Origin: Limonium bicolor
Taxonomy: Eukaryota > Streptophyta > Magnoliopsida > Caryophyllales > Plumbaginaceae
NCBI GenBank assembly: GCA_023374045.1
Contig: CM041783.1
Coordinates: forward strand, 98,429,298-98,493,297
DNA: 64,000 nt
Reading direction: 5' to 3'
This document shows, one piece after another, positions 1 through 64,000 of this stretch. The position numbers were made by a program, and so were the translations under genes. How positions within the stretch are numbered: position 1 is the first letter of the stretch; every line of letters begins with the position of its first letter. Below the pieces are notes generated by a model. The model was given only the letters and a program-made list of their open reading frames with translations. It was not told the origin of the DNA and did no database searches.

Positions 1-250
1 TGTCGCATTTTAGTTATACTTACAACGTTATAATATTGTAATGTTGTGTATATGTACATATATATATGTACGTGACCGTATTAATATGTAACGTCGTCAT
101 ATTTTCGGACACGTATATGCTCGTACTAATTTAATTGTTCGTTCGCTCACAAGTTGTTACATGCTCATAATCATGTATACATTATTGGTTTATGCCATAA
201 TTTAATTGGTTATATATCCAATCCACATTTAATTAAGTAGGGGTATTTCA
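1..250 (-). mobile_element. Family B LTR, partial (3' LTR of a minus-strand element)
   Basis: The stretch ends at 250 in GGGTATTTCA, the reverse complement of the TGAAATACCC that opens every LTR of this family in the window. It is directly followed by a C-rich, PPT-complementary tract, so this is the first part of the 3' LTR of an element lying on the minus strand. The rest of the LTR lies beyond the window. It is AT-rich and has no gene. Confidence 0.75.
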
Positions 251-268
251 ATCTACCCCCCTTAAAAA
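251..268 (-). other. Polypurine tract of the minus-strand family B element
   Basis: On the minus strand this reads TTTTTAAGGGGGGTAGAT, immediately before the LTR start. The same tract precedes LTRs at 18328 and 32485. By analogy with LTR retrotransposons it would prime plus-strand DNA synthesis. The neighbouring complement of GACTTCGGGACGAAG matches the sequence before the PPT at 32450-32484, which ties this element to the plus-strand family B element. Confidence 0.8.
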
Positions 269-693
269 GACTTCGTCCCGAAGTCGCTTTACTTAATTAG
301 GTGTATTTATAACTACCCTTATAATCCCATAATGAATATCTATGTGATATTCATTTACGCATATCGTTGTTGTGCTAATACCGCACATAGCCCTCAATTG
401 TGGCGTTAATTCAGGCATATATGGATATAGGTGATCCATCAGCACCATCATTTCCAATTAGTTCTACCAATGAGACAACCTCCTAGAGGTGTCATACCAT
501 ATCATCATTCCACATTTCATATAATTATTTCGTTTCGTATCTAAGCGATGCCCTAAGTAATCAATCTACAAGGTACAACAATATATATATCACATTATCA
601 TAAAGAAAGTACTACACCTGGGTGTAAACACGCCATTTAGTATTTCATAAAATTCATACATACAGTGTACATCTCACACAACAAATCAACCAC

Positions 694-870
694 GTACGCC
701 CCGCGTACCAACAACACCAACAAAATGAACAAACAACATCACAAACAACGTATGCCCCGCATACGAAAACAAACCATCAATCAACATCGTGTGCCTCGCA
801 TACCCACAAACATACCAACAACCAACATCGTATGCCCGCATACCCACAAACTATTGTATGCCCTGCATAC
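694..870. repeat. Tandem cluster of five short hairpins
   Basis: Five small inverted repeats occur at 694-708, 749-765, 789-803, 830-843 and 856-870. Each has a 6-7-bp stem around a 2-3-nt loop of C or T. The stems alternate between GTACGC/GCGTAC and GTATGC/GCATAC, which is a compensating change. One stem (789-803) has a G-T wobble. Spacers are rich in CAA and CCAAC. The cluster lies next to the second PPT-like tract of this element. Confidence 0.6.
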
Positions 871-904
871 GAAATAACAGAATTCAATGCAAACATGTGC
901 ACAG

Positions 905-928
905 CCAAGAGGCTTTCCCCCTTAAAAA
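905..928 (-). other. Second PPT-like tract
   Basis: The minus strand reads GTAACCCTTTTTAAGGGGGA here, about 650 bp inside the element from the true PPT. Similar tracts occur inside other copies at 17912, 26901, 30925 and 57964, always upstream of the terminal PPT in element orientation. It may act as an extra plus-strand primer site, or it may be an old duplication. Confidence 0.5.
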
Positions 929-3900
929 GGGTTACGCCCCCCGTACCCCACAAGTATTCAACACCGCTCCACAAGGAGCGCTGGATACTTGGCTCTCAAA
1001 GAGTTCTCTAACTCTCATGTGGGTTTTCACCTTTGGAGTAGATTATTCTCATATCAGAGAGACGGGTATGACTCTAGCCCCTTCGAGTTCTTAAATATAT
1101 AAAGGGTGAGGCACGTGTTTGTGCTCTCTCCCGAATCGTTATGATGGGCCCACTCGCTCCGTACAGAGGTGTAGACCCATGAATATAGGCTCGGTTGATT
1201 CCTTGTATTGTCGTATATCCCATCGTTAGGATTACTAGCACTTTCGCGTATCTCGTCTCATAGACTTTCAGCTTGAGTTGTCATATGATATTGGCTATTA
1301 TTAGTACTTGGTGCCCTTTTGTACTTGACGCAGTAGCCTTCATGTCTACTTAGATAAGGGTTGTCATCTGTGTCTCCTGGTGGTTTTGTTCGTGGAGTAA
1401 CACATTGTTGTAGTTCTTTGATACTTGTTCCGCGTTGATATATATATATCTTCTTCCCGTGTGTCAGGTTAGCAACAACGTTAGTATGGTTCTTCCTGGA
1501 AATCCATACTTTGTGCTCGTATTAGAGTTCTGCAACTTCATCTTCCATTTCACATTATTCTCTGCGAGTTTTACTCATCTAAGTTCGCCCATGTATTTAT
1601 CATTTATGGTTGTTCGTGTTTGTCGCTTCCGCGCGCATCACATTGTAGTTGGTTCGACGGTTTGTTAGTCATTATCACGTTTATGTTCTTCTTAAAACAT
1701 CTGATAGTACACTAGCTTTGTTTTTCCATTGTTGCGTAGTCACGCGTTTAAGTTCACATCATGTGGTAGATTCCTCTAGATTGCAAGAACTTGCATGATC
1801 CTTGTGAGGGTTCTACGTATTATTCGTGCATACAGTGGGTTTCCTTTTTCTGTTATCAGCGTCGTCGTCTTCGAAGGGTCTCCTTGTCTTCACTGTGTAT
1901 CGACCGTTATTCTGTGTTGTAGGTTCTTGGTTCTCTAGCCCGTTGGTTAACTGCGGCTCTTCTCGTCCATCTTCGAGGTAATCTGCATCACTGTCCGTAG
2001 TACGGAGTTGACTACTTCTCGTGTTCCTAACACTACTTGTCTACATGCATGGGGTACCATACTGATACATTACTACTTACCTGACTAACCTATAAATAAG
2101 TCTGTCAGGCCCACATGCTCCTATCAGAGTGCGGTCGTCCCATGTCTCATTTAGTAAACTGGTAGCGTCCGTCACACGACTATTGTGAAGTATTCTATTG
2201 TCAATCTCCCTTTGATGGATGTCCTTGTTGTAGTTTGATGTTGATTGGTCTGTAATGTCGGTTATCTTGTCGTAGGTGCTAATGTTCCAATAGCATGGTG
2301 GTAACTCATGTCCTTAGTAATACACTAGAGGTAGCACTTGGTTGTCAACCAGTTAAACGTTAGATGCTGGTTCTTCTGTATGGCTGTAATCGATCAATGT
2401 AATGTTCGTGCTAAGCTAGTGATGTCAGTTCTCCCATCTCGATCTCCATGAGTATATACATAATCCTTTCCTCCAGGTTTAATCATTATCATATCTTACC
2501 TATGCTTCCCGATACGGCGTAGGGTAAGTTCTTATACTTGGGTATTTATATGCGTTCCCTCTTCCGCTTAATTGGGTGTATTGTAGATTGCATGATTGCT
2601 TGAGCAACTTGGCTCCTTATCTTTTCAACTATTCTCATTGATGGTACTGCACCGCAAGAGTATGCCATTTCTCATAAGATTAGGTTTGTCCATTAGGACT
2701 AAACGTTTATCATTATTAGTGATTAGCACTGAATGCTGGTATATACTTCAAGCAATGTCTTTGTTGTTACTTATTGTTTAGTGCTAGTTATTTGTAACTG
2801 CAGTTATTTATATTTCAAGTGCGCGGTTTGGCGCCTGTTAGTAATTCATCATTGCTATTCACATTGCTTACGGTATGTACCGTAGCTCCATTGCTTCATT
2901 ATATTAACTTAGACATTGTTACGTTAGTAATATGCTTAGAAAGGTAATTGGAGTTGGTGTTCCCGGTCTCCTGAGCTTATGCCCCTCATTTGTACATTAG
3001 GTACTTGCTTATTTACGCTATTTAGCGTTTGGTTTATGTTTTCTGTAATATCGATTTAGGTGGTTGTCATTGATTCAATTTACACATTCATTCATCACTG
3101 ACAGTCGTCACAGTAGTAAACGACATGTCTTCAACATATATTGATACTTATCATTTTCTTACATGGCGGGACGCCCATGGCGGTAGCCCTTCTTCTACTT
3201 AGAACTTGTCTGATAATCAGTATGATCCTGACAATACATATAAACTTAATCTTGATGTTGATTAGTTGTAATTGTACATAACAGTATATGGCACTCCTTG
3301 GTAAAGGTAGTGCTCAAAGGTGGTAATTATTCATGCGCTTAGTGTTGGTTCGCGTTCATTGTTGCGAAGGTATTGGTAATGGCCGTATTACGATAGGTAG
3401 AATTGTTCTTTTCACTCTTGGTCCATCTGTGGACTGATACGTTTTACTAATCTCTTTGTTTCACAGTGTTGTTGGCGTATGCATGAATATAGTCAGTAAA
3501 CTATAAGTTACATTTATTATAAAGTTAAAATGTTATAACATATGATATGTATAACATTTTATTAGGTATTGGCAATATTGTAATAATGGAAAAATATCAG
3601 GAGTTGATGGAAATAAGAATTTTGATGTATGTGCCTTCCGGCAATAATATAGTTTTTATTGAAGGTACGGGTTATAATATTTAAAGAGAAAATTGAATTT
3701 AGACTAAGGTTGGTATAAAATAAACCTTAGGAATTATCAATATAGATATCCTGAAATGTTACAAAATATTAAGATAAAGCTCTTAATATATTTGCATAAT
3801 ATAATGCAACTAATCATATAATCATCTAACATTAAGGTGATGATGAAAATGTGACACAATATAGGAGGATGAATCATGTAATATGAATATAAGTGTGTAT

Positions 3901-4603
3901 ATCTGTGATGCGTAAGCATATGTGAATAAATATAAATACGGATCATATGATACAGTTGGAAACTATGTGGTAGTGATCGTTATACGATCGTATCTCTTCA
4001 TAGTTTTATTTGTATGATTTAATATATACAACGTAAACTGTTAATCGCAAGTTTCCTCATTTAATATCTTATTGCTAAATTGTTACTAGTTGTTTGTAAC
4101 TAGGATACTGCAGTTTGTTTATCCTTACTATAATTAATTTTGGCAACTTGTGAAGAGTCTCAGGAGTCATACGACTCTGGTGTGATCAGCACCAGTGTTG
4201 AACTATCCTTCCACCCCAATTTGTGGTTGGTTTCCTTTGATCCCCGGGAATCAAGTTTCACCGTCCACTTCCAATTCAGCCATTTAATGGTTTAGTAATT
4301 AAATTATGTTATCTTGGCTCCTAAGCCTGTGTCATTTGATTCGTTCTCATTTAGTAGTTATAATTTTGTTATGGGCTAGTGTGCCATTTATTGCATTGGT
4401 CGGACTCGCCGGGTCCTTCAGAGGTTGTAGGCCTCACATCTTAGTGGTTTATTGCAACAATTGTAGTTATGTAGTTTTTACTAGAGGTGTACAATTGTTT
4501 GGTGATTATTGGTAGTCATGGTGTCGTACCATAGGTCTACGCAGTTTATAGTATTCGTTTGTAACGATAATAGCAGTGGTAACTGTAGTAGTAATTGTTT
4601 GCA

Positions 4604-4681
4604 GCACTTGCAGTAGCAAGTGCGCGGGGTAGACGAAATTACTGGTACATTGTTTAAATCAGCGCTTGCTGTGGCAAGCGC
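4604..4681 (-). repeat. Paired GCACTTGC-type hairpins
   Basis: Two perfect 8-bp hairpins lie about 40 bp apart. The one at 4604-4623 is GCACTTGC-AGTA-GCAAGTGC. The one at 4662-4681 is GCGCTTGC-TGTG-GCAAGCGC. Matching pairs exist in the other family B interiors at 27947-28023 and 50861-50938. The stem position that is A-T in one hairpin is G-C in the other, so pairing is kept while the sequence changes. Confidence 0.7.
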
Positions 4682-5655
4682 ACCATGCAAGTAGAGTTGT
4701 CGATTTCCGACTTGTCGTCTCACTGCTGCATGGGTTGCTTAAGTACTGTTAGAATGATTATTCATGAATAAGACAGTATTTGGATTTGGGAAATTTTTTT
4801 TCCTGACCACATTGTCATTTGAATAATCAAGTCCTCCCTCACATTGTATTTATAATAGCGTAAACGTTTGGACTTTGTCTCCCTACAGGTACCGTCACGA
4901 CAGGGTCCTAGTGTCATGGTATTGTGTGCACACAAGTTTAGGATTGAAGTTTGAACATAACAGGACGGTATTCTCACAAAGTTCCTCCACGTTCTCAAGA
5001 TAATTTCTTTTTACAGTCTGGTGGTTAAAGGTCCCATTACGGGCGACGGTCTCGCGGAGTTCATGGTGCTCCCGGTCCGCTTGCCCTGATGTTCTTGGTG
5101 ACCCTTTCCATGACGTTATAGTAGTAGTGGCGCTCGCCTCTGGCAGTGCCTATTGATATGGTGCTTGGTCGTCAATGGAGGTATGACATTGAGGTTGTAT
5201 TAATGTTACAGGAGCAGGAATTATTTATTCCCTATATTCGGGGATTACATTTCTTAGTTGTATTATACTCATTGGGTTGTGGCGGGAGGGGTACTGTCGG
5301 CGGTAGTTCGTACTGAACTTCCACATGAAAGTGGACTGTCGCCAATGTACTCATGACATTTGTGTCTCCTCCTGGCTGAGCTCTCAGCTGGACCTTAACA
5401 GGGGTAATATTCCCGGCCTTTATGCCCTTGGCCAGCTTCCTGGCTCACACCACTACTAGACTTCAGTAATACCATTCGTCTTCTCAATAACGCACCATAT
5501 CACAATCAACTCGTTTGTGTGCCTCAAGGCTAACACTTGCAAGCCAAAGGCTCTGCTAACACATAATTCCATTAAGATAAAGACGTTTCGTACCTCACAA
5601 ACATTTCCCGTGTTTCCCAAATCCTAAGCTCACTGTCTTAACCTAGTATCTCGTC

Positions 5656-5683
5656 ATCAGAGCGGTACTCTGCTCTGATACCA
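5656..5683 (-). other. Primer-binding site (initiator Met tRNA) with embedded hairpin
   Basis: On the minus strand 5683-5672 reads TGGTATCAGAGC, complementary to the 3' end of plant initiator Met tRNA. It starts 4 nt inside the LTR end at 5688. The segment 5656-5679 is an inverted repeat of ATCAGAGC and GCTCTGAT, so the inner PBS can fold with a downstream copy of the tRNA acceptor-stem strand. Confidence 0.85.
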
Positions 5684-5687
5684 CTTT

Positions 5688-7807
5688 TGTAACACCCCTC
5701 TCAAATTAACACGTAAAAGTCACTCACGTCAACAGATAATAAAGCGTCTTACAGCGGAAAATAAACAACAAAATTAAACTCACTCGGGTGTCACCTGCCG
5801 TTACTTGCCCATACTACGATAAGTAACGAAGTAGAACTAAATCCAACAACTAGAATACACATCACTACTAAACCGCTGTGATAACGAGATATCCCTAGAC
5901 ATCATACTAAGTCCACATCCATATCAGTAGACAAGTGAGCATCTATTTCAAATCCCAGATACATACAATATTATCATCATACAACTACAGCCTGATATCA
6001 ATATACAATAAATTCCTTACGCAATAATTGAAGTAATCCTATCTACCCTGTTCCCGCACTCCGGCTTCAACGAAGATCAACAACCTGCACAATAAGTGTA
6101 GTCTCAGCGATAGACGCTGAGTATGCCGGATCTGGACCCTATTGGTCACTTGTCATTTTTTACCGTCTTGATAATAGATTGATTTCATGCTTTGTCATTT
6201 TACAGATATAATAGATACTGTAACAGCATGCATAATTATATAATCATTCATCCAATCAAAACAGTCACTTATAAACATACACAACAATCACACATCACAC
6301 AATGCGACGACATTAGTAATTCATACATCGTATTTTATCATCATCATGTATTACAACATTCGGCCCCCCGGGCCCTCACATATTATTGTCTTAGTTAGCA
6401 CTGTCGGGCGTCAATTAGGACAACCCGAAATAAATTCACTTGGACGGTAGTCCCACGTACACACAAGGTGCTCACTGCCCTGATCATCCGAAGACTCTGG
6501 GACTAATTCACTTTGCCTTTGTAAAGGCGTCCATTTAGGTGGCCAAGGGCCTGGTGCCAACGGTAGCACACTCCGCCTGACGATCTATGTAGGCTCGTCA
6601 GGATTAACTAGGGTACAACCCGATACGGGATAACCCAAGAGATCTCTACGCGCGACCAGCAGCCAGTGACTGTCTGGATTAAGGTACATCATCACATTCA
6701 TTCACACTCCACTGTTAACTTTGTTAGTTAGATAGTCAGTTACAGTTTTAGTTCTGGAGAACATCACTTAATTTGTTGGCTGCCCTATGGGTCTTACGCA
6801 TGCCTAGAATTATTCTAGGTAGTATTCATGTTCGAGTCAAAGCTCTAGAGACCGACAATGTCGTGTCCCGTTCCTAAGTGTTTTACTTAGGTTATAACTA
6901 CATACTTGTAATACTTAGCGTATTAGGTCAAGCAACAGTGGTCACAATCACACATTTCGCATATGTATTTTTGTATAAGTCGATCTATAGTCGACGTAGT
7001 ATTAGTCCCGTAGGACGTTCGTGCATAAATAAATAATGCAGTAAACATAACTACACATCACACACATAAATCACATACATACATTCACACAAGTTATTTA
7101 TCAAACAAATCCGAGCCCGAGGAATTCCTCAGGACAACTCGGATCAAACCCCTTTACATACCGTACACCGTGGACCAAGGATGCGCAATAAGGATCTCTA
7201 AGCTTCTCGAGCGCGCACGTCCGACAGACGGTCTAACAATACGAAGAACGCTAAATGTCAATCCACATGACAATACGATTCGGTATTTCCGAATAACGCC
7301 AGTAACCCCGGTTTTACACCCCCGGACTTTCAACTGTTAATAGTTAAGGTATCATTATCCTAAACTCTTTACTCGTAGTATGTTTTAATATACGGTTTAC
7401 GAGGACGCCGGTTTTATTCGAACGTCGTGGCTAACGTTTTAAACGTAGGAATATATTCCTATCCCATAGTATTTTATAGACGTTACGCCTGATACAAAAT
7501 TGTTCGTTCTCGTATCATTACTTCAACTTGACATCGCATGCATGGGTACGTTATAACCTTTAGTGGCATGTATGGTTACATTTATAACCTATGGTTGTTT
7601 GCATTCCATGCAACGTTAGTTATATTACCTTCTCTAACATACCTTATATTATACAACTTCCAATTATGTGACAAATTGTATTTATTTAAAACCTTATGAC
7701 TTGTAGTATATAATTATAAACAAGTCAATGTTCATCATTTATGATTATATGGTTTGAAACCCATAATAATATATGTGCATGTTATTTGCCGCGTTTTGCA
7801 CTTTTGT
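5688..7807 (-). mobile_element. Family B 5' LTR (minus strand), interrupted by the family A insertion
   Basis: It starts with TGTAACACCCC next to the PBS, the reverse complement of the LTR end. Segments such as the one near 6110-6160 match, in reverse, the end of the plus-strand family B LTR near 48600. The LTR stops at 7807, where a plus-strand family A LTR begins. Its remaining part was not found in the window. No gene is visible. The 5 bp before the insertion are TTTGT. Confidence 0.7.
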
Positions 7808-8127
7808 TGAAATACCCCGTAATTAAAAATAGTGATTAATTAGACTAATGAATAATTTAGAGGCTTGATTAAGTATAAATAATCATAAGGGAACAAATCC
7901 GAAGAAAACGGATCCTTAAAACGGATTAAAATCACTAACGAACCTTAAAGCGCGTTTTTCGAGGTAACCGGGAAAACGTGTCTTTAAGCGGGTCAAATAG
8001 ACTCGTAACAATTTTGGTCAACTAAATAATCATTAATAAATATTAGTGAAGCTTTAGAACCAATAAAATCAAGAAAACGAGAAATTAGTAAAAACTGTCA
8101 AAAACGGGAAGTTGTGTGGGGTAGAAG

Positions 8128-8135
8128 TATAAATA
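8128..8135 (+). promoter_or_regulatory. Probable LTR TATA box
   Basis: TATAAATA sits about 320 bp into the LTR and is kept at 18649-18656 in the partner LTR. It is followed by a C/T-rich stretch typical of plant core promoters. If it is used, the transcript leader before gag would be more than 3.8 kb unspliced. Confidence 0.5.
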
Positions 8136-8977
8136 ACTAAAACTTATGTGTCCACTTTTAAAATAAAAAGTGAAGTTGTGTGTGTGTGTGTATGCCAGCC
8201 GATGGGCTCCCCCTCTCACTCTCACACACTCTATTTATTCTCTCTTATTTACAAACAAACAAAACTAATAAAGAAAACTAACTTACTTTATTACTTTCCT
8301 CCCTCACTCACAAACTCTCTCTCCTCCCCTCATTCTCTTCTCTCACGCGAATTCCCTCCCTCACTCTCTCTGATTTTCTTCCTCTTCTCCAAACGAGCGA
8401 GCCATGGAAGAATGAGAAAAACAACACAAATATTCACTTCTCTCCTCTTGTAACCTCCCTTAAGCTCTTCCAAAAATTATAAAAATACCACCATTGGAAT
8501 CCTCTCACCAAGAGCTACATTTCCATCTTTCCAAAATTCGAAAACCTACAATTTCGTTTTTATGGGTATGTCCCATTTGGAGCTTCAACACCACCATTAG
8601 AAGGCCCTCCTTCTCCTTGTTCTTTTGAGGTAAAACCTTCTTGAAACTCCTTCGTTTTCTTGTCTTATGAGCAAAACGAATTTAAGCTAAAACCCTTGTT
8701 TGGCCTCCTGTATCCTAGCCGATTTTGGCATCTTGGTGGAGTTGGAATCTTGTTCTTGAGCCACTCCAAACTCTATTTACACCCTTGCAAGGTAATGAGA
8801 ATTCTAAACCCTAAAACCTACTTAAAGCTTAATAATAGTTAGGGTTAGTTATAGTGTATTGAAATGTGTATGTATATGGGTTGTAGAGTAGAGAATTTGT
8901 GGTTACAAAACCGGGGTAGAGAGAGAAGGAAGAAAGAAGCAAGAAGAAGAAGAAAGAAAATCTAGAAGGAAAAATAA

Positions 8978-8979
8978 GG
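8978..8979 (+). other. Candidate leader splice donor (5' LTR)
   Basis: The site reads AATAAG|GTAAGA, close to the plant donor consensus. It is repeated at 19495/19496 in the partner LTR. In the minus-strand family A-like LTRs the same position keeps AAG|GTAA. Together with an acceptor-like CAG directly before the gag ATG (12007), it could remove most of the LTR leader. Confidence 0.4.
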
Positions 8980-9725
8980 TAAGAATGCTTTTTTTTGTGT
9001 AACTTGGTATATATATGTATGTAACAGTTTTTGGTAGTTTGAAATGAGTAATGGAAATGGTAGTAGTGTAATAGTAGTGTAATGTGTAGGAGGATATAAG
9101 TATTTTGAAGCCTTAAAAGACATTTTAAAACCGCCACAATTGAGATGGGAATTACATCTTGAGTGCAGGCAGGAATTTTAAAAGTGTTAGTGTTGTAGAT
9201 TGTGTTGGAGAATTGGTATATTATGCTGTTTAAAAAAGGTGAGAAAGAGTGATGATGATTGGGAACTAGAATATGTGGTGAGAGTGTAAAAATATAGGGG
9301 AGGTTATGTCAAAATTTATATAGGATTAGAACACTTAGTGAATTTTAAACTAGGTGACTAATGTGAGTGTGTAACAGATTTTGTTGAGATAGATAGGGGG
9401 TAAGTTAAGAGAGATAGTTAAGGTAGTTATAGTGCATTGTAAGTTTTAAAAAAATAACATTATAAGAGGGAGCTAAAGATGTAGAAGTGGGAGTTAAAAT
9501 CTGTAGCAAATATAGTAAGGGAGAAAACAATGTGTAAGTGTTGAGTAGAAACTTAGAGAATTGTGTATATAAGTTAGTATAGGATTGTGTAATGAATTAG
9601 GGAATGAATTAGCATGACTTAGGGTGTTTAAACTATACCAAAACATGTTAGGATGTATGTAGGAAGATTGGGGAAGCAATGGGTGAAATTGGGGAAGAAA
9701 AATAAAATCTGTAGCAAGGTTCTGA

Positions 9726-10143
9726 CTTCGTCCGACCCAGACGGTGAGTCGGACGTGGGTCGGACGGGGCTTGAGAAACGAAATCAACCTTTCTGGAATG
9801 GTCCGACCCAGGGCCGTGAGTCGGACGTGGGTCGGACATGGCTTAAACAACGAACCATGAACTTACTGAATGGTCCGACCCAGGACCGTGAGTCGGACAT
9901 GGGTCGGTCGGACATGCAAATTTTACAATGTCGAAGTTTCTGACTTCGTCCGACCCAGAGGTGAGTCGGACGTGGGTCGGACGGAGCTTGGACGACAGGA
10001 CCAAAACTTCTGGAATGGTCCGACCCAGAGAGAGTATGGGTCGGACGGAATAGTGCTGGGTCGGACAGGGTAAATTTCAGAGAACGAACTCTACTGGAAT
10101 GGTCCGACCCAGGGCTTGGGTCGGACGGTGGGTCGGACGGCCT
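9726..10143 (+). repeat. LTR hairpin array, GTCCGACCCA type
   Basis: About six imperfect units of roughly 70-75 bp, each containing GTCCGACCCA and its complement TGGGTCGGAC around a loop; for example 9801-9810 pairs with 9828-9837. Spacers carry CTGGAATGG. The array recurs at 20236-20643. Family A-like LTRs on the minus strand have an array of the same design with a different stem sequence. Confidence 0.8.
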
Positions 10144-10177
10144 ATACTACACAAAAAAAAAAATAGTAAGCTTATAA

Positions 10178-10212
<35 letters not shown>

Positions 10213-10236
10213 TACCCACCTATACATATGTATATA
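10178..10236. repeat. TA microsatellite
   Basis: A run of TA dinucleotides followed by TATGTATATATATA-type sequence. It lies in the LTR just after the hairpin array and is present, but shorter, in the partner LTR near 20680-20735. Confidence 0.85.
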
Positions 10237-10942
10237 TATAGTATGTAAACCATGGACAAGTAATGGAAAGTAAGTAAAATGAAATATAAGTGTAAGGAAT
10301 GTAAGCCTAGTAAGTATGGATTAGTAAACACAAAAGTAGTTGAGTTAAGATTAATAATAGTTAGATTAATCATTCAATTGTATGCATATCATAGGATTTG
10401 ATTTGTGACACCGAAGGACGTTTGGAAACACGTACGACGGTGAACGGTATGGATTCCTCATGCCCCGTATGCTATCTTGGTTACTCTGATTTGTGTGTTG
10501 TGTGCTAATTGATCACCAAATAAGATAAATGCACGAATCGGAGTTAATATGCATACTTGTGAATATGTAGTGTTGTATGTTGTGAATATTCTCTTAAATT
10601 TTAGTTTGTATAATTCATGAAATGTATGGATGAATATGAATGCTTGTATGAATGTTGCAATGTATTGTGACCGATTGTGATGCGTTGGACTTCTAACTTA
10701 TTCCTAACAAGCTAACCATCCTAACTTAAATTGGTAATTAAATTGGAATGAGTAGAAGTCCGATATAGTTTCGGCCACGCGTGAGGATGCGGAGTCACGA
10801 GAGGTTGGCTCCAATTCCTGACTCTTAAACTGGTCCGCGGCCCAAATCCCTTAAGTGGGTAGCATCCCGGATTGGTGAGTCAAGTAAATCCCGGAGGTGG
10901 GACGGCGTAGTCCCCAGGGCCGGAGGTCCCGACGACTTAACT

Positions 10943-11038
10943 TGAGTATAAGTAAGTAAGCAAGAATGAGTAAGTAAAGTAAATGAAAGTAAGTAATTGT
11001 AAGTAAGAAAAAGTAAGTAATGAGTAAAAGAGTAAAAG
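10943..11038. repeat. TAAG-rich simple repeat
   Basis: Degenerate repeats of GTAA and AAGTAAGT lie in the last third of the LTR. The same stretch occurs in the partner LTR (about 21445-21535). In reverse orientation it occurs near 33640-33690, 54440-54520 and 58670-58735. Confidence 0.75.
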
Positions 11039-11415
11039 CATTCCGATTAACCCGGATGCATAATTTGGCTAACCTTGTGAAGGTAAGTAAGATGTGTACT
11101 ATTATATTGTTGCCTTGAATTGTGTAATGAACTGTATTAGCATGTATGTTGTATGCAAAGCATGTATGTATGAAAATAATGAACAGCATGTTAGTGGACG
11201 TCAAATAGTCGGCGTGCCCTAGCTAGCACGCGGTATATGCGGAGTTTATACGCAGCGTTTGCTGAGCCCCTTGGGGCACCATTTTTACTACACGCAGGTA
11301 CTCGAGAGTGATGAAGATGTGAAGACTCAATTTTATTTCTTTATCTTCTTTTTGGATGTAAACATTGAATTATGATGGGTGTACTGAGTAGTACATGGCT
11401 GTTTTTTGATTAGCC

Positions 11416-11435
11416 GGTGTACCATGGGGTACACC
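11416..11435. repeat. LTR-end hairpin
   Basis: A perfect 8-bp stem, GGTGTACC and GGTACACC, around ATGG. It is kept in the partner LTR near 21912 and, in reverse, near 51977. Its role is unknown. Confidence 0.6.
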
Positions 11436-11785
11436 TTTTTGGGATATTGATAGAATGGGAATTGGTATAGATGAGTGGCTAGTGGGAACTCATTATTTTG
11501 GGAAGCTGAATTGGGATGTAAGTATGCACTTTAAATACTCGGTGATCCAAGATTGTAAGCATGTTATGTTTCGGTAATGGTAAGCAATGTTTTAGTAGCT
11601 CGGTATATTATGTTCATCAGACCGTTACTGTAAGTAATAGCCTAGAGCCGTATAGGGCCGTATGGGCGGTTAGCGGCGTTGTATCACCCGCCGTAGTAAG
11701 TAGTAATATTCCGCTGCGAACTCGTAGGATTAACAGGACGATTAGACGGTAAGCATAGGATTAGCGGTTGGGGTGTTACAAAAAG

Positions 11786-11813
11786 TGGTATCAGAGCGTA
11801 GTTACGCTCTGAT
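11786..11813 (+). other. Primer-binding site with acceptor-stem-like hairpin
   Basis: TGGTATCAGAGC at 11786-11797 matches the plant initiator Met tRNA PBS, 5 nt after the LTR. 11790-11800 (ATCAGAGCGTA) is followed after GT by its exact complement TACGCTCTGAT at 11803-11813. This perfect 11-bp hairpin covers most of the PBS. Its second strand resembles the 3' acceptor strand of the primer tRNA. Confidence 0.9.
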
Positions 11814-11857
11814 GTCCATAGTACCGAGCATAGGGGATTACCGAGTTAGGATTCCAA

Positions 11858-11937
11858 CCGTCTTAAGACGGATACTTAGAAACCTAACTAGGAACTACCG
11901 TTATTAATAACGGATACCCTTGACGTTCTTAGGAACG
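11858..11937 (+). other. Gag leader palindromes
   Basis: Three self-complementary elements stand in a row between PBS and gag: CCGTCTTAAGACGG (11858-11871), CCGTTATTAATAACGG (11898-11913) and CGTTC-TTAG-GAACG (11924-11937). A weaker CCTA-AC-TAGG lies at 11883-11892. They are identical in the second interior. By analogy with retroviral leaders they could serve RNA dimerisation or packaging. That is inference. Confidence 0.55.
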
Positions 11938-12006
11938 ATACTTTGCTTAAATTCCAAGACCTTTGAGTCATATCTTGCAAGCCTAATGTAACTGTTAAAT
12001 ATTCAG

Positions 12007-13490
12007 ATGTCAGGAAGAGGTCCAGGTCGCCCTAGAGGAGGGGGCAATGACGGACCCGGCGCGCAGACGATAGCTGAGATCGTCGCCGCCACGGTAGCGC
12101 AGATGCTACCACAAAGTAATCCAAGCTGTGCAACAAACCAACAGAACCAACAAACTCAAGCGGGGCCAATCCCTCCCCCGCCACCCAGGGAAGCGAACTG
12201 GGTAAAAGCTGTAGCGGAACTCCGCCCTCCCTGCTTTAGGGGCGAGAGTGATCCGGCTAAGCTCGAGGCCTACATCTCCGAGATGGAGACGGCTTTCGAA
12301 ACCCTCGAAGCTCCTGCTGGAGTTCGAGAGTCAGAGTAGCAGCCTACTACCTCAAAGATGCTGCAATGGATTGGTGGAAGCTGGTTAAGCACGAGCACGT
12401 CAGTGACCCCACTTTCGACTGGGATTCCTTTGCATCTCTCCTCCGTTCAAAATACTACCCTGAGCATGTAAAGACTAAGAAAAGGCTAGAGCTAGACGCC
12501 TTGAAAATGACAGAAAGATGACTGTCGACGAGTACTACCGCACCCTTCACTTCTACTGCTCCGTTCCTCCCTTAATCTAGGATTACACCGGCAGGTGTTG
12601 GGTCGATCGCTTCTATGGCGGTCTGAGCATCGCCTCGGTACGGTATGAGCTATAGAAGATTTAACTCCATTCAGGTAACTATCAGTGAAACCCTAGTATC
12701 TTCCAAATTTTGGAATTCCGAGAAATTTCCTTGAATCCTTGAATCTTTTCTTATCCTTTTCATAAATAAGAATCCCGGCTAATACCTGAGATTCAGGAGT
12801 GTTATCACGCGGCTTCTCGGTGAAATCACTTGCCAATTAAGGATGAAGAAACCGCGCTGAAGCGCAAAGCTAACAACAAAACACCAGCAATGAGGAGCAG
12901 AACCAGGGGAAGAGATGGAAAAAGAAGAAGGGAATTTCTTTCAACAATCCCAAAAGAAATCCAGGGTGAGGCAGTGCCCATGCTGAGCAGGGCAAACCAG
13001 TGAGCTTCTTCAGCTTGGTTATTCTGCACCGGTGGCAGCAAAGCCACTGAGATCACACCCACCTATGGGTAAATTCCTAATCCAATCTGTATTCGTATAA
13101 GTAATGTATCTAGTATATCCACACACACATGTGTAACCTCTAACCTCAGGTTCTAGCTCCGGTGCCGCCCAAACCTTCGCCGATGGCCGCACCTATGTGT
13201 GCAGAAAGTGCAACCTAGGACCATCCCGGCAAGGACTGCTATGGGAGGGAAATCAAGTGCTATAGCTGCCAAAAACCCGGTCACACGCTAACAAGTTCCC
13301 AGAGAAGGGAGCCAAAGGGGAACTACCAAAGCTACAGACAGAGGGAAGGCAAGGAGGTTGCACCTGGTGATGCACCAGCCCAGCAGGCACCACAGGGACG
13401 GGATCCCGGGGACCTCCGAGGGGTGCACCTCAGAGGAGCCTGTCCTTCACGTGATTGACCGTGATGGGTCCGGTTCTAAGTCCGGCCCAG
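12007..13490 (+). pseudogene. gag: gag of the family A element, first copy (broken, three exons)
   Basis: Gag would form the virus-like particle. The start codon at 12007 directly follows TTCAG and opens MSGRGPGRPRGGG. The exon 1 core (about 12190-12500) carries the retrotransposon gag pattern with a tryptophan pair (DWWKL). Comparison with the better second copy gives exon 1 12007-12674, exon 2 12797-13068 and exon 3 13150-13490, with GT-AG borders. Exon 3 encodes two CCHC-like zinc knuckles (about 13198-13300). This copy has several 1-nt indels in 12300-12680 and elsewhere, so no single frame runs through. The region is much noisier than its partner at 22495, and part of the damage may be assembly error. 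Its last exon ends in CCCAG before GTAATA, the donor for the AlkB or protease exon. Confidence 0.8.
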
Positions 13491-13641
13491 GTAATATCTA
13501 ACCTTTAATCCTGAAGTAGCATGTCTAAGTATTAGAGTAACTGTATGAGTGAATGCATGAGTAAATAAAATGAAGTGTGTATTAGCATAAAATGAAGTAG
13601 TTGAAACTAGTACTCACCGTAGACGAAATTTGTAACCATAG

Positions 13642-14370
13642 GAAGCTTTAGTATCTGTTACCCAATACCGGTAAACTTGAATCAAGAAGAGATCGACATC
13701 ACCAACCCACGACTACACCAACAAACAGTGTCAGGTCATCCGACCAGGTATGATCTTACTAAGGGATACCTGACACCCGAAGCGCAAATCTCAATCATCC
13801 GATGATGCAACGAGCTAGGAACGGGTCAAGGTGGATTTTACACACCCGAATTCCCGGTGGAGCGAAGATGAAGCTGAAGATGATGTGCTTGGGAAAGACT
13901 GGAATCCTTATACCAAGGCATACCAGGAGACACGAACACAAGATGGAGCGACGCCACCGACAATACCGCCAGAGTTTCAGACACTCGTCACACAAGCAGT
14001 AGAATTGCACAACAATGCGAACCTGAACCGATCCTCGCACTTGAAGCGGATCTCTGTATCGTCAACTTCTATGAGAAGGAAGGACTACTTGGGTTACACC
14101 AAGACAAGGACGAGACAGCGGGAATCTCTTGAACAAGGAGTGCCCGTAGTGTCTTGGTCCATTGGTGATGACGCCGTATTCCTGTATAGCGAGCAGAAGC
14201 GTGTGGACCTCGCACAGAAAACTGGTATTGAGATCAGGAGATGTCCTAATCATGGGTGGAAACTCTAGGATGCTGTATCACGGGATCAACAAGATCAAGT
14301 TGAATACGGCACCCGGCAATAATCAATGCCACACACATGAAACCAGGACGCCTGAACCTTACCTTTAGAA
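13642..14370 (+). pseudogene. AlkB-like (ALKBH1-type) exon, first copy, frameshifted
   Basis: This is the homologue of the better copy at 24143-24880. It is recognisable by a PPTIPPEFQTL-like stretch, VPVVSWSIGDDAVFLYS, the GDVLIMGG segment and RLNLTFR near the end, found in different frames. Several 1-nt changes interrupt it: a shift shared with the second copy near 13855, one near 13895, a missing A near 14003 that puts the HxD iron-binding motif out of frame until about 14125, and an extra A near 14219. The end reads TAT AAA rather than the TAT TAA stop of copy two. An AATAAA follows at 14446. As it stands it could not encode an active dioxygenase. Confidence 0.8.
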
Positions 14371-14445
14371 AGTATAAAATTCAAAGTATCATGTAATCTA
14401 TTAGTAACGTGTATTAGAGACACGCTTGTATGATGGTTGGTTATC

Positions 14446-14451
14446 AATAAA
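14446..14451 (+). promoter_or_regulatory. Candidate poly(A) signal after the AlkB exon
   Basis: AATAAA lies about 80 bp after the AlkB end and before the protease acceptor at 14517. It is conserved in the second copy at 24949. It could end a short gag-AlkB transcript, or it may be a remnant of a captured host 3' UTR. Confidence 0.4.
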
Positions 14452-14565
14452 GAGCAGTGTTGATTTAATTCCACTTGTGTCCACCATCAATACTTATCCA
14501 ATTGTGAATCCAATAGGTTGTGGACTCGGTACCGAAGGTAACCTGAGCATCCTCACCGAAGCACA

Positions 14566-14935
14566 AGCCGGCAGGAGCGGCACCATCCTAACGGGAACCT
14601 TCCCAGTAAATGGCATTGATGCCAAGTATTATTCGACTCCGGCGCCTCTCACACTTTCATATCACCATCCTTTGTGAAGAGGTTAAGCTAGATGCGGATG
14701 AGCTACCGAACTTCATGGTTACTCTCCCATCGAAGGAGCGAGTAAAGTGCACCAAGTATTATCAAATCAGCCACAATCCAAATCAAAGGCGAATCGTTTC
14801 CCATTTCCTTCATCGAATTCAATGGATTGGGATTCGACGTAATCATTGGAATGAATTGGTTGGAGCGGCACAAGGGTAGAATCCTCTGCGCCGAGCATCG
14901 TTTGCTGCTCAAGAGTCCTTCTGGGGTTACTGTAT
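14566..14935 (+). pseudogene. Retrotransposon aspartic protease domain
   Basis: The protease matures Gag-Pol. Visible parts are GTFPVNGIDAK, then after a 1-nt shift FDSGASHTFI with the catalytic DSG, and further on GFDVIIGMNWLERHKG, a block that follows the second half of the fold in Ty3/gypsy proteins. At least two frameshifts separate these blocks. The linker to RT contains a decayed stretch (about 14940-15060). Confidence 0.8.
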
Positions 14936-15129
14936 CTTACCGCCAGAGACCGAGAGAGCCTTCGACCACATTATATCTGCTATGGCCATGTACCGGGAGC
15001 TCAGAAAGGGCCAAGGAAGTATATCTGTGTTATGTGCAAAGACCTAGAGAGAGATCCAGAGTTCAATGACGATGTACCCATTGTATCCGAATTCCCTGAT
15101 GTATTCCCTAAGGAGTTACCCGGCATGCC

Positions 15130-15900
15130 ACCACCGAGAGCAGTGGAATTTGAAATTGATCTATGCCAGGTACCGGTCCCATTGCCAGGGCACCGTACCG
15201 CATGGCACCTGCAGAAATGACCGAACTAAAAGAGCAGTTAAGAGACCTTCTAGACAAAGGGTTTATACGCCCGAGCGTATCACCCTGGGGAGCACCGTTC
15301 TCTTTGTGAAGAAGAAGGACGGTAGCCTCCGACTTTGCATTGACTACCGTGAGCTGAATGCGGTTACAGTCAAAAACAAATACCCTGCCACGTATCGACG
15401 ACCTATTCGACCAGTTGAAAGGAGCCTCAGTCTTCTCCAAGATCGACCTCCGCTCGGGTATCATCAGATTGCAATCAAAGAGCAAGACATTGAGAAAACG
15501 GCATTCCGTACCAGATATGGCCACTATGAATTCACAGTGATGCCATTCGGTTTGTCAAACACACCAGCAAAATTCATGGATCTATGAATCGACTATTCAG
15601 CGAGCAGTTAGACACTTCAGTGGTTTCTTCATCGATGACATTATGTATACTCAAAATCACCAGAGAACATGAAACCCACTTGAGGAAAGTGCTTGAGACA
15701 CTGCGCGAGAACCAGCTGTATGCGAAGTTCTCCAAATGCGAGTTTTGGCTTGATCAGGTATCATCTTGGACATGTCATCTTGAGCGCAGGTATCTCGGTT
15801 GACCCTTCTAAGATAAAAGCTGTACGATCATGGCCTAGACCCAAGACTGTTACCGACATTAGGAGCTTTCTTGGTCTAGCCGTTACTACCGGAGATTTGT
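15130..15900 (+). pseudogene. Reverse transcriptase domain
   Basis: Landmarks in order: [20 protein letters not shown] (15307-15366), KIDLRSGYHQI (about 15440-15474), [20 protein letters not shown] (15527-15587), the catalytic FIDDI (15628-15642), then a thumb region with ENQLYAKFSKCEFW and WPRPKTVTDIRSFLGL. These are Ty3/gypsy RT blocks. They fall in all three frames because of small indels, so this copy is inactive as written. Confidence 0.9.
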
Positions 15901-16049
15901 AAGGGACTTCTCAAAAGTCGCTAAGCCCATGACTACATTGATGAAGAAAGATGCACCGTTTGTATGGACACACGAGTGCGATTGTCATTTCAGAAACTTA
16001 AAGACTCATTGACCTCAGCGCCCGTCCTTACTCTTCCAGAGGGCAGAGG

Positions 16050-16400
16050 GATTTGAGGTGTACTGTGATGCATCAGGCAAAGGTATGGGATGCGTACTCA
16101 TGCAACATGGCAAGGTTGTTGCTTATGCCTCCCGCCAGCTGAAAAAGCATGAGGAGAATTACCTGACTCACGACTTAGAGTTAGGGCCATTGTCTTCGCC
16201 CTGAAGATATGACAACACTATCTCTATGGGTAAGCATCACCATCTACTCCGACCATAAGAGCTTACAGTATGTATTCACTCAGAAAGAATTGAACTTGAG
16301 ACAGAGAAGATGGATGGAATTTCTTTCAGATTATGACATCAACTTGCAGTATAAGGAGGGAAGGCAAACATTGTAGCCGACACCCTGAGCCGTCGAGCAC
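16050..16400 (+). pseudogene. RNase H domain
   Basis: [17 protein letters not shown] begins near 16053 and is followed by [40 protein letters not shown] and, after a shift, ADTLSRR. These are the usual acidic and basic landmarks of gypsy RNase H. Frameshifts occur near 16180, 16210-16230 and 16365. Confidence 0.85.
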
Positions 16401-16599
16401 ACTCGCTCCATTCGCTACTCGCTTCTTCTAGCTTGGTTGACGAGGTGCGAGACGCTCAGTTGAGCGACCTTACCTAACCGAAATCAGACACAAGATCGAG
16501 AATGGTACATTTGAGAAGAAAAGTATGACTTCAAGCTACATGAAGACGGTTTGATTCGGTTGAATGGCAGGCTATGCGTCCCCGAAGCAATGCTGAGCT

Positions 16600-17400
16600 A
16601 AGGGATCGCATCCTGCGAGAGTCACATTGTTCCACATTGTCAGTTCATCCGGAGCCTCCAAGATGTACAAAGACATGAAGAGGTACTTCTGGTGGTCTGG
16701 AATGAAATCAGATGTGACGGAATTTGTATTGAGATGCTTAACATGCCAAAAGGTGAAATTTGAACATCGTAGACCGGGCAGAATGGTACAATCGATGCCA
16801 GTTCCGGAGTGGAAATTTCATGATATCTCCATGGATTTTGTTGTAGGACTCCCACCTGCTAGGGGAGGACTCAACATGATCTGGGTTGTAGTAGATCGCC
16901 TTACCAAGGTTGCCAGATTCATACCGATGAAGGACACCTGGAAGGTAGTAAAGCTAGCTGAGCTTTTCGATAAGGAGATTATCAGACACCACGGAGTCCC
17001 TAAGACCATAGTATCTGACCGCGACACCAGATTTCTTTCGAGATACTGGAGAGCTACAAGGGAAGCGTTGGGTACGGAATTGAAGTTGAGTACCGCCTTC
17101 CATCCTCAGACCGACGGTCAGACAGAAAGGACCATCCAGACACTGGAGGACATGCTTCGGGCATGTGCTTGGACTTTCAGGGTAGTTGGTTAGATAAGCT
17201 TCATCTTATCGAGTTCTCGTATAATAATAGTTATCACGCCTCGATTAAGATGTCGCCTTTCCAAGCTCTATACGGTAGACCTTGCCGTACACCCTTGTGT
17301 TGGAATGAGTCAAGTGAAACGGTCATAATAGGACCGGAGTATCTTGAGCAAGTCAAGCTGAAGTGCAACAGATTAGAGCTAACATGAAGGCAGCCCAGGA
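16600..17400 (+). pseudogene. Integrase
   Basis: The zinc-binding HHCC region starts just upstream (SVHPGASKMYKDMKRYFWW, then CLTCQKVK). The catalytic core is open from 16627 to 17193, with D at 16834-16836, D at 17017-17019 (VSDRDTRF) and E at 17125-17127. The last two are separated by 35 residues, the D-D-35-E triad. A frameshift near 17180 separates it from the next block (DKLHLIEFSYNNSYHASI, then PFQALYGRPCRTP). The function would be insertion of element cDNA into chromatin. Confidence 0.9.
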
Positions 17401-17421
17401 TAGACAGAATCCTATGCGGAT

Positions 17422-17871
17422 GTGAGACGACGCGACCTTGAGTTCGCCGTGGGCGACCAAGTGTTCTTGCGAGTTTCACCTATGAAGGGTGTCTTCAGAT
17501 TTGGTCAGAAGGGTAAGCTAAGCCCAAAGTTTGTAGGGTCGTACACTATCACCGAAAGAGTTGGATCTGTAGCCTACAGGTTAGCACTACCTGAGGACTT
17601 GGGGCGTGTCCATGATGTATTTCATGTGTCACAACTCAAGAAGTATATTGCTGATCCTTCTCACGTCTTAGAGCCCGAGAGACTATCCATCGAGCCGACT
17701 ATGCGATATGTTGAAACCCCAGTGAGAATCCTGGATAGGAAGACCAGAGACACTCGCCATAAGTCTATACGAATGGTGAAGGTCCTATGGTCAAACCATG
17801 ATGTCGAAGAAGCGACATGGGAGTTGGAAGATGCCATGAAGGCTAACTACCCACAGCTGTTCATAGACTAG
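17422..17871 (+). CDS. Integrase C-terminal (GPF-type) and chromodomain-like segment of pol
   Basis: An intact 149-codon stretch that in a working element would be the end of Pol, not a separate protein. It contains FAVGDQVFLRVSPMKG, KLSPKFVGSYTI and HDVFHVSQLKKYI, typical of the integrase C-terminus, then VKVLWSNHDVEEATWELEDA near the end. The VEEATWE block is the chromodomain-like signature that chromoviruses use to direct integration to chromatin. The same segment, on the minus strand, is part of each unit of the tandem array at 58021 and 62221. Confidence 0.85.
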   Translation: MRRRDLEFAVGDQVFLRVSPMKGVFRFGQKGKLSPKFVGSYTITERVGSVAYRLALPEDLGRVHDVFHVSQLKKYIADPSHVLEPERLSIEPTMRYVETPVRILDRKTRDTRHKSIRMVKVLWSNHDVEEATWELEDAMKANYPQLFID

Positions 17872-18312
17872 AGAGTCTAGTATTTAGCAATACGGGTACG
17901 GGTCGTACCCCTTTTAAGGGGGGTAGAGCCCTTTTGCTTTTGCATTGCTTCGGGGTAAGCATTGCTTAGTATGTAGGTATTGTAATAAACCTTGTATGGC
18001 ACATGTAGTGTGAGTGAAGTTGGTATGTGTACGTATGTGTAATGTGTAGTGTATTAGTGTATTTGTATGATGGATGAGGTATGTGTAATGTGTATTGTGA
18101 ATGGTAATGATGTATTGCGTATTGTGGAATGGTATGTATGGAAAAGTTGAATGTGTATGTGAATTGCGTATGATGCTTGAAGCGTGTATGTTTGCAATGT
18201 GAATGGAGTAAACACCTCATAGGTGTAGTAAGACACATTAGTGCTATTGGTTTGCCTAATGAGTAGAATTAAGTAAACCATTAACCTTGAGCAACTTTGA
18301 GGGCAAAGTTTC
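17872..18312 (+). other. 3' untranslated stretch between pol and PPT
   Basis: A non-coding stretch with a second PPT-like tract at 17912-17930 and many TGTGTA/ATGTGT-rich motifs. It ends in TTGAGCAACTTTGAGGGCAA just before the terminal PPT. It is kept, in reverse, at 57571-58020 and 61770-62220. Confidence 0.7.
17912..17930 (+). other. Second PPT-like tract, family A
   Basis: CCTTTTAAGGGGGGTAGAG is almost the same as the terminal PPT (TTAAGGGGGGTAGA) and lies about 400 bp upstream, just after the pol stop. Confidence 0.6.
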
Positions 18313-18327
18313 TTAAGGGGGGTAGAT
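18313..18327 (+). other. Polypurine tract, family A
   Basis: TTAAGGGGGGTAGAT directly precedes the 3' LTR start TGAAATACCCC. Position and composition are those of the plus-strand primer of LTR retrotransposons. Confidence 0.9.
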
Positions 18328-21300
18328 TGAAATACCCCGTAATTAAAAATAGTGATTAATTAGACTAATGAATAATTTAGAGGCTTGATTAAGTATAAAT
18401 AATCATAAGGGAACAAATCCCGAAGAAAACGGATCCTTAAAACGGATTAAAATCACTAACAAACCTAAAGCACGTTTTTCGAGGTAACCGGGAAAACGTG
18501 TCTTTAGGGGTCAAATAGACTCGACTCGTAACAATTTGGTCAACTAAATAATCATTAATAAATATTAGTGAAGCTTTAGAACCAATAAAAATCAAGAAAA
18601 CGAGAAATTAGTAAAAACTGTCAAAAACAGGAAGTTGTGGGGTAGAAGTATAAATAATAAAACTTATGTGTCCACTTTTAAAATAAAAAGTGAAGTTGCG
18701 TGTGGTGTGTATGCCAGCCGATGGGCTCCCCCTCTCACTCTCACACACTCTATTTATTCTCTCTTATTACAAACAAACAAAACTAATAAAGAAAACTAAC
18801 TTACTTTATTACTTTCCTCCCTCACTCACAAACTCTCTCTCCTCCCCTCATTCTCTTCTCTCACGCGAATTCCCTCCCTCACTCTCTCTGATTTTCTTCC
18901 TTTCTTCTCAAACCGAGCAGCCATGGAAGAATGAGAAAAACAACACAAATATTCACTTCTCTCCTCTTGTAACCTCCCTTAAGCTCTTCCAAAATTATAA
19001 AAAGACCACCATTGGAATCCTCTCACCAAGAGCTACATTTCCATCTTTCCAAAATTCGAAAACCTACAATTTCATTTTTATGGGTATGTCCCATTTGGAG
19101 CTTGAACACCACCATTAGAAGGCCCTCCTTCTCCTTGTTCTTTTGAGGTTAAAACCTTCTTGAAACTCCTTCGTTTTTCTTGTCTTATGAGCAAAACGAA
19201 TTTAAGCTAAAACCCTTGTTTGGCCTCCTGTATCCTAGCCGATTTTGGCATCTTGGTGGAGTTGGAATCTTGTTCTCGAGCCACTCCAAACTCTATTTAC
19301 ACCCTTGCAAGGTAATGAGAATTCTAAACCCTAAAACCTACTTAAAGCTTAATAATAGTTAGGGTTAGTTTATAGTGTATTGAAATGTGTATGTATATGG
19401 GTTGTAGAGTAGAGAATTTGTGGTTACAAAACCGGTAGAGAGAGAAGGAAGAAAGAAGCAAGAAGAAGGAAAGAAAATCTAGAAGGAAAAATAAGGTAAG
19501 AATGCTTTTTTTTGTGTAACTTGGTATATATATGTATGTAACAGTTTTTGGTAGTTTGAAATGAGTAATGGAAATGGTAGTGTAATAGTAGTGTAATGTG
19601 TAGGAGGATATAAGTATTTTGAAGCCTTAAAAGACATTTTAAAACGCCACAATTGAGATGGGAATTACATGTTGAGTGCAGGAATTTAAAAGTGTTAGTG
19701 TGTAGTATTGTGTTGGAGAATTGGTATATTAATGCTGTTTACAAACAGGTGAAATGAGTGATGATTTGGGAACTAGAATATGTGGTGAGAGTGTAAAAAT
19801 ATAGGGGAGGTTATGTCAAAATTTATATAGGATTAGAACACTTAGTGAATTTTAAACTAGGTGACTAATGTGAGTGTGTAACAGATTTTGTTTGAGATAG
19901 ATAGGGGGTAAGTTAAGAGAGATAGTTAAGGAAGTTATAGTGCATTGTAAGTTTTTAAAAATGACATTATAAGAGGGAGCTAAGATGTAGAAGATGGGAG
20001 TTAAAATCTGTAGCATAATATAGTAAGGGGAGAAAAACTGTGTATGTGTTGAGTAGAAACTTAGAGAATTGTGTATATAAGTTAGTATAGGATTGTGTAA
20101 TGAATTAGGGAATGAATTAGCATGACTTAGGGTGTTTAACTATACCAAAACATGTTAGGATGTATGTAGGAAGATTGGGGAAGCAATGGGTGAATTGGGG
20201 AAGAAAAATAAAATTTGTAGCAAGGTTCTGACTTCGTCCGACCCAGACGGTGAGTCGGACGTGGGTCGGATGGGCTTGAGAAACGAAAATCAACCTTTCT
20301 GGAATGGTCCGACCCAGGGCCGTGAGTCGGACGTGGGTCGGACATGGCTTAAACAACGAACCATGAACTTACTGGAATGGTCCGACCCAGGACCGTGAGT
20401 CGGACATGGGTCGGACATGCAAATTTTTACAATGTCGAAGTTTCTGACTTCGTCCGACCCAGACGGTGAGTCGGACGTGGGTCGGACAGAGCTTGGACGA
20501 AGGACCAAAACCTTCTGGAATGGTCCACCCAGAGAGTATGGGTCGGACGGAATAGTGCTGGGTCGGACAGGGAAAATTTCAGAGAACGAACTCTACTGGA
20601 ATGGTCCAACCCAGGGCTTGGGTCGGACGGTGGGTCGGACGGCCCTATACTTACAAAAAAAAAACAGTAAGCTTATAACTAGTATATATATATATATATA
20701 GGTATACCCACCTATACATATGTATATATATAGGTATGTAAACCATGGACAAGTAATGGAAAGTAAGTAAAATGAAATATAAGTGTAAGGAATGTAAAGC
20801 CCTAGTAAGTATGGATTAGTAAACACCAAAGTAGTTGAGTTAAGATTAATAATAGTTAGATTAATCATTCAATTGTATGCATATCATAGGATTTGATTTG
20901 TGACACCGGAAGGACGTTTGGAAACACGTACGACGGTGAACGGTATGGATTCCTCATGCCCCGTATGCTATCTTGGTTACTCTGATTTGTGTGTTGTGTG
21001 CTAATTGATCACCAAATAAGAAATGCACGAATCGGAGTTAATATGCATACTTGTGAATATTTTGTGTTGTATGTTGTGAATATTCTCTTAAATTTTAGTT
21101 TGTATAATTCATGAAATGTATGGATGAATATGAATGCTTGTATGAATGTTGCAATGTATTGTGACCGATTGTGATGCGTTTGGACTTCTAACTTATTCCT
21201 AACAAGCTAACCATCCTAACTTAAATTGGTAATTAAATTGGAATGAGTAGAAGTCCGATATAGTTTCGGCCACGCGTGAGGATGCGGAGTCACGAGAGGT

Positions 21301-22268
21301 TGGCTCCAATTCCTGACTCTTAAACTGGTCCGCGGCCCAAATCCCTTAAGTGGGTAGCATCCCGGATTGGTGAGTCAAGTAAATCCCGGAGGTGGGACGG
21401 CGTAGTCCCCAGGGCCGGAGGTCCCGACGACTTAACTTGAGTATAAGTAAGTAAGCAAGAATGAGTAAGTAAAGTAAATGAAAGTAAGTAATTGTAAGTA
21501 AGAAAAAGTAAGTAATGAGTAAAAGAGTAAAAGCATTCCGATTAACCCGGATGCATAATTTGGCTAACCTTGTGAAGGTAAGTAAGATGTGTACTATTAT
21601 ATTGTTGCCTTGAATTGTGTAACGAACTGTATTAGCATGTATGTTGTATGCAAAGCATGTATGTATGAAAATAATGAACAGCATGTCTAGTGGACGTCAA
21701 ATAGTCGCGTGCCCTAGCTAGCACGCGGTATATGCGGAGTTTATACGCAGCGTTTGCTGAGCCCCTTGGGGCACCATTTTTACTACACGCAGGTACTCGA
21801 GAGTGATGAAGATGTGAAGACTCAATTTTATTTCTTTATCTCTTTTGGATGTAAACATTGAATTATGATGGGTTGTACTGAGTAGTACATGGCTGTAGTT
21901 TTTGATTAGCCGGTGTACCATGGGGTACACCTTTTTGGGATATTGATAGAATGGGAATTGGTATAGATGAGTGGCTAGTGGGAACTCATTATTTTGGGAA
22001 GCTTGAATTGGGATGTAAGTATGCACTTTAAATACTCGGTGATCCAAGAATTGTAAGCATGTTATGTTTCGGTAATGGTAAGCAATGTTTTTAGTAGTCG
22101 GTATATTATGTTCATCAGACCGTTACTGTAAGTAGCATAGCCTAGCTAGCCGTATGGGCGGTTAGCGGCGTTGTATCACCCGCCGTAGTAAGTAGTAATA
22201 TTCCGCTGCGAACTCGTAGGATTAACAGAACGATTAGACGGTAAGCATAGGATTAGCAGTTGGGGTGA
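18328..22268 (+). repeat. Family A 3' LTR, also 5' LTR of the second interior
   Basis: A near-complete copy of 7808-11780 with TATA box at 18649-18656, splice donor at 19495/19496 and hairpin array at 20236-20643. Its end lacks a few bases of the usual GTTACA, and a PBS follows at 22275. It therefore serves as 3' LTR of the left element and as 5' LTR of the interior to its right. Confidence 0.9.
20236..20643 (+). repeat. LTR hairpin array, GTCCGACCCA type (partner LTR)
   Basis: The same array as at 9726-10143, with the same spacers. One unit has TGGTCCACCC and another TGGTCCAACCC, small losses in one arm of the stem. Confidence 0.8.
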
Positions 22269-22274
22269 AAAAAG

Positions 22275-22302
22275 TGGTATCAGAGCGTAGTTACGCTCTG
22301 AT
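22275..22302 (+). other. Primer-binding site and hairpin of the second interior
   Basis: TGGTATCAGAGC is followed by the same perfect 11-bp ATCAGAGCGTA / TACGCTCTGAT hairpin (22279-22302) as in the first copy. Confidence 0.85.
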
Positions 22303-22345
22303 GTCCATAGTACCGAGCATAGGGGATTACCGAGTTAGGATTCAA

Positions 22346-22425
22346 CCGTCTTAAGACGGATACTTAGAAACCTAACTAGGAACTACCGTTATTAATAACG
22401 GATACCCTTGACGTTCTTAGGAACG
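22346..22425 (+). other. Gag leader palindromes of the second interior
   Basis: CCGTCTTAAGACGG (22346-22359), CCGTTATTAATAACGG (22386-22401) and CGTTC-TTAG-GAACG (22412-22425), unchanged from the first copy. Confidence 0.55.
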
Positions 22426-22494
22426 ATACTTTGCTTAAATTCCAAGACCTTTGAGTCATATCTTGCAAGCCTAATGTAACTGTTAAATATTCAG

Positions 22495-23987
22495 ATGTCA
22501 GGAAGAGGTCCAGGTCGCCCTAGAGGAGGGGGCAATGACGGACCCGGCGCGCAGACGATAGCTGAGATCGTCGCCGCCACGGTAGCGCAGATGCTACCAC
22601 AAGTAATCCAAGTTGTGCAACAAACCCAACAGAACCAACAAACTCAAGCGGGGCCAATCCCTCCCCGCCACCCAGGGAAGCGAACTGGGTAAAAGCTGTA
22701 GCGGAACTCCGCCCTCCCTGCTTTAGGGGCGAGAATGATCCGGCTAAGCTCGAGGCCTACATCTCCGAGATGGATACGGCTTTCGAAACCCTCGAAGCTC
22801 CTGCTGGAGTTCGAGTCAGAGTAGCAGCCTACTACCTCAAAGATGCTGCAATGGATTGGTGGAAGCTGGTTAAGCACGAGCACGTCAGTGACCCCACTTT
22901 CGACTGGGATTCCTTTGCATCTCTCCTCCGTTCAAAATACTACCCTGAGCATGTAAAGACTAAGAAAAGGCTAGAGCTAGACGCCTTGAAAATGACAGAA
23001 AAGATGACTGTCGACGAGTACTACCGCACCTTCACTTCTATTCTCCGTCTCCTCCCTAATCTAGGATACACCGGCCAGGTGTTGGTCGATCGCTTCTATG
23101 GCGGTCTGAGCCATCGCCTTCGGTACGGTATGGGCTATACGAGATTTACCTCCCTTCAGGTAAATATCAGTTAACCCTTAGTATCATTCCAAATTCCTTG
23201 AATTCCTTAAATTCCTTGAATCCTTGAATCTTTTCCTTATCCTTTTCTTAAATAAGAATCCCGGCTAATACCTGAGATTTCAGGAGTGTTATCACGCGGC
23301 TTCTCGCGTTGAAATCACTTGCCAATTAAGGGATGAAGAAACCGCGCTGAAGCGCAAAGCTAACAACAAAAACACCAGCACTGAGGAGCAGAACCAGGGG
23401 AAGAGCTGGAAAAAGAAGAAGGGAATTTCTTTCAACAATCCCAAAAGAAATCCCAGGGTGAGGGCAGTGCCCATGCTGAGCAGGGCAAACCAGCTGAGCT
23501 TCTTCAGCTTGGTTATTCTGCACGGTGGCAGCAAAGCCACTGAGATCACACCCACCTAAGGGTAAATTCCTAATCCAATCTGTATTCGTATAAGTAATGT
23601 ATCTAGTATATCCACGCACACATGTGCTAACCCTCTAACCTCAGGTTCTAGCTCCGGTGCCGCCAAAACCTTCGCCGATGGCCGCACCTATGTGTGCAGA
23701 AAGTGCAACCTAGACCATCCCGGCAAGGACTGCTATGGGAGGGAAATCAAGTGCTATAGCTGCCAAAACCCGGTCACACCGCTAACAAGTTCCCAGAGAA
23801 TGGGAAGCCAAAGGGGAACTACCAAAGCTACAGACAGAGGGAAGGCAAGGAGGTTGCACCTGGTGATGCACCAGCCCAGCAGGCACCACAGGGACAGGGA
23901 TCCCGGGACCTCCGAGGGGTGCACCTCAGAGGCAGCCTGTCCTTCACGTGATTGACCGTGATGGGTCCGGTTCTAAGTCCGGCCCAG
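22495..23987 (+). CDS. gag: gag of family A, second copy (three exons, nearly intact)
   Basis: The best gag in the window. Exon 1 is 22495-23159, starting at the ATG right after TTCAG, with a glycine/arginine-rich N-terminus (RGPGRPRGGG) and the gag core (AAYYLKDAAMDWWKL, SKYYPEHVKTKKRLELD, DEYYRTF). A 1-nt gap near 22665 breaks the frame between the N-terminus and the core. Intron 1 is 23160-23283, splicing Q to ECYHAASR. Exon 2 is 23284-23561. Intron 2 is 23562-23644 (phase 1). Exon 3 is 23645-23987, with two zinc knuckles: CRKCNLDHPGKDC, and CYSCQNP plus a damaged second half. Single-base gaps also occur in exons 2 and 3; where the copies differ, the other copy often has the missing base. 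Exon 3 ends CCCAG|GTAATA with one base carried over. The intron positions are inferred from GT-AG borders and frame, not from RNA. Confidence 0.75.
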
Positions 23988-24142
23988 GTAATAATCTCAA
24001 CCTTTAATCCTTGAAGTAGCATGTCTAAGTATTAGAGTAACTGTATGAGTGAATGCATGACTAAATAAAATGAAGTGTGTATTAAGCATAAAATGAAGTA
24101 GTTGAAACTAGTACTCACCGTAGACGAAATTTGTAACCATAG

Positions 24143-24880
24143 GAAGCTTTAGTATCTGTTACCCAATACCGGTAAACTTGAATCAAGAAGAGATCGACAT
24201 CACCAACCACGACTACACCAACAAACAGTGTCAGGTCATCCGACCAGGTATGATCTTACTAAAGGGATACCTGACACCCGAAGCGCAAATCTCAATCATC
24301 CGACGATGCAACGAGCTAGGAACGGGTCAAGGTGGATTTTACACACCCGAATTCCCGGTGGAGCGAAGATGAAGCTGAAGATGATGTGCTTGGAAAGAAG
24401 TGGAATCCTTATACCAAGGCATACCAGGAGACACGAACACAAGATGGAGCGACGCCACCGACAATACCGCCAGAGTTTCAGACACTCGTCACACAAGCAG
24501 TAGAAATTGCACAACAATGCGAACCTGAACCGATCCTCGCACTTGAAGCGGATCTCTGTATCGTCAACTTCTATGAGAAGGAAGGACTACTTGGGTTACA
24601 CCAAGACAAGGACGAGACAGCGGAATCTCTTGAACAAGGAGTGCCCGTAGTGTCTTGGTCCATTGGTGATGACGCCGTATTCCTGTATAGCGAGCAGAAG
24701 CGTGTGGACCTCGCACAGAAACTGGTATTGAGATCAGGAGATGTCCTAATCATGGGTGGAAACTCTAGGATGCTGTATCACGGGATCAACAAGATCAAGT
24801 TGAATACGGCACCGCCGGCAATAATCAATGCCACACACATGAAACCAGGACGCCTGAACCTTACCTTTAGAAAGTATTAA
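24143..24880 (+). CDS. AlkB-like 2OG-Fe(II) dioxygenase exon, ALKBH1 type
   Basis: AlkB proteins oxidatively remove methyl groups from nucleic-acid bases using Fe(II) and 2-oxoglutarate. The acceptor CCATAG at 24142 joins in frame to the gag donor at 23987. The exon opens with SFSICYPIPVNLNQEE, then QVIRPGMILLKGYLTPEAQ. The last 549 bp (24332-24880) are open. Catalytic residues are present: H and D of HQDKDE (His codon at 24599), H of YHGI (24779), and R/R of RLNLTFR (24851 and 24869), matching the AlkB HxD...H and RxNxxxR pattern. The order GGFYTPEF, GAKMKLKMMCL, NPYTKAY resembles plant ALKBH1. Two 1-nt gaps (near 24355 and 24392) still break the N-terminal third, and the first is shared with copy one. 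It ends in TAA, with AATAAA 69 bp on. It sits where Ty3/gypsy elements normally pass from gag to protease. Most likely a captured host gene; activity is unproven. Confidence 0.85.
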
Positions 24881-24948
24881 ATTCAAAGTATCATGTAATC
24901 TATTAGTAACGTGTATTAGAGACACGGCTTGTATGATGGTGGTTTATC

Positions 24949-24954
24949 AATAAA
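24949..24954 (+). promoter_or_regulatory. Candidate poly(A) signal after AlkB, second copy
   Basis: AATAAA lies 69 bp after the AlkB stop and about 40 bp before the point (about 24995) where this copy stops matching the first copy. Confidence 0.45.
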
Positions 24955-24994
24955 GAGCAGTGTTGATTTAATTCCACTTGTGTCCACCATCAAT

Positions 24995-27600
24995 GATAGC
25001 TGGAACGGAGACCCAGCCTGTGCATGGCAAGGCAGATGCCTAATGTGGACTCATTAATGTGCAATGAACGGGATGAAACTCCCAGAATGAGTACCTACAC
25101 TACCAGGAAATGTTGATCTTCACAGAAGAAGATAATAAGCCAGTTAAGAACGCAAAAGGCGTGGCTGATTAAATGTACCAATAAGTGTGAACTACATGTA
25201 AGGGCATAACTTAGCAACACCCAGGAGCGATCCTTGAAGAGTGTTTGCATCAACGATAATTGAACAAGATAACGTGATAGAAACACGAGGGTTGAAACTA
25301 ACACCCAGTTTAGACATAAGTTGTCAGGAGACGGACTGGCAATCCTAAGGGGCATCCCGTAAAAGGAAACGTGATGCAACGACCTTGTCATGGAGCCCAA
25401 TATAATATCCAAATCATGAAATGTTGCACAGAGAAATAAATGAACGTGGACAGCTTACAACGAGCGCAGCTCAAGACAATAAGGCTTATAAGCCACAAGC
25501 AAGATATGTTATGTAAGTTTGATCGATTGCAGGACTTTATGTTATACAAGTAAATAGAGTGGTAAATGAACCACTGCATTAAGAGTGGGGATACCTCTCG
25601 ATATTGTGAGACCGCTGGAGCGGTAGTTATGTGAATCAAGTTCAAGAAATATGTAAGGATGGACGATGTTATTATTGAAAGAGAGCAGTTAGCTTAGTAG
25701 TATGTGTGTATAAAGTGAACCCCGAGCTGAATAATGCCGGCTTGTGACTCGAATGATCGATGCTCAAGGAGCATTCGGTAGTCATCCAGATGAATGACGA
25801 ACCATAATATAAGTATGGGTGTGGAAGTTAATGTGACAGTAAATACCATGCAAGTTAGTGTTATGTTATACAATAAGCACGGTGCGTAGTAAGCGACTGT
25901 TGTATAAGTGTTGTTAAATAATGATATGGCAGATAAGAGCAGTTATGAATTAAATTCAGTGGTGATGCAAGGTAAGTGGTGTTAAACAGACTGGGCAATA
26001 AGCCAGTGGTAGGTACTATGTGATGAGGAACTCAGTGTGAATTCCATGGTGAATCGCATAAGGGATTTACTGTCAAGAGTTTACGCCTCTGCACTCTGTA
26101 TGACTGAGTGTTTTGGTATTGCACTTGCGCAGTAATGATCGAGTGGGATAGCTAGGAATGGGAAACATGTTAATTGTGGGGGAATAATGTTGTAATGGCC
26201 GATGCATAGGAAATGCAAGGCCGCACCGATAAAAGAGTACTTGTACAAAACCAAATGTGGAGACATGATTAACAGTAAGTGACTACAGTAGCACTAACTG
26301 CCAAATATCGGTATGAAATATACCCCAAATATTGTAAATAGCTGAGAGAGCACTACACACTAGGTAGTAGCTCAATCTCAACCGACAGTAAGTCGGAAGG
26401 GAACAAGTCAATCATTGTGAAATACACAGCTGTATACACAGTAAACTGTTATGGAAGTGGATAGAATGTTCGTAACTCACCGAATTTGCTAACGGTAAGA
26501 GATACCACGCGTCGGTTGAGAAACCATTGTTACCAAGATGAAGGTGACAATCGGGATGTACAATACAGTAAGAATAACAAGAAAGGGCAATTAAGCTCTA
26601 CAGTTACTAGAGTTTCGCAGCAGAAACTACTGAGCCAGTGATTCAAGTATTGAATGTACATGGTGAGCATGGGTGAATGGCTAATTATTAACGCCTAGAA
26701 GCCTAACAGGCCAGAATCGAAACCGACTAAGAGTTTAAGCGAACTCCAATGAGAATTCTTGGTTTAGGGACTAAACCGCCCATATGGTCAAGATCCTCTA
26801 ATCAGAATCCATTGTATAATAGACCGCGTGAAAGTTAAAACACTTCACGACGGCAGAACATTTAAGCCAATGTTTAGTGATTGATTACGTGGGCGTAATC
26901 CCTTTTAAGGGGGGTAGAGCGCAAAACCACTTAGTGTGTACTACCGTACAAGTGTACGTGAACGATGGTGTGCATAGCACAAATAATTTGTTTTGATGAT
27001 TGGTGGTGTGTGTGTTACGTAAACATACACATCCATTCATGTTTAATTGTGGTAATTGCGCACAGTTGATGCGAATACCATTGTGATAAGTGTGTTGATT
27101 TATTAACAGTTGTGTGTGATAGTACAAGTGTGGGGAGTAGAGAAACTCCCGGGGAACAAAAACCCCGACAGTGTATAAATGTGAAATGGTGTGTTGTATT
27201 TTGATAAAATATATGTGTATATATATACTATATAGTGACTCATGGAAGGGTATGAGACCGACATAGAACCTAGTGAGAATAAGATTCCCTAGGTAACAAC
27301 ATTAAAGTGAATGGAAATAACTGATAGATGAAGTTCTATCCCTTGGAGATGTTATGATCATGATTAGAATGATCAAAAGATAGAAAATTGGAAATGATGA
27401 TTTAATTGATGCTTGAAAATGAAGTGGGAAGTGGAACTTGATTTGCATGCGATCAAGGGAAGCCGAACACAAATTGGAGTGGAGGGATAGTTCAACACTG
27501 ATGCTGATCACATCAGGGTTGGATGACTCTTGAAACCCCCTATAAGTGGTCACAAATAACCACGCTAAGAAAAGAAGCAAAGAGCTTAAGTTGGACTTGG
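24995..27600 (+). mobile_element. Family B-like non-coding interior fused behind gag-AlkB
   Basis: Up to TCCACCATCAAT (about 24994) the sequence follows the first copy, which then continues into protease. Here it changes to a non-coding interior. Blocks match the family B interior at 27899-32484: the GAGCTGAATAATGCCGGCTT block (25722) against about 28468, a second PPT-like tract at 26901 against 30925, and 27370-27555 against 31550-31700. No pol motif was found. The unit is therefore gag plus AlkB plus a non-coding tail. It may be a real pol-less derivative or a later recombination. Confidence 0.6.
26901..26918 (+). other. Second PPT-like tract (family B-like fragment)
   Basis: CCTTTTAAGGGGGGTAGA, preceded by ACGTGGGCGTAATC exactly as at 30912-30926. 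No LTR start follows. Confidence 0.6.
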
Positions 27601-27699
27601 AGTTGTGTGTGTTTTCAAAAGGATTTTCAGTTGGTATTTATAAAACGTTGATAGATACTTTACATAATTAAAGTTCTCTTACTTAACCTCACAAGGAAA

Positions 27700-27898
27700 T
27701 TTTAAATTTAAGTGATTGTTTTGATCTCCCAAAGGCACGGGACGGAATTTAGCCCATCAGACCGGTACAATGTATATGTATTAGCCTTGTTAGCCACGTG
27801 CGTGGTTAACAGCGTGTAACACGAGTTAGTTTATTTGTTGAGGTGTGTATTCCGCTGCAGATTGTTATTATGTGATTGTTGTTGGATGGGGTGTTACA
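27700..27898 (+). repeat. LTR tail fragment, family A-like
   Basis: It ends in GATGGGGTGTTACA. Upstream blocks (GCCTTGTTAGCCACGTG, ATTCCGCTGC) match, in reverse, the start of the minus-strand solo LTR near 32880-32980. No LTR beginning was found to its left, and no PBS follows, so it is a truncated LTR end. The left edge is approximate. Confidence 0.5.
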
Positions 27899-27946
27899 GA
27901 ATAGCACTGCACTGACACACCGTACCGGTGGCTCAGTCTGCATGGC

Positions 27947-28023
27947 GCACTTGCCACTGCAAGTGCCACATTAACCAAAGTATTAAATTTCAACCTGCCT
28001 TGTGCACTTGCTACAGCAAGTGC
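27947..28023 (+). repeat. Paired GCACTTGC hairpins
   Basis: GCACTTGC-CACT-GCAAGTGC at 27947-27966 and GCACTTGCT-AC-AGCAAGTGC at 28004-28023, both perfect. The spacing and order match the pairs at 4604-4681 (reverse) and 50861-50938. Confidence 0.75.
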
Positions 28024-30924
28024 AGCGACGGTAAACTAACCCTAAAGAACCGAGTGGTCCAGGCGGTTACCAATAAACACTAAACTTTTATGTGAGTCCG
28101 TAATGCAATGAAGCAGGACATGGCCTTCTTAAAGGCAGGGTTATGAAACCCTTGGGTTGGAGGTCGATAAAACCTCGGGAAGACCTAGCCAGTCTGACCA
28201 TTAAACCTGAAAATAATACACCATTTAGTAGCGTATGAAAAGGGGAGTAAATGAGCATAACGGTAATTAGTGCCTACAAGCCTAACCCCAATGCCGGTGT
28301 GGACATTAAAAGTCAATCATTACCGGTGGGGAGTGTCGAGTCTTCAGGACCAGCATAACCATATTTAGGGAGTGTGCGACACTTGTGGTTAAACCACTAC
28401 CATTGAACATTGCCAGAGGGCAAGAAGTGAGCTATGCGAGCCAAGATTTTAAATTAAACCTAACCAAGCTGAGTAACGTCAGCTTATAACTCGAGTGAGG
28501 GTAACAAGGGATGTGGACATGGTATCTGGGATCCAATGAGTCCTGAACTTGCTTACCCCGTCCAAGCCTGGAGTTGGGCATCCTGATTTGGCCGAAGAGA
28601 ATGGATCAGGTGTATATAGTGTTTGGGAAAATAATAGACAAGTGTTGTTATGACAAACTATTTTGTAGTTGTAAGAAAGATTAGGCAGATGTGAACGTAC
28701 AATAAAGGGGCCAATGTTATGCCCGCACCACAACACCGGTGGTGTTGTGAACCCATTATACTGCTAGACTCCCGTACGGAGGGCAGTGGATATTAACAGA
28801 ACAGTGAAATTACCTGAGGACGGAAGATACCGTTACCTCGAAGAGGATGGGGAAATACGTGTTGAATAAGAGCAAGGACTAAGAGGTGTAGAGCGATGAT
28901 AAGCGGAACCCACTAAGTGGTGGGTATCCAGTTGTAACCTTAGGAGAAAGTATTATAACCAACTAGAATTAAATTAATAGAAAGACCAACAATCATTTAA
29001 CTACAAGAATAAGCACTGAGCCTGAGTATCGTATGGCATCGGCCTACGGAAGGATACCCTTAGTACCACCAAAATGACCCAAAACTAGGAGAACAAAGTG
29101 ATGAATCACAAATACTGATTAATATCAGGCTAAAGAGGGACTACCATGAGGCAGGGGAAACACGAGGTGTCAACCCTTAACATGGAGTCCAGATTACACC
29201 AGAGGGTGTAACCCAATGGATTGTGTGGAGTTCGAGAACTGAAAACTTATATCTGAAGGCATTAACAGCCTAGGAGTGAACGGGAGAGATAGTAAGTAGT
29301 TACTGATCCCCATTCATAGATACCAGATACCAGATGACGAGCATGTGGAAACCAGTATTAGGGCGATAAGTCGCAAACACCTATCTTAGAGAAGGTAAGG
29401 AAAATATATATTAATAAAGGAACCCATAGAACCCAGAGAACCCTCTAGGGCCATCCTGACATTAAAGGTTAAGAATTGGCATCATAGTTACTTAAATATA
29501 AAATACCGGGAATAAGAGTACGATAACCACCGGGTATGAACACTACGAGTGCACTAAACGAGACATGGGACGACCACACTCCTAGGAGCTTGTGGGCCTG
29601 ACGAAACTTACATTAAGTTAGTTGGGTAAGTAGTAATGTATCAGTATGGTACCCCATGTATGTAAACGAGTAGTGTAAGGACCCAGGAGGTAATCAACTC
29701 TGTGTCTAAGTCAGTGAATGGAATCCTGACTAGGTAAACCATGAATTGACGAGAGAGATCTCAGTCAAACTAACAAGGTAAGGAAAAATCAAGGATAGCT
29801 TGATAATGAAACGACATAAGGTCACAACTCCACAGTGGACGAGTTGGAACACAAGTTTTGGAGATTTTAGTAAACGAGGAAGCCAAGGCCAATTTAATGG
29901 TAATGGCAAGGTGAACCCATGAATGAGAAGAGGAATTGTGGTATCTTAGGAAGTTATATTAGAGAAACCTTTGTAATATTATAGATGCTACCCAAAAAGG
30001 GGGCACAGAGAGAGTTATATCATGCGCTGAGGGCGCTGCAATGATGTCGCATTAAACAATAATAACCACATGCTCAAGCCATAAAACGTTAGTATGTTAG
30101 TACCAATTAGGGCTGAACAGAAAACGAACGCCAAGCCAAAACCCACAGTCATATTGTATGTTTACAACAGACGAAGGGCAAAAGCGAGCATTACAAGAGA
30201 TACTCTAAGCTAGAGATTAGATACTCCATGCAAACCGCAATAGCGGATAACCGTCCAATCGACTGGTACATGGTGCACAACAAGCGACCATTATAATAAC
30301 TATTAACTGGAATTATGTTGGTGAGAAGCAGAACGTGGAAGATCAGATAAACTAATGGATTCCCCTAATCGAGAAGAGGGATGAACCATATGTGTGGGTA
30401 CTAAATACCAACACACGAGGGATACAAGTTCACACCAGCAAAAGAGGACCTACAAGGTACCTAGAGAACGAACTCATCCCAGAGGGAAATAACTTGGAGT
30501 CATCAGGCGCCAATTAGTTGCGCAAATCAGACTCGTCTTGAAATTTTAGAGACAACTACTGCAAGCACTAGGTGCTAGAGCATAGCTTGACAAACCCTTA
30601 CATCGAAGGTTAGTTCGGTAGGGTGGCATGAACTCTTGTGAATATACCATGAGCATGTATAGAGGTTAGTGTGACTGAATAAAAGCTAGTCGAAATACCT
30701 AGCAGGTTGGGAAAACAATGATGTGTTTACATCCCGATCTAACCGTATATGAATATACATACACCTAACCAAGATAGGCAGTATAGCCAGAGGGGCTAAA
30801 GCCGACCCTAGAGAAAAGGGGTAATGAAATATGTAGCACATTAGTGCACGAATAATTCCACTGGAGTGGAACATCTTGAACTTATTACTTCAAGATGATA
30901 TATTCGTAGATTACGTGGGCGTAA

Positions 30925-30944
30925 TCATTTTTAAGGGGGGTAGA
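30925..30944 (+). other. Second PPT-like tract (family B)
   Basis: TCATTTTTAAGGGGGGTAGA, about 1.5 kb upstream of the terminal PPT. It is followed by a TACGTA-rich stretch rather than by an LTR start. Confidence 0.55.
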
Positions 30945-31724
30945 ATGATTTCGCACGCTTAAATATACCGTACGTAGGAGTACGTAGCGCATGGTACACA
31001 TGCAGTAAACTATTATTGTACGTAGGGTACAAGTATTATGATTGTGTTATATTACTTGAGGTAATATTGTGATGTATTATGTGTATGAACATATATATAT
31101 TTTAGTTCGCATTAGTTGTGGCGAATAGGAAAGGGAGAACAGATAGAGTGTTCTTATCCTACTTCCGATTATTTATGCAAACGTTGCGAACATTAAACAC
31201 ATAAACGCCTAGCTTGTTAGCTCCGGTAGAGAGTTCAAGTAGGTCTATCTGGTAGCTCCATTGTGAGATTTCAAATAGAAGGAGTAGAAAGCTCCTTACT
31301 ATATGATTTGTGACTCGGTATGAAACCGATTATTGAAATACGATAAGTGAATCAGCATAAGACCGATGTGTAACCTAGTGGAGTTAAAACCTCTAGGAGT
31401 TGTATGAATAATTATAAGTCGAGAGAACTTGGTACATGGTTAGGATGCATGATCCTATATGCCAATGACATTAATAGTTTGACTTGTGTATCTATAGAAC
31501 ACAAGGTGGCAAATATCAAGAGGAAACAAGTTAGAAATGAATAAACAATTTATTGATTGAAATTGACGTGGGAAGTGAACTTGATCCGAGTCCGATCAAA
31601 CGAAACCGAACACAAATTGAGGTGACAGATAGTTCAACAATGACGCTGACCACGTCAGGGTTGGATGACTCTCGAAACTTCCTACAAGTGGACACAAATA
31701 TGAATAGAAATTGGAATTTAGGGC

Positions 31725-31930
31725 GTCACTCGAAGAGCCGTGGACCGTGGAGTCCTTCGTCATTAGACCGGTGTGTCTACGAGTGACATCACCCAAAGAG
31801 CCGTGGACCGCAGAGCCCTTTGTCATTAGACCGGTGTGTCTGCGGGTGACTAAGAAAATTAGGTGATACTATCCGAGGAGCCGTGGACCGCAGTGCCCTT
31901 CATTATTAAACTGGTGTGTCCATGGGTAGT
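31725..31930 (+). repeat. Three-unit repeat with different closing stems
   Basis: GAGCCGTGGACCG begins at 31735, 31798 and 31878, each time followed by a similar CCTT..CATTA..CTGGTGTGTC or ACCGGTGTGTC core. Each core is enclosed by its own inverted repeat: GTCACTCG/CGAGTGAC (31725-31732 with 31780-31787), TCACCC/GGGTGA (31789-31794 with 31844-31849) and ACTATCC/GGGTAGT (31868-31874 with 31924-31930, one G-T pair). Confidence 0.6.
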
Positions 31931-32123
31931 AGACGTTGGTTAGCATGGGGTTGGGGATCGTCAAGTCCTGGTCTTGAAGACTGCTTCCCCGTGATTTGCC
32001 ATCGTTAAATATATGTGCACACATACATGTGGAGTGGTGTGTGAGTATCCTCGCGAGATACTAACATGTAGATAGGGATGCATGGAGCATCCCTTGCAAA
32101 CACCTTTGAGTACTCTGTTTAGT

Positions 32124-32292
32124 TTTGCACCTTGTCTAGTGCTGTGTATGATTGAGCTTTGCACCTTGTCTAGTGCTGTGTATGATTGAGCTTTGCACCT
32201 TGTCTAGTGCTGTGTATGATTGAGCTTTGCACCTTGTCTAGTGTTGTGTATGAATGAGTTTTGCACCTTGTTTAGTGCGGTTTATGAATGGA
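32124..32292. repeat. 34-bp minisatellite
   Basis: Five tandem copies of a unit containing TTGCACCTTGTCTAGTGCTG, with GCACC at 32127, 32161, 32195, 32229 and 32263, an exact 34-bp period. The last copy is more diverged. Confidence 0.9.
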
Positions 32293-32467
32293 TGTGTCAT
32301 GATTACTGACTATATGGAATGAGATTATTGCTGTATCAATGTGATACATATAGACTAGGTCTGAACATAGTGGGATGTACTCCCTGGTGATGATCTGTCT
32401 GTGATTACTTAGTGGAACTGGATTCCTTAGGTGAACTGATTATGAATAAAGACTTCGGGACGAAGCC

Positions 32468-32484
32468 TTTTTAAGGGGGTAGAT
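32468..32484 (+). other. Polypurine tract, plus-strand family B element
   Basis: CTTTTTAAGGGGGTAGAT-type tract directly before the LTR start TGAAATACCCC at 32485. Upstream, GACTTCGGGACGAAG forms a short inverted repeat that is also kept next to the PPT at 251-268. Confidence 0.85.
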
Positions 32485-32842
32485 TGAAATACCCCTAACC
32501 TTAAACATAATTAAATGATCTATTAATGATCTAAGATGGTTAATAAACATCTAAATACCATTGAGGAACAATCTAAAGATCTCAACAAGGCAAAACATGC
32601 CTTAAGATCGGTAAAGCAAAAATGTGCTTTAAGACACCATAGAGATTGTATGACCTCAAATAGGATCCAAAGTGGATTCCTAAGTATTATAATGAAGTAA
32701 TGAACATTATAAAACCATTCTAAAAGGAAACCAAGCTCTAAAACATGTTCTAACACAAAATGTGCTTTAAAATTCCTTAAAGCACGTTTTTTTAGAAAAT
32801 TGACTTTCTGAGTGGGTTTTGAGTGGTGTTAGGCATGGGATT

Positions 32843-35800
32843 TGTAACACACCTACCATTAATACAATGCTTACCGTCCAATCTCCTTACACATCAGATA
32901 CACACAGCGGATACATACTTGCATACAATGGGTGATACAATGCCGTTAGCCACCCACGTGACTAACAAGGCTACTGCTTCTACATACAGCATCGGTCTGA
33001 TGGACCGGAATCCCGAGTACTACAATTCTACAACACATACTCCATTCATCAAACGAATACTACAATGTTCCATTCAATACTTTACTCCTTCGTAAACCTT
33101 ACAATACAAAATACATAACCGAGTCTACTAGGATCCTTATACAATTATATTATCTCTTCCAAGTTCATACATACTCACTAAGAGCCTACATCTACCCATT
33201 CCTCGCAACTACTTACTTTCTAAGTACAAGAGTGTGCCGCCGGTCTCTTACCATGACCACATTCGCTTCGGGTACCGGCACACTAAAAACGTTCCCCCTA
33301 GGGGGTCAGCTTTCGCTGCACATGATAACCGCATACCCACGTACTAGTGGGTACGCCGACCATTTGGTCGAAACATGCAGTTCATTTTCATACAAACATA
33401 CATGCATACATGCTCTTATACACAATACAATAATACTTACGCAAGCATACATACATACACTTCATTACATACAGGGATACAATATAACCATCCAATACAT
33501 ACTTACCTTCTTCCGAATACACATATTCATTACATACACAAGTACAATTCTTGTTAGCTTCATTGGTCCACCCGGGTTAATCGGGTGGATATTACTCTTT
33601 TACTCGTTACTTCATACATACACATACATACTCATACTCATACATACTTACGGATCCATACTTACTTACTCTTACTCTTACTCAAGTTAAGTCGTCGGGA
33701 CCTCTGGCCCTGGGGACTACTCCGTCCCACCTCCGGGATTTACTTGACTCACCAATCCGGGATGCTACCCATTTAAGGGATTTGGGCCGCGGACCAGTTT
33801 AAGAGTCAGGAATTGCAGCCAACCTCTTGTGACTCCGCATCCTTACGCGTGGCCGAAGCTATATCGGACTTCTACTCATTCCGGTATACTCACTTAAGTT
33901 AGGAGTTAGGTAGTTAGGAATTAGCAGAAGTCATTCATACAAGCCACGTACATAATTACTATGCTCAATACCCATTTATACAAAATACAATACAATACTT
34001 AAGTACAATACAAGATTCGAATACAAGTCATCCTCATTCATACATTTCATGAATTATACAAACTAGTGCTCAAGACAATAAATATACAGAACAACATAAG
34101 TCAAGCACAGGTAAGTGCAATATAGTCCGATTCATGCATTTATCTTATTTAGGTGGTCAAATAAGCACACAAATCGGGGTAACCAGATTAGGATACAGGG
34201 CATGAAGAAATCATACCTTTCACCGTTGTACTTGTATCCCAACGTTCCTCCGGTGTTCACAAATCATATCCTATTATATATACATATAGTTGAATGATTA
34301 ATCTATCTATCATTAACTTAACCCGATTACTCTTACGCTTCCTAACTCATACTTACTAAGTCTTCACATTCCTATACTTACATTTTATTTACTTACTTTT
34401 CATTGCTTAACAATGGTGTACTTACATATGTGCACGTATATATAGGTGGGTATACATATACATACATACATATACTAACCATAGTCTTATAGTTTTTTTG
34501 TAAGTTTTGACCCGACCGACCGAACTTGTGACCGATCTTGCAAGTTCGGTCCAAGTCAGTAGGCTACATCGGGTGAAAATTCCAGGGCCGACCGACCTTG
34601 TAAGTCCGGTCCCAAGGTCGGTCCATTCCAGTGAGTTACTTAACAAAAAATTTTAGCCCGACCGACCTTGCAAGTCCGGTCGCAAGGTCGGTCCATTCCA
34701 GTAGCTTACAAGACGGAAAATTTTAGCCCGACCGACCTTGCAAGTCCGGTCGCAAGGTCGGTCCATTCCAGTAGCTTACAAGACGGAAATTTTTCTGGCC
34801 GACCGAACTTGCAAGTCCGGTCGCAAGTTCGGTCCATTCCAGAAGGTTACTGACGGGAGAATTTTTCTGGTCCGACCGAACTTGCAAGTCCGGTCGCAAG
34901 TTCGGTCCATTCCAGAATCATTCCCGTCTTTGTAAATCTGGGCTCGACCGAACTTGCAAGTCCGGTCGCAAGTTCGGTCCGGCCCAGTATTTGCATTTTT
35001 ATTTCTGTTTTCAGTTCTATACTTTACCCATTGTTTCTCCAATCTTCTTACATGTAATCCCACATGTTTAAACACTACCTAGGCCCTTCAAATTGCCTTA
35101 GTTCATCCACCAAATTCTTACTAAATCCATCAATCAACTTACACAATTTCATCACTTCCCTTCCACACTTACAACAGTTTTGCATCCTTCAATGCTACAG
35201 ATTTTTGTTCCAACTTCCAACCTCCAATACTTCCTCTACCAATGTCACTCCTAGCATCCCAAAAACCCTCCTCTTACCAAGCCAATTCATTTCTAAGCAA
35301 TTGTACCATCTATACCCAAGTCCAACATTCATTTACCAAATCTTGCACACTATTTCTTCTTAGTTCCACAATGCAATCTAATACCTCTTTGCTACAACAG
35401 ATTTTGACACTTACTCTCCCCTATATTTTATACACTCTCACCACAAGGTTTCCTCACACATTAACATAAACTCTCACCGTTTATACACAACATCAATATA
35501 CAGCTCCCATACACAATTACCAATTACTAAACACTACTAAAAAATTCCTGCACTCAACAACCCAATACCCAACTAAGTTTCAATACATTTTACATGTCTT
35601 TCAACGGTTTTAAACACTTAGATTCTCCTACACAATATATTTCTACACAATACCATCTTCATTACTCATTTCAAACTTCTACAAATCTGTACATCCATAT
35701 ATATACAAGGCTACACAAAGGTGAGTATCCTTACCTTGTTTCTCCTAATTTCTTTTCTTCTTCTTGCTTCTACTTTTCCTCTTCCACTTCCCACCGGTTT

Positions 35801-36956
35801 AGCACCAAGATTCTACACTACAGCCCACATATACATACACACTTCAATACTAAAAACTAACCCTAACCATTGTTGAGTTTTAATGTAGGTTTTAGGGTTT
35901 AGAAATTTCATTACCTTGCAAGGGTATAAGTCATGCTTGGAATAGTCAAGAACAATATTCCTCACCCTCCAAGAGTGCCAAATCGGCTAGAGTACAAAGG
36001 AGCAAGCAAGAGTTTAGCTCCAATTTCGTTTTGCCCATAAGGCTAGAAAAACAATGAGGTTTCAAGAAGATTTTTACCTCAAAATGACAAGGAGAAGAAG
36101 GTAGTTCTAGTAGTAGTCTTGAAGCTCCAAATGCTCCATACCCATGGAGATGAAAGTTCTTTTTCGGATTTCGAAAAGATAGAAACGTTGCTTTGAGTGA
36201 GGTTTGTGTGTGTTTGTTTACTCCTCCATGGCTGTCGCCTGCTTGGGGAAGAATAAGGGAATCAGAGAAAAGAGAGGGAGTGGGTACGGTGGGGATAGGA
36301 GAGAATGAGAGAGTAGGAGAGAGAGAGGTAAAAGTGAGTGTGTGTGGGGTTACTTTATTATTTGTTTGTTTGTAAATAAGAAGGAGTTAGTGAGTGTGTG
36401 AGAGAGAGGGATAGGGGGCCGGCTGGCACCACACACACACACACAACTTACTTTTTATTTTTAAAAGTGGACACATAAGTTCGGGTTAATTATGTTTCTA
36501 CCCCACAACTTCCCGGTTTTGACAATTTTTACTAATCTCTCGTTTTGTTGATTTTATTGGTTCTAAAGCTTCACTAATATTTATTAATGATTATTTAGCT
36601 GACCAAAATTGTTACGAGTCTATTTGACCCGCTTAAAGTCACGTTTTCTCGGTTACCTCGAAAAACGCGCTTTAAGGTTTTTAGTGATTTAATCCGTTTT
36701 AAGGATCCGTTTTCTTCGGGAGTTGTTCCCATATATTATTTAGGTCTTATTAAACCTTTAGAATCCCTATAATACCCTAACTGAGGTCTCATACCTCCTA
36801 TGGTTATTTAACGCTTATTTAGCATTTTCCGCTTTTTAAGCGTTTCTTTATTTCTTTTGGATTTTTTTTCCTTACCAATATTAATTAGGCGTAATTAGGC
36901 CCTTAAATACGCACTAGATTAATTTTAATCCCTATATTTAAGTTTGGGGTATTTCA
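32843..36956 (-). mobile_element. Solo LTR, family A-like, minus strand
   Basis: It starts TGTAACAC and ends GGGGTATTTCA, with no PBS, PPT or interior. It is flanked by perfect 5-bp duplications GGATT at 32838-32842 and 36957-36961. At 4114 bp it matches the size and landmarks of the family A LTR in reverse: TACTTAC-rich stretch, GC-rich block near 33690-33880, hairpin array 34505-34985, and a pyrimidine-rich promoter region near 36190-36430. A solo LTR arises by recombination between the two LTRs of a full element. Confidence 0.9.
34505..34985 (-). repeat. LTR hairpin array, GACCGACCTTGC type
   Basis: About seven units with a 70-71-bp period. Examples are GACCGACCTTGC at 34660-34671 pairing with 34682-34693, and GACCGAACTTGC at 34801-34812 pairing with GCAAGTTCGGTC at 34823-34834. 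The loop is about 10 nt. The C-to-A change in one arm is matched by G-to-T in the other. Spacers keep CCATTCCAG, the complement of the CTGGAATGG spacers in the 9726 array. Confidence 0.8.
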
Positions 36957-39900
36957 GGATTAGACCTTGTTATACTAATGTACTATAATGTACCACATTA
37001 GAAGGTCTAAATCCAGGATTTCAAAAAAATCGAAAATATGGCACTCATTTGTGAATAGTAATCCAAATAGTGCATTTTTAAGCAAAATTGACTAAGTATA
37101 GTCAATGGTCAAGTATTGACTCATTCTTACCCATATGAGGTCGGCAGCATGGATCAAGGAGGACAGCACATCTCACTTTAATACAAAATATCTAGCTAAT
37201 TTGGTGAATCACCATTTACTATTCCATTTCTTACTTTTCTTTCATTAAAACTCATTTTCTTTCTTTCTCTTTCCTCTTGTCCCATTCCAGCCGAGACATA
37301 GGCAGTTCCAAACCCTCTCAAGCTGTGTTCTTGAGTGTTCAAGGCAAAGCAATCCCATTTGCACCTAAGGTAATGATTTAAGGCTTATTTTAGCTCTTTT
37401 TCTTCATCTCTTCATTACCTACATTTGTAGCTCATGATCTATCACTTTCCATGGCTCATTCTCAGCATTTTAAACCTTGAACAATGTCCATTCTCGACTA
37501 AAGCAAGTTTTGGGACCAAGGTTTCCAAAATTGACATTAAAGTAAAAACATACCTTAAGCATTTCTATTCTCCATCCGGTTTGCTTCTTCTGATTTCTAT
37601 GAGTTTATTCACTCATAATCTTCATATTTACATGTTTATTCAGTTGGTTAACCATTTGGAGCAAGGGTGGCCGAAAATCAAGGAAATATCATTCTTTAAG
37701 GCATTTTGCCAAGGTAAAACCTATTACCATAGCAGCTTGTTGTTGTCTAGCTATTCCCTATGTTTATATGGTGAATTTAACACCATGTGGTGTGTTTAAT
37801 TCAGGCCGAAACCCATTGGATATTACCTAGATTTTTAAGGTGATTTTTGCCTTAAATTACATTAATTGTTCTTTATGGTTAAGCTCATGCTTGGAGTGTA
37901 ACCATATCTTATTTTGGTGTATTAAACATGTGTGAGTGCTGTGGTGATTTTTCCTCCAAGCTGCCGAATGGGTATAAGGGCTTTAAGTACATAAATCAAG
38001 GTATAAACACCTTAAACTTATGATTTTATGATTTCTTAGCATATATAAATTATGTGCCAGAGATTATATTAAATTTTGAGCTATTTATGTGTAATTTTAT
38101 GTTATAAAGCAAAGTTGTAATAAGGCCATGTCATTAGGCCATTTTATTTAAGTTTAAAAGCTTAATTAATTTATTTTATGCACTTACTATTAAGTAAGGG
38201 GGTCAAAGCCGTAATTAATCAAACATTAGAGGGCTATAGGAGAAAATAGCCGAAAATTGGGATTTAAAATGTATTTAAATAAAAATGATAAGATTTTATA
38301 AAGTTTGGGGTGAAATTGCAAATATTGGAAAGTTTGGGGTAATCTATGTAATTACCGAGAAAGTGGGGTCAAAATGATGTTTGGAAGTCAAACATTGACC
38401 AAGCAAAAGACTTTGACCAGATTTGATGATTTATTAATTTAATTATCAAATTATACTAAGTTATGTATTAAAATGTGAAAATTACATAACATATGGGTAT
38501 ATATGATATTACCGAAAGTTTGGGGTATAAAATGGTATTTTATACACCTACGGGTCATTAGGAACTTTTAGGAATTTATTTTGTTAAATTTGGAGTTAAC
38601 TATGGATTATATAAGTATAATAATGATATTTATATCATTGTTACATATGGGTAACATTTGTGGTAGAGAACCGTAAATAATGGAAAGTGAGGTTAGGGAA
38701 ATGATATTTATAACCTTTTGGTATAGTTTGGTAATTTTTGGAGTTATATACAAGGTTTTATTAAGATATATGTATAATATATAGTTTTAATGACATAAGG
38801 AAACTATATATTATAATTCGGGATTTGGTAATTATACAAAGTTAGGTGGAAGGAATTAAATTAAAACAGACCCTAGGGTCTGTTCGGCAATTATAACACT
38901 TTATAACCATAGGTTATATTATATTAAGGTTTAAGGTTATATAAAATAAGGTATATATTATAATTGTGACAATGGAATATAATTTGGGATTGATTTGTAA
39001 AATCTGGAAGTATGGTGGAATTAAAATAAACCGAGTAGGTTATGGTACATTTGGTATTTGATAACAATTTATAACTATAGGTTATAATTGTTTTAATGAC
39101 ATAAATCTCATAATATATGTTATATAATTATAATATAACTTATATTTAATTATGTGGTGGATTTTGTAAATTTTAAGAATATGGGTGCTGTTCGAAATAA
39201 TGAGAATTTTAGAACAAAAATTTTATAATATGGCTTTCAATGTTATAAAGGTTATAACATTTATAATATAAAAAATTCATTAAAAGAGAATGAATATATT
39301 ATAAAGGTTACCATATAATAAATGGACCCATAATACATGTATATAAATAAATATATGTTATGGTGTAGAAAAATATAATATGGTTCAATAACCATATATT
39401 ATCATAATTAAAATGATATAAGATAAAGAGAAAAGAATTACAAACATTAGATATGGAAATTCTAATGTTAAGAGTATACATGGAATAATAAGGATTTATA
39501 TAATTCAAAGTATTTTTACATATGAATTATACTACATTAAACTTGGAAAAACAAACCTTAGGAAAATAAATACTAAGGTAAAAATGTATAATATATGATT
39601 AAGAATTATACATGCAATATAGAAACAACTATATAATATACAAGAGTATATTGAATTACATGCGATAACAAAGTTTAACTTTAAGTATATATATATATAT
39701 AAGAGATGAGACTACACATGTAATATAACGTTTTTCCAAATCCCGAGTTAAACCAAAAACCCGACAAACGTCGTTAGTTAATGACGGGGAATAAACCGGG
39801 AGGGAACGGTACAGGGTGCCGTAGTGTGTTGTCGGTATGAGATGCTGATGCATAGTGTGATGCATATTAATAGATTGGTAGAGGCATCCCGAGGATTACC

Positions 39901-41507
39901 AGAGATTTTAGCTGTTTCATACTCCACGGTCTTATAATCCCGTTGCACGGTATGTTATTTATGTGGCTTGATTGTCTCTGAGGGTTTCCTCAGTTCAGAC
40001 ATTGTGTGAAAATCTGTGTTAAGATTGAATGTCTGCTTGTGTGAATTAATATGCTTGAGTTGTGTATTAATGCTGCTTTATTATTATTACTGTTGAACGA
40101 TAACAGTACCATTCGTATATATGAACATATTATAAAACGAACTAGCGGCAATGATGCTATCTTATATATGTAATATAAGGAACGTAAGTAAACGTTGTAG
40201 TCATTAGGATAATAAGATATATGTATATATATATTATCCGAGACTTATATACGGAGCATTGGCCTCTTTAATGCCGCTCTCGTATCTAACACTGGATCCC
40301 GAGTCGACATACTCAGGATTGGACTAACGACCTTAGTCTGCTGTGTTAGGAAAAATAATAAGACGATGCGATGGTATAGATAAGTTAATCAAGAGGTTGT
40401 GACTCTTACTGTAAATTGTGACCAACTAACGATACTAGGATGCCGTATGGGCATCCTTAAGTATCTGGATAAATTTCCAACGGACTATAGATGGTTCGTC
40501 GGTCGGAGACTCTACCATTGGAGTGGCTACTGCCGTGGGTGACCCGCCATAGGAGATGGGTAACTTAGAGACGCGTCGTTCTAACGAGACGTTGTCATTA
40601 GGCATGACTGAACAATTACGAACGACTATATTAGTTCGTACATTAGGCGAACATTATTTGGGCTTGTATGCCAAAGACGGGATATTATACTTGTTTATAA
40701 TTCTCGTTGTTTCGCCTTGTTGCTCAGTGGTTATGCTTGTGGTTATGTGTTGTATGTTGGTGGATTTGTTGAAACGAGTCATTGTGCTCATATTGTGTGT
40801 TGTGAAATGGTTGATTGAGTCATTGTACTTCTGTCTGAATTGTGAACTGGTTGAGTTGAGTCGCCGTACTCAATTATGAACTATTAAGTGTTTGTTGGAA
40901 TGGAGTCTCTGTACTCATATAAGCGTTTTAACGCTTTCAGTGGTTTACTACGATGCGATGTGTGAAGCCGGGGGCTTGTTTGCTATTTGAGTTTATTGCA
41001 ATATATGTTGTTGCTTTACAGTTTTTATTATAAACTACTTGCATGAAAATGAATTACATGCTCTCGACCAATTAATTGAGGCCGAGGGGGCATGACAGTC
41101 AGGTAGTATACATACTCAGTAGGGGGCATCCATCCCACCAACAACACACATTTTGCAGGTATGCAGCTTCCGGTGTCGACAAAGAGAGGGAGCGAGGGTT
41201 GTTTTTACAGTTGTTGTTAGAATTTATGAATAAATAGCACTGTTGCATCGTTTGATACGGAACTTAGAACGGTATAGGATTGGGATGCTCACTATGAAGT
41301 ATTTATATATTGGTTTGGGAAGGTTAGATCTATCTTTGTTGTCACTGGGAAATTGTTACGTACTTATATATATATATATCAGTAAGCACGTTATTACTCG
41401 TATGGGCGAGTGAGAACGGTGACACCAGTAGTTCAATTGTTAGATTACCGTTGCGATTACAATGTTAAGTAAGACGATTAGGAGCCGATTAGAGTAGGGG
41501 TGTTACA

Positions 41508-42490
41508 TTTATGTAGTGAAAACCAAACAGTAGGGGGGCTGTTCGGAAATGAATAAAAGTGGCTGAAACCTTGGGTTATAGATTAAATAAGGTTAAAAAT
41601 GTAACAAGTATAACATTTAAGGGTGATTTTTTAATTAATGAAAAGTTAATGGTAAGAAAAGTTATTAATGAAATTAAGAGTGGCTGGTGCAATTTAGTAA
41701 AGAATATTATATATTTATAATATAAGGTTGGAAATGAGATAGTGTGACATATATTAAGGCATGAGAGAATATGTTGTAAGAGAGTTAAGTAATATTAACT
41801 ATACCTTATAAACAATCACATGAATTGATGAGATTAAATTAAAGATTTGGAAAGTATAATATAATTAAGTTTAGAAACCTTATGATATAAGGAACACTAC
41901 AATGTATAAAATACATTGAATAGTATTAAGATAAATCTTTAGTAGAAGATTGTGAATAGATAACATGAATAGAATTATAAGGTCCTACACATGGAATGAC
42001 AAAGGGAAGTTGTTATATAAATGAATTTTATAATTCATATGGGATGTTGTGGAGACAAGAATTATGATATAAGGTTGGGAACCTTACAAAGTTAAAATAA
42101 GTAACATGATGTATTTATGACATTACATATAACAACTTATTCAGCTAGGACGATAATCCTAGTAAGTAATACGTAACATTAAAATGTTACAAATTAATAC
42201 ATATCACGTAAATGATCGTATGTCATTATTATAAGTTGGAATCATAATCCACTACGAATTATGTAATTATATGGGAAGAGTGGAAACGATCATTATTTGC
42301 AATCAAGGAGTTAAGGATGTATTATTAAGTAAGAATTCATTATCACATGTAGCTACTACATAAGAATACAAACAGTTAAACAACCTTGAACCACCGTTTA
42401 GTAACCGAGAGAAATTAATAAACATACGGGGTTAAGATGCTGGAGGCATTAGTTCTATATTAATATACCATAGTAGTTATTGTTAGTTGT
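41508..42490. repeat. AT-rich, LTR B-like fragment
   Basis: No gene is visible. The composition and TTATAA/GTTATAAG-rich wording match the AT-rich inner part of the family B LTRs (about 39000-39700 and 46560-47150). It is the flank into which the left element inserted and is probably an older LTR remnant. Confidence 0.4.
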
Positions 42491-45141
42491 TGAAATACCC
42501 CAAACTAATAAAACATGGATTAAATATCTAATCACATTAATTAAGGCCTAAACATGCCTTAAAAGTCAACTGAGAACAATAGTGGTCAACACAAAACAAC
42601 ATATTGCACCCTTTGACTGTTTAGGGTAAATAAATACCCAAATGAACTTCTTAGGACCTAAAACTTTGTCCTAAGCTTATTAACACATAACTAAACATAT
42701 TAAAATTTTGGAAAACACTCCAACACAAAGAACAAGCATTTACATGCTTCAAGGTCAAGAAGGGCAAAAATGTGCTCTAAGAGAACCTTAAAGGTCTAAT
42801 GACCTCTAAATGATATAAAATTGTATACCATGATCAAAATCATGTAAGGAACACAACAAACCGTTCTCAAAGAAAACAGAGCTCAGAAACACCCTGTGAC
42901 TCAAAATGTGCACTACAATTCCTTAAAGCACGTTTTTTGTGTATGAGCTCTAAGATAATGACTTTTTGTCATTTTAAAGACTGGAGTATATCATTTATAT
43001 TATTTATGTGACATGATAGACTATATTTTAAAGTCTAAATCAAAGTTTGAAAATTAAAAATCAAAATGGGCAATTTAGTATGAATAGTAACCCAAATAGT
43101 GCATTTTTAAGCTAAATTGACTAAGTTTGGTCAATGGTCAATTAATTGACCATCCTTACCTATATGAGGTCGGCAGCCAGGGGGCATGGAGGACAGCTCA
43201 TTCTGCATTAAGACTAAATATCTAAGCTAATTGATGACTCATTAGTTACTATTCCATTAAATAAGATAAACTTAACTTATAAGGCAAATTAGCTTACTTT
43301 TCTTCATTTGCCTTCATCCCTGCCGACAGCAGCTCATTCTAACCTCCCTTTGGCTTCTCCAAACCGTGGCTAACTCACCATTTTCATAAGAGAACAACAA
43401 TTGATCTTGGTAAGCTTAATTAGTCATTTTATGCTCATTTTCTTCACAATTCTTACCTCTTTCAATGGAGCAAAGCATCAACCACTTCCATCAATGTTCT
43501 TAGGTTTTTTTGGAGGTTAAATGGAGGGTATATCTCGGCATTAACAAGGGAAGAAGGTGGAGAAAGCTAATTTTGTTCTTAAGGTATAAAAATGTGCTTT
43601 AAGCACATATCTTTTGATTCCCTTCAAATTCGGCTGTGAAACTTTGTTCCTAGCCTTATTATCTTCATCTTAACATACGTATTCAGTTGGTACATCAAGA
43701 GCTTCAAGGTATAGCCAGATCCAAGCCAAAAACACCATTTTAGACACTTTTAAACAAGGTAAAAATTAGCCATCTTCTAATCTGAGTTTATACCAGTTTA
43801 AAGCTTGGTTTTAGTAGCTATTTTGACACCATTTACCTTGTGTAAATTTAGGCCGAAGGGCACTTGTTCTTGCCTCGGTATTCAAAGGTAAATTTTACCT
43901 TGAAATTGACATTAAACACTTCTTATGGTTAGATCTTGCTTGGAGACTAATCATGCCTTAACTGCTGTTTGAAAACATGTAAAAGAAGCTGTGGAAAAAT
44001 AATCCTAAGCTGGCCGAAACCAAACAAGGCCTAAACTAGGCAAAAACAAGGTATAAATCACTTAACCTTCACTTGGTATATTAATATGTAATTATACATA
44101 TGTGTATAATTGTGCCGTGAGTGAAAGGTATTTAAGGTCTTATTTTGACCTTAGGTGATTAAGGAATGGTTTAATAAATTTTATAACTAATTAATAGCAT
44201 AATTGTCAAATTTAAGACATTATGTGGAAAATTGGTAATTATTGAAAATATTGGTGTAAGGCCGGGAGTTTAAGGCTTTTATGGGCATTTATGTGTAATT
44301 TATTTCATAAGCTAATGTTTGTAATAAGGCCATGCACTTTAGGCCATTTTATTTATGCATTTATAAGCTTTTATTTAAGTTTAGGTGATATATAATTATT
44401 ACCGCAAGGAATTGGGGTCTTAGGTGGAATTAAATTAAATTTGGGGGCTATAAAAGGATATAGCCGAAATTTAGAGGTTTAAATGAGTTTATATAAAAAT
44501 TATAAGATTATATAAAGTTTTGGGGTTAAATTGTAATTTCTGAAAAGATATGGGTATAAACCGTATTATTTAGATTGATGGTCAAGGAAATATTAAGGTG
44601 GTCAACCTTGACCATGTGGTAGGTTTTGACTAAATTAAATAAGTTAGATAACTTATTTAAGGTTTTATAATAAGTTTGTATTTAATTGTAACAATTTTAT
44701 AACATATGTGGTATATATGTTATTACCGAAAATAAAGGGTGTAAAATGGTATTATAAACACCTATGGGCTACTAGGAATTTTTAGGAATTATTAGGTTGA
44801 TTTTTGAATTAAAATAAACTATATATGTATAATATATAGTTATATGTCATTATGACACTTTGGAGAAATATATGTGGTGGTATAGCAAATACTGAAAATA
44901 TATGGGTTAGTAAGGGTAATTATAACCCTTTGGTGAAATTTGGTGATTTTTAGAATTATAGAATAGTTATTAAGATATATGTATAATATATAGTTTTAAT
45001 GAATTATTAAACTATATGTTATAAATAGGGCCAAGTGGCAATTATAAAACAGAATAAGGTCTGTTCGGAATTTACAAAATATAACCATAGGTTATACCCT
45101 TTTATAAGTTAAAAGTTATATTATATGATATATATAACATG

Positions 45142-45662
45142 TAGAGGTGATCATTCGGGCGGGCGGGCCGGTTTGGCCGGGCCAAAGGAAAATTTTAGGC
45201 CCGTCGGGCCTATTTTTAAAAACCAAGCCCGGTTTTTTACATGTTCGGGCCGGGCCGGGCTAGGCCCGGTTTTTTCCAGGCTTTGCCGTAGCCCGGCCGG
45301 TTTTTTAATTTTTTATATAAATTAATAAAAAATATTAAATTAATATATTTTTAATATATATTTATATATTATCTATATAACTTATTTAAAATTTATAAAT
45401 ATATATATAATTTTTGTATATATTGTATAAAAATTAAATATGTATATATAATTTTTTTAAAAATAAATAAAAATATAAAATCGGCCGGACCGGGCTTGTC
45501 CACGGGCTCAAAGAATGTGCCGCGGCCGGCCCGGTTTTTTATATCGGACCTGATTTTATGTCCAGGCCCGCCCGGAAGCCCAATCGGGCTCGGGCTCGTC
45601 GGGCTTTTTTACGGGCCGGGTCGGACCGGGCTGCCGGGCCGGACACATTTTGATCAGCTCTA
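45142..45662. mobile_element. hAT-type MITE 1
   Basis: 521 bp with terminal inverted repeats (TAGAGGTGATCA at the left, TGATCAGCTCTA at the right) and a perfect 8-bp target duplication ATAACATG (45134-45141 and 45663-45670). The ends are GC-rich with GGCCCGG-type repeats and the core is AT-rich. There is no transposase, so it is non-autonomous. The 8-bp duplication and TAGAG terminus fit the hAT superfamily. Confidence 0.9.
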
Positions 45663-45918
45663 ATAACATGTTATAAATAATGGGGTGATTTTTGTAAATA
45701 AAGGAAACTATGGTTTATGGAAAAGAATAAGGTTTAATATATATGCCTATGCGGCAATATATAATAGTTTTGTATAAAACTATAGGTTATAAGTTAAGGA
45801 AATAAAAATATCATATCAAATCATATTAGTATATGGTGTAACATTACATAATGTTATGTGGTCAAAATGGAATTTAAATTAAGGGAAATGTTTTCTTTCG
45901 TAATTCACAATATACCCC

Positions 45919-46515
45919 TAGGCCTGTCAAACGGGTTATCCGTTCGGGTTTTGGGTCATTTCTTTTCGGGTCAATATCCGTTCGGGTCATTAAACTTTCG
46001 GGTCATTTCGGGTTCGGGTCATTCGGGTTCGGGTCATTTCGGGTTCGGGTTGTAATAGTGTCAGATAGAATCGGGTTTCGGTTATTTCGGGTCATGGTTA
46101 ATATTTTTTGAAAAAATTATAATATAAATATATACATAATTTCTTAAGAATATACAACATATAGATTACAGAACTTTCAATACAATGCCTATTCTGAATT
46201 TCATTCGGATATACTAAGTTTAAATCAATTTTTTGTCATATTTACTTGGGTCATTCAGGTTTGGGACAATGTATGGTCACCATTATTTCATGTTATTCGA
46301 AATTGGCTAATTTTTAATTACTATTATTTTGGGTCATTTCGGGTTCGGGTCGGTTTCGGGTTATAAATTTTTCGGGTCATTTCGGGTTGGGTCATTTCGG
46401 TTTTACCCAATCGGGTTTCGGGTTTATTATATTTAAATATTTTCGGGTTCAATCGGGTTTCGGGTTCGGATAAAACGGACGGGTTTTCGGGTTGGGTCAA
46501 ATTTTGACAGCTCTA
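45919..46515. mobile_element. hAT-type MITE 2
   Basis: 597 bp with ends TAGGCCTGTCAAA and TTTTGACAGCTCTA and a perfect 8-bp target duplication TATACCCC (45911-45918 and 46516-46523). The interior is rich in TCGGGTCATTTCGGGTTCGG repeats near both ends. No transposase is encoded. Confidence 0.9.
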
Positions 46516-49020
46516 TATACCCCTGTGATTTTAGTAATTTAACTTTAAATATGGTGCTGTACCGAATTAATAAGAGTTGGAAAATGAATTTTAGACTAAG
46601 GTCTACAATGTTATAAATGTTATAACAATTATACGGTATTAATAAGGTTTAAATGGAATTAATACAAGTAAGGATATTCACATTAAATAATGTGACAAAC
46701 TATAAATAATAAATTTATAAACTAAGGTGTTTATTGAATAAACCTTAGGAGTTGTAATTATACAACATAAAATGTTACATAATATTAGGATAATAATCTT
46801 AATATAAGTTGTATCATATAATACAACTAATGGGAATAATCATCTAATAAAAGATGATAAAATGTAACATATAATATAAGAGTTTTATAACTCATGAAAA
46901 TTACCTATATGGTAAATGTATACATATACAAGAATAATGTATATAAGGATGGATATATATTATGGTTGGAAACCATATAATATAATGGTGGTGGTTATTA
47001 CAAAATAGTTACAACTATAAGTTATGAGTTTTTGGATGCAAATATTATTTGCTAAAGATAATGGAGTATATAATACAATGTATTATAATGGATGGTGGGA
47101 AAATAATACAAATATAATATAATAATGCATGCATACATGCAACCATAGGTTATGTACCTATATTAATGGTGGATAAGATTAAAGGAAAATAATGAATTAA
47201 ACTTAACAGTTGATATATTTTGACATACGAGTTTTTAAGTAACAAAGCCGACCGGTTTTAGAGAAACCCGTAACAGATAACTGTAGAAATCTAGGGATGT
47301 ACTGTCGGGGTTACTTGTTATTCGGAGATACCAGATGTAGTTAGTCATGGAGACTGACTTATAGTTTTAATACCGTTTAGATCATACTTCAGACAAGGAC
47401 GCTTGACGAGCTAGTGGACTACACTGCGCATCCTAGGTCTTGGTGAACGGTATGTAAAGGGGTTTGATCCGAGTTATCCTAAGGAAACTCCTTGGGCTCG
47501 GATTTGGTTGATATCACTTGTGTTAAGTGTTTTTGGATACATGTATGTGATTAAGTGTTACTGCATTATTTATTTATGCACGCGCCTACGGGACTAACAC
47601 TACGTCGACTATAGATCGACTTATATAAACATACATATACGTTGTTGTGATAAAATGACGATTACTTGATATAATACCATAGTATTAATATTAAGTATAT
47701 GGCAACCTAAGTAAAATACTTAGGAACGAGTTACGACATTATCGGTCTCTAGAGCATGGATCTCGAACATGAATATGACCCAGATTACTTCTAGGTATGC
47801 GTGAGACCCATTGGGCAGCTAACTAATAATTATTCTCCATAAGACTAAGAGCAGATCTTAAACATTATGAGAGAGAGATGGTATGAGTTGAGGTGAGGAA
47901 TCCCGGTAGTTTACGAACTACTTGGTTGCGCAGTTGTGATCACTGAGGGGTTCCCGATCGGGTTCCGCTCCAGGTATACCCATACGAGCCCTATTTGGAT
48001 CGTGGGTCAGGTGGCTACGGCCTTTTCTATGGACGTCCTACGAGACATAAGAGAATAGTCAGGGGCCTCTGGACCTCTGGCGAAATGAGCACCTTTGTGT
48101 TACGGGAGGACTACTGTCCATGGTGAGGTTATCGGGTTGTCTTAACATGACGCCCTACTGGTATTAATTAAACATGGTTGGATGGAGCCTACAAGGCTAA
48201 GGTAAATTAAATATGAAAACTGTACGCCACGGCGAATGTACATTGTACATTATTAACTATGGAAGATGTACGCTACTGCGATTGTACATTATACTGTAAT
48301 CAGTTTGATATGGATGGGGCCTTGAAGGCCAAATTAAATTAAATTAACATGGATGGTGAACGCTACAGCGATTGTACATTGTACATTATACTGTTATTAT
48401 TTCGATATGTTCGATATACAATTGTTGGTTGAGATATTAAATGAATGTTTGGATTGGATGGATGGTCGAATATTTATGATATTTGGATGGAGGATTATGT
48501 ATATTATACATGTGTATTACAGTATTGTTTATAACTGTAAAATGCTAAAGCATGAAACCAATCTAATAATAAGATGGTTAAATGACTAAGTGACCAATAG
48601 GTCCAGGCCCGGCATACTCAGCGTCTATCGCTGATACTACACCATATGCAGGTTGTTGACTATCGCCGAAGCCGAAGTGCGGGAACAGGGTAATTAGAGT
48701 TTATTTTAATTACCGCACATGGAGTTGTATATGATACGGTTATGTATATTCTGGTTTGGGTAGACGCTCACTTGTCGATGTTTATGATGTATGGACTTAG
48801 TATGATGTAGGAGTTTTCTCGTTATCACGGCGGTTAGCAGTTTGTTTATGTTGGAAATTGGATGTAGTTTGGCTTCGTTGCTCGCATGGGCGAGTAATGG
48901 CCGGTGACACCCGAGTGAGTATTGTTGTTGTTATTATTTCTTCCGCTGTAAGACGTTTTATTTATTGCTACATGAGAGATTATTACGTGTTTAAGGAGAG
49001 GGGTGTTACAAAAGTGAAAG

Positions 49021-49048
49021 TGATATCAGAGCGGAGTACCGCTCTAAT
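49021..49048 (+). other. Primer-binding site and hairpin, family B
   Basis: TGATATCAGAGC is a one-base variant of the initiator Met PBS, 10 nt after the LTR. ATCAGAGCGG (49025-49034) pairs with CCGCTCTAAT (49039-49048) with one mismatch, the family B version of the PBS hairpin. Confidence 0.8.
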
Positions 49049-49117
49049 GACGAGGAAAATAGGTTAAGACAGTGAGCTTAGGACTTGGGAAATTACGGGA
49101 AACGTTTGTGAGGTACG

Positions 49118-49184
49118 AGACGACTCGTCTTAAAAGATATAGTGTTTGGTAACGCAAATTGCGTGATATATTAGCCTTAAAGGC
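49118..49184 (+). other. Gag leader hairpins, family B
   Basis: Three near-perfect palindromes in a row: AGACGA-C-TCGTCT (49118-49130), ACGCAA-A-TTGCGT (49152-49164) and GCCTT-A-AAGGC (49174-49184). Their place between PBS and gag matches the family A palindromes at 11858-11937, but their sequences are unrelated. Confidence 0.5.
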
Positions 49185-49249
49185 AATTCAATATCTATTG
49201 GTTGTGTACGGTAAATTACCGAGTATTTATGTGACATACTGTACTACAG

Positions 49250-50563
49250 ATGTCTGGGGGAACTAGATGGCGTGGTACTGGTAGAGGTGGAGGCGGTGAC
49301 CCCGCGAATCCAGGAGTTGCTGAGACGATTGCTGCCGTTCTCGCACAGCTTGGTACTCAGATAGGAGGAGCACCAGCCCACCGCCACACACCCAGGGAAA
49401 CGAACTGGCTGAAGTCAGTTAGCGAGACCAGACCACCTACATATTCAGGGGAGCCAGACCCCGTAGCCTTGGAGCGATTCATAGTTGAACATGCGAAGGC
49501 CTATGAGGCTTTACAAGTACCTGCCAACCAGAAGGTCGTCATTGCTGCTTTCCATCTGAAGGATGCAGCCAGCACTTGGTGGAGGTTGGTCAAGGACCAT
49601 CACCTGACTACGCCCGACTTTTCGTGGGCTGCCTTTGTCGAGTTGCTGAGGGGGAAGTACTACCCAGCTCATCTTAAGCAGAAGAAGCGCCATGAGTTCG
49701 AGACATTATCCCAGGGAGGTCTGACAGTGGATGAGTATTACGCTCGATTCATTGGTCTGCTGGACTTTATCCCCGTTGTTGATTACTTAGAGACCGTGAA
49801 GGTCTAGAAGTTCCGGGGGGGATTGTTGTTTCGCATCCAGATGGCGATGGGTGCTACCCTCTATACTACCATCCAGGTATTAACATGAAAGCCATAAATT
49901 CTTTACTTACTACATTACCGATTAACCTTGTGAGAACTACCAATGAGATTCCAGGAGTGTTATGACGCTGCCTCGAGGACAGAGCTGATGCTTCAGACTC
50001 GGGCAGAGACTCTCGGGGCCAAGAAGAGAAAGAACCTGAGGGAGAGTCTGAGAGTGGGAGCATCTCCAGGCGATAGCCAGCGAAGAAGAAGGAAAGTAAG
50101 GACTTATCCCATTCTAAACTAATTACCATATTATATACCTTATGAATGCTGACCCAAAACCTTGAACAGGAAATTCTTTCAAAAGAAAGGGCAGCAGGGT
50201 CACCAGGGAGCGAAGGGGAAAGAGCCCGTCCTTCAGTTGACCGGCCCAACTATAGATGCTCAGCCTTTGAGATCTGCACCTCCTAAGGGCATCGAACAGC
50301 CCCAGCGCCATTTCTATTGTAAGCATTGTGGGAGGACCATCCTGGGGTTGACTGCAATGGCCGCAAAGTTGAGTGTCGATGTTGCAAGAAAGAGGGCCAC
50401 CGGGAGTTCGAGTGCTGGATGAACCCAGAGAGCCGTAATTACAGGCCACCAAGGAATACTCAGAAGACCTCAGTTGGAGGATCTGGAGTACCACGAGGCG
50501 GTCAGGATGACCAGACATCTACTGATGCTGGAGCCCAGAAAGGGAAAGGAGTCATTAGGGCAT
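49250..50563 (+). pseudogene. gag: gag of family B (broken, three exons)
   Basis: The ATG at 49250 follows CTACAG, the same acceptor-like context as family A. Exon 1 is 49250-49876, with a glycine-rich start and a gag core (AAFHLKDAASTWWRLV, LRGKYYPAHLKQKKRHEFE). Intron 1 is 49877-49954, at the same residue as in family A (Q|ECYDAASR). Exon 2 is 49955-50095 and intron 2 is 50096-50169, which family A lacks. Exon 3 begins at 50170 with KFFQKKGQQGHQG, then the zinc knuckles CKHC...HPGVDC and CRCCKKEGHREFEC. Defects are an in-frame TAG at 49805-49807, a shift in exon 2 and a shift inside the first zinc knuckle. The last frame stops at about 50563 and no pol follows. Confidence 0.8.
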
Positions 50564-51636
50564 GAGTACCCTGAACTCCGTGAGACCGCTGGTGGAAGAA
50601 TTTTGCTTACTATGATGTGTACTTACCTTGGATGTGAGACAGAGATATGTTATAAGTATATGGGAGTGTGTCATGGACCACTCGCCCTCTTGTGTATGAC
50701 TTTTGAGACTAGATATGTGGACTCGATGCGAGTAACTTTGGAACCTTGACGGATATATATATGAACAGGATGTTAATGCTTACATTATTATGTAGCCATA
50801 CTCGACGACGCTGAGTCAATGAGATTAATTGTTACTGAACCAGATTTCTACCTACATGGCGCACTTGCTATTGCAAGCGCTATGACAAGTAAACCACTGA
50901 AATTTCCATCTGCCTTGCGCACTTGACAGAGCAAGTGCTACAGCTGCAACTGCAACTACTACTTTTTAAACTTTTTATTATATATACCAAAAAAATGTTT
51001 TTCAAACTTTTCATACAAACCTTAAGATTAGAAACCTATGCAACCTCGGGAAGACCGTTAGTCCAACCACTGCAACTGGAGAAATTATACAGCCACTGTG
51101 ATTGTAAACCACACCAGTTTAATCATTCAAGAATTGTCAGACAGGGCTTATTAGCCAAAAACCATCAGTGTATACCCGCATTTAATGCTAATCACTACCA
51201 GTGATGACTGTTTAGTCCTTATGGGCAAGCATACCTTTGTAGATGCACCACCGTCAGTGAGGATGGTTGGGAAGTGAAGAGCCAAGTTGCTCAAGCTATT
51301 ATGCAATCTGCAATACATCCAATTTAACGGATGAGGGAACAAATATGAACTATGGATGAGATGTGATCATGATAACCAAGGAGAAAAGGAATATGTGTTG
51401 TACTCAATGAGATCGAATTAGGAGAACCAAGTTTGCTAAATATAGCACGAATTTTACTTACACCGAGCTGAATAACGCCGGCTTATGGCATGAATTGCCA
51501 CTGATGCCACTAGGGCAATAGCACTTACAACAAGATAACCGACAACAGGAACTAATAAGTAACAAAAAAAAGAGATAACCATCAAAGGGAGATTGACAAC
51601 AGAATACTTCACAATACCCGTGTGACAGACATTACC
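50564..51636 (+). mobile_element. Non-coding interior after family B gag
   Basis: No protease or RT motif appears. It contains the paired hairpins (50861-50938) and the ACCGAGCTGAATAACGCCGG block (about 51460) shared with 25722. It is cut off at 51637 by a minus-strand family A LTR. This supports a gag-only, pol-less plan for family B, although the far side of the insertion is not in the window. Confidence 0.6.
50861..50938 (+). repeat. Paired GCACTTGC hairpins (third copy)
   Basis: GCACTTGC-TATT-GCAAGCGC (50861-50880, one A-C mismatch) and GCACTTG-ACAGAG-CAAGTGC (50919-50938). The mismatch combines one arm of the 27947 type with the other arm of the 4662 type. Confidence 0.65.
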
Positions 51637-52367
51637 TGTAACACCCCTACCGTTAATCCTATGCTCACCGTCTAATCGTCCTGTTAATCCTATCAGTTCG
51701 CAGCGGAAATACTACTATTACTACGGCGGGTGATACAACGCCGCTAACCGCCCATACGGCTAGCTGGGCTTACCTTACTTACAGTCACGGTCTGATGATC
51801 ATAGTATACCGAGCTACTTAAACATTACTTACCGAATACAAATACCATTCACCTACATTAATGGATTACCGAGTATTCAAAGTATATTCATTTACAACCT
51901 TTCAAGTTTGCCAAAAGAATGAGTTTCTACCGACTACTCATCTATACCAATTCACCATCCTATCAATATCCAAAAGGTGTACCCCATGGTACACCGGCTA
52001 ATCAAAAGCTACAGCCGTGTACTACTTAGTACACCATTCATAATTCATTATTTACAATCCAAAAAGAAATCAAACTAGAACTCTTCGTCCTCTTCATCCT
52101 TCTCGAGTACCTGTGTGTAGTAAAAACATCGCCCCAAGGGGCTCAGCAAAAGCTGCGCATGAACTCCGCATATACCGCTTGCTAGCTAGGGCACGCCGAC
52201 TATTTGACGTCCACTAAACATGCGGTTCATTAATCATACATACATGCTTTACATACAACATACATGCATATACAATACATTATACAATTCAAGGCAACCA
52301 TACAAATAGTGCACACAATGCTTACCTTCGCAGTGTTAGCCAAGATACGCATCCGGTTAATCGGATA

Positions 52368-54420
52368 TGTGAGCCTCGATTTTAAACCCTACCCTATGTT
52401 GATTAAATCTGATTAGGATCTAACCGGGTTTTAGGTCCACTTATAACCTAGATTAATAACAATGTCATTTAACAATAATTATTAAAACCTAAGCTAGCTC
52501 ACTGGAACCTATTATGAGTCGCCACCTAATTTTAACCTAGATCAAATTAGGAAAGGAGAGTTCGGGTTCGGGGGCTTGGTATTCGACTTATTAGGGTTCA
52601 ATTACTATTCATTACCCCAGAAGTCGTTTTTTTCCTCTACTTAGTTTAATTACGGCTTATTACAGTCGTTTTAACCTAGTGCGCAAGCTTCTGTTTTTTT
52701 GTGTTTTTTAGCATTTTTTTGACAGAAAATTAAAGTGAAATTAAAGATTCCTAAACTAGGGTTTCGGAGGCAGAATTAGGTCAAATTTGTTTCCGTCCGT
52801 GGCAACGGACCTAATGTCCGAACCCTCAGACCCTAGTTAACCTATGTGAACATAAAATCGAATTTAAACAGAAACGAGATTTTGAAAAGTTCGGGCCCAC
52901 GGACAGGACGTCGTGGGCCCGGACATGTTTTATAAAGCCCTAATTGTTGAAAATAAAAATATCCCGCCACCGTCCGGGGCGTCCGGGCTTACGGACTGGG
53001 CGTCCGGGACCCCGGACATAGCGTCCGTGGGTGCGGACCGCCCTCGGACGGCGGCGTTTGGGTGGTTCCCGGTGGTGTTTTTGGCTCAAAATTCATGGGT
53101 AGGTAGCCTGAAAGATTCTAAACACGTTAGTGATCAAAGTTTGCATTTTGAGTACGAATTAAACACGAACTTAGCAAACAAGTTATTGGGCAGAAGCGAA
53201 AGCAAACGTTAATTCAGGAGCGGTAAAAAGTCAATTCGACTCCAAAATTTAACACAGAATAGTTAAAGCCGAGCAAAGTCAGAAAAATTTGATTTCAACC
53301 TGTTTTACCCTTCGGGTTTAATGAGACTTTTCACATCGGGGGTCTTTTGGTGCTTCGTTGATGCCGGTTCTGGATTGACTTCGAATTGAGCTTCTGACTC
53401 CTTCTTATTATGATGTTAAGGACGTGTTTCTTCTGTTTTTGTGGTGTTTTTGTGGTGTTTTTGTGTGTGCTTGGAAGTTCAATGGGAGAAGAAAGGATGA
53501 GTTTTTGGTGATTTCGGGGTGATTTCTGCAAAGTTTCGGTGTTGATTTGAGGCTTGGAAGTGTAAAAACGTGGGGAGAAGGTTTGTGGCTGTGTTCTCTG
53601 ACTTTGGAAGTGTTCTCCTCTGCCCTAGGTCGTTTTTGGAAGGCCCTTTTATAGAAAGAGCAAGGTCATGTTGATAGAACAAGATTTTTATCTAAAACCC
53701 TGATTTTGTGCTCTAAGGGAATCCGATTTTTTAAAATATGTTTCAGGCCGATAAAAATTATGAAATTTTAACTGAAGATAAAGGATGATTTTGAAGAATT
53801 TTAAGAGTTGGAATCGGGTTATTTTGATAAATAACCGAGTAGATAAAAATCTCACAATCTGGAATCTCCCATAATTCATAACTTATTATTGGAAAGTCGA
53901 AATAACAAAATTCCAACGGCATTAGTCTCTAATAATCATCTCTATCTTGTGTTAAAATTTCATGACGTTTTGTTTTGATTTCGGTATTTTCTATAGGAGA
54001 GAGAAAATGGCAAAAATGATTGAATTTCTCTTTTAAATTTTGGGTTAAGGTTCCAAATAAAATAATTTCAGGTTTATGACTGTATGTAGTCATGCTAACC
54101 ATGTGACAATTTTATTTTAATTTTGGAAACCTTTTATTATTTCTATTTTGAGGTTATTTCATGTGTTAATTAAAGAAATTAACTTATAATATGAATTAAA
54201 AGATAAATTTCCAGAATAAATATTATCAGAAAATCATGAAATACCTTCATAATGACTATGATATTTGAAGTGTTTGGAGATAATGAACAAGTCATATGAA
54301 AATAGAAAATCCCGATAATGTCATTGGAAAATCCCACCTTGGTGCTTTTTACCCCTTTTGCCCTTTGTAACACTATGCCTTAGAGACTACTCCCGGGGGG
54401 TTGAAATTTTGGGTATAACA
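52368..54420. mobile_element. LTR-like insertion of an unrelated family
   Basis: 2053 bp beginning TGTGAGCCTCG and ending GGGTATAACA, sitting between AATCGG and AATGC, which are adjacent in uninterrupted LTR copies. The TG...CA ends and the lack of coding motifs suggest a solo LTR. The 5-bp flanks (GGATA and GAATG) do not match, so the edges or the target duplication may have decayed. It contains a GC-rich stretch with GGGCCCACG and CGTGGGCCC. Confidence 0.55.
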
Positions 54421-55309
54421 GAATGCTATTAATCTTTACTCATTACACATTCTTACTCTTACTTTACTTACTTACTTCCATTTACTTACTTACTCATTCT
54501 TGTTTACTTACTCATACTCAAGTTAAGTCGGTATGACCTCCGGCCCGGGGACTACACCGTCCCACCACCGGGATTTACTTGACTCACCAATCCGGGATGC
54601 TACCCACTTAAGGATTTGGGCCGCGGACCAGTTTAAGAGTCAGGAATCGGATCCAACCTCTTGTGTCTCCTCATCCTCACGCGTGGCCGAAACTATATCG
54701 GACTTCTACTCATTCCAATTTAATTAATTACCATTTAAGTTAGATTGGTTAGCTTGTTAGGAATCAGTTAGAAGTCTAATCACAATGACAATCGGTCACA
54801 GTACATTACCACATACATACACACATTCATATTCATCCATACATTTCATGAATTATACAAACTAAGATTAAGAAAAATATTCACATCACACAACACACTA
54901 CATATACACAAGTATGCATAGTAACTCTCCTTCGTGCATTTATCTTATTTGGTGATCAATTAGCACACAACACACAAATCAGAGTAACCAAGATAGCATA
55001 CGGGGCATGAGGAATTCATACCGTTCACCGTTGTACTTGTATCCCAACTTTCCTCTGGTGCTCACAAATAGATCCTATGATACACATGCAATCGAATGAT
55101 TAATCTAACTATCATTCACTTAATTCGATTACTCTTACGTTTACTAATTCATATTTACTAAGTCTTTTAAGTTCTTATACTTACACATGGTTTACTTTCT
55201 TTAAGTTTGTTTCCTTACTTAACATCGGTATACCTACATATATGTACATATGTATATGTGGGTAATACATATATATATATATTATTTAATTTAATAATTT
55301 TTTTTTGTA

Positions 55310-55640
55310 AGACCCGACCGACCTTACAAGTCCGGTCCAAGGTCGGTCGAAGTTAGTAAGGAATTACGCTGGAAAATTTCAGGGCCGACCGACCTTGCAA
55401 GTCCAGTCCCAAGGTCGGTCCATTCCAGTAAGGTACACGACGGAGAATTTTAGCCCGACCGACCTTGCAAGTCCGGTCGCAAGGTTGGTCCATTCCAGTA
55501 GGTTGCATTACGGGAAATTCTTCTGGCCGACCGACCTTGCATGTCCGGTCCCAAGGTCGGTCCATTCCCAGAAGGTTTCCGTCCTTTGTAAATCTGCGCT
55601 CGACCGACCTTGCAAGTCCGGTCCCAAGGTCGGTCCGGCC
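55310..55640 (-). repeat. LTR hairpin array, GACCGACCTTG type (unit 1)
   Basis: Five units with GACCGACCTTG and CAAGGTCGGTC arms and CCATTCCAG spacers. The array repeats at about 59521-59850 and 63728-64000 in the next array units. Confidence 0.8.
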
Positions 55641-57120
55641 CAGTATTTGCATTTTTATTTCTGTTTTCAGTTCTATCTTTCACCCATTACTTCTCCATCG
55701 TTCCTACACTTAATCCCACATGTTTTATCACTAATTAAACCTCCTAATACACCTTAGTTCATCCATTAACTCCTTACTCATTTCTATACTAATTGACACA
55801 CTCATTTCCTAACCTCCATTTCAACACTTACATTGTTTCTTCTTCCTAGCATAGTTATGCTACAGATTTTAACTCTAACTCTCTCCATCTAAAGCTCCCT
55901 CTTCTAATGTCCTTTCTAACACTCCTAATGCATTACGATACATTATCTACCTCTCTCAATCTACCCACCATTTAACTCCATCCAAAATCTGTTACAACTC
56001 ATGTTCTTCACCTAGTTTCTAGCTCATTAAGTGTTCTAGTCCTAGGTAAATTTTGCCATAGTCTCCCCTATATTTTTACACTCTCACCACATTGTTTCCT
56101 CACACATTAACATCATCTCACCTGTTTATACACAACAACAACACACAAACTCTCATACACCCATAACAACACTAAAACACTCTTAAAATTTCTGCACTCA
56201 CCATTGACTCCCAACTATGTTTTAACAAGTTTAAAAATGTCTTTTAAGGGTTTAAAACATTTGTTTCCTCCTACACATTACACTACCAATACACCACCAT
56301 TTTACAATACCTATTTTAACTTCTAAAAATCTGTTACATTATACATTACTAAACTACACAAGGACAAGCATTGTTTACCTTGTTTCTCCTCTAGTTTTCT
56401 TTTTCTCCTTCTTGCTTCTTCCTTCTTCTTCCTTTCCTCTTTCCACCGGTTTAAGCAACACAATTCACTAACACTACAACCATTCATATACATGCTTCAA
56501 TACTAGAAACTAACCCTAATCATTATTTCAGCTTTTAATGTAAGTTTTAGGGTTTAGGAGTATATTACCTTCCAAGGGAGTAGATGAAGCTTAGAGGAGC
56601 TTAAGAACAATGTTTCTACTCCTTCAAAGAAGCCAAAATCGGCTGGGTACAAAAGGAGCAAAAAGGGTTTTCGCTCAAATTTCGTTTTGCCTATAAGGCT
56701 AGAAAAACAGTGGAGTTTCAAGAAGATTTTTACCTCAAAAGAACAAGGAGAAAAAGGTGGTTCTAGTGGTGGTCTTGAAGCTCCAAATGCACTATACCCA
56801 TGGAGATGAAAGTTCTTGTTTTCGAATTTTCGAAAGATAGAAGTGTTGCTCTTGATGAGAGGATGACAATGGTGTAATTTTTACAATTTTTGGAGAAGGT
56901 TTAAGCACTTAACAAGATGAGAGAAGATGGAGTTTTGTGGGTTTGCCCAAGCTTCCATGGCTATCGGCTGGGGAAGAAGAAAATAGAGAGAGTGGGAGAT
57001 AGGGTGCTGTTACGTGAGTGAAGAAATGAGAGTAGGAGAGAGAGTGTGAGAGTGTGAGGTAGAATAAAGTAGGTGAGTGTTTACTTTATTAGTTTTGTTG
57101 TTTTGTAAATAAGAAGAGAT

Positions 57121-57155
57121 ATGTGAGTGTGTGTGTGGGGGGGGGGGGGTGGGGA
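57121..57155. repeat. GT and poly-G run
   Basis: TGTGTGTG followed by a run of about 13 G and then TGGGG. The equivalent run in unit two (about 61326-61355) has a different length. Such runs are prone to sequencing length errors. Confidence 0.8.
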
Positions 57156-57554
57156 AATCGGACACCCACACAGCACACACATACCTCCTTTACTTTTTAT
57201 TTCAAAAGTGGACACATAAGTTTTGGTTATTTATGTTTCTACCCCACAACTTCTCGTTTTTGACAGTTTTTTACTAATTTCTCGTTTTATTGATTTTCTT
57301 GGTTCTAAAGCTTCACTAATATTTATTAATGACTATTCAGTTGACCAAAATTGTTACGAGTCTATTTGACCCGCTTAAAGACGCGTTTTCCCGGTTACCT
57401 CGAAAAACGCGCTTTAAGGTTCGTTAGTGCTTTTAATCCGTTTTAAGGATCCGTTTTCTTCGGGATTTGTTCCCTCATGATTATTTATACTTAATTAAGC
57501 TTCTAAATTACTTATTAGCCTAATTAATCACTATTTTAATTACGGGGTATTTCA

Positions 57555-57571
57555 ATCTACCCCCCTTAAGA
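57555..57571 (-). other. Polypurine tract (minus-strand family A, unit 1)
   Basis: On the minus strand TTCTTAAGGGGGGTAGA directly precedes the LTR start. It is repeated at about 61753-61768. Confidence 0.85.
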
Positions 57572-57963
57572 AACTTTGCCCTCAAAGTTGCTCAAGGTTA
57601 ATAGTTTTATAATTCTACTCATTATGCAAACCAATTGCCATAATGCATCTTGCTACCACCTATGAGGTGTTTACTTCTTCCACATTGCAAGCATACGCTA
57701 TTCAAGCACAATACGCATTCACACACAATACGAATTCACATACACCATACACCATTTCCATACATACCATCACACAATACATCGATGCAATTCACATTAC
57801 ACATTACACATACATCATCCATCGTACATACACATCCATACACTACTCATTACACATACATACATACACATACCAAATTCACTTGCACTACATGTGCCAT
57901 ACAAACCTATTACAATACCTACACACTATGCAATGAACACCCGAAGCAATGCAAAAGCAAAAA

Positions 57964-57999
57964 GGCTCTACCCCCCTTAAAGGGGTACGCCCCGTACCC
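57964..57999 (-). other. Second PPT-like tract (unit 1)
   Basis: CTCTACCCCCCTTAAAGGGG on the plus strand, the reverse of the tract at 17912. It is repeated near 62164 in unit two. Confidence 0.55.
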
Positions 58000-58020
58000 G
58001 TTTACTAAATGCTAGACTCT

Positions 58021-58199
58021 CTAGTCTATGAACAACTGTGGTACTTAGCCTTCATGGCATCTTCCAACTCCCATGTCGCTTCTTCGACATCATGGTTAGA
58101 CCATAGGACCTTCACCATTCGTATAGACTTGTGGCGAGTGTCTCTGGTCTTCCTATCAAGGATTCTTACCGGGGTTTCAACATATCGCATAGTCGGCTT
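58021..58199 (-). pseudogene. pol C-terminus (chromodomain tail), truncated, unit 1
   Basis: On the minus strand this is the last 59 or so codons of pol, ending in the stop at 58021-58023. It matches the plus-strand copy at about 17695-17871 (VEEATWE-type block). The upstream part is missing because the array joint lies at 58199/58200. It encodes no complete domain. Confidence 0.8.
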
Positions 58200-58649
58200 G
58201 ATTTCGGTATTTTTCCATAGGAGAGAGAAAATTGCAAAAATGATTGAATTTCTCTTTTAAATTTTGGGTTAAGGTTCCAAATAAAATAATTTCAAGTTTA
58301 TGACTGTATGTAGTCATGCTAACCATGTGACAATTTTATTTTAATTTTGGAAACCTTTTATTATTTCTATTTTGAGGTTATTTCATGTGTTAATTAAAGA
58401 AATTAACTTATAATATGAATTAAAAGATAAATTTCCAGAATAAATATTATCAGAAAATCATGAAATACCTTTCATAATGACTATGATATTTGGAAGTGTT
58501 TGGAGATAATGAACAAGTCATATGAAAATAGAAAATCCCGATAATGTCATTGGAAAATCCCGCCTTGGTGCTTTTTGACCCCTTTTGCCCTTTGTAACAC
58601 GTATGCCTTAGAGACTACTCCGGGGGGGGTTGAAATTTTGGGTATAACA

Positions 58650-61600
58650 GAATGCTATTTAATCTTTACTCTTACTTTACTTACTTACTTCCATTTACTT
58701 ACTTACTCATTCTTGTTTACTTACTCATACTCAAGTTAAGTCGGTGTGACCTCCGGCCCGGGGACTACACCGTCCCACCACCGGGATTTACTTGACTCAC
58801 CAATCCGGGATGCTACCCACTTAAGGGATTTGGGCCGCGGACCAGTTTAAGAGTCAGGAATCGGATCCAACCTCTTGTGTCTCCTCATCCTCACGCGTGG
58901 CCGAAACTATATCGGACTTCTACTCATTCCAATTTAATTACCAATTTAAGTTAGATTGGTTAGCTTGTTAGGAATCAGTTAGAAGTCCAATCACAATCAC
59001 AATCGGTCACAGTACATTACCACATACATACACACATTCATATTCATCCATACATTTCATGAATTATACAAACTAAGATTAAGAAAATATTCACATCACA
59101 CAACACTACATATTCACAAGTATGCATAGTAACTCCGATTCGTGCATTTATCTTATTTGGTGATCAATTAGCACACAACACACAAATCAGAGTAACCAAG
59201 ATAGCATACGGGGCATGAGGAATTCATACCGTTCACCGTTGTACTTGTATCCCAACTTTCCTCTGGTGCTCACAAATCAGATCCTATGATACACATGCAA
59301 TCGAATGATTAATCTAACTATCATTCACTTAATTCGATTACTCTTACGTTTACTAATTCATATTTACTAAGTCTTTGAAGTTCTTATACTTACACATGGT
59401 TTACTTTCTTTAAGTTTGTTTCCTTACTTAACATCGGTATACTTACATATATGTACATATGTATATGTGGGTATACATATATATATATATTATTTAATTT
59501 AATAAAATTTTTTTTGTAAGACCCGACCGACCTACAAGTCCGGTCCCAAGGTCGGTCGAAGTCAGTAAGGAATTACGCTGGAAATTTCAGGGCCGACCGA
59601 CCTTGCAAGTCCGGTCCCAAGGTCGGTCCATTCCAGTAAGGTACACGACGGAGAATTTTAGCCCGACCGACCTTGCAAGTCCGGTCGCAAGGTCGGTCCA
59701 TTCCAGTAGGTTGCATTACGGAAATTCTTCTGGCCGACCGACCTTGCATGTCCGGTCCCAAGGTCGGTCCATTCCAGAAGGTTTCCGTCCTTGTAAATCT
59801 GGGCTCGACCGACCTTGCAAGTCCGGTCCCAAGGTCGGTCCGGCCCAGTATTTGCATTTTTTTCTGTTTTCAGTTCTATCTTTCACCCATTACTTCTTCT
59901 CCATCGTTCCTACACTTAATCCCACATGTTTTATCACTAATTAAACCTCCTAATACATCTTAGTTCATCCATTAACTCCTTACTCATTTCTATACTAATT
60001 GACACATCATTTCCTAACTTCCATTTCAACACTTACATTGTTTCTTCCTAGCATAGTTATGCTACAGATTTTAACTCTAACTCTCTCCATCTAAAGCTCC
60101 CTCTTCTAATGTCCTTTCTAACACTCCTAATGCATTACGATACATTATCTACCTCTCTCAATCTACCCACCATTTAACTCCATCCAAAATCTGTTACAAC
60201 TCATGTTCTTCACCTAGTTTCTAGCTCATTAAGTGTTCTAGTCCTAGGTAAATTTTGCCATAGTCTCCCCTATATTTTTACACTCTCACCACATTGTTTC
60301 CTCACACATTAACATCATCTCACCTGTTTATACACAACAACAACACACAAAACTCTCATACACCCATAACAACACTAAAACACTCTTAAAAATTTCTACA
60401 CTCACCCATTGACTCCCAACTATGTTTTAACAAGTTTAAAAATGTCTTTTAAGGGTTTAAAACATTTGTTTCCTCCTACACATTACACTACCAATACACC
60501 ACCATTTTACAATACCTATTTTAACTTCTAAAAATCTGTTACATTATACATTACTAAACTACACAAGGACAAGCATTGTTTACCTTGTTTCTCCTCTAGT
60601 TTTCTTTTTTCCTTCTTGCTTCTTCCTTCTTCTTCCTTTCCTCTTTCCACCGGTTTTAGCAACACAATTCACTAACACTACAACCATTCATATACATGCT
60701 TCAATACTAGAAACTAACCAATCATTATTTCAGCTTTTAATGTAAGTTTTAGGGTTTAGGAGTATTACCTTCCAAGGGAGTAGATGAAGCTTAGAGGAGC
60801 TTAAGAACAATGTTTCTACTCCTTCAAAGAAGCCAAAATCGGCTGGGTACAAAAGGAGCAACAAGGGTTTTCGCTCAAATTTCGTTTTGCCCATAAGGCT
60901 AGAAAAACAATGGAGTTTCAAGAAGATTTTTACCTCAAAAGAACAAGGAGAAAAAGGTGGTTCTAGTGGTGGTCTAGAAGCTCCAAATGCTCTATACCAT
61001 GGAGATGAAAGTTCTTGTTTTCGAATTTTCAAAAGATAGAAGTGTTGCTCTTGATGAGAGGATGACAATGGTGTAATTTTTACAATGTTTGGAGAAGGTT
61101 TAAGCACTTAACAAGATGAGAGAAGATGGAGTTTTGTGGGTTTGCCCAAGCTTCCATGGCTATCGGCTGGGGAAGAAGAAAATAGAGAGAGTGAGGGAGA
61201 TAGGGTGCTGTTACGTGAGTGAAGAAATGAGAGTAGGAGAGAGAGTGAGAGTGTGAGGTAGAATAAAGTAGGTGAGTGTTTACTTTATTAGTTTTGTTGT
61301 TTTGTAAATAAGAAGAGATATGTGATGTGTGTGTGTGTGGGGGGGGGGGGGGTGGGGAAATCGGACACCACACAGCACACACATACCTCCTTTACTTTTT
61401 ATTTCAAAAGTGGACACATAAGTTTTGGTTATTTATGTTTCTACCCCACAACTTCTCGTTTTTGACAGTTTTACTAATTTCTCGTTTTATTGATTTTCTT
61501 GGTTCTAAAGCTTCACTAATATTTATTAATGACTATTCAGTTGACCAAAATTGTTACGAGTCTATTTGACCCGCTTAAAGACGCGTTTTCCCGGTTACCT

Positions 61601-61752
61601 CGAAAAACGCGCTTTAAGGTTCGTTAGTGCTTTTAATCCGTTTTAAGGATCCGTTTCTTCGGGATTTGTTCCCTCATGATTATTTATACTTATTAAGCTT
61701 CTAATTACTTATTAGCCTAATTAATCACTATTTTTAATTACGGGGTATTTCA
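58650..61752 (-). repeat. Truncated family A LTR, unit 2
   Basis: A near-identical copy of 54421-57554 that lacks the terminal part carrying TGTAACACCCC. It holds hairpin array 59521-59850, a pyrimidine-rich region and the LTR start at 61752. The preceding 58200-58649 is the tail of the LTR-like insertion. Confidence 0.85.
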
Positions 61753-62220
61753 ATCTACCCCCTTAAGAAACTTTGCCCTCAAAGTTGCTCAAGGTTAATA
61801 GTTTTATAATTCTACTCATTATGCAAACCAATTGCCATAATGCATCTTGCTACCACCTATGAGGTGTTTACTTCTTCCACATTGCAAGCATACGCTATTC
61901 AAGCACAATACGCATTCACACACAATACGAATTCACATACACCATACACCATTTCCATACATACCATCACACAATACATCGATGCAATTCACATTACACA
62001 TTACACATACATCATCCATCGTACATACACATCCATACACTACTCATTACACATACATACATACACATACCAAATTCACTTGCACTACATGTGCCATACA
62101 AAACCTATTACAATACCTACACACTATGCAATGCACACCCGAAGCAATGCAAAAGCAAAAAGGCTCTACCCCCCTTAAAAGGGGTACGCCCCGTACCCGT
62201 ATTACTAAATGCTAGACTCT

Positions 62221-62400
62221 CTAGTCTATGAACAACTGTGGGTACTTAGCCTTCATGGCATCTTCCAACTCCCATGTCGCTTCTTCGACATCATGGTTAG
62301 ACCATAGGACCTTCACCATTCGTATAGACTTGTGGCGAGTGTCTCTGGTCTTCCTATCAAGGATTCTTACCGGGGTTTCAACATATCGCATAGTCGGCTT
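62221..62400 (-). pseudogene. pol C-terminus (chromodomain tail), truncated, unit 2
   Basis: A second copy of the segment at 58021-58199 with the same stop and the same left joint, differing by about one base in length. Confidence 0.8.
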
Positions 62401-64000
62401 GATTTCGGTATTTTTCCATAGGAGAGAGAAAATTGCAAAAATGATTGAATTTCTCTTTTAAATTTTGGGTTAAGGTTCCAAATAAAATAATTTCAAGTTT
62501 ATGACTGTATGTAGTCATGCTAACCATGTGACAATTTTATTTTAATTTTGGAAACCTTTTATTATTTCTATTTTGAGGTTATTTCATGTGTTAATTAAAG
62601 AAATTAACTTATAATATGAATTAAAAGATAAATTTCCAGAATAAATATTATCAGAAAATCATGAAATACCTTTCATAATGACTATGATATTTGGAAGTGT
62701 TTGGAGATAATGAACAAGTCATATGAAAATAGAAAATCCCGATAATGTCATTGGAAAATCCCGCCTTGGTGCTTTTTGACCCCTTTTGCCCTTTGTAACA
62801 CGTATGCCTTAGAGACTACTCCGGGGGGGGGGGGGGTTGAAATTTTGGGTATAACAGAATGCTATTTAATCTTTACTCTTACTTTACTTACTTACTTCCA
62901 TTTACTTACTTACTCATTCTTGTTTACTTACTCATACTCAAGTTAAGTCGGTGTGACCTCCGGCCCGGGGACTACACCGTCCCACCACCGGGATTTACTT
63001 GACTCACCAATCCGGGATGCTACCCACTTAAGGGATTTGGGCCGCGGACCAGTTTAAGAGTCAGGAATCGGATCCAACCTCTTGTGTCTCCTCATCCTCA
63101 CGCGTGGCCGAAACTATATCGGACTTCTACTCATTCCAATTTAATTACCAATTTAAGTTAGATTGGTTAGCTTGTTAGGAATCAGTTAGAAGTCCAATCA
63201 CAATCACAATCGGTCACAGTACATTACCACATACATACACACATTCATATTCATCCATACATCATGAATTATACAAACTAAGATTTAAGAAAAATATTCA
63301 CATCACACAACACTACATATTCACAAGTATGCATAGTAACTCCGATTCGTGCATTTATCTTATTTGGTGATCAATTAGCACACAACACACAAATCAGAGT
63401 AACCAAGATAGCATACGGGGCATGAGGAATTCATACCGTTCACCGTTGTACTTGTATCCCAACTTTCCTCTGGTGCTCACAAATCAGATCCTATGATACA
63501 CATGCAATCGAATGATTAATCTAACTATCATTCACTTAATTCGATTACTCTTACGTTTACTAATTCATATTTACTAAGTCTTTGAAGTTCTTATACTTAC
63601 ACATGGTTTACTTTCTTTAAGTTTGTTCCTTACTTAACATCGGTATACTTACATATATGTACATATGTATATGTGGGTATACATATATATATATATATTT
63701 AATTTAATAAAATTTTTTTTTGTAAGACCCGACCGACCTTACAAGTCCGGTCCCAAGGTCGGTCGAAGTCAGTAAGGAATTACGCTGGAAAATTTCAGGG
63801 CCGACCGACCTTGCAAGTCCGGTCCCAAGGTCGGTCCATTCCAGTAAGGTACACGACGGAGAATTTTAGCCCGACCGACCTTGCAAGTCCGGTCGCAAGG
63901 TCGGTCCATTCCAGTAGGTTGCATTACGGGAAATTCTTCTGGCCGACCGACCTTGCATGTCCGGTCCCAAGGTCGTCCATTCCAGAAGGTTTCCGTCCTT
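62401..64000 (-). repeat. Partial third array unit
   Basis: LTR-like insertion tail 62401-62855 (with a longer poly-G run), then family A LTR to the window end inside the hairpin array. It is closest to unit two. Confidence 0.85.

Follow-up and report, generated by a model that had tools for sequence, protein, structure and literature searches.

An OsALKBH1-type AlkB domain in a chromovirus-like Ty3/gypsy retrotransposon, probably carried as additional coding sequence between gag and protease

The window, that is, the whole 64-kb stretch of DNA that was analysed, contains a Ty3/gypsy retrotransposon in which a domain of the AlkB dioxygenase family follows gag and, in one of two copies, precedes the protease. 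The domain is very probably part of the element. We favour, with moderate confidence, the explanation that a chromovirus-type Ty3/gypsy element captured a host OsALKBH1-type AlkB, carries it as an extra coding segment and may employ it on the element's own nucleic acid.

Using sequence reading and Pfam matches across the 64-kb window, we recovered the Ty3/gypsy order of LTR, primer site and gag, then protease, reverse transcriptase and integrase (Table 1), in agreement with the first-pass annotation of this DNA, which had assigned the AlkB segment to such an element. The LTRs are about 4 kb long, and the element measures about 14.5 kb from LTR to LTR. Pfam scores above the cut-off were obtained for gag (PF03732), the protease (PF08284, at 14746-15066, next after AlkB in copy 1), the reverse transcriptase (PF00078), the integrase zinc domain (PF17921) and SH3_Tf2-1 (PF24626, 88.9 bits). 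The integrase core (PF00665; 28.5 bits versus a cut-off of 32.6) and the chromodomain (PF00385; 23.4 bits versus 25.1) scored below, the latter though it lies in the expected place. A G-rich tract separates the chromodomain-like end (17868) from the second LTR (18328). Scans of the window for tRNAs and Rfam families gave no match. The LTR ends and the chromodomain presumably resemble those of the Tekay/Del clade, and we take the primer site TGGTATCAGAGC to be of the tRNA-Met type. A chromodomain after the integrase and, in most members, a tRNA-Met primer are the criteria for plant chromoviruses in the excerpted text of PMC6317226.

Table 1. Features of the AlkB-bearing locus, in window coordinates.
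Feature	Position	Strand	Basis
LTR1	7808..11780	+	repeat with 18328 onward; TG...CA ends TGAAATACCCC ... GGGGTGTTACA
Primer binding site TGGTATCAGAGC	11786..11797	+	sequence reading
gag of copy 1, containing zinc knuckles; frame broken at several points	12007..13490	+	sequence; the same region of copy 2 matches PF03732
AT-rich spacer 1, copy 1	13491..13641	+	donor-like CAG/GTAATA to acceptor-like CCATAG; stops in every frame
AlkB, copy 1, frame-broken, without terminal stop codon	13642..14375	+	
AT-rich spacer 2 of copy 1; acceptor-like CCAATAG at its end	14376..14516	+	
Protease, reverse transcriptase, integrase, SH3-like domain, chromodomain; frame-broken	14517..17868	+	Pfam
LTR2, common to both internal copies; 3' end approximate	18328..22268	+	repeat, sequence
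Second primer binding site	22275..22286	+	sequence
gag, copy 2, frame-broken	22495..23987	+	PF03732, 59.4 bits on 22566-23171
AT-rich spacer 1, copy 2	23988..24142	+	
AlkB, copy 2; open 24320-24877; frame breaks ~24354-24401	24143..24880	+	PF13532, E=4e-36
First part of spacer 2 in copy 2, up to the end of similarity with copy 1 at 24994	24881..24994	+	

Self-comparison of the window revealed a 6.7-kb repeat (7807-14491 versus 18327-24994, 96.5% identity). As had been claimed, AlkB occupies the same place in both internal copies, from 13642 and from 24143, after the gag zinc knuckles (CRKCNLDHPGKDC, CYSCQ). The accompanying claim of a position between gag and protease holds for copy 1, which alone is followed by protease and pol, whereas copy 2 has gag and then ceases to match at 24994. 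Since the copies are tandem neighbours with a common middle LTR, they need not be independent insertions, and as near-identical neighbours they say little on repeated mobilisation; within the 64-kb window, the AlkB-bearing element was seen at this one tandem locus only. Around the AlkB segment, no convincing direct repeats of the insertion-scar kind were found.

Other repeats occur in the window. On the minus strand, 53975-64000 consists of head-to-tail units of about 4.2 kb that are 97.8% identical, each an LTR like that of the AlkB element with a tail of chromodomain region; the array has no internal genes. Tandem repeats of 70-73 bases lie in LTRs or LTR-like stretches at 9730-9911, 20236-20419, 34588-34980, 55313-55636, 59523-59841 and 63728-63990. 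The gag of a different Ty3/gypsy element, with a PF03732 match and zinc-knuckle-like stretches, is located at 49235-50562, where four AlkB queries gave no match.

The AlkB segment of copy 2 matched PF13532 at 24332-24880 (residues 11-180) with 125.5 bits and E=4e-36, and chance is therefore no issue. The codons of the HxD motif lie at 24599 and 24605 and that of the later H at 24779, with N and Y codons at 24566 and 24572 and those of RxNxxxR at 24851, 24857 and 24869. The set of iron and 2-oxoglutarate residues is thus complete, and every residue of the triad and the arginine-asparagine motif that had been read into 24143..24880 could be located. A structure was predicted for 24386-24877 (164 residues, 48-row alignment, mean pLDDT 93.4), and the fold search with it gave 1282 matches at E<=10. 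The best was OsALKBH1 (5xoi; E=1.9e-17, TM 0.91, 48% identity), followed within the best 50 of the 1282 by E. coli AlkB (TM about 0.7) and then human ALKBH1; ALKBH5 was not among these 50. Searching the sequences of PDB chains reproduced this order with OsALKBH1 nearest, and ALKBH5 was absent from the 21 matches. Judged by sequence and predicted structure, the domain is an OsALKBH1/AlkB-type dioxygenase, its modelled fold bearing HxD...H and RxNxxxR.

In the protein database, 588 proteins matched the AlkB segment, and among the best 120 the named ones were almost all from plants. The closest five within the same 120, P0001-P0005, are unnamed proteins from ENA or lgn contigs with 61-69% identity; P0001-P0004 have all the iron and 2-oxoglutarate residues, and so does P0005 over the part that its sequence covers. 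Of the 57 matches of 536-1704 aa listed from 1203 candidates, none combined AlkB with a retroelement Pfam domain. P0121, from Smallanthus sonchifolius, is a predicted protein of 786 aa that contains AlkB in four stretches; tandem genes may have been fused in the gene model.

The first-pass annotation had described the segment as an open frame. A long open stretch is indeed present in copy 2 only (24320-24877), but as sequenced both copies are frame-broken: in copy 2 the first ~70 residues lie in another frame and ~24354-24401 in a third, such that P0001 matches in three frames, and copy 1 displays the same breaks, two being common to both, along with six further small indels relative to copy 2. 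Over the 6.7-kb repeat as a whole we counted 93 indel events, of which 83 involve 1-2 bases, and 133 substitutions (summed over regions), many of them clumped. Dense 1-2-base indels look typical of an unpolished long-read assembly and suggest that many of the breaks are assembly errors. Because the indel pattern reads in this way, the breaks are as compatible with a functional gene as with a defunct one. Between the copies, AlkB differs by substitution at 5 of 746 aligned bases (0.7%), four of them within seven bases (13893-13899), compared with 44 of 1449 (3.0%) in gag (p=0.0002 versus AlkB) and 77 of 3906 (2.0%) in the LTR (p=0.01). Clumped assembly errors may account for the lower divergence of AlkB. 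As there were five AlkB substitutions, four of them clustered, a copy-to-copy dN/dS was dropped.

In a tree of 54 rows, the window AlkB grouped with P0001-P0005 in one clade (98/85), and the named plant genes sampled all fell outside it. Joining this clade to the angiosperms was not rejected (p-AU 0.442), and its position outside them is not firm. Together with the PF13532 match and OsALKBH1 as nearest structure, the tree upholds the proposed kinship with plant ALKBH1-like proteins; of the comparison with host genes called for in the first pass, the separate clade stands, and the place outside the angiosperms does not stand firmly. In P0053 and P0096, two other unnamed proteins, LGLH or LGMH is immediately followed by an insertion with QV at its start and Q at its end, probably a retained intron. 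The window AlkB and P0001-P0005 read through the site after LGLH without insertion, which fits capture through RNA and suggests that P0001-P0005 may be mobile copies as well. A gag search for a link between P0001-P0005 and retroelements yielded 292 candidates, 0 of them at E<=0.001, and viral contigs were scanned with AlkB by itself (8 pattern matches), with an alignment of AlkB sequences (126) and with integrase (1), none of which gave a confirmed relative.

The window's own changes, taken relative to P0001-P0005 at columns with at least 75% agreement among these relatives, fell on 2 of 57 host-conserved columns versus 11 of 49 others (p=0.006). Host-conserved columns were those with agreement in at least 90% of 37 host rows, some of them unnamed; the rows of a multicopy protein from grasses and four rows presumed to be bacterial were excluded. 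As the changes avoid host-conserved columns, the data support an AlkB lineage that evolved under constraint, in host or in element. This constraint may have acted while the sequence was still a host gene, prior to its capture.

These results bear on two rival explanations. The segment could be a passenger, a processed host AlkB transcript acquired by template switching and subsequently multiplied by tandem duplication or recombination, with no role for the element. Such an origin would suit the occurrence of just two near-identical neighbouring copies, the frame breaks, two of which both copies have, and the lack of an intron inside AlkB; it sits poorly with relatives that are at nearest 61-69% identical (best 120 of 588) and a separate clade with no recent twin of a named host gene, with changes that avoid host-conserved columns, and with small indels that suggest errors of assembly as the source of the breaks. 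We consider it unlikely, while still giving it real weight. The other rival takes the clade of the window AlkB and P0001-P0005 for a normal gene of some plant group missing from the sample, recently captured by this one element, the constraint being that of the host gene. Unsampled groups do exist and the clade falls outside the sampled named genes; however, P0001-P0005 are unnamed and unbroken across the probable intron site, and since an angiosperm placement is not rejected, no exotic host is needed. This rival appears improbable to us.

A multicopy AlkB protein of grasses was also observed among the best 120 of the 588 matches. P0070 stands for 42 sequences named Paspalum notatum, and with its relatives P0050, P0054, P0059, P0061, P0062, P0066, P0068, P0074, P0076, P0079, P0082 and P0089 (13 rows in total, several unnamed) it forms one clade (100/99) nested in the grasses (97/95) and apart from the window clade. 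This family may be another mobile AlkB.

The spacers on either side of AlkB have an AT content of 0.66-0.69, compared with 0.49-0.53 in the coding parts, and both contain stops in every frame. Outer change-points in AT content were placed at 13492 in copy 1, 23989 in copy 2 and, more weakly, 14516 (log-likelihood gain 3.9), each at most 1 base from a donor-like CAG/GTAATA (13490/13491 and 23987/23988) or an acceptor-like CCAATAG/GT (14516/14517); the inner change-points (13694, 14359 and 24195) coincide with no candidate splice site. CAGGTAA recurs at three further positions, two of them within gag (12672, 23157) and the third at 34108. From the gag frame that ends in ...GSGSKSGP at the donor, phase is kept by the acceptor CCATAG before AlkB and likewise by the acceptor before the protease. 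Phase-keeping AGs make up 3 of 12 and 2 of 6 in the stretches listed, and with the gag frame uncertain, phase alone is weak. These features suggest that AlkB may belong to a spliced cassette with Gag, Gag-AlkB and Gag-Pol as its possible products: unspliced RNA would end Gag shortly after the donor, use of one acceptor would fuse AlkB to Gag and carry the enzyme into the particle, and use of the next would yield Gag-Pol. A model for the spacers is provided by Ogre elements, in which, according to the excerpted text of PMC6317226, a short region between polyprotein parts is spliced in a subset of transcripts. The likeness lies in a short, partly spliced non-coding stretch between polyprotein parts; in contrast, the Ogre intron follows the protease, with no AlkB described in it in that excerpt, and splicing here is our inference.

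According to the explanation that we favour, a plant chromovirus-type Ty3/gypsy element would have taken up a host AlkB gene of the OsALKBH1 type, in a copy free of introns, and kept it as additional coding sequence between gag and protease. Made either as a Gag-AlkB product by way of the intron-like spacer or from a separate ORF, AlkB would thereby be placed where element RNA and cDNA are copied. There it could act on single-stranded RNA or cDNA of the element and oxidatively demethylate the bases; the methyl groups removed would be either marks of host origin that are unfavourable to the element or chemical lesions that stop reverse transcriptase. We lean towards a function of AlkB for the element, a reading that is helped by the in vitro activity on RNA of the AlkB of an orchid Ty3/gypsy element (PMC9289625). 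That it acts on the element's own RNA or cDNA is plausible but somewhat short of probable.

A bolder proposal, which we regard as tentative and rather unlikely as a whole, is that of a long-lived chromovirus lineage with an OsALKBH1-type AlkB as a spliced cassette, and of convergent demethylase capture in plant retrotransposons. If true, the convergent captures would comprise an ALKBH5-type enzyme in orchid Ogre elements, an ALKBH1-type enzyme here and, in grasses, possibly a third. Taken alone, the AlkB of one orchid family might pass for an oddity. Were an enzyme captured a second time, by another element lineage, from another AlkB subfamily and into another position, this would point to methylated bases in element RNA or cDNA, whether host marks or damage, as a barrier that retrotransposons have evolved again and again to clear. 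From its place between gag and protease, the enzyme is predicted to be packaged with element RNA, candidate substrates being m6A in RNA, 6mA in cDNA, or m1A/m3C lesions.

Among known systems, OsALKBH1 (PDB 5xoi, 5xeg) and the plant ALKBH1C/1D-like proteins share the fold (TM 0.91, 48% identity) and the cofactor residues of the window AlkB, but they are host genes, whereas the segment described here lies in a retrotransposon and is without an intron at the LGLH/Q site. Rice ALKBH1, possibly not the locus of the PDB entry, is reported in the excerpted text of PMC10469495 to remove 6mA from ssDNA in vitro. AlkB domains are also carried by plant RNA viruses (Alphaflexiviridae, Betaflexiviridae and Closteroviridae, as named in the part of PMC9289625 on viruses). 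By description only, these resemble our case as replicating elements with an AlkB of their own and differ in being RNA viruses.

The first-pass annotation had known of no AlkB as a standard component of plant LTR elements, yet an orchid Ty3/gypsy precedent was published in 2022: Alvarado-Marchena et al. screened 121 angiosperm genomes, found the 2-ODD/AlkB domain in two Phalaenopsis genomes only, and showed the ALKBH5-type ORF2 of the Ogre/Tat elements to be an m6A demethylase in vitro (PMC9289625). The case is cited in a 2025 review (excerpt of PMC12786077). AlkB in a plant retrotransposon is therefore an already known kind of finding, and the ALKBH1 type and the gag-protease position appear to be new; no chromovirus or ALKBH1-type case in LTR/gypsy elements was among the matches listed from the open-licence PMC literature. 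Gypsy_Pa_2799 and its kin, with a paALKBH5-like ORF2, are likewise plant Ty3/gypsy elements with large LTRs and an AlkB with complete cofactor residues (PMC9289625), and on these grounds one might assign the element described here to that family. Such membership is contradicted by domain type, position and element anatomy, and we consider it very improbable. In the orchid elements gag and pol share a single ORF and the ALKBH5-type enzyme is encoded separately, in ORF2, whereas the enzyme here is OsALKBH1-type, with no ALKBH5 among the matches listed, and lies between gag and protease. The orchid elements, at ~25.5 kb, are Tat/Ogre with a dual RNase H, whereas the present element, at ~14.5 kb, is chromovirus-like with SH3-like domain and chromodomain at the integrase end. 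The orchid primer site matches tRNA-Arg, in contrast to the site here, which we take to be tRNA-Met-type. As element lineage, enzyme subfamily and position all differ, we read the present case as an independent capture, highly probably separate from that in the orchids.
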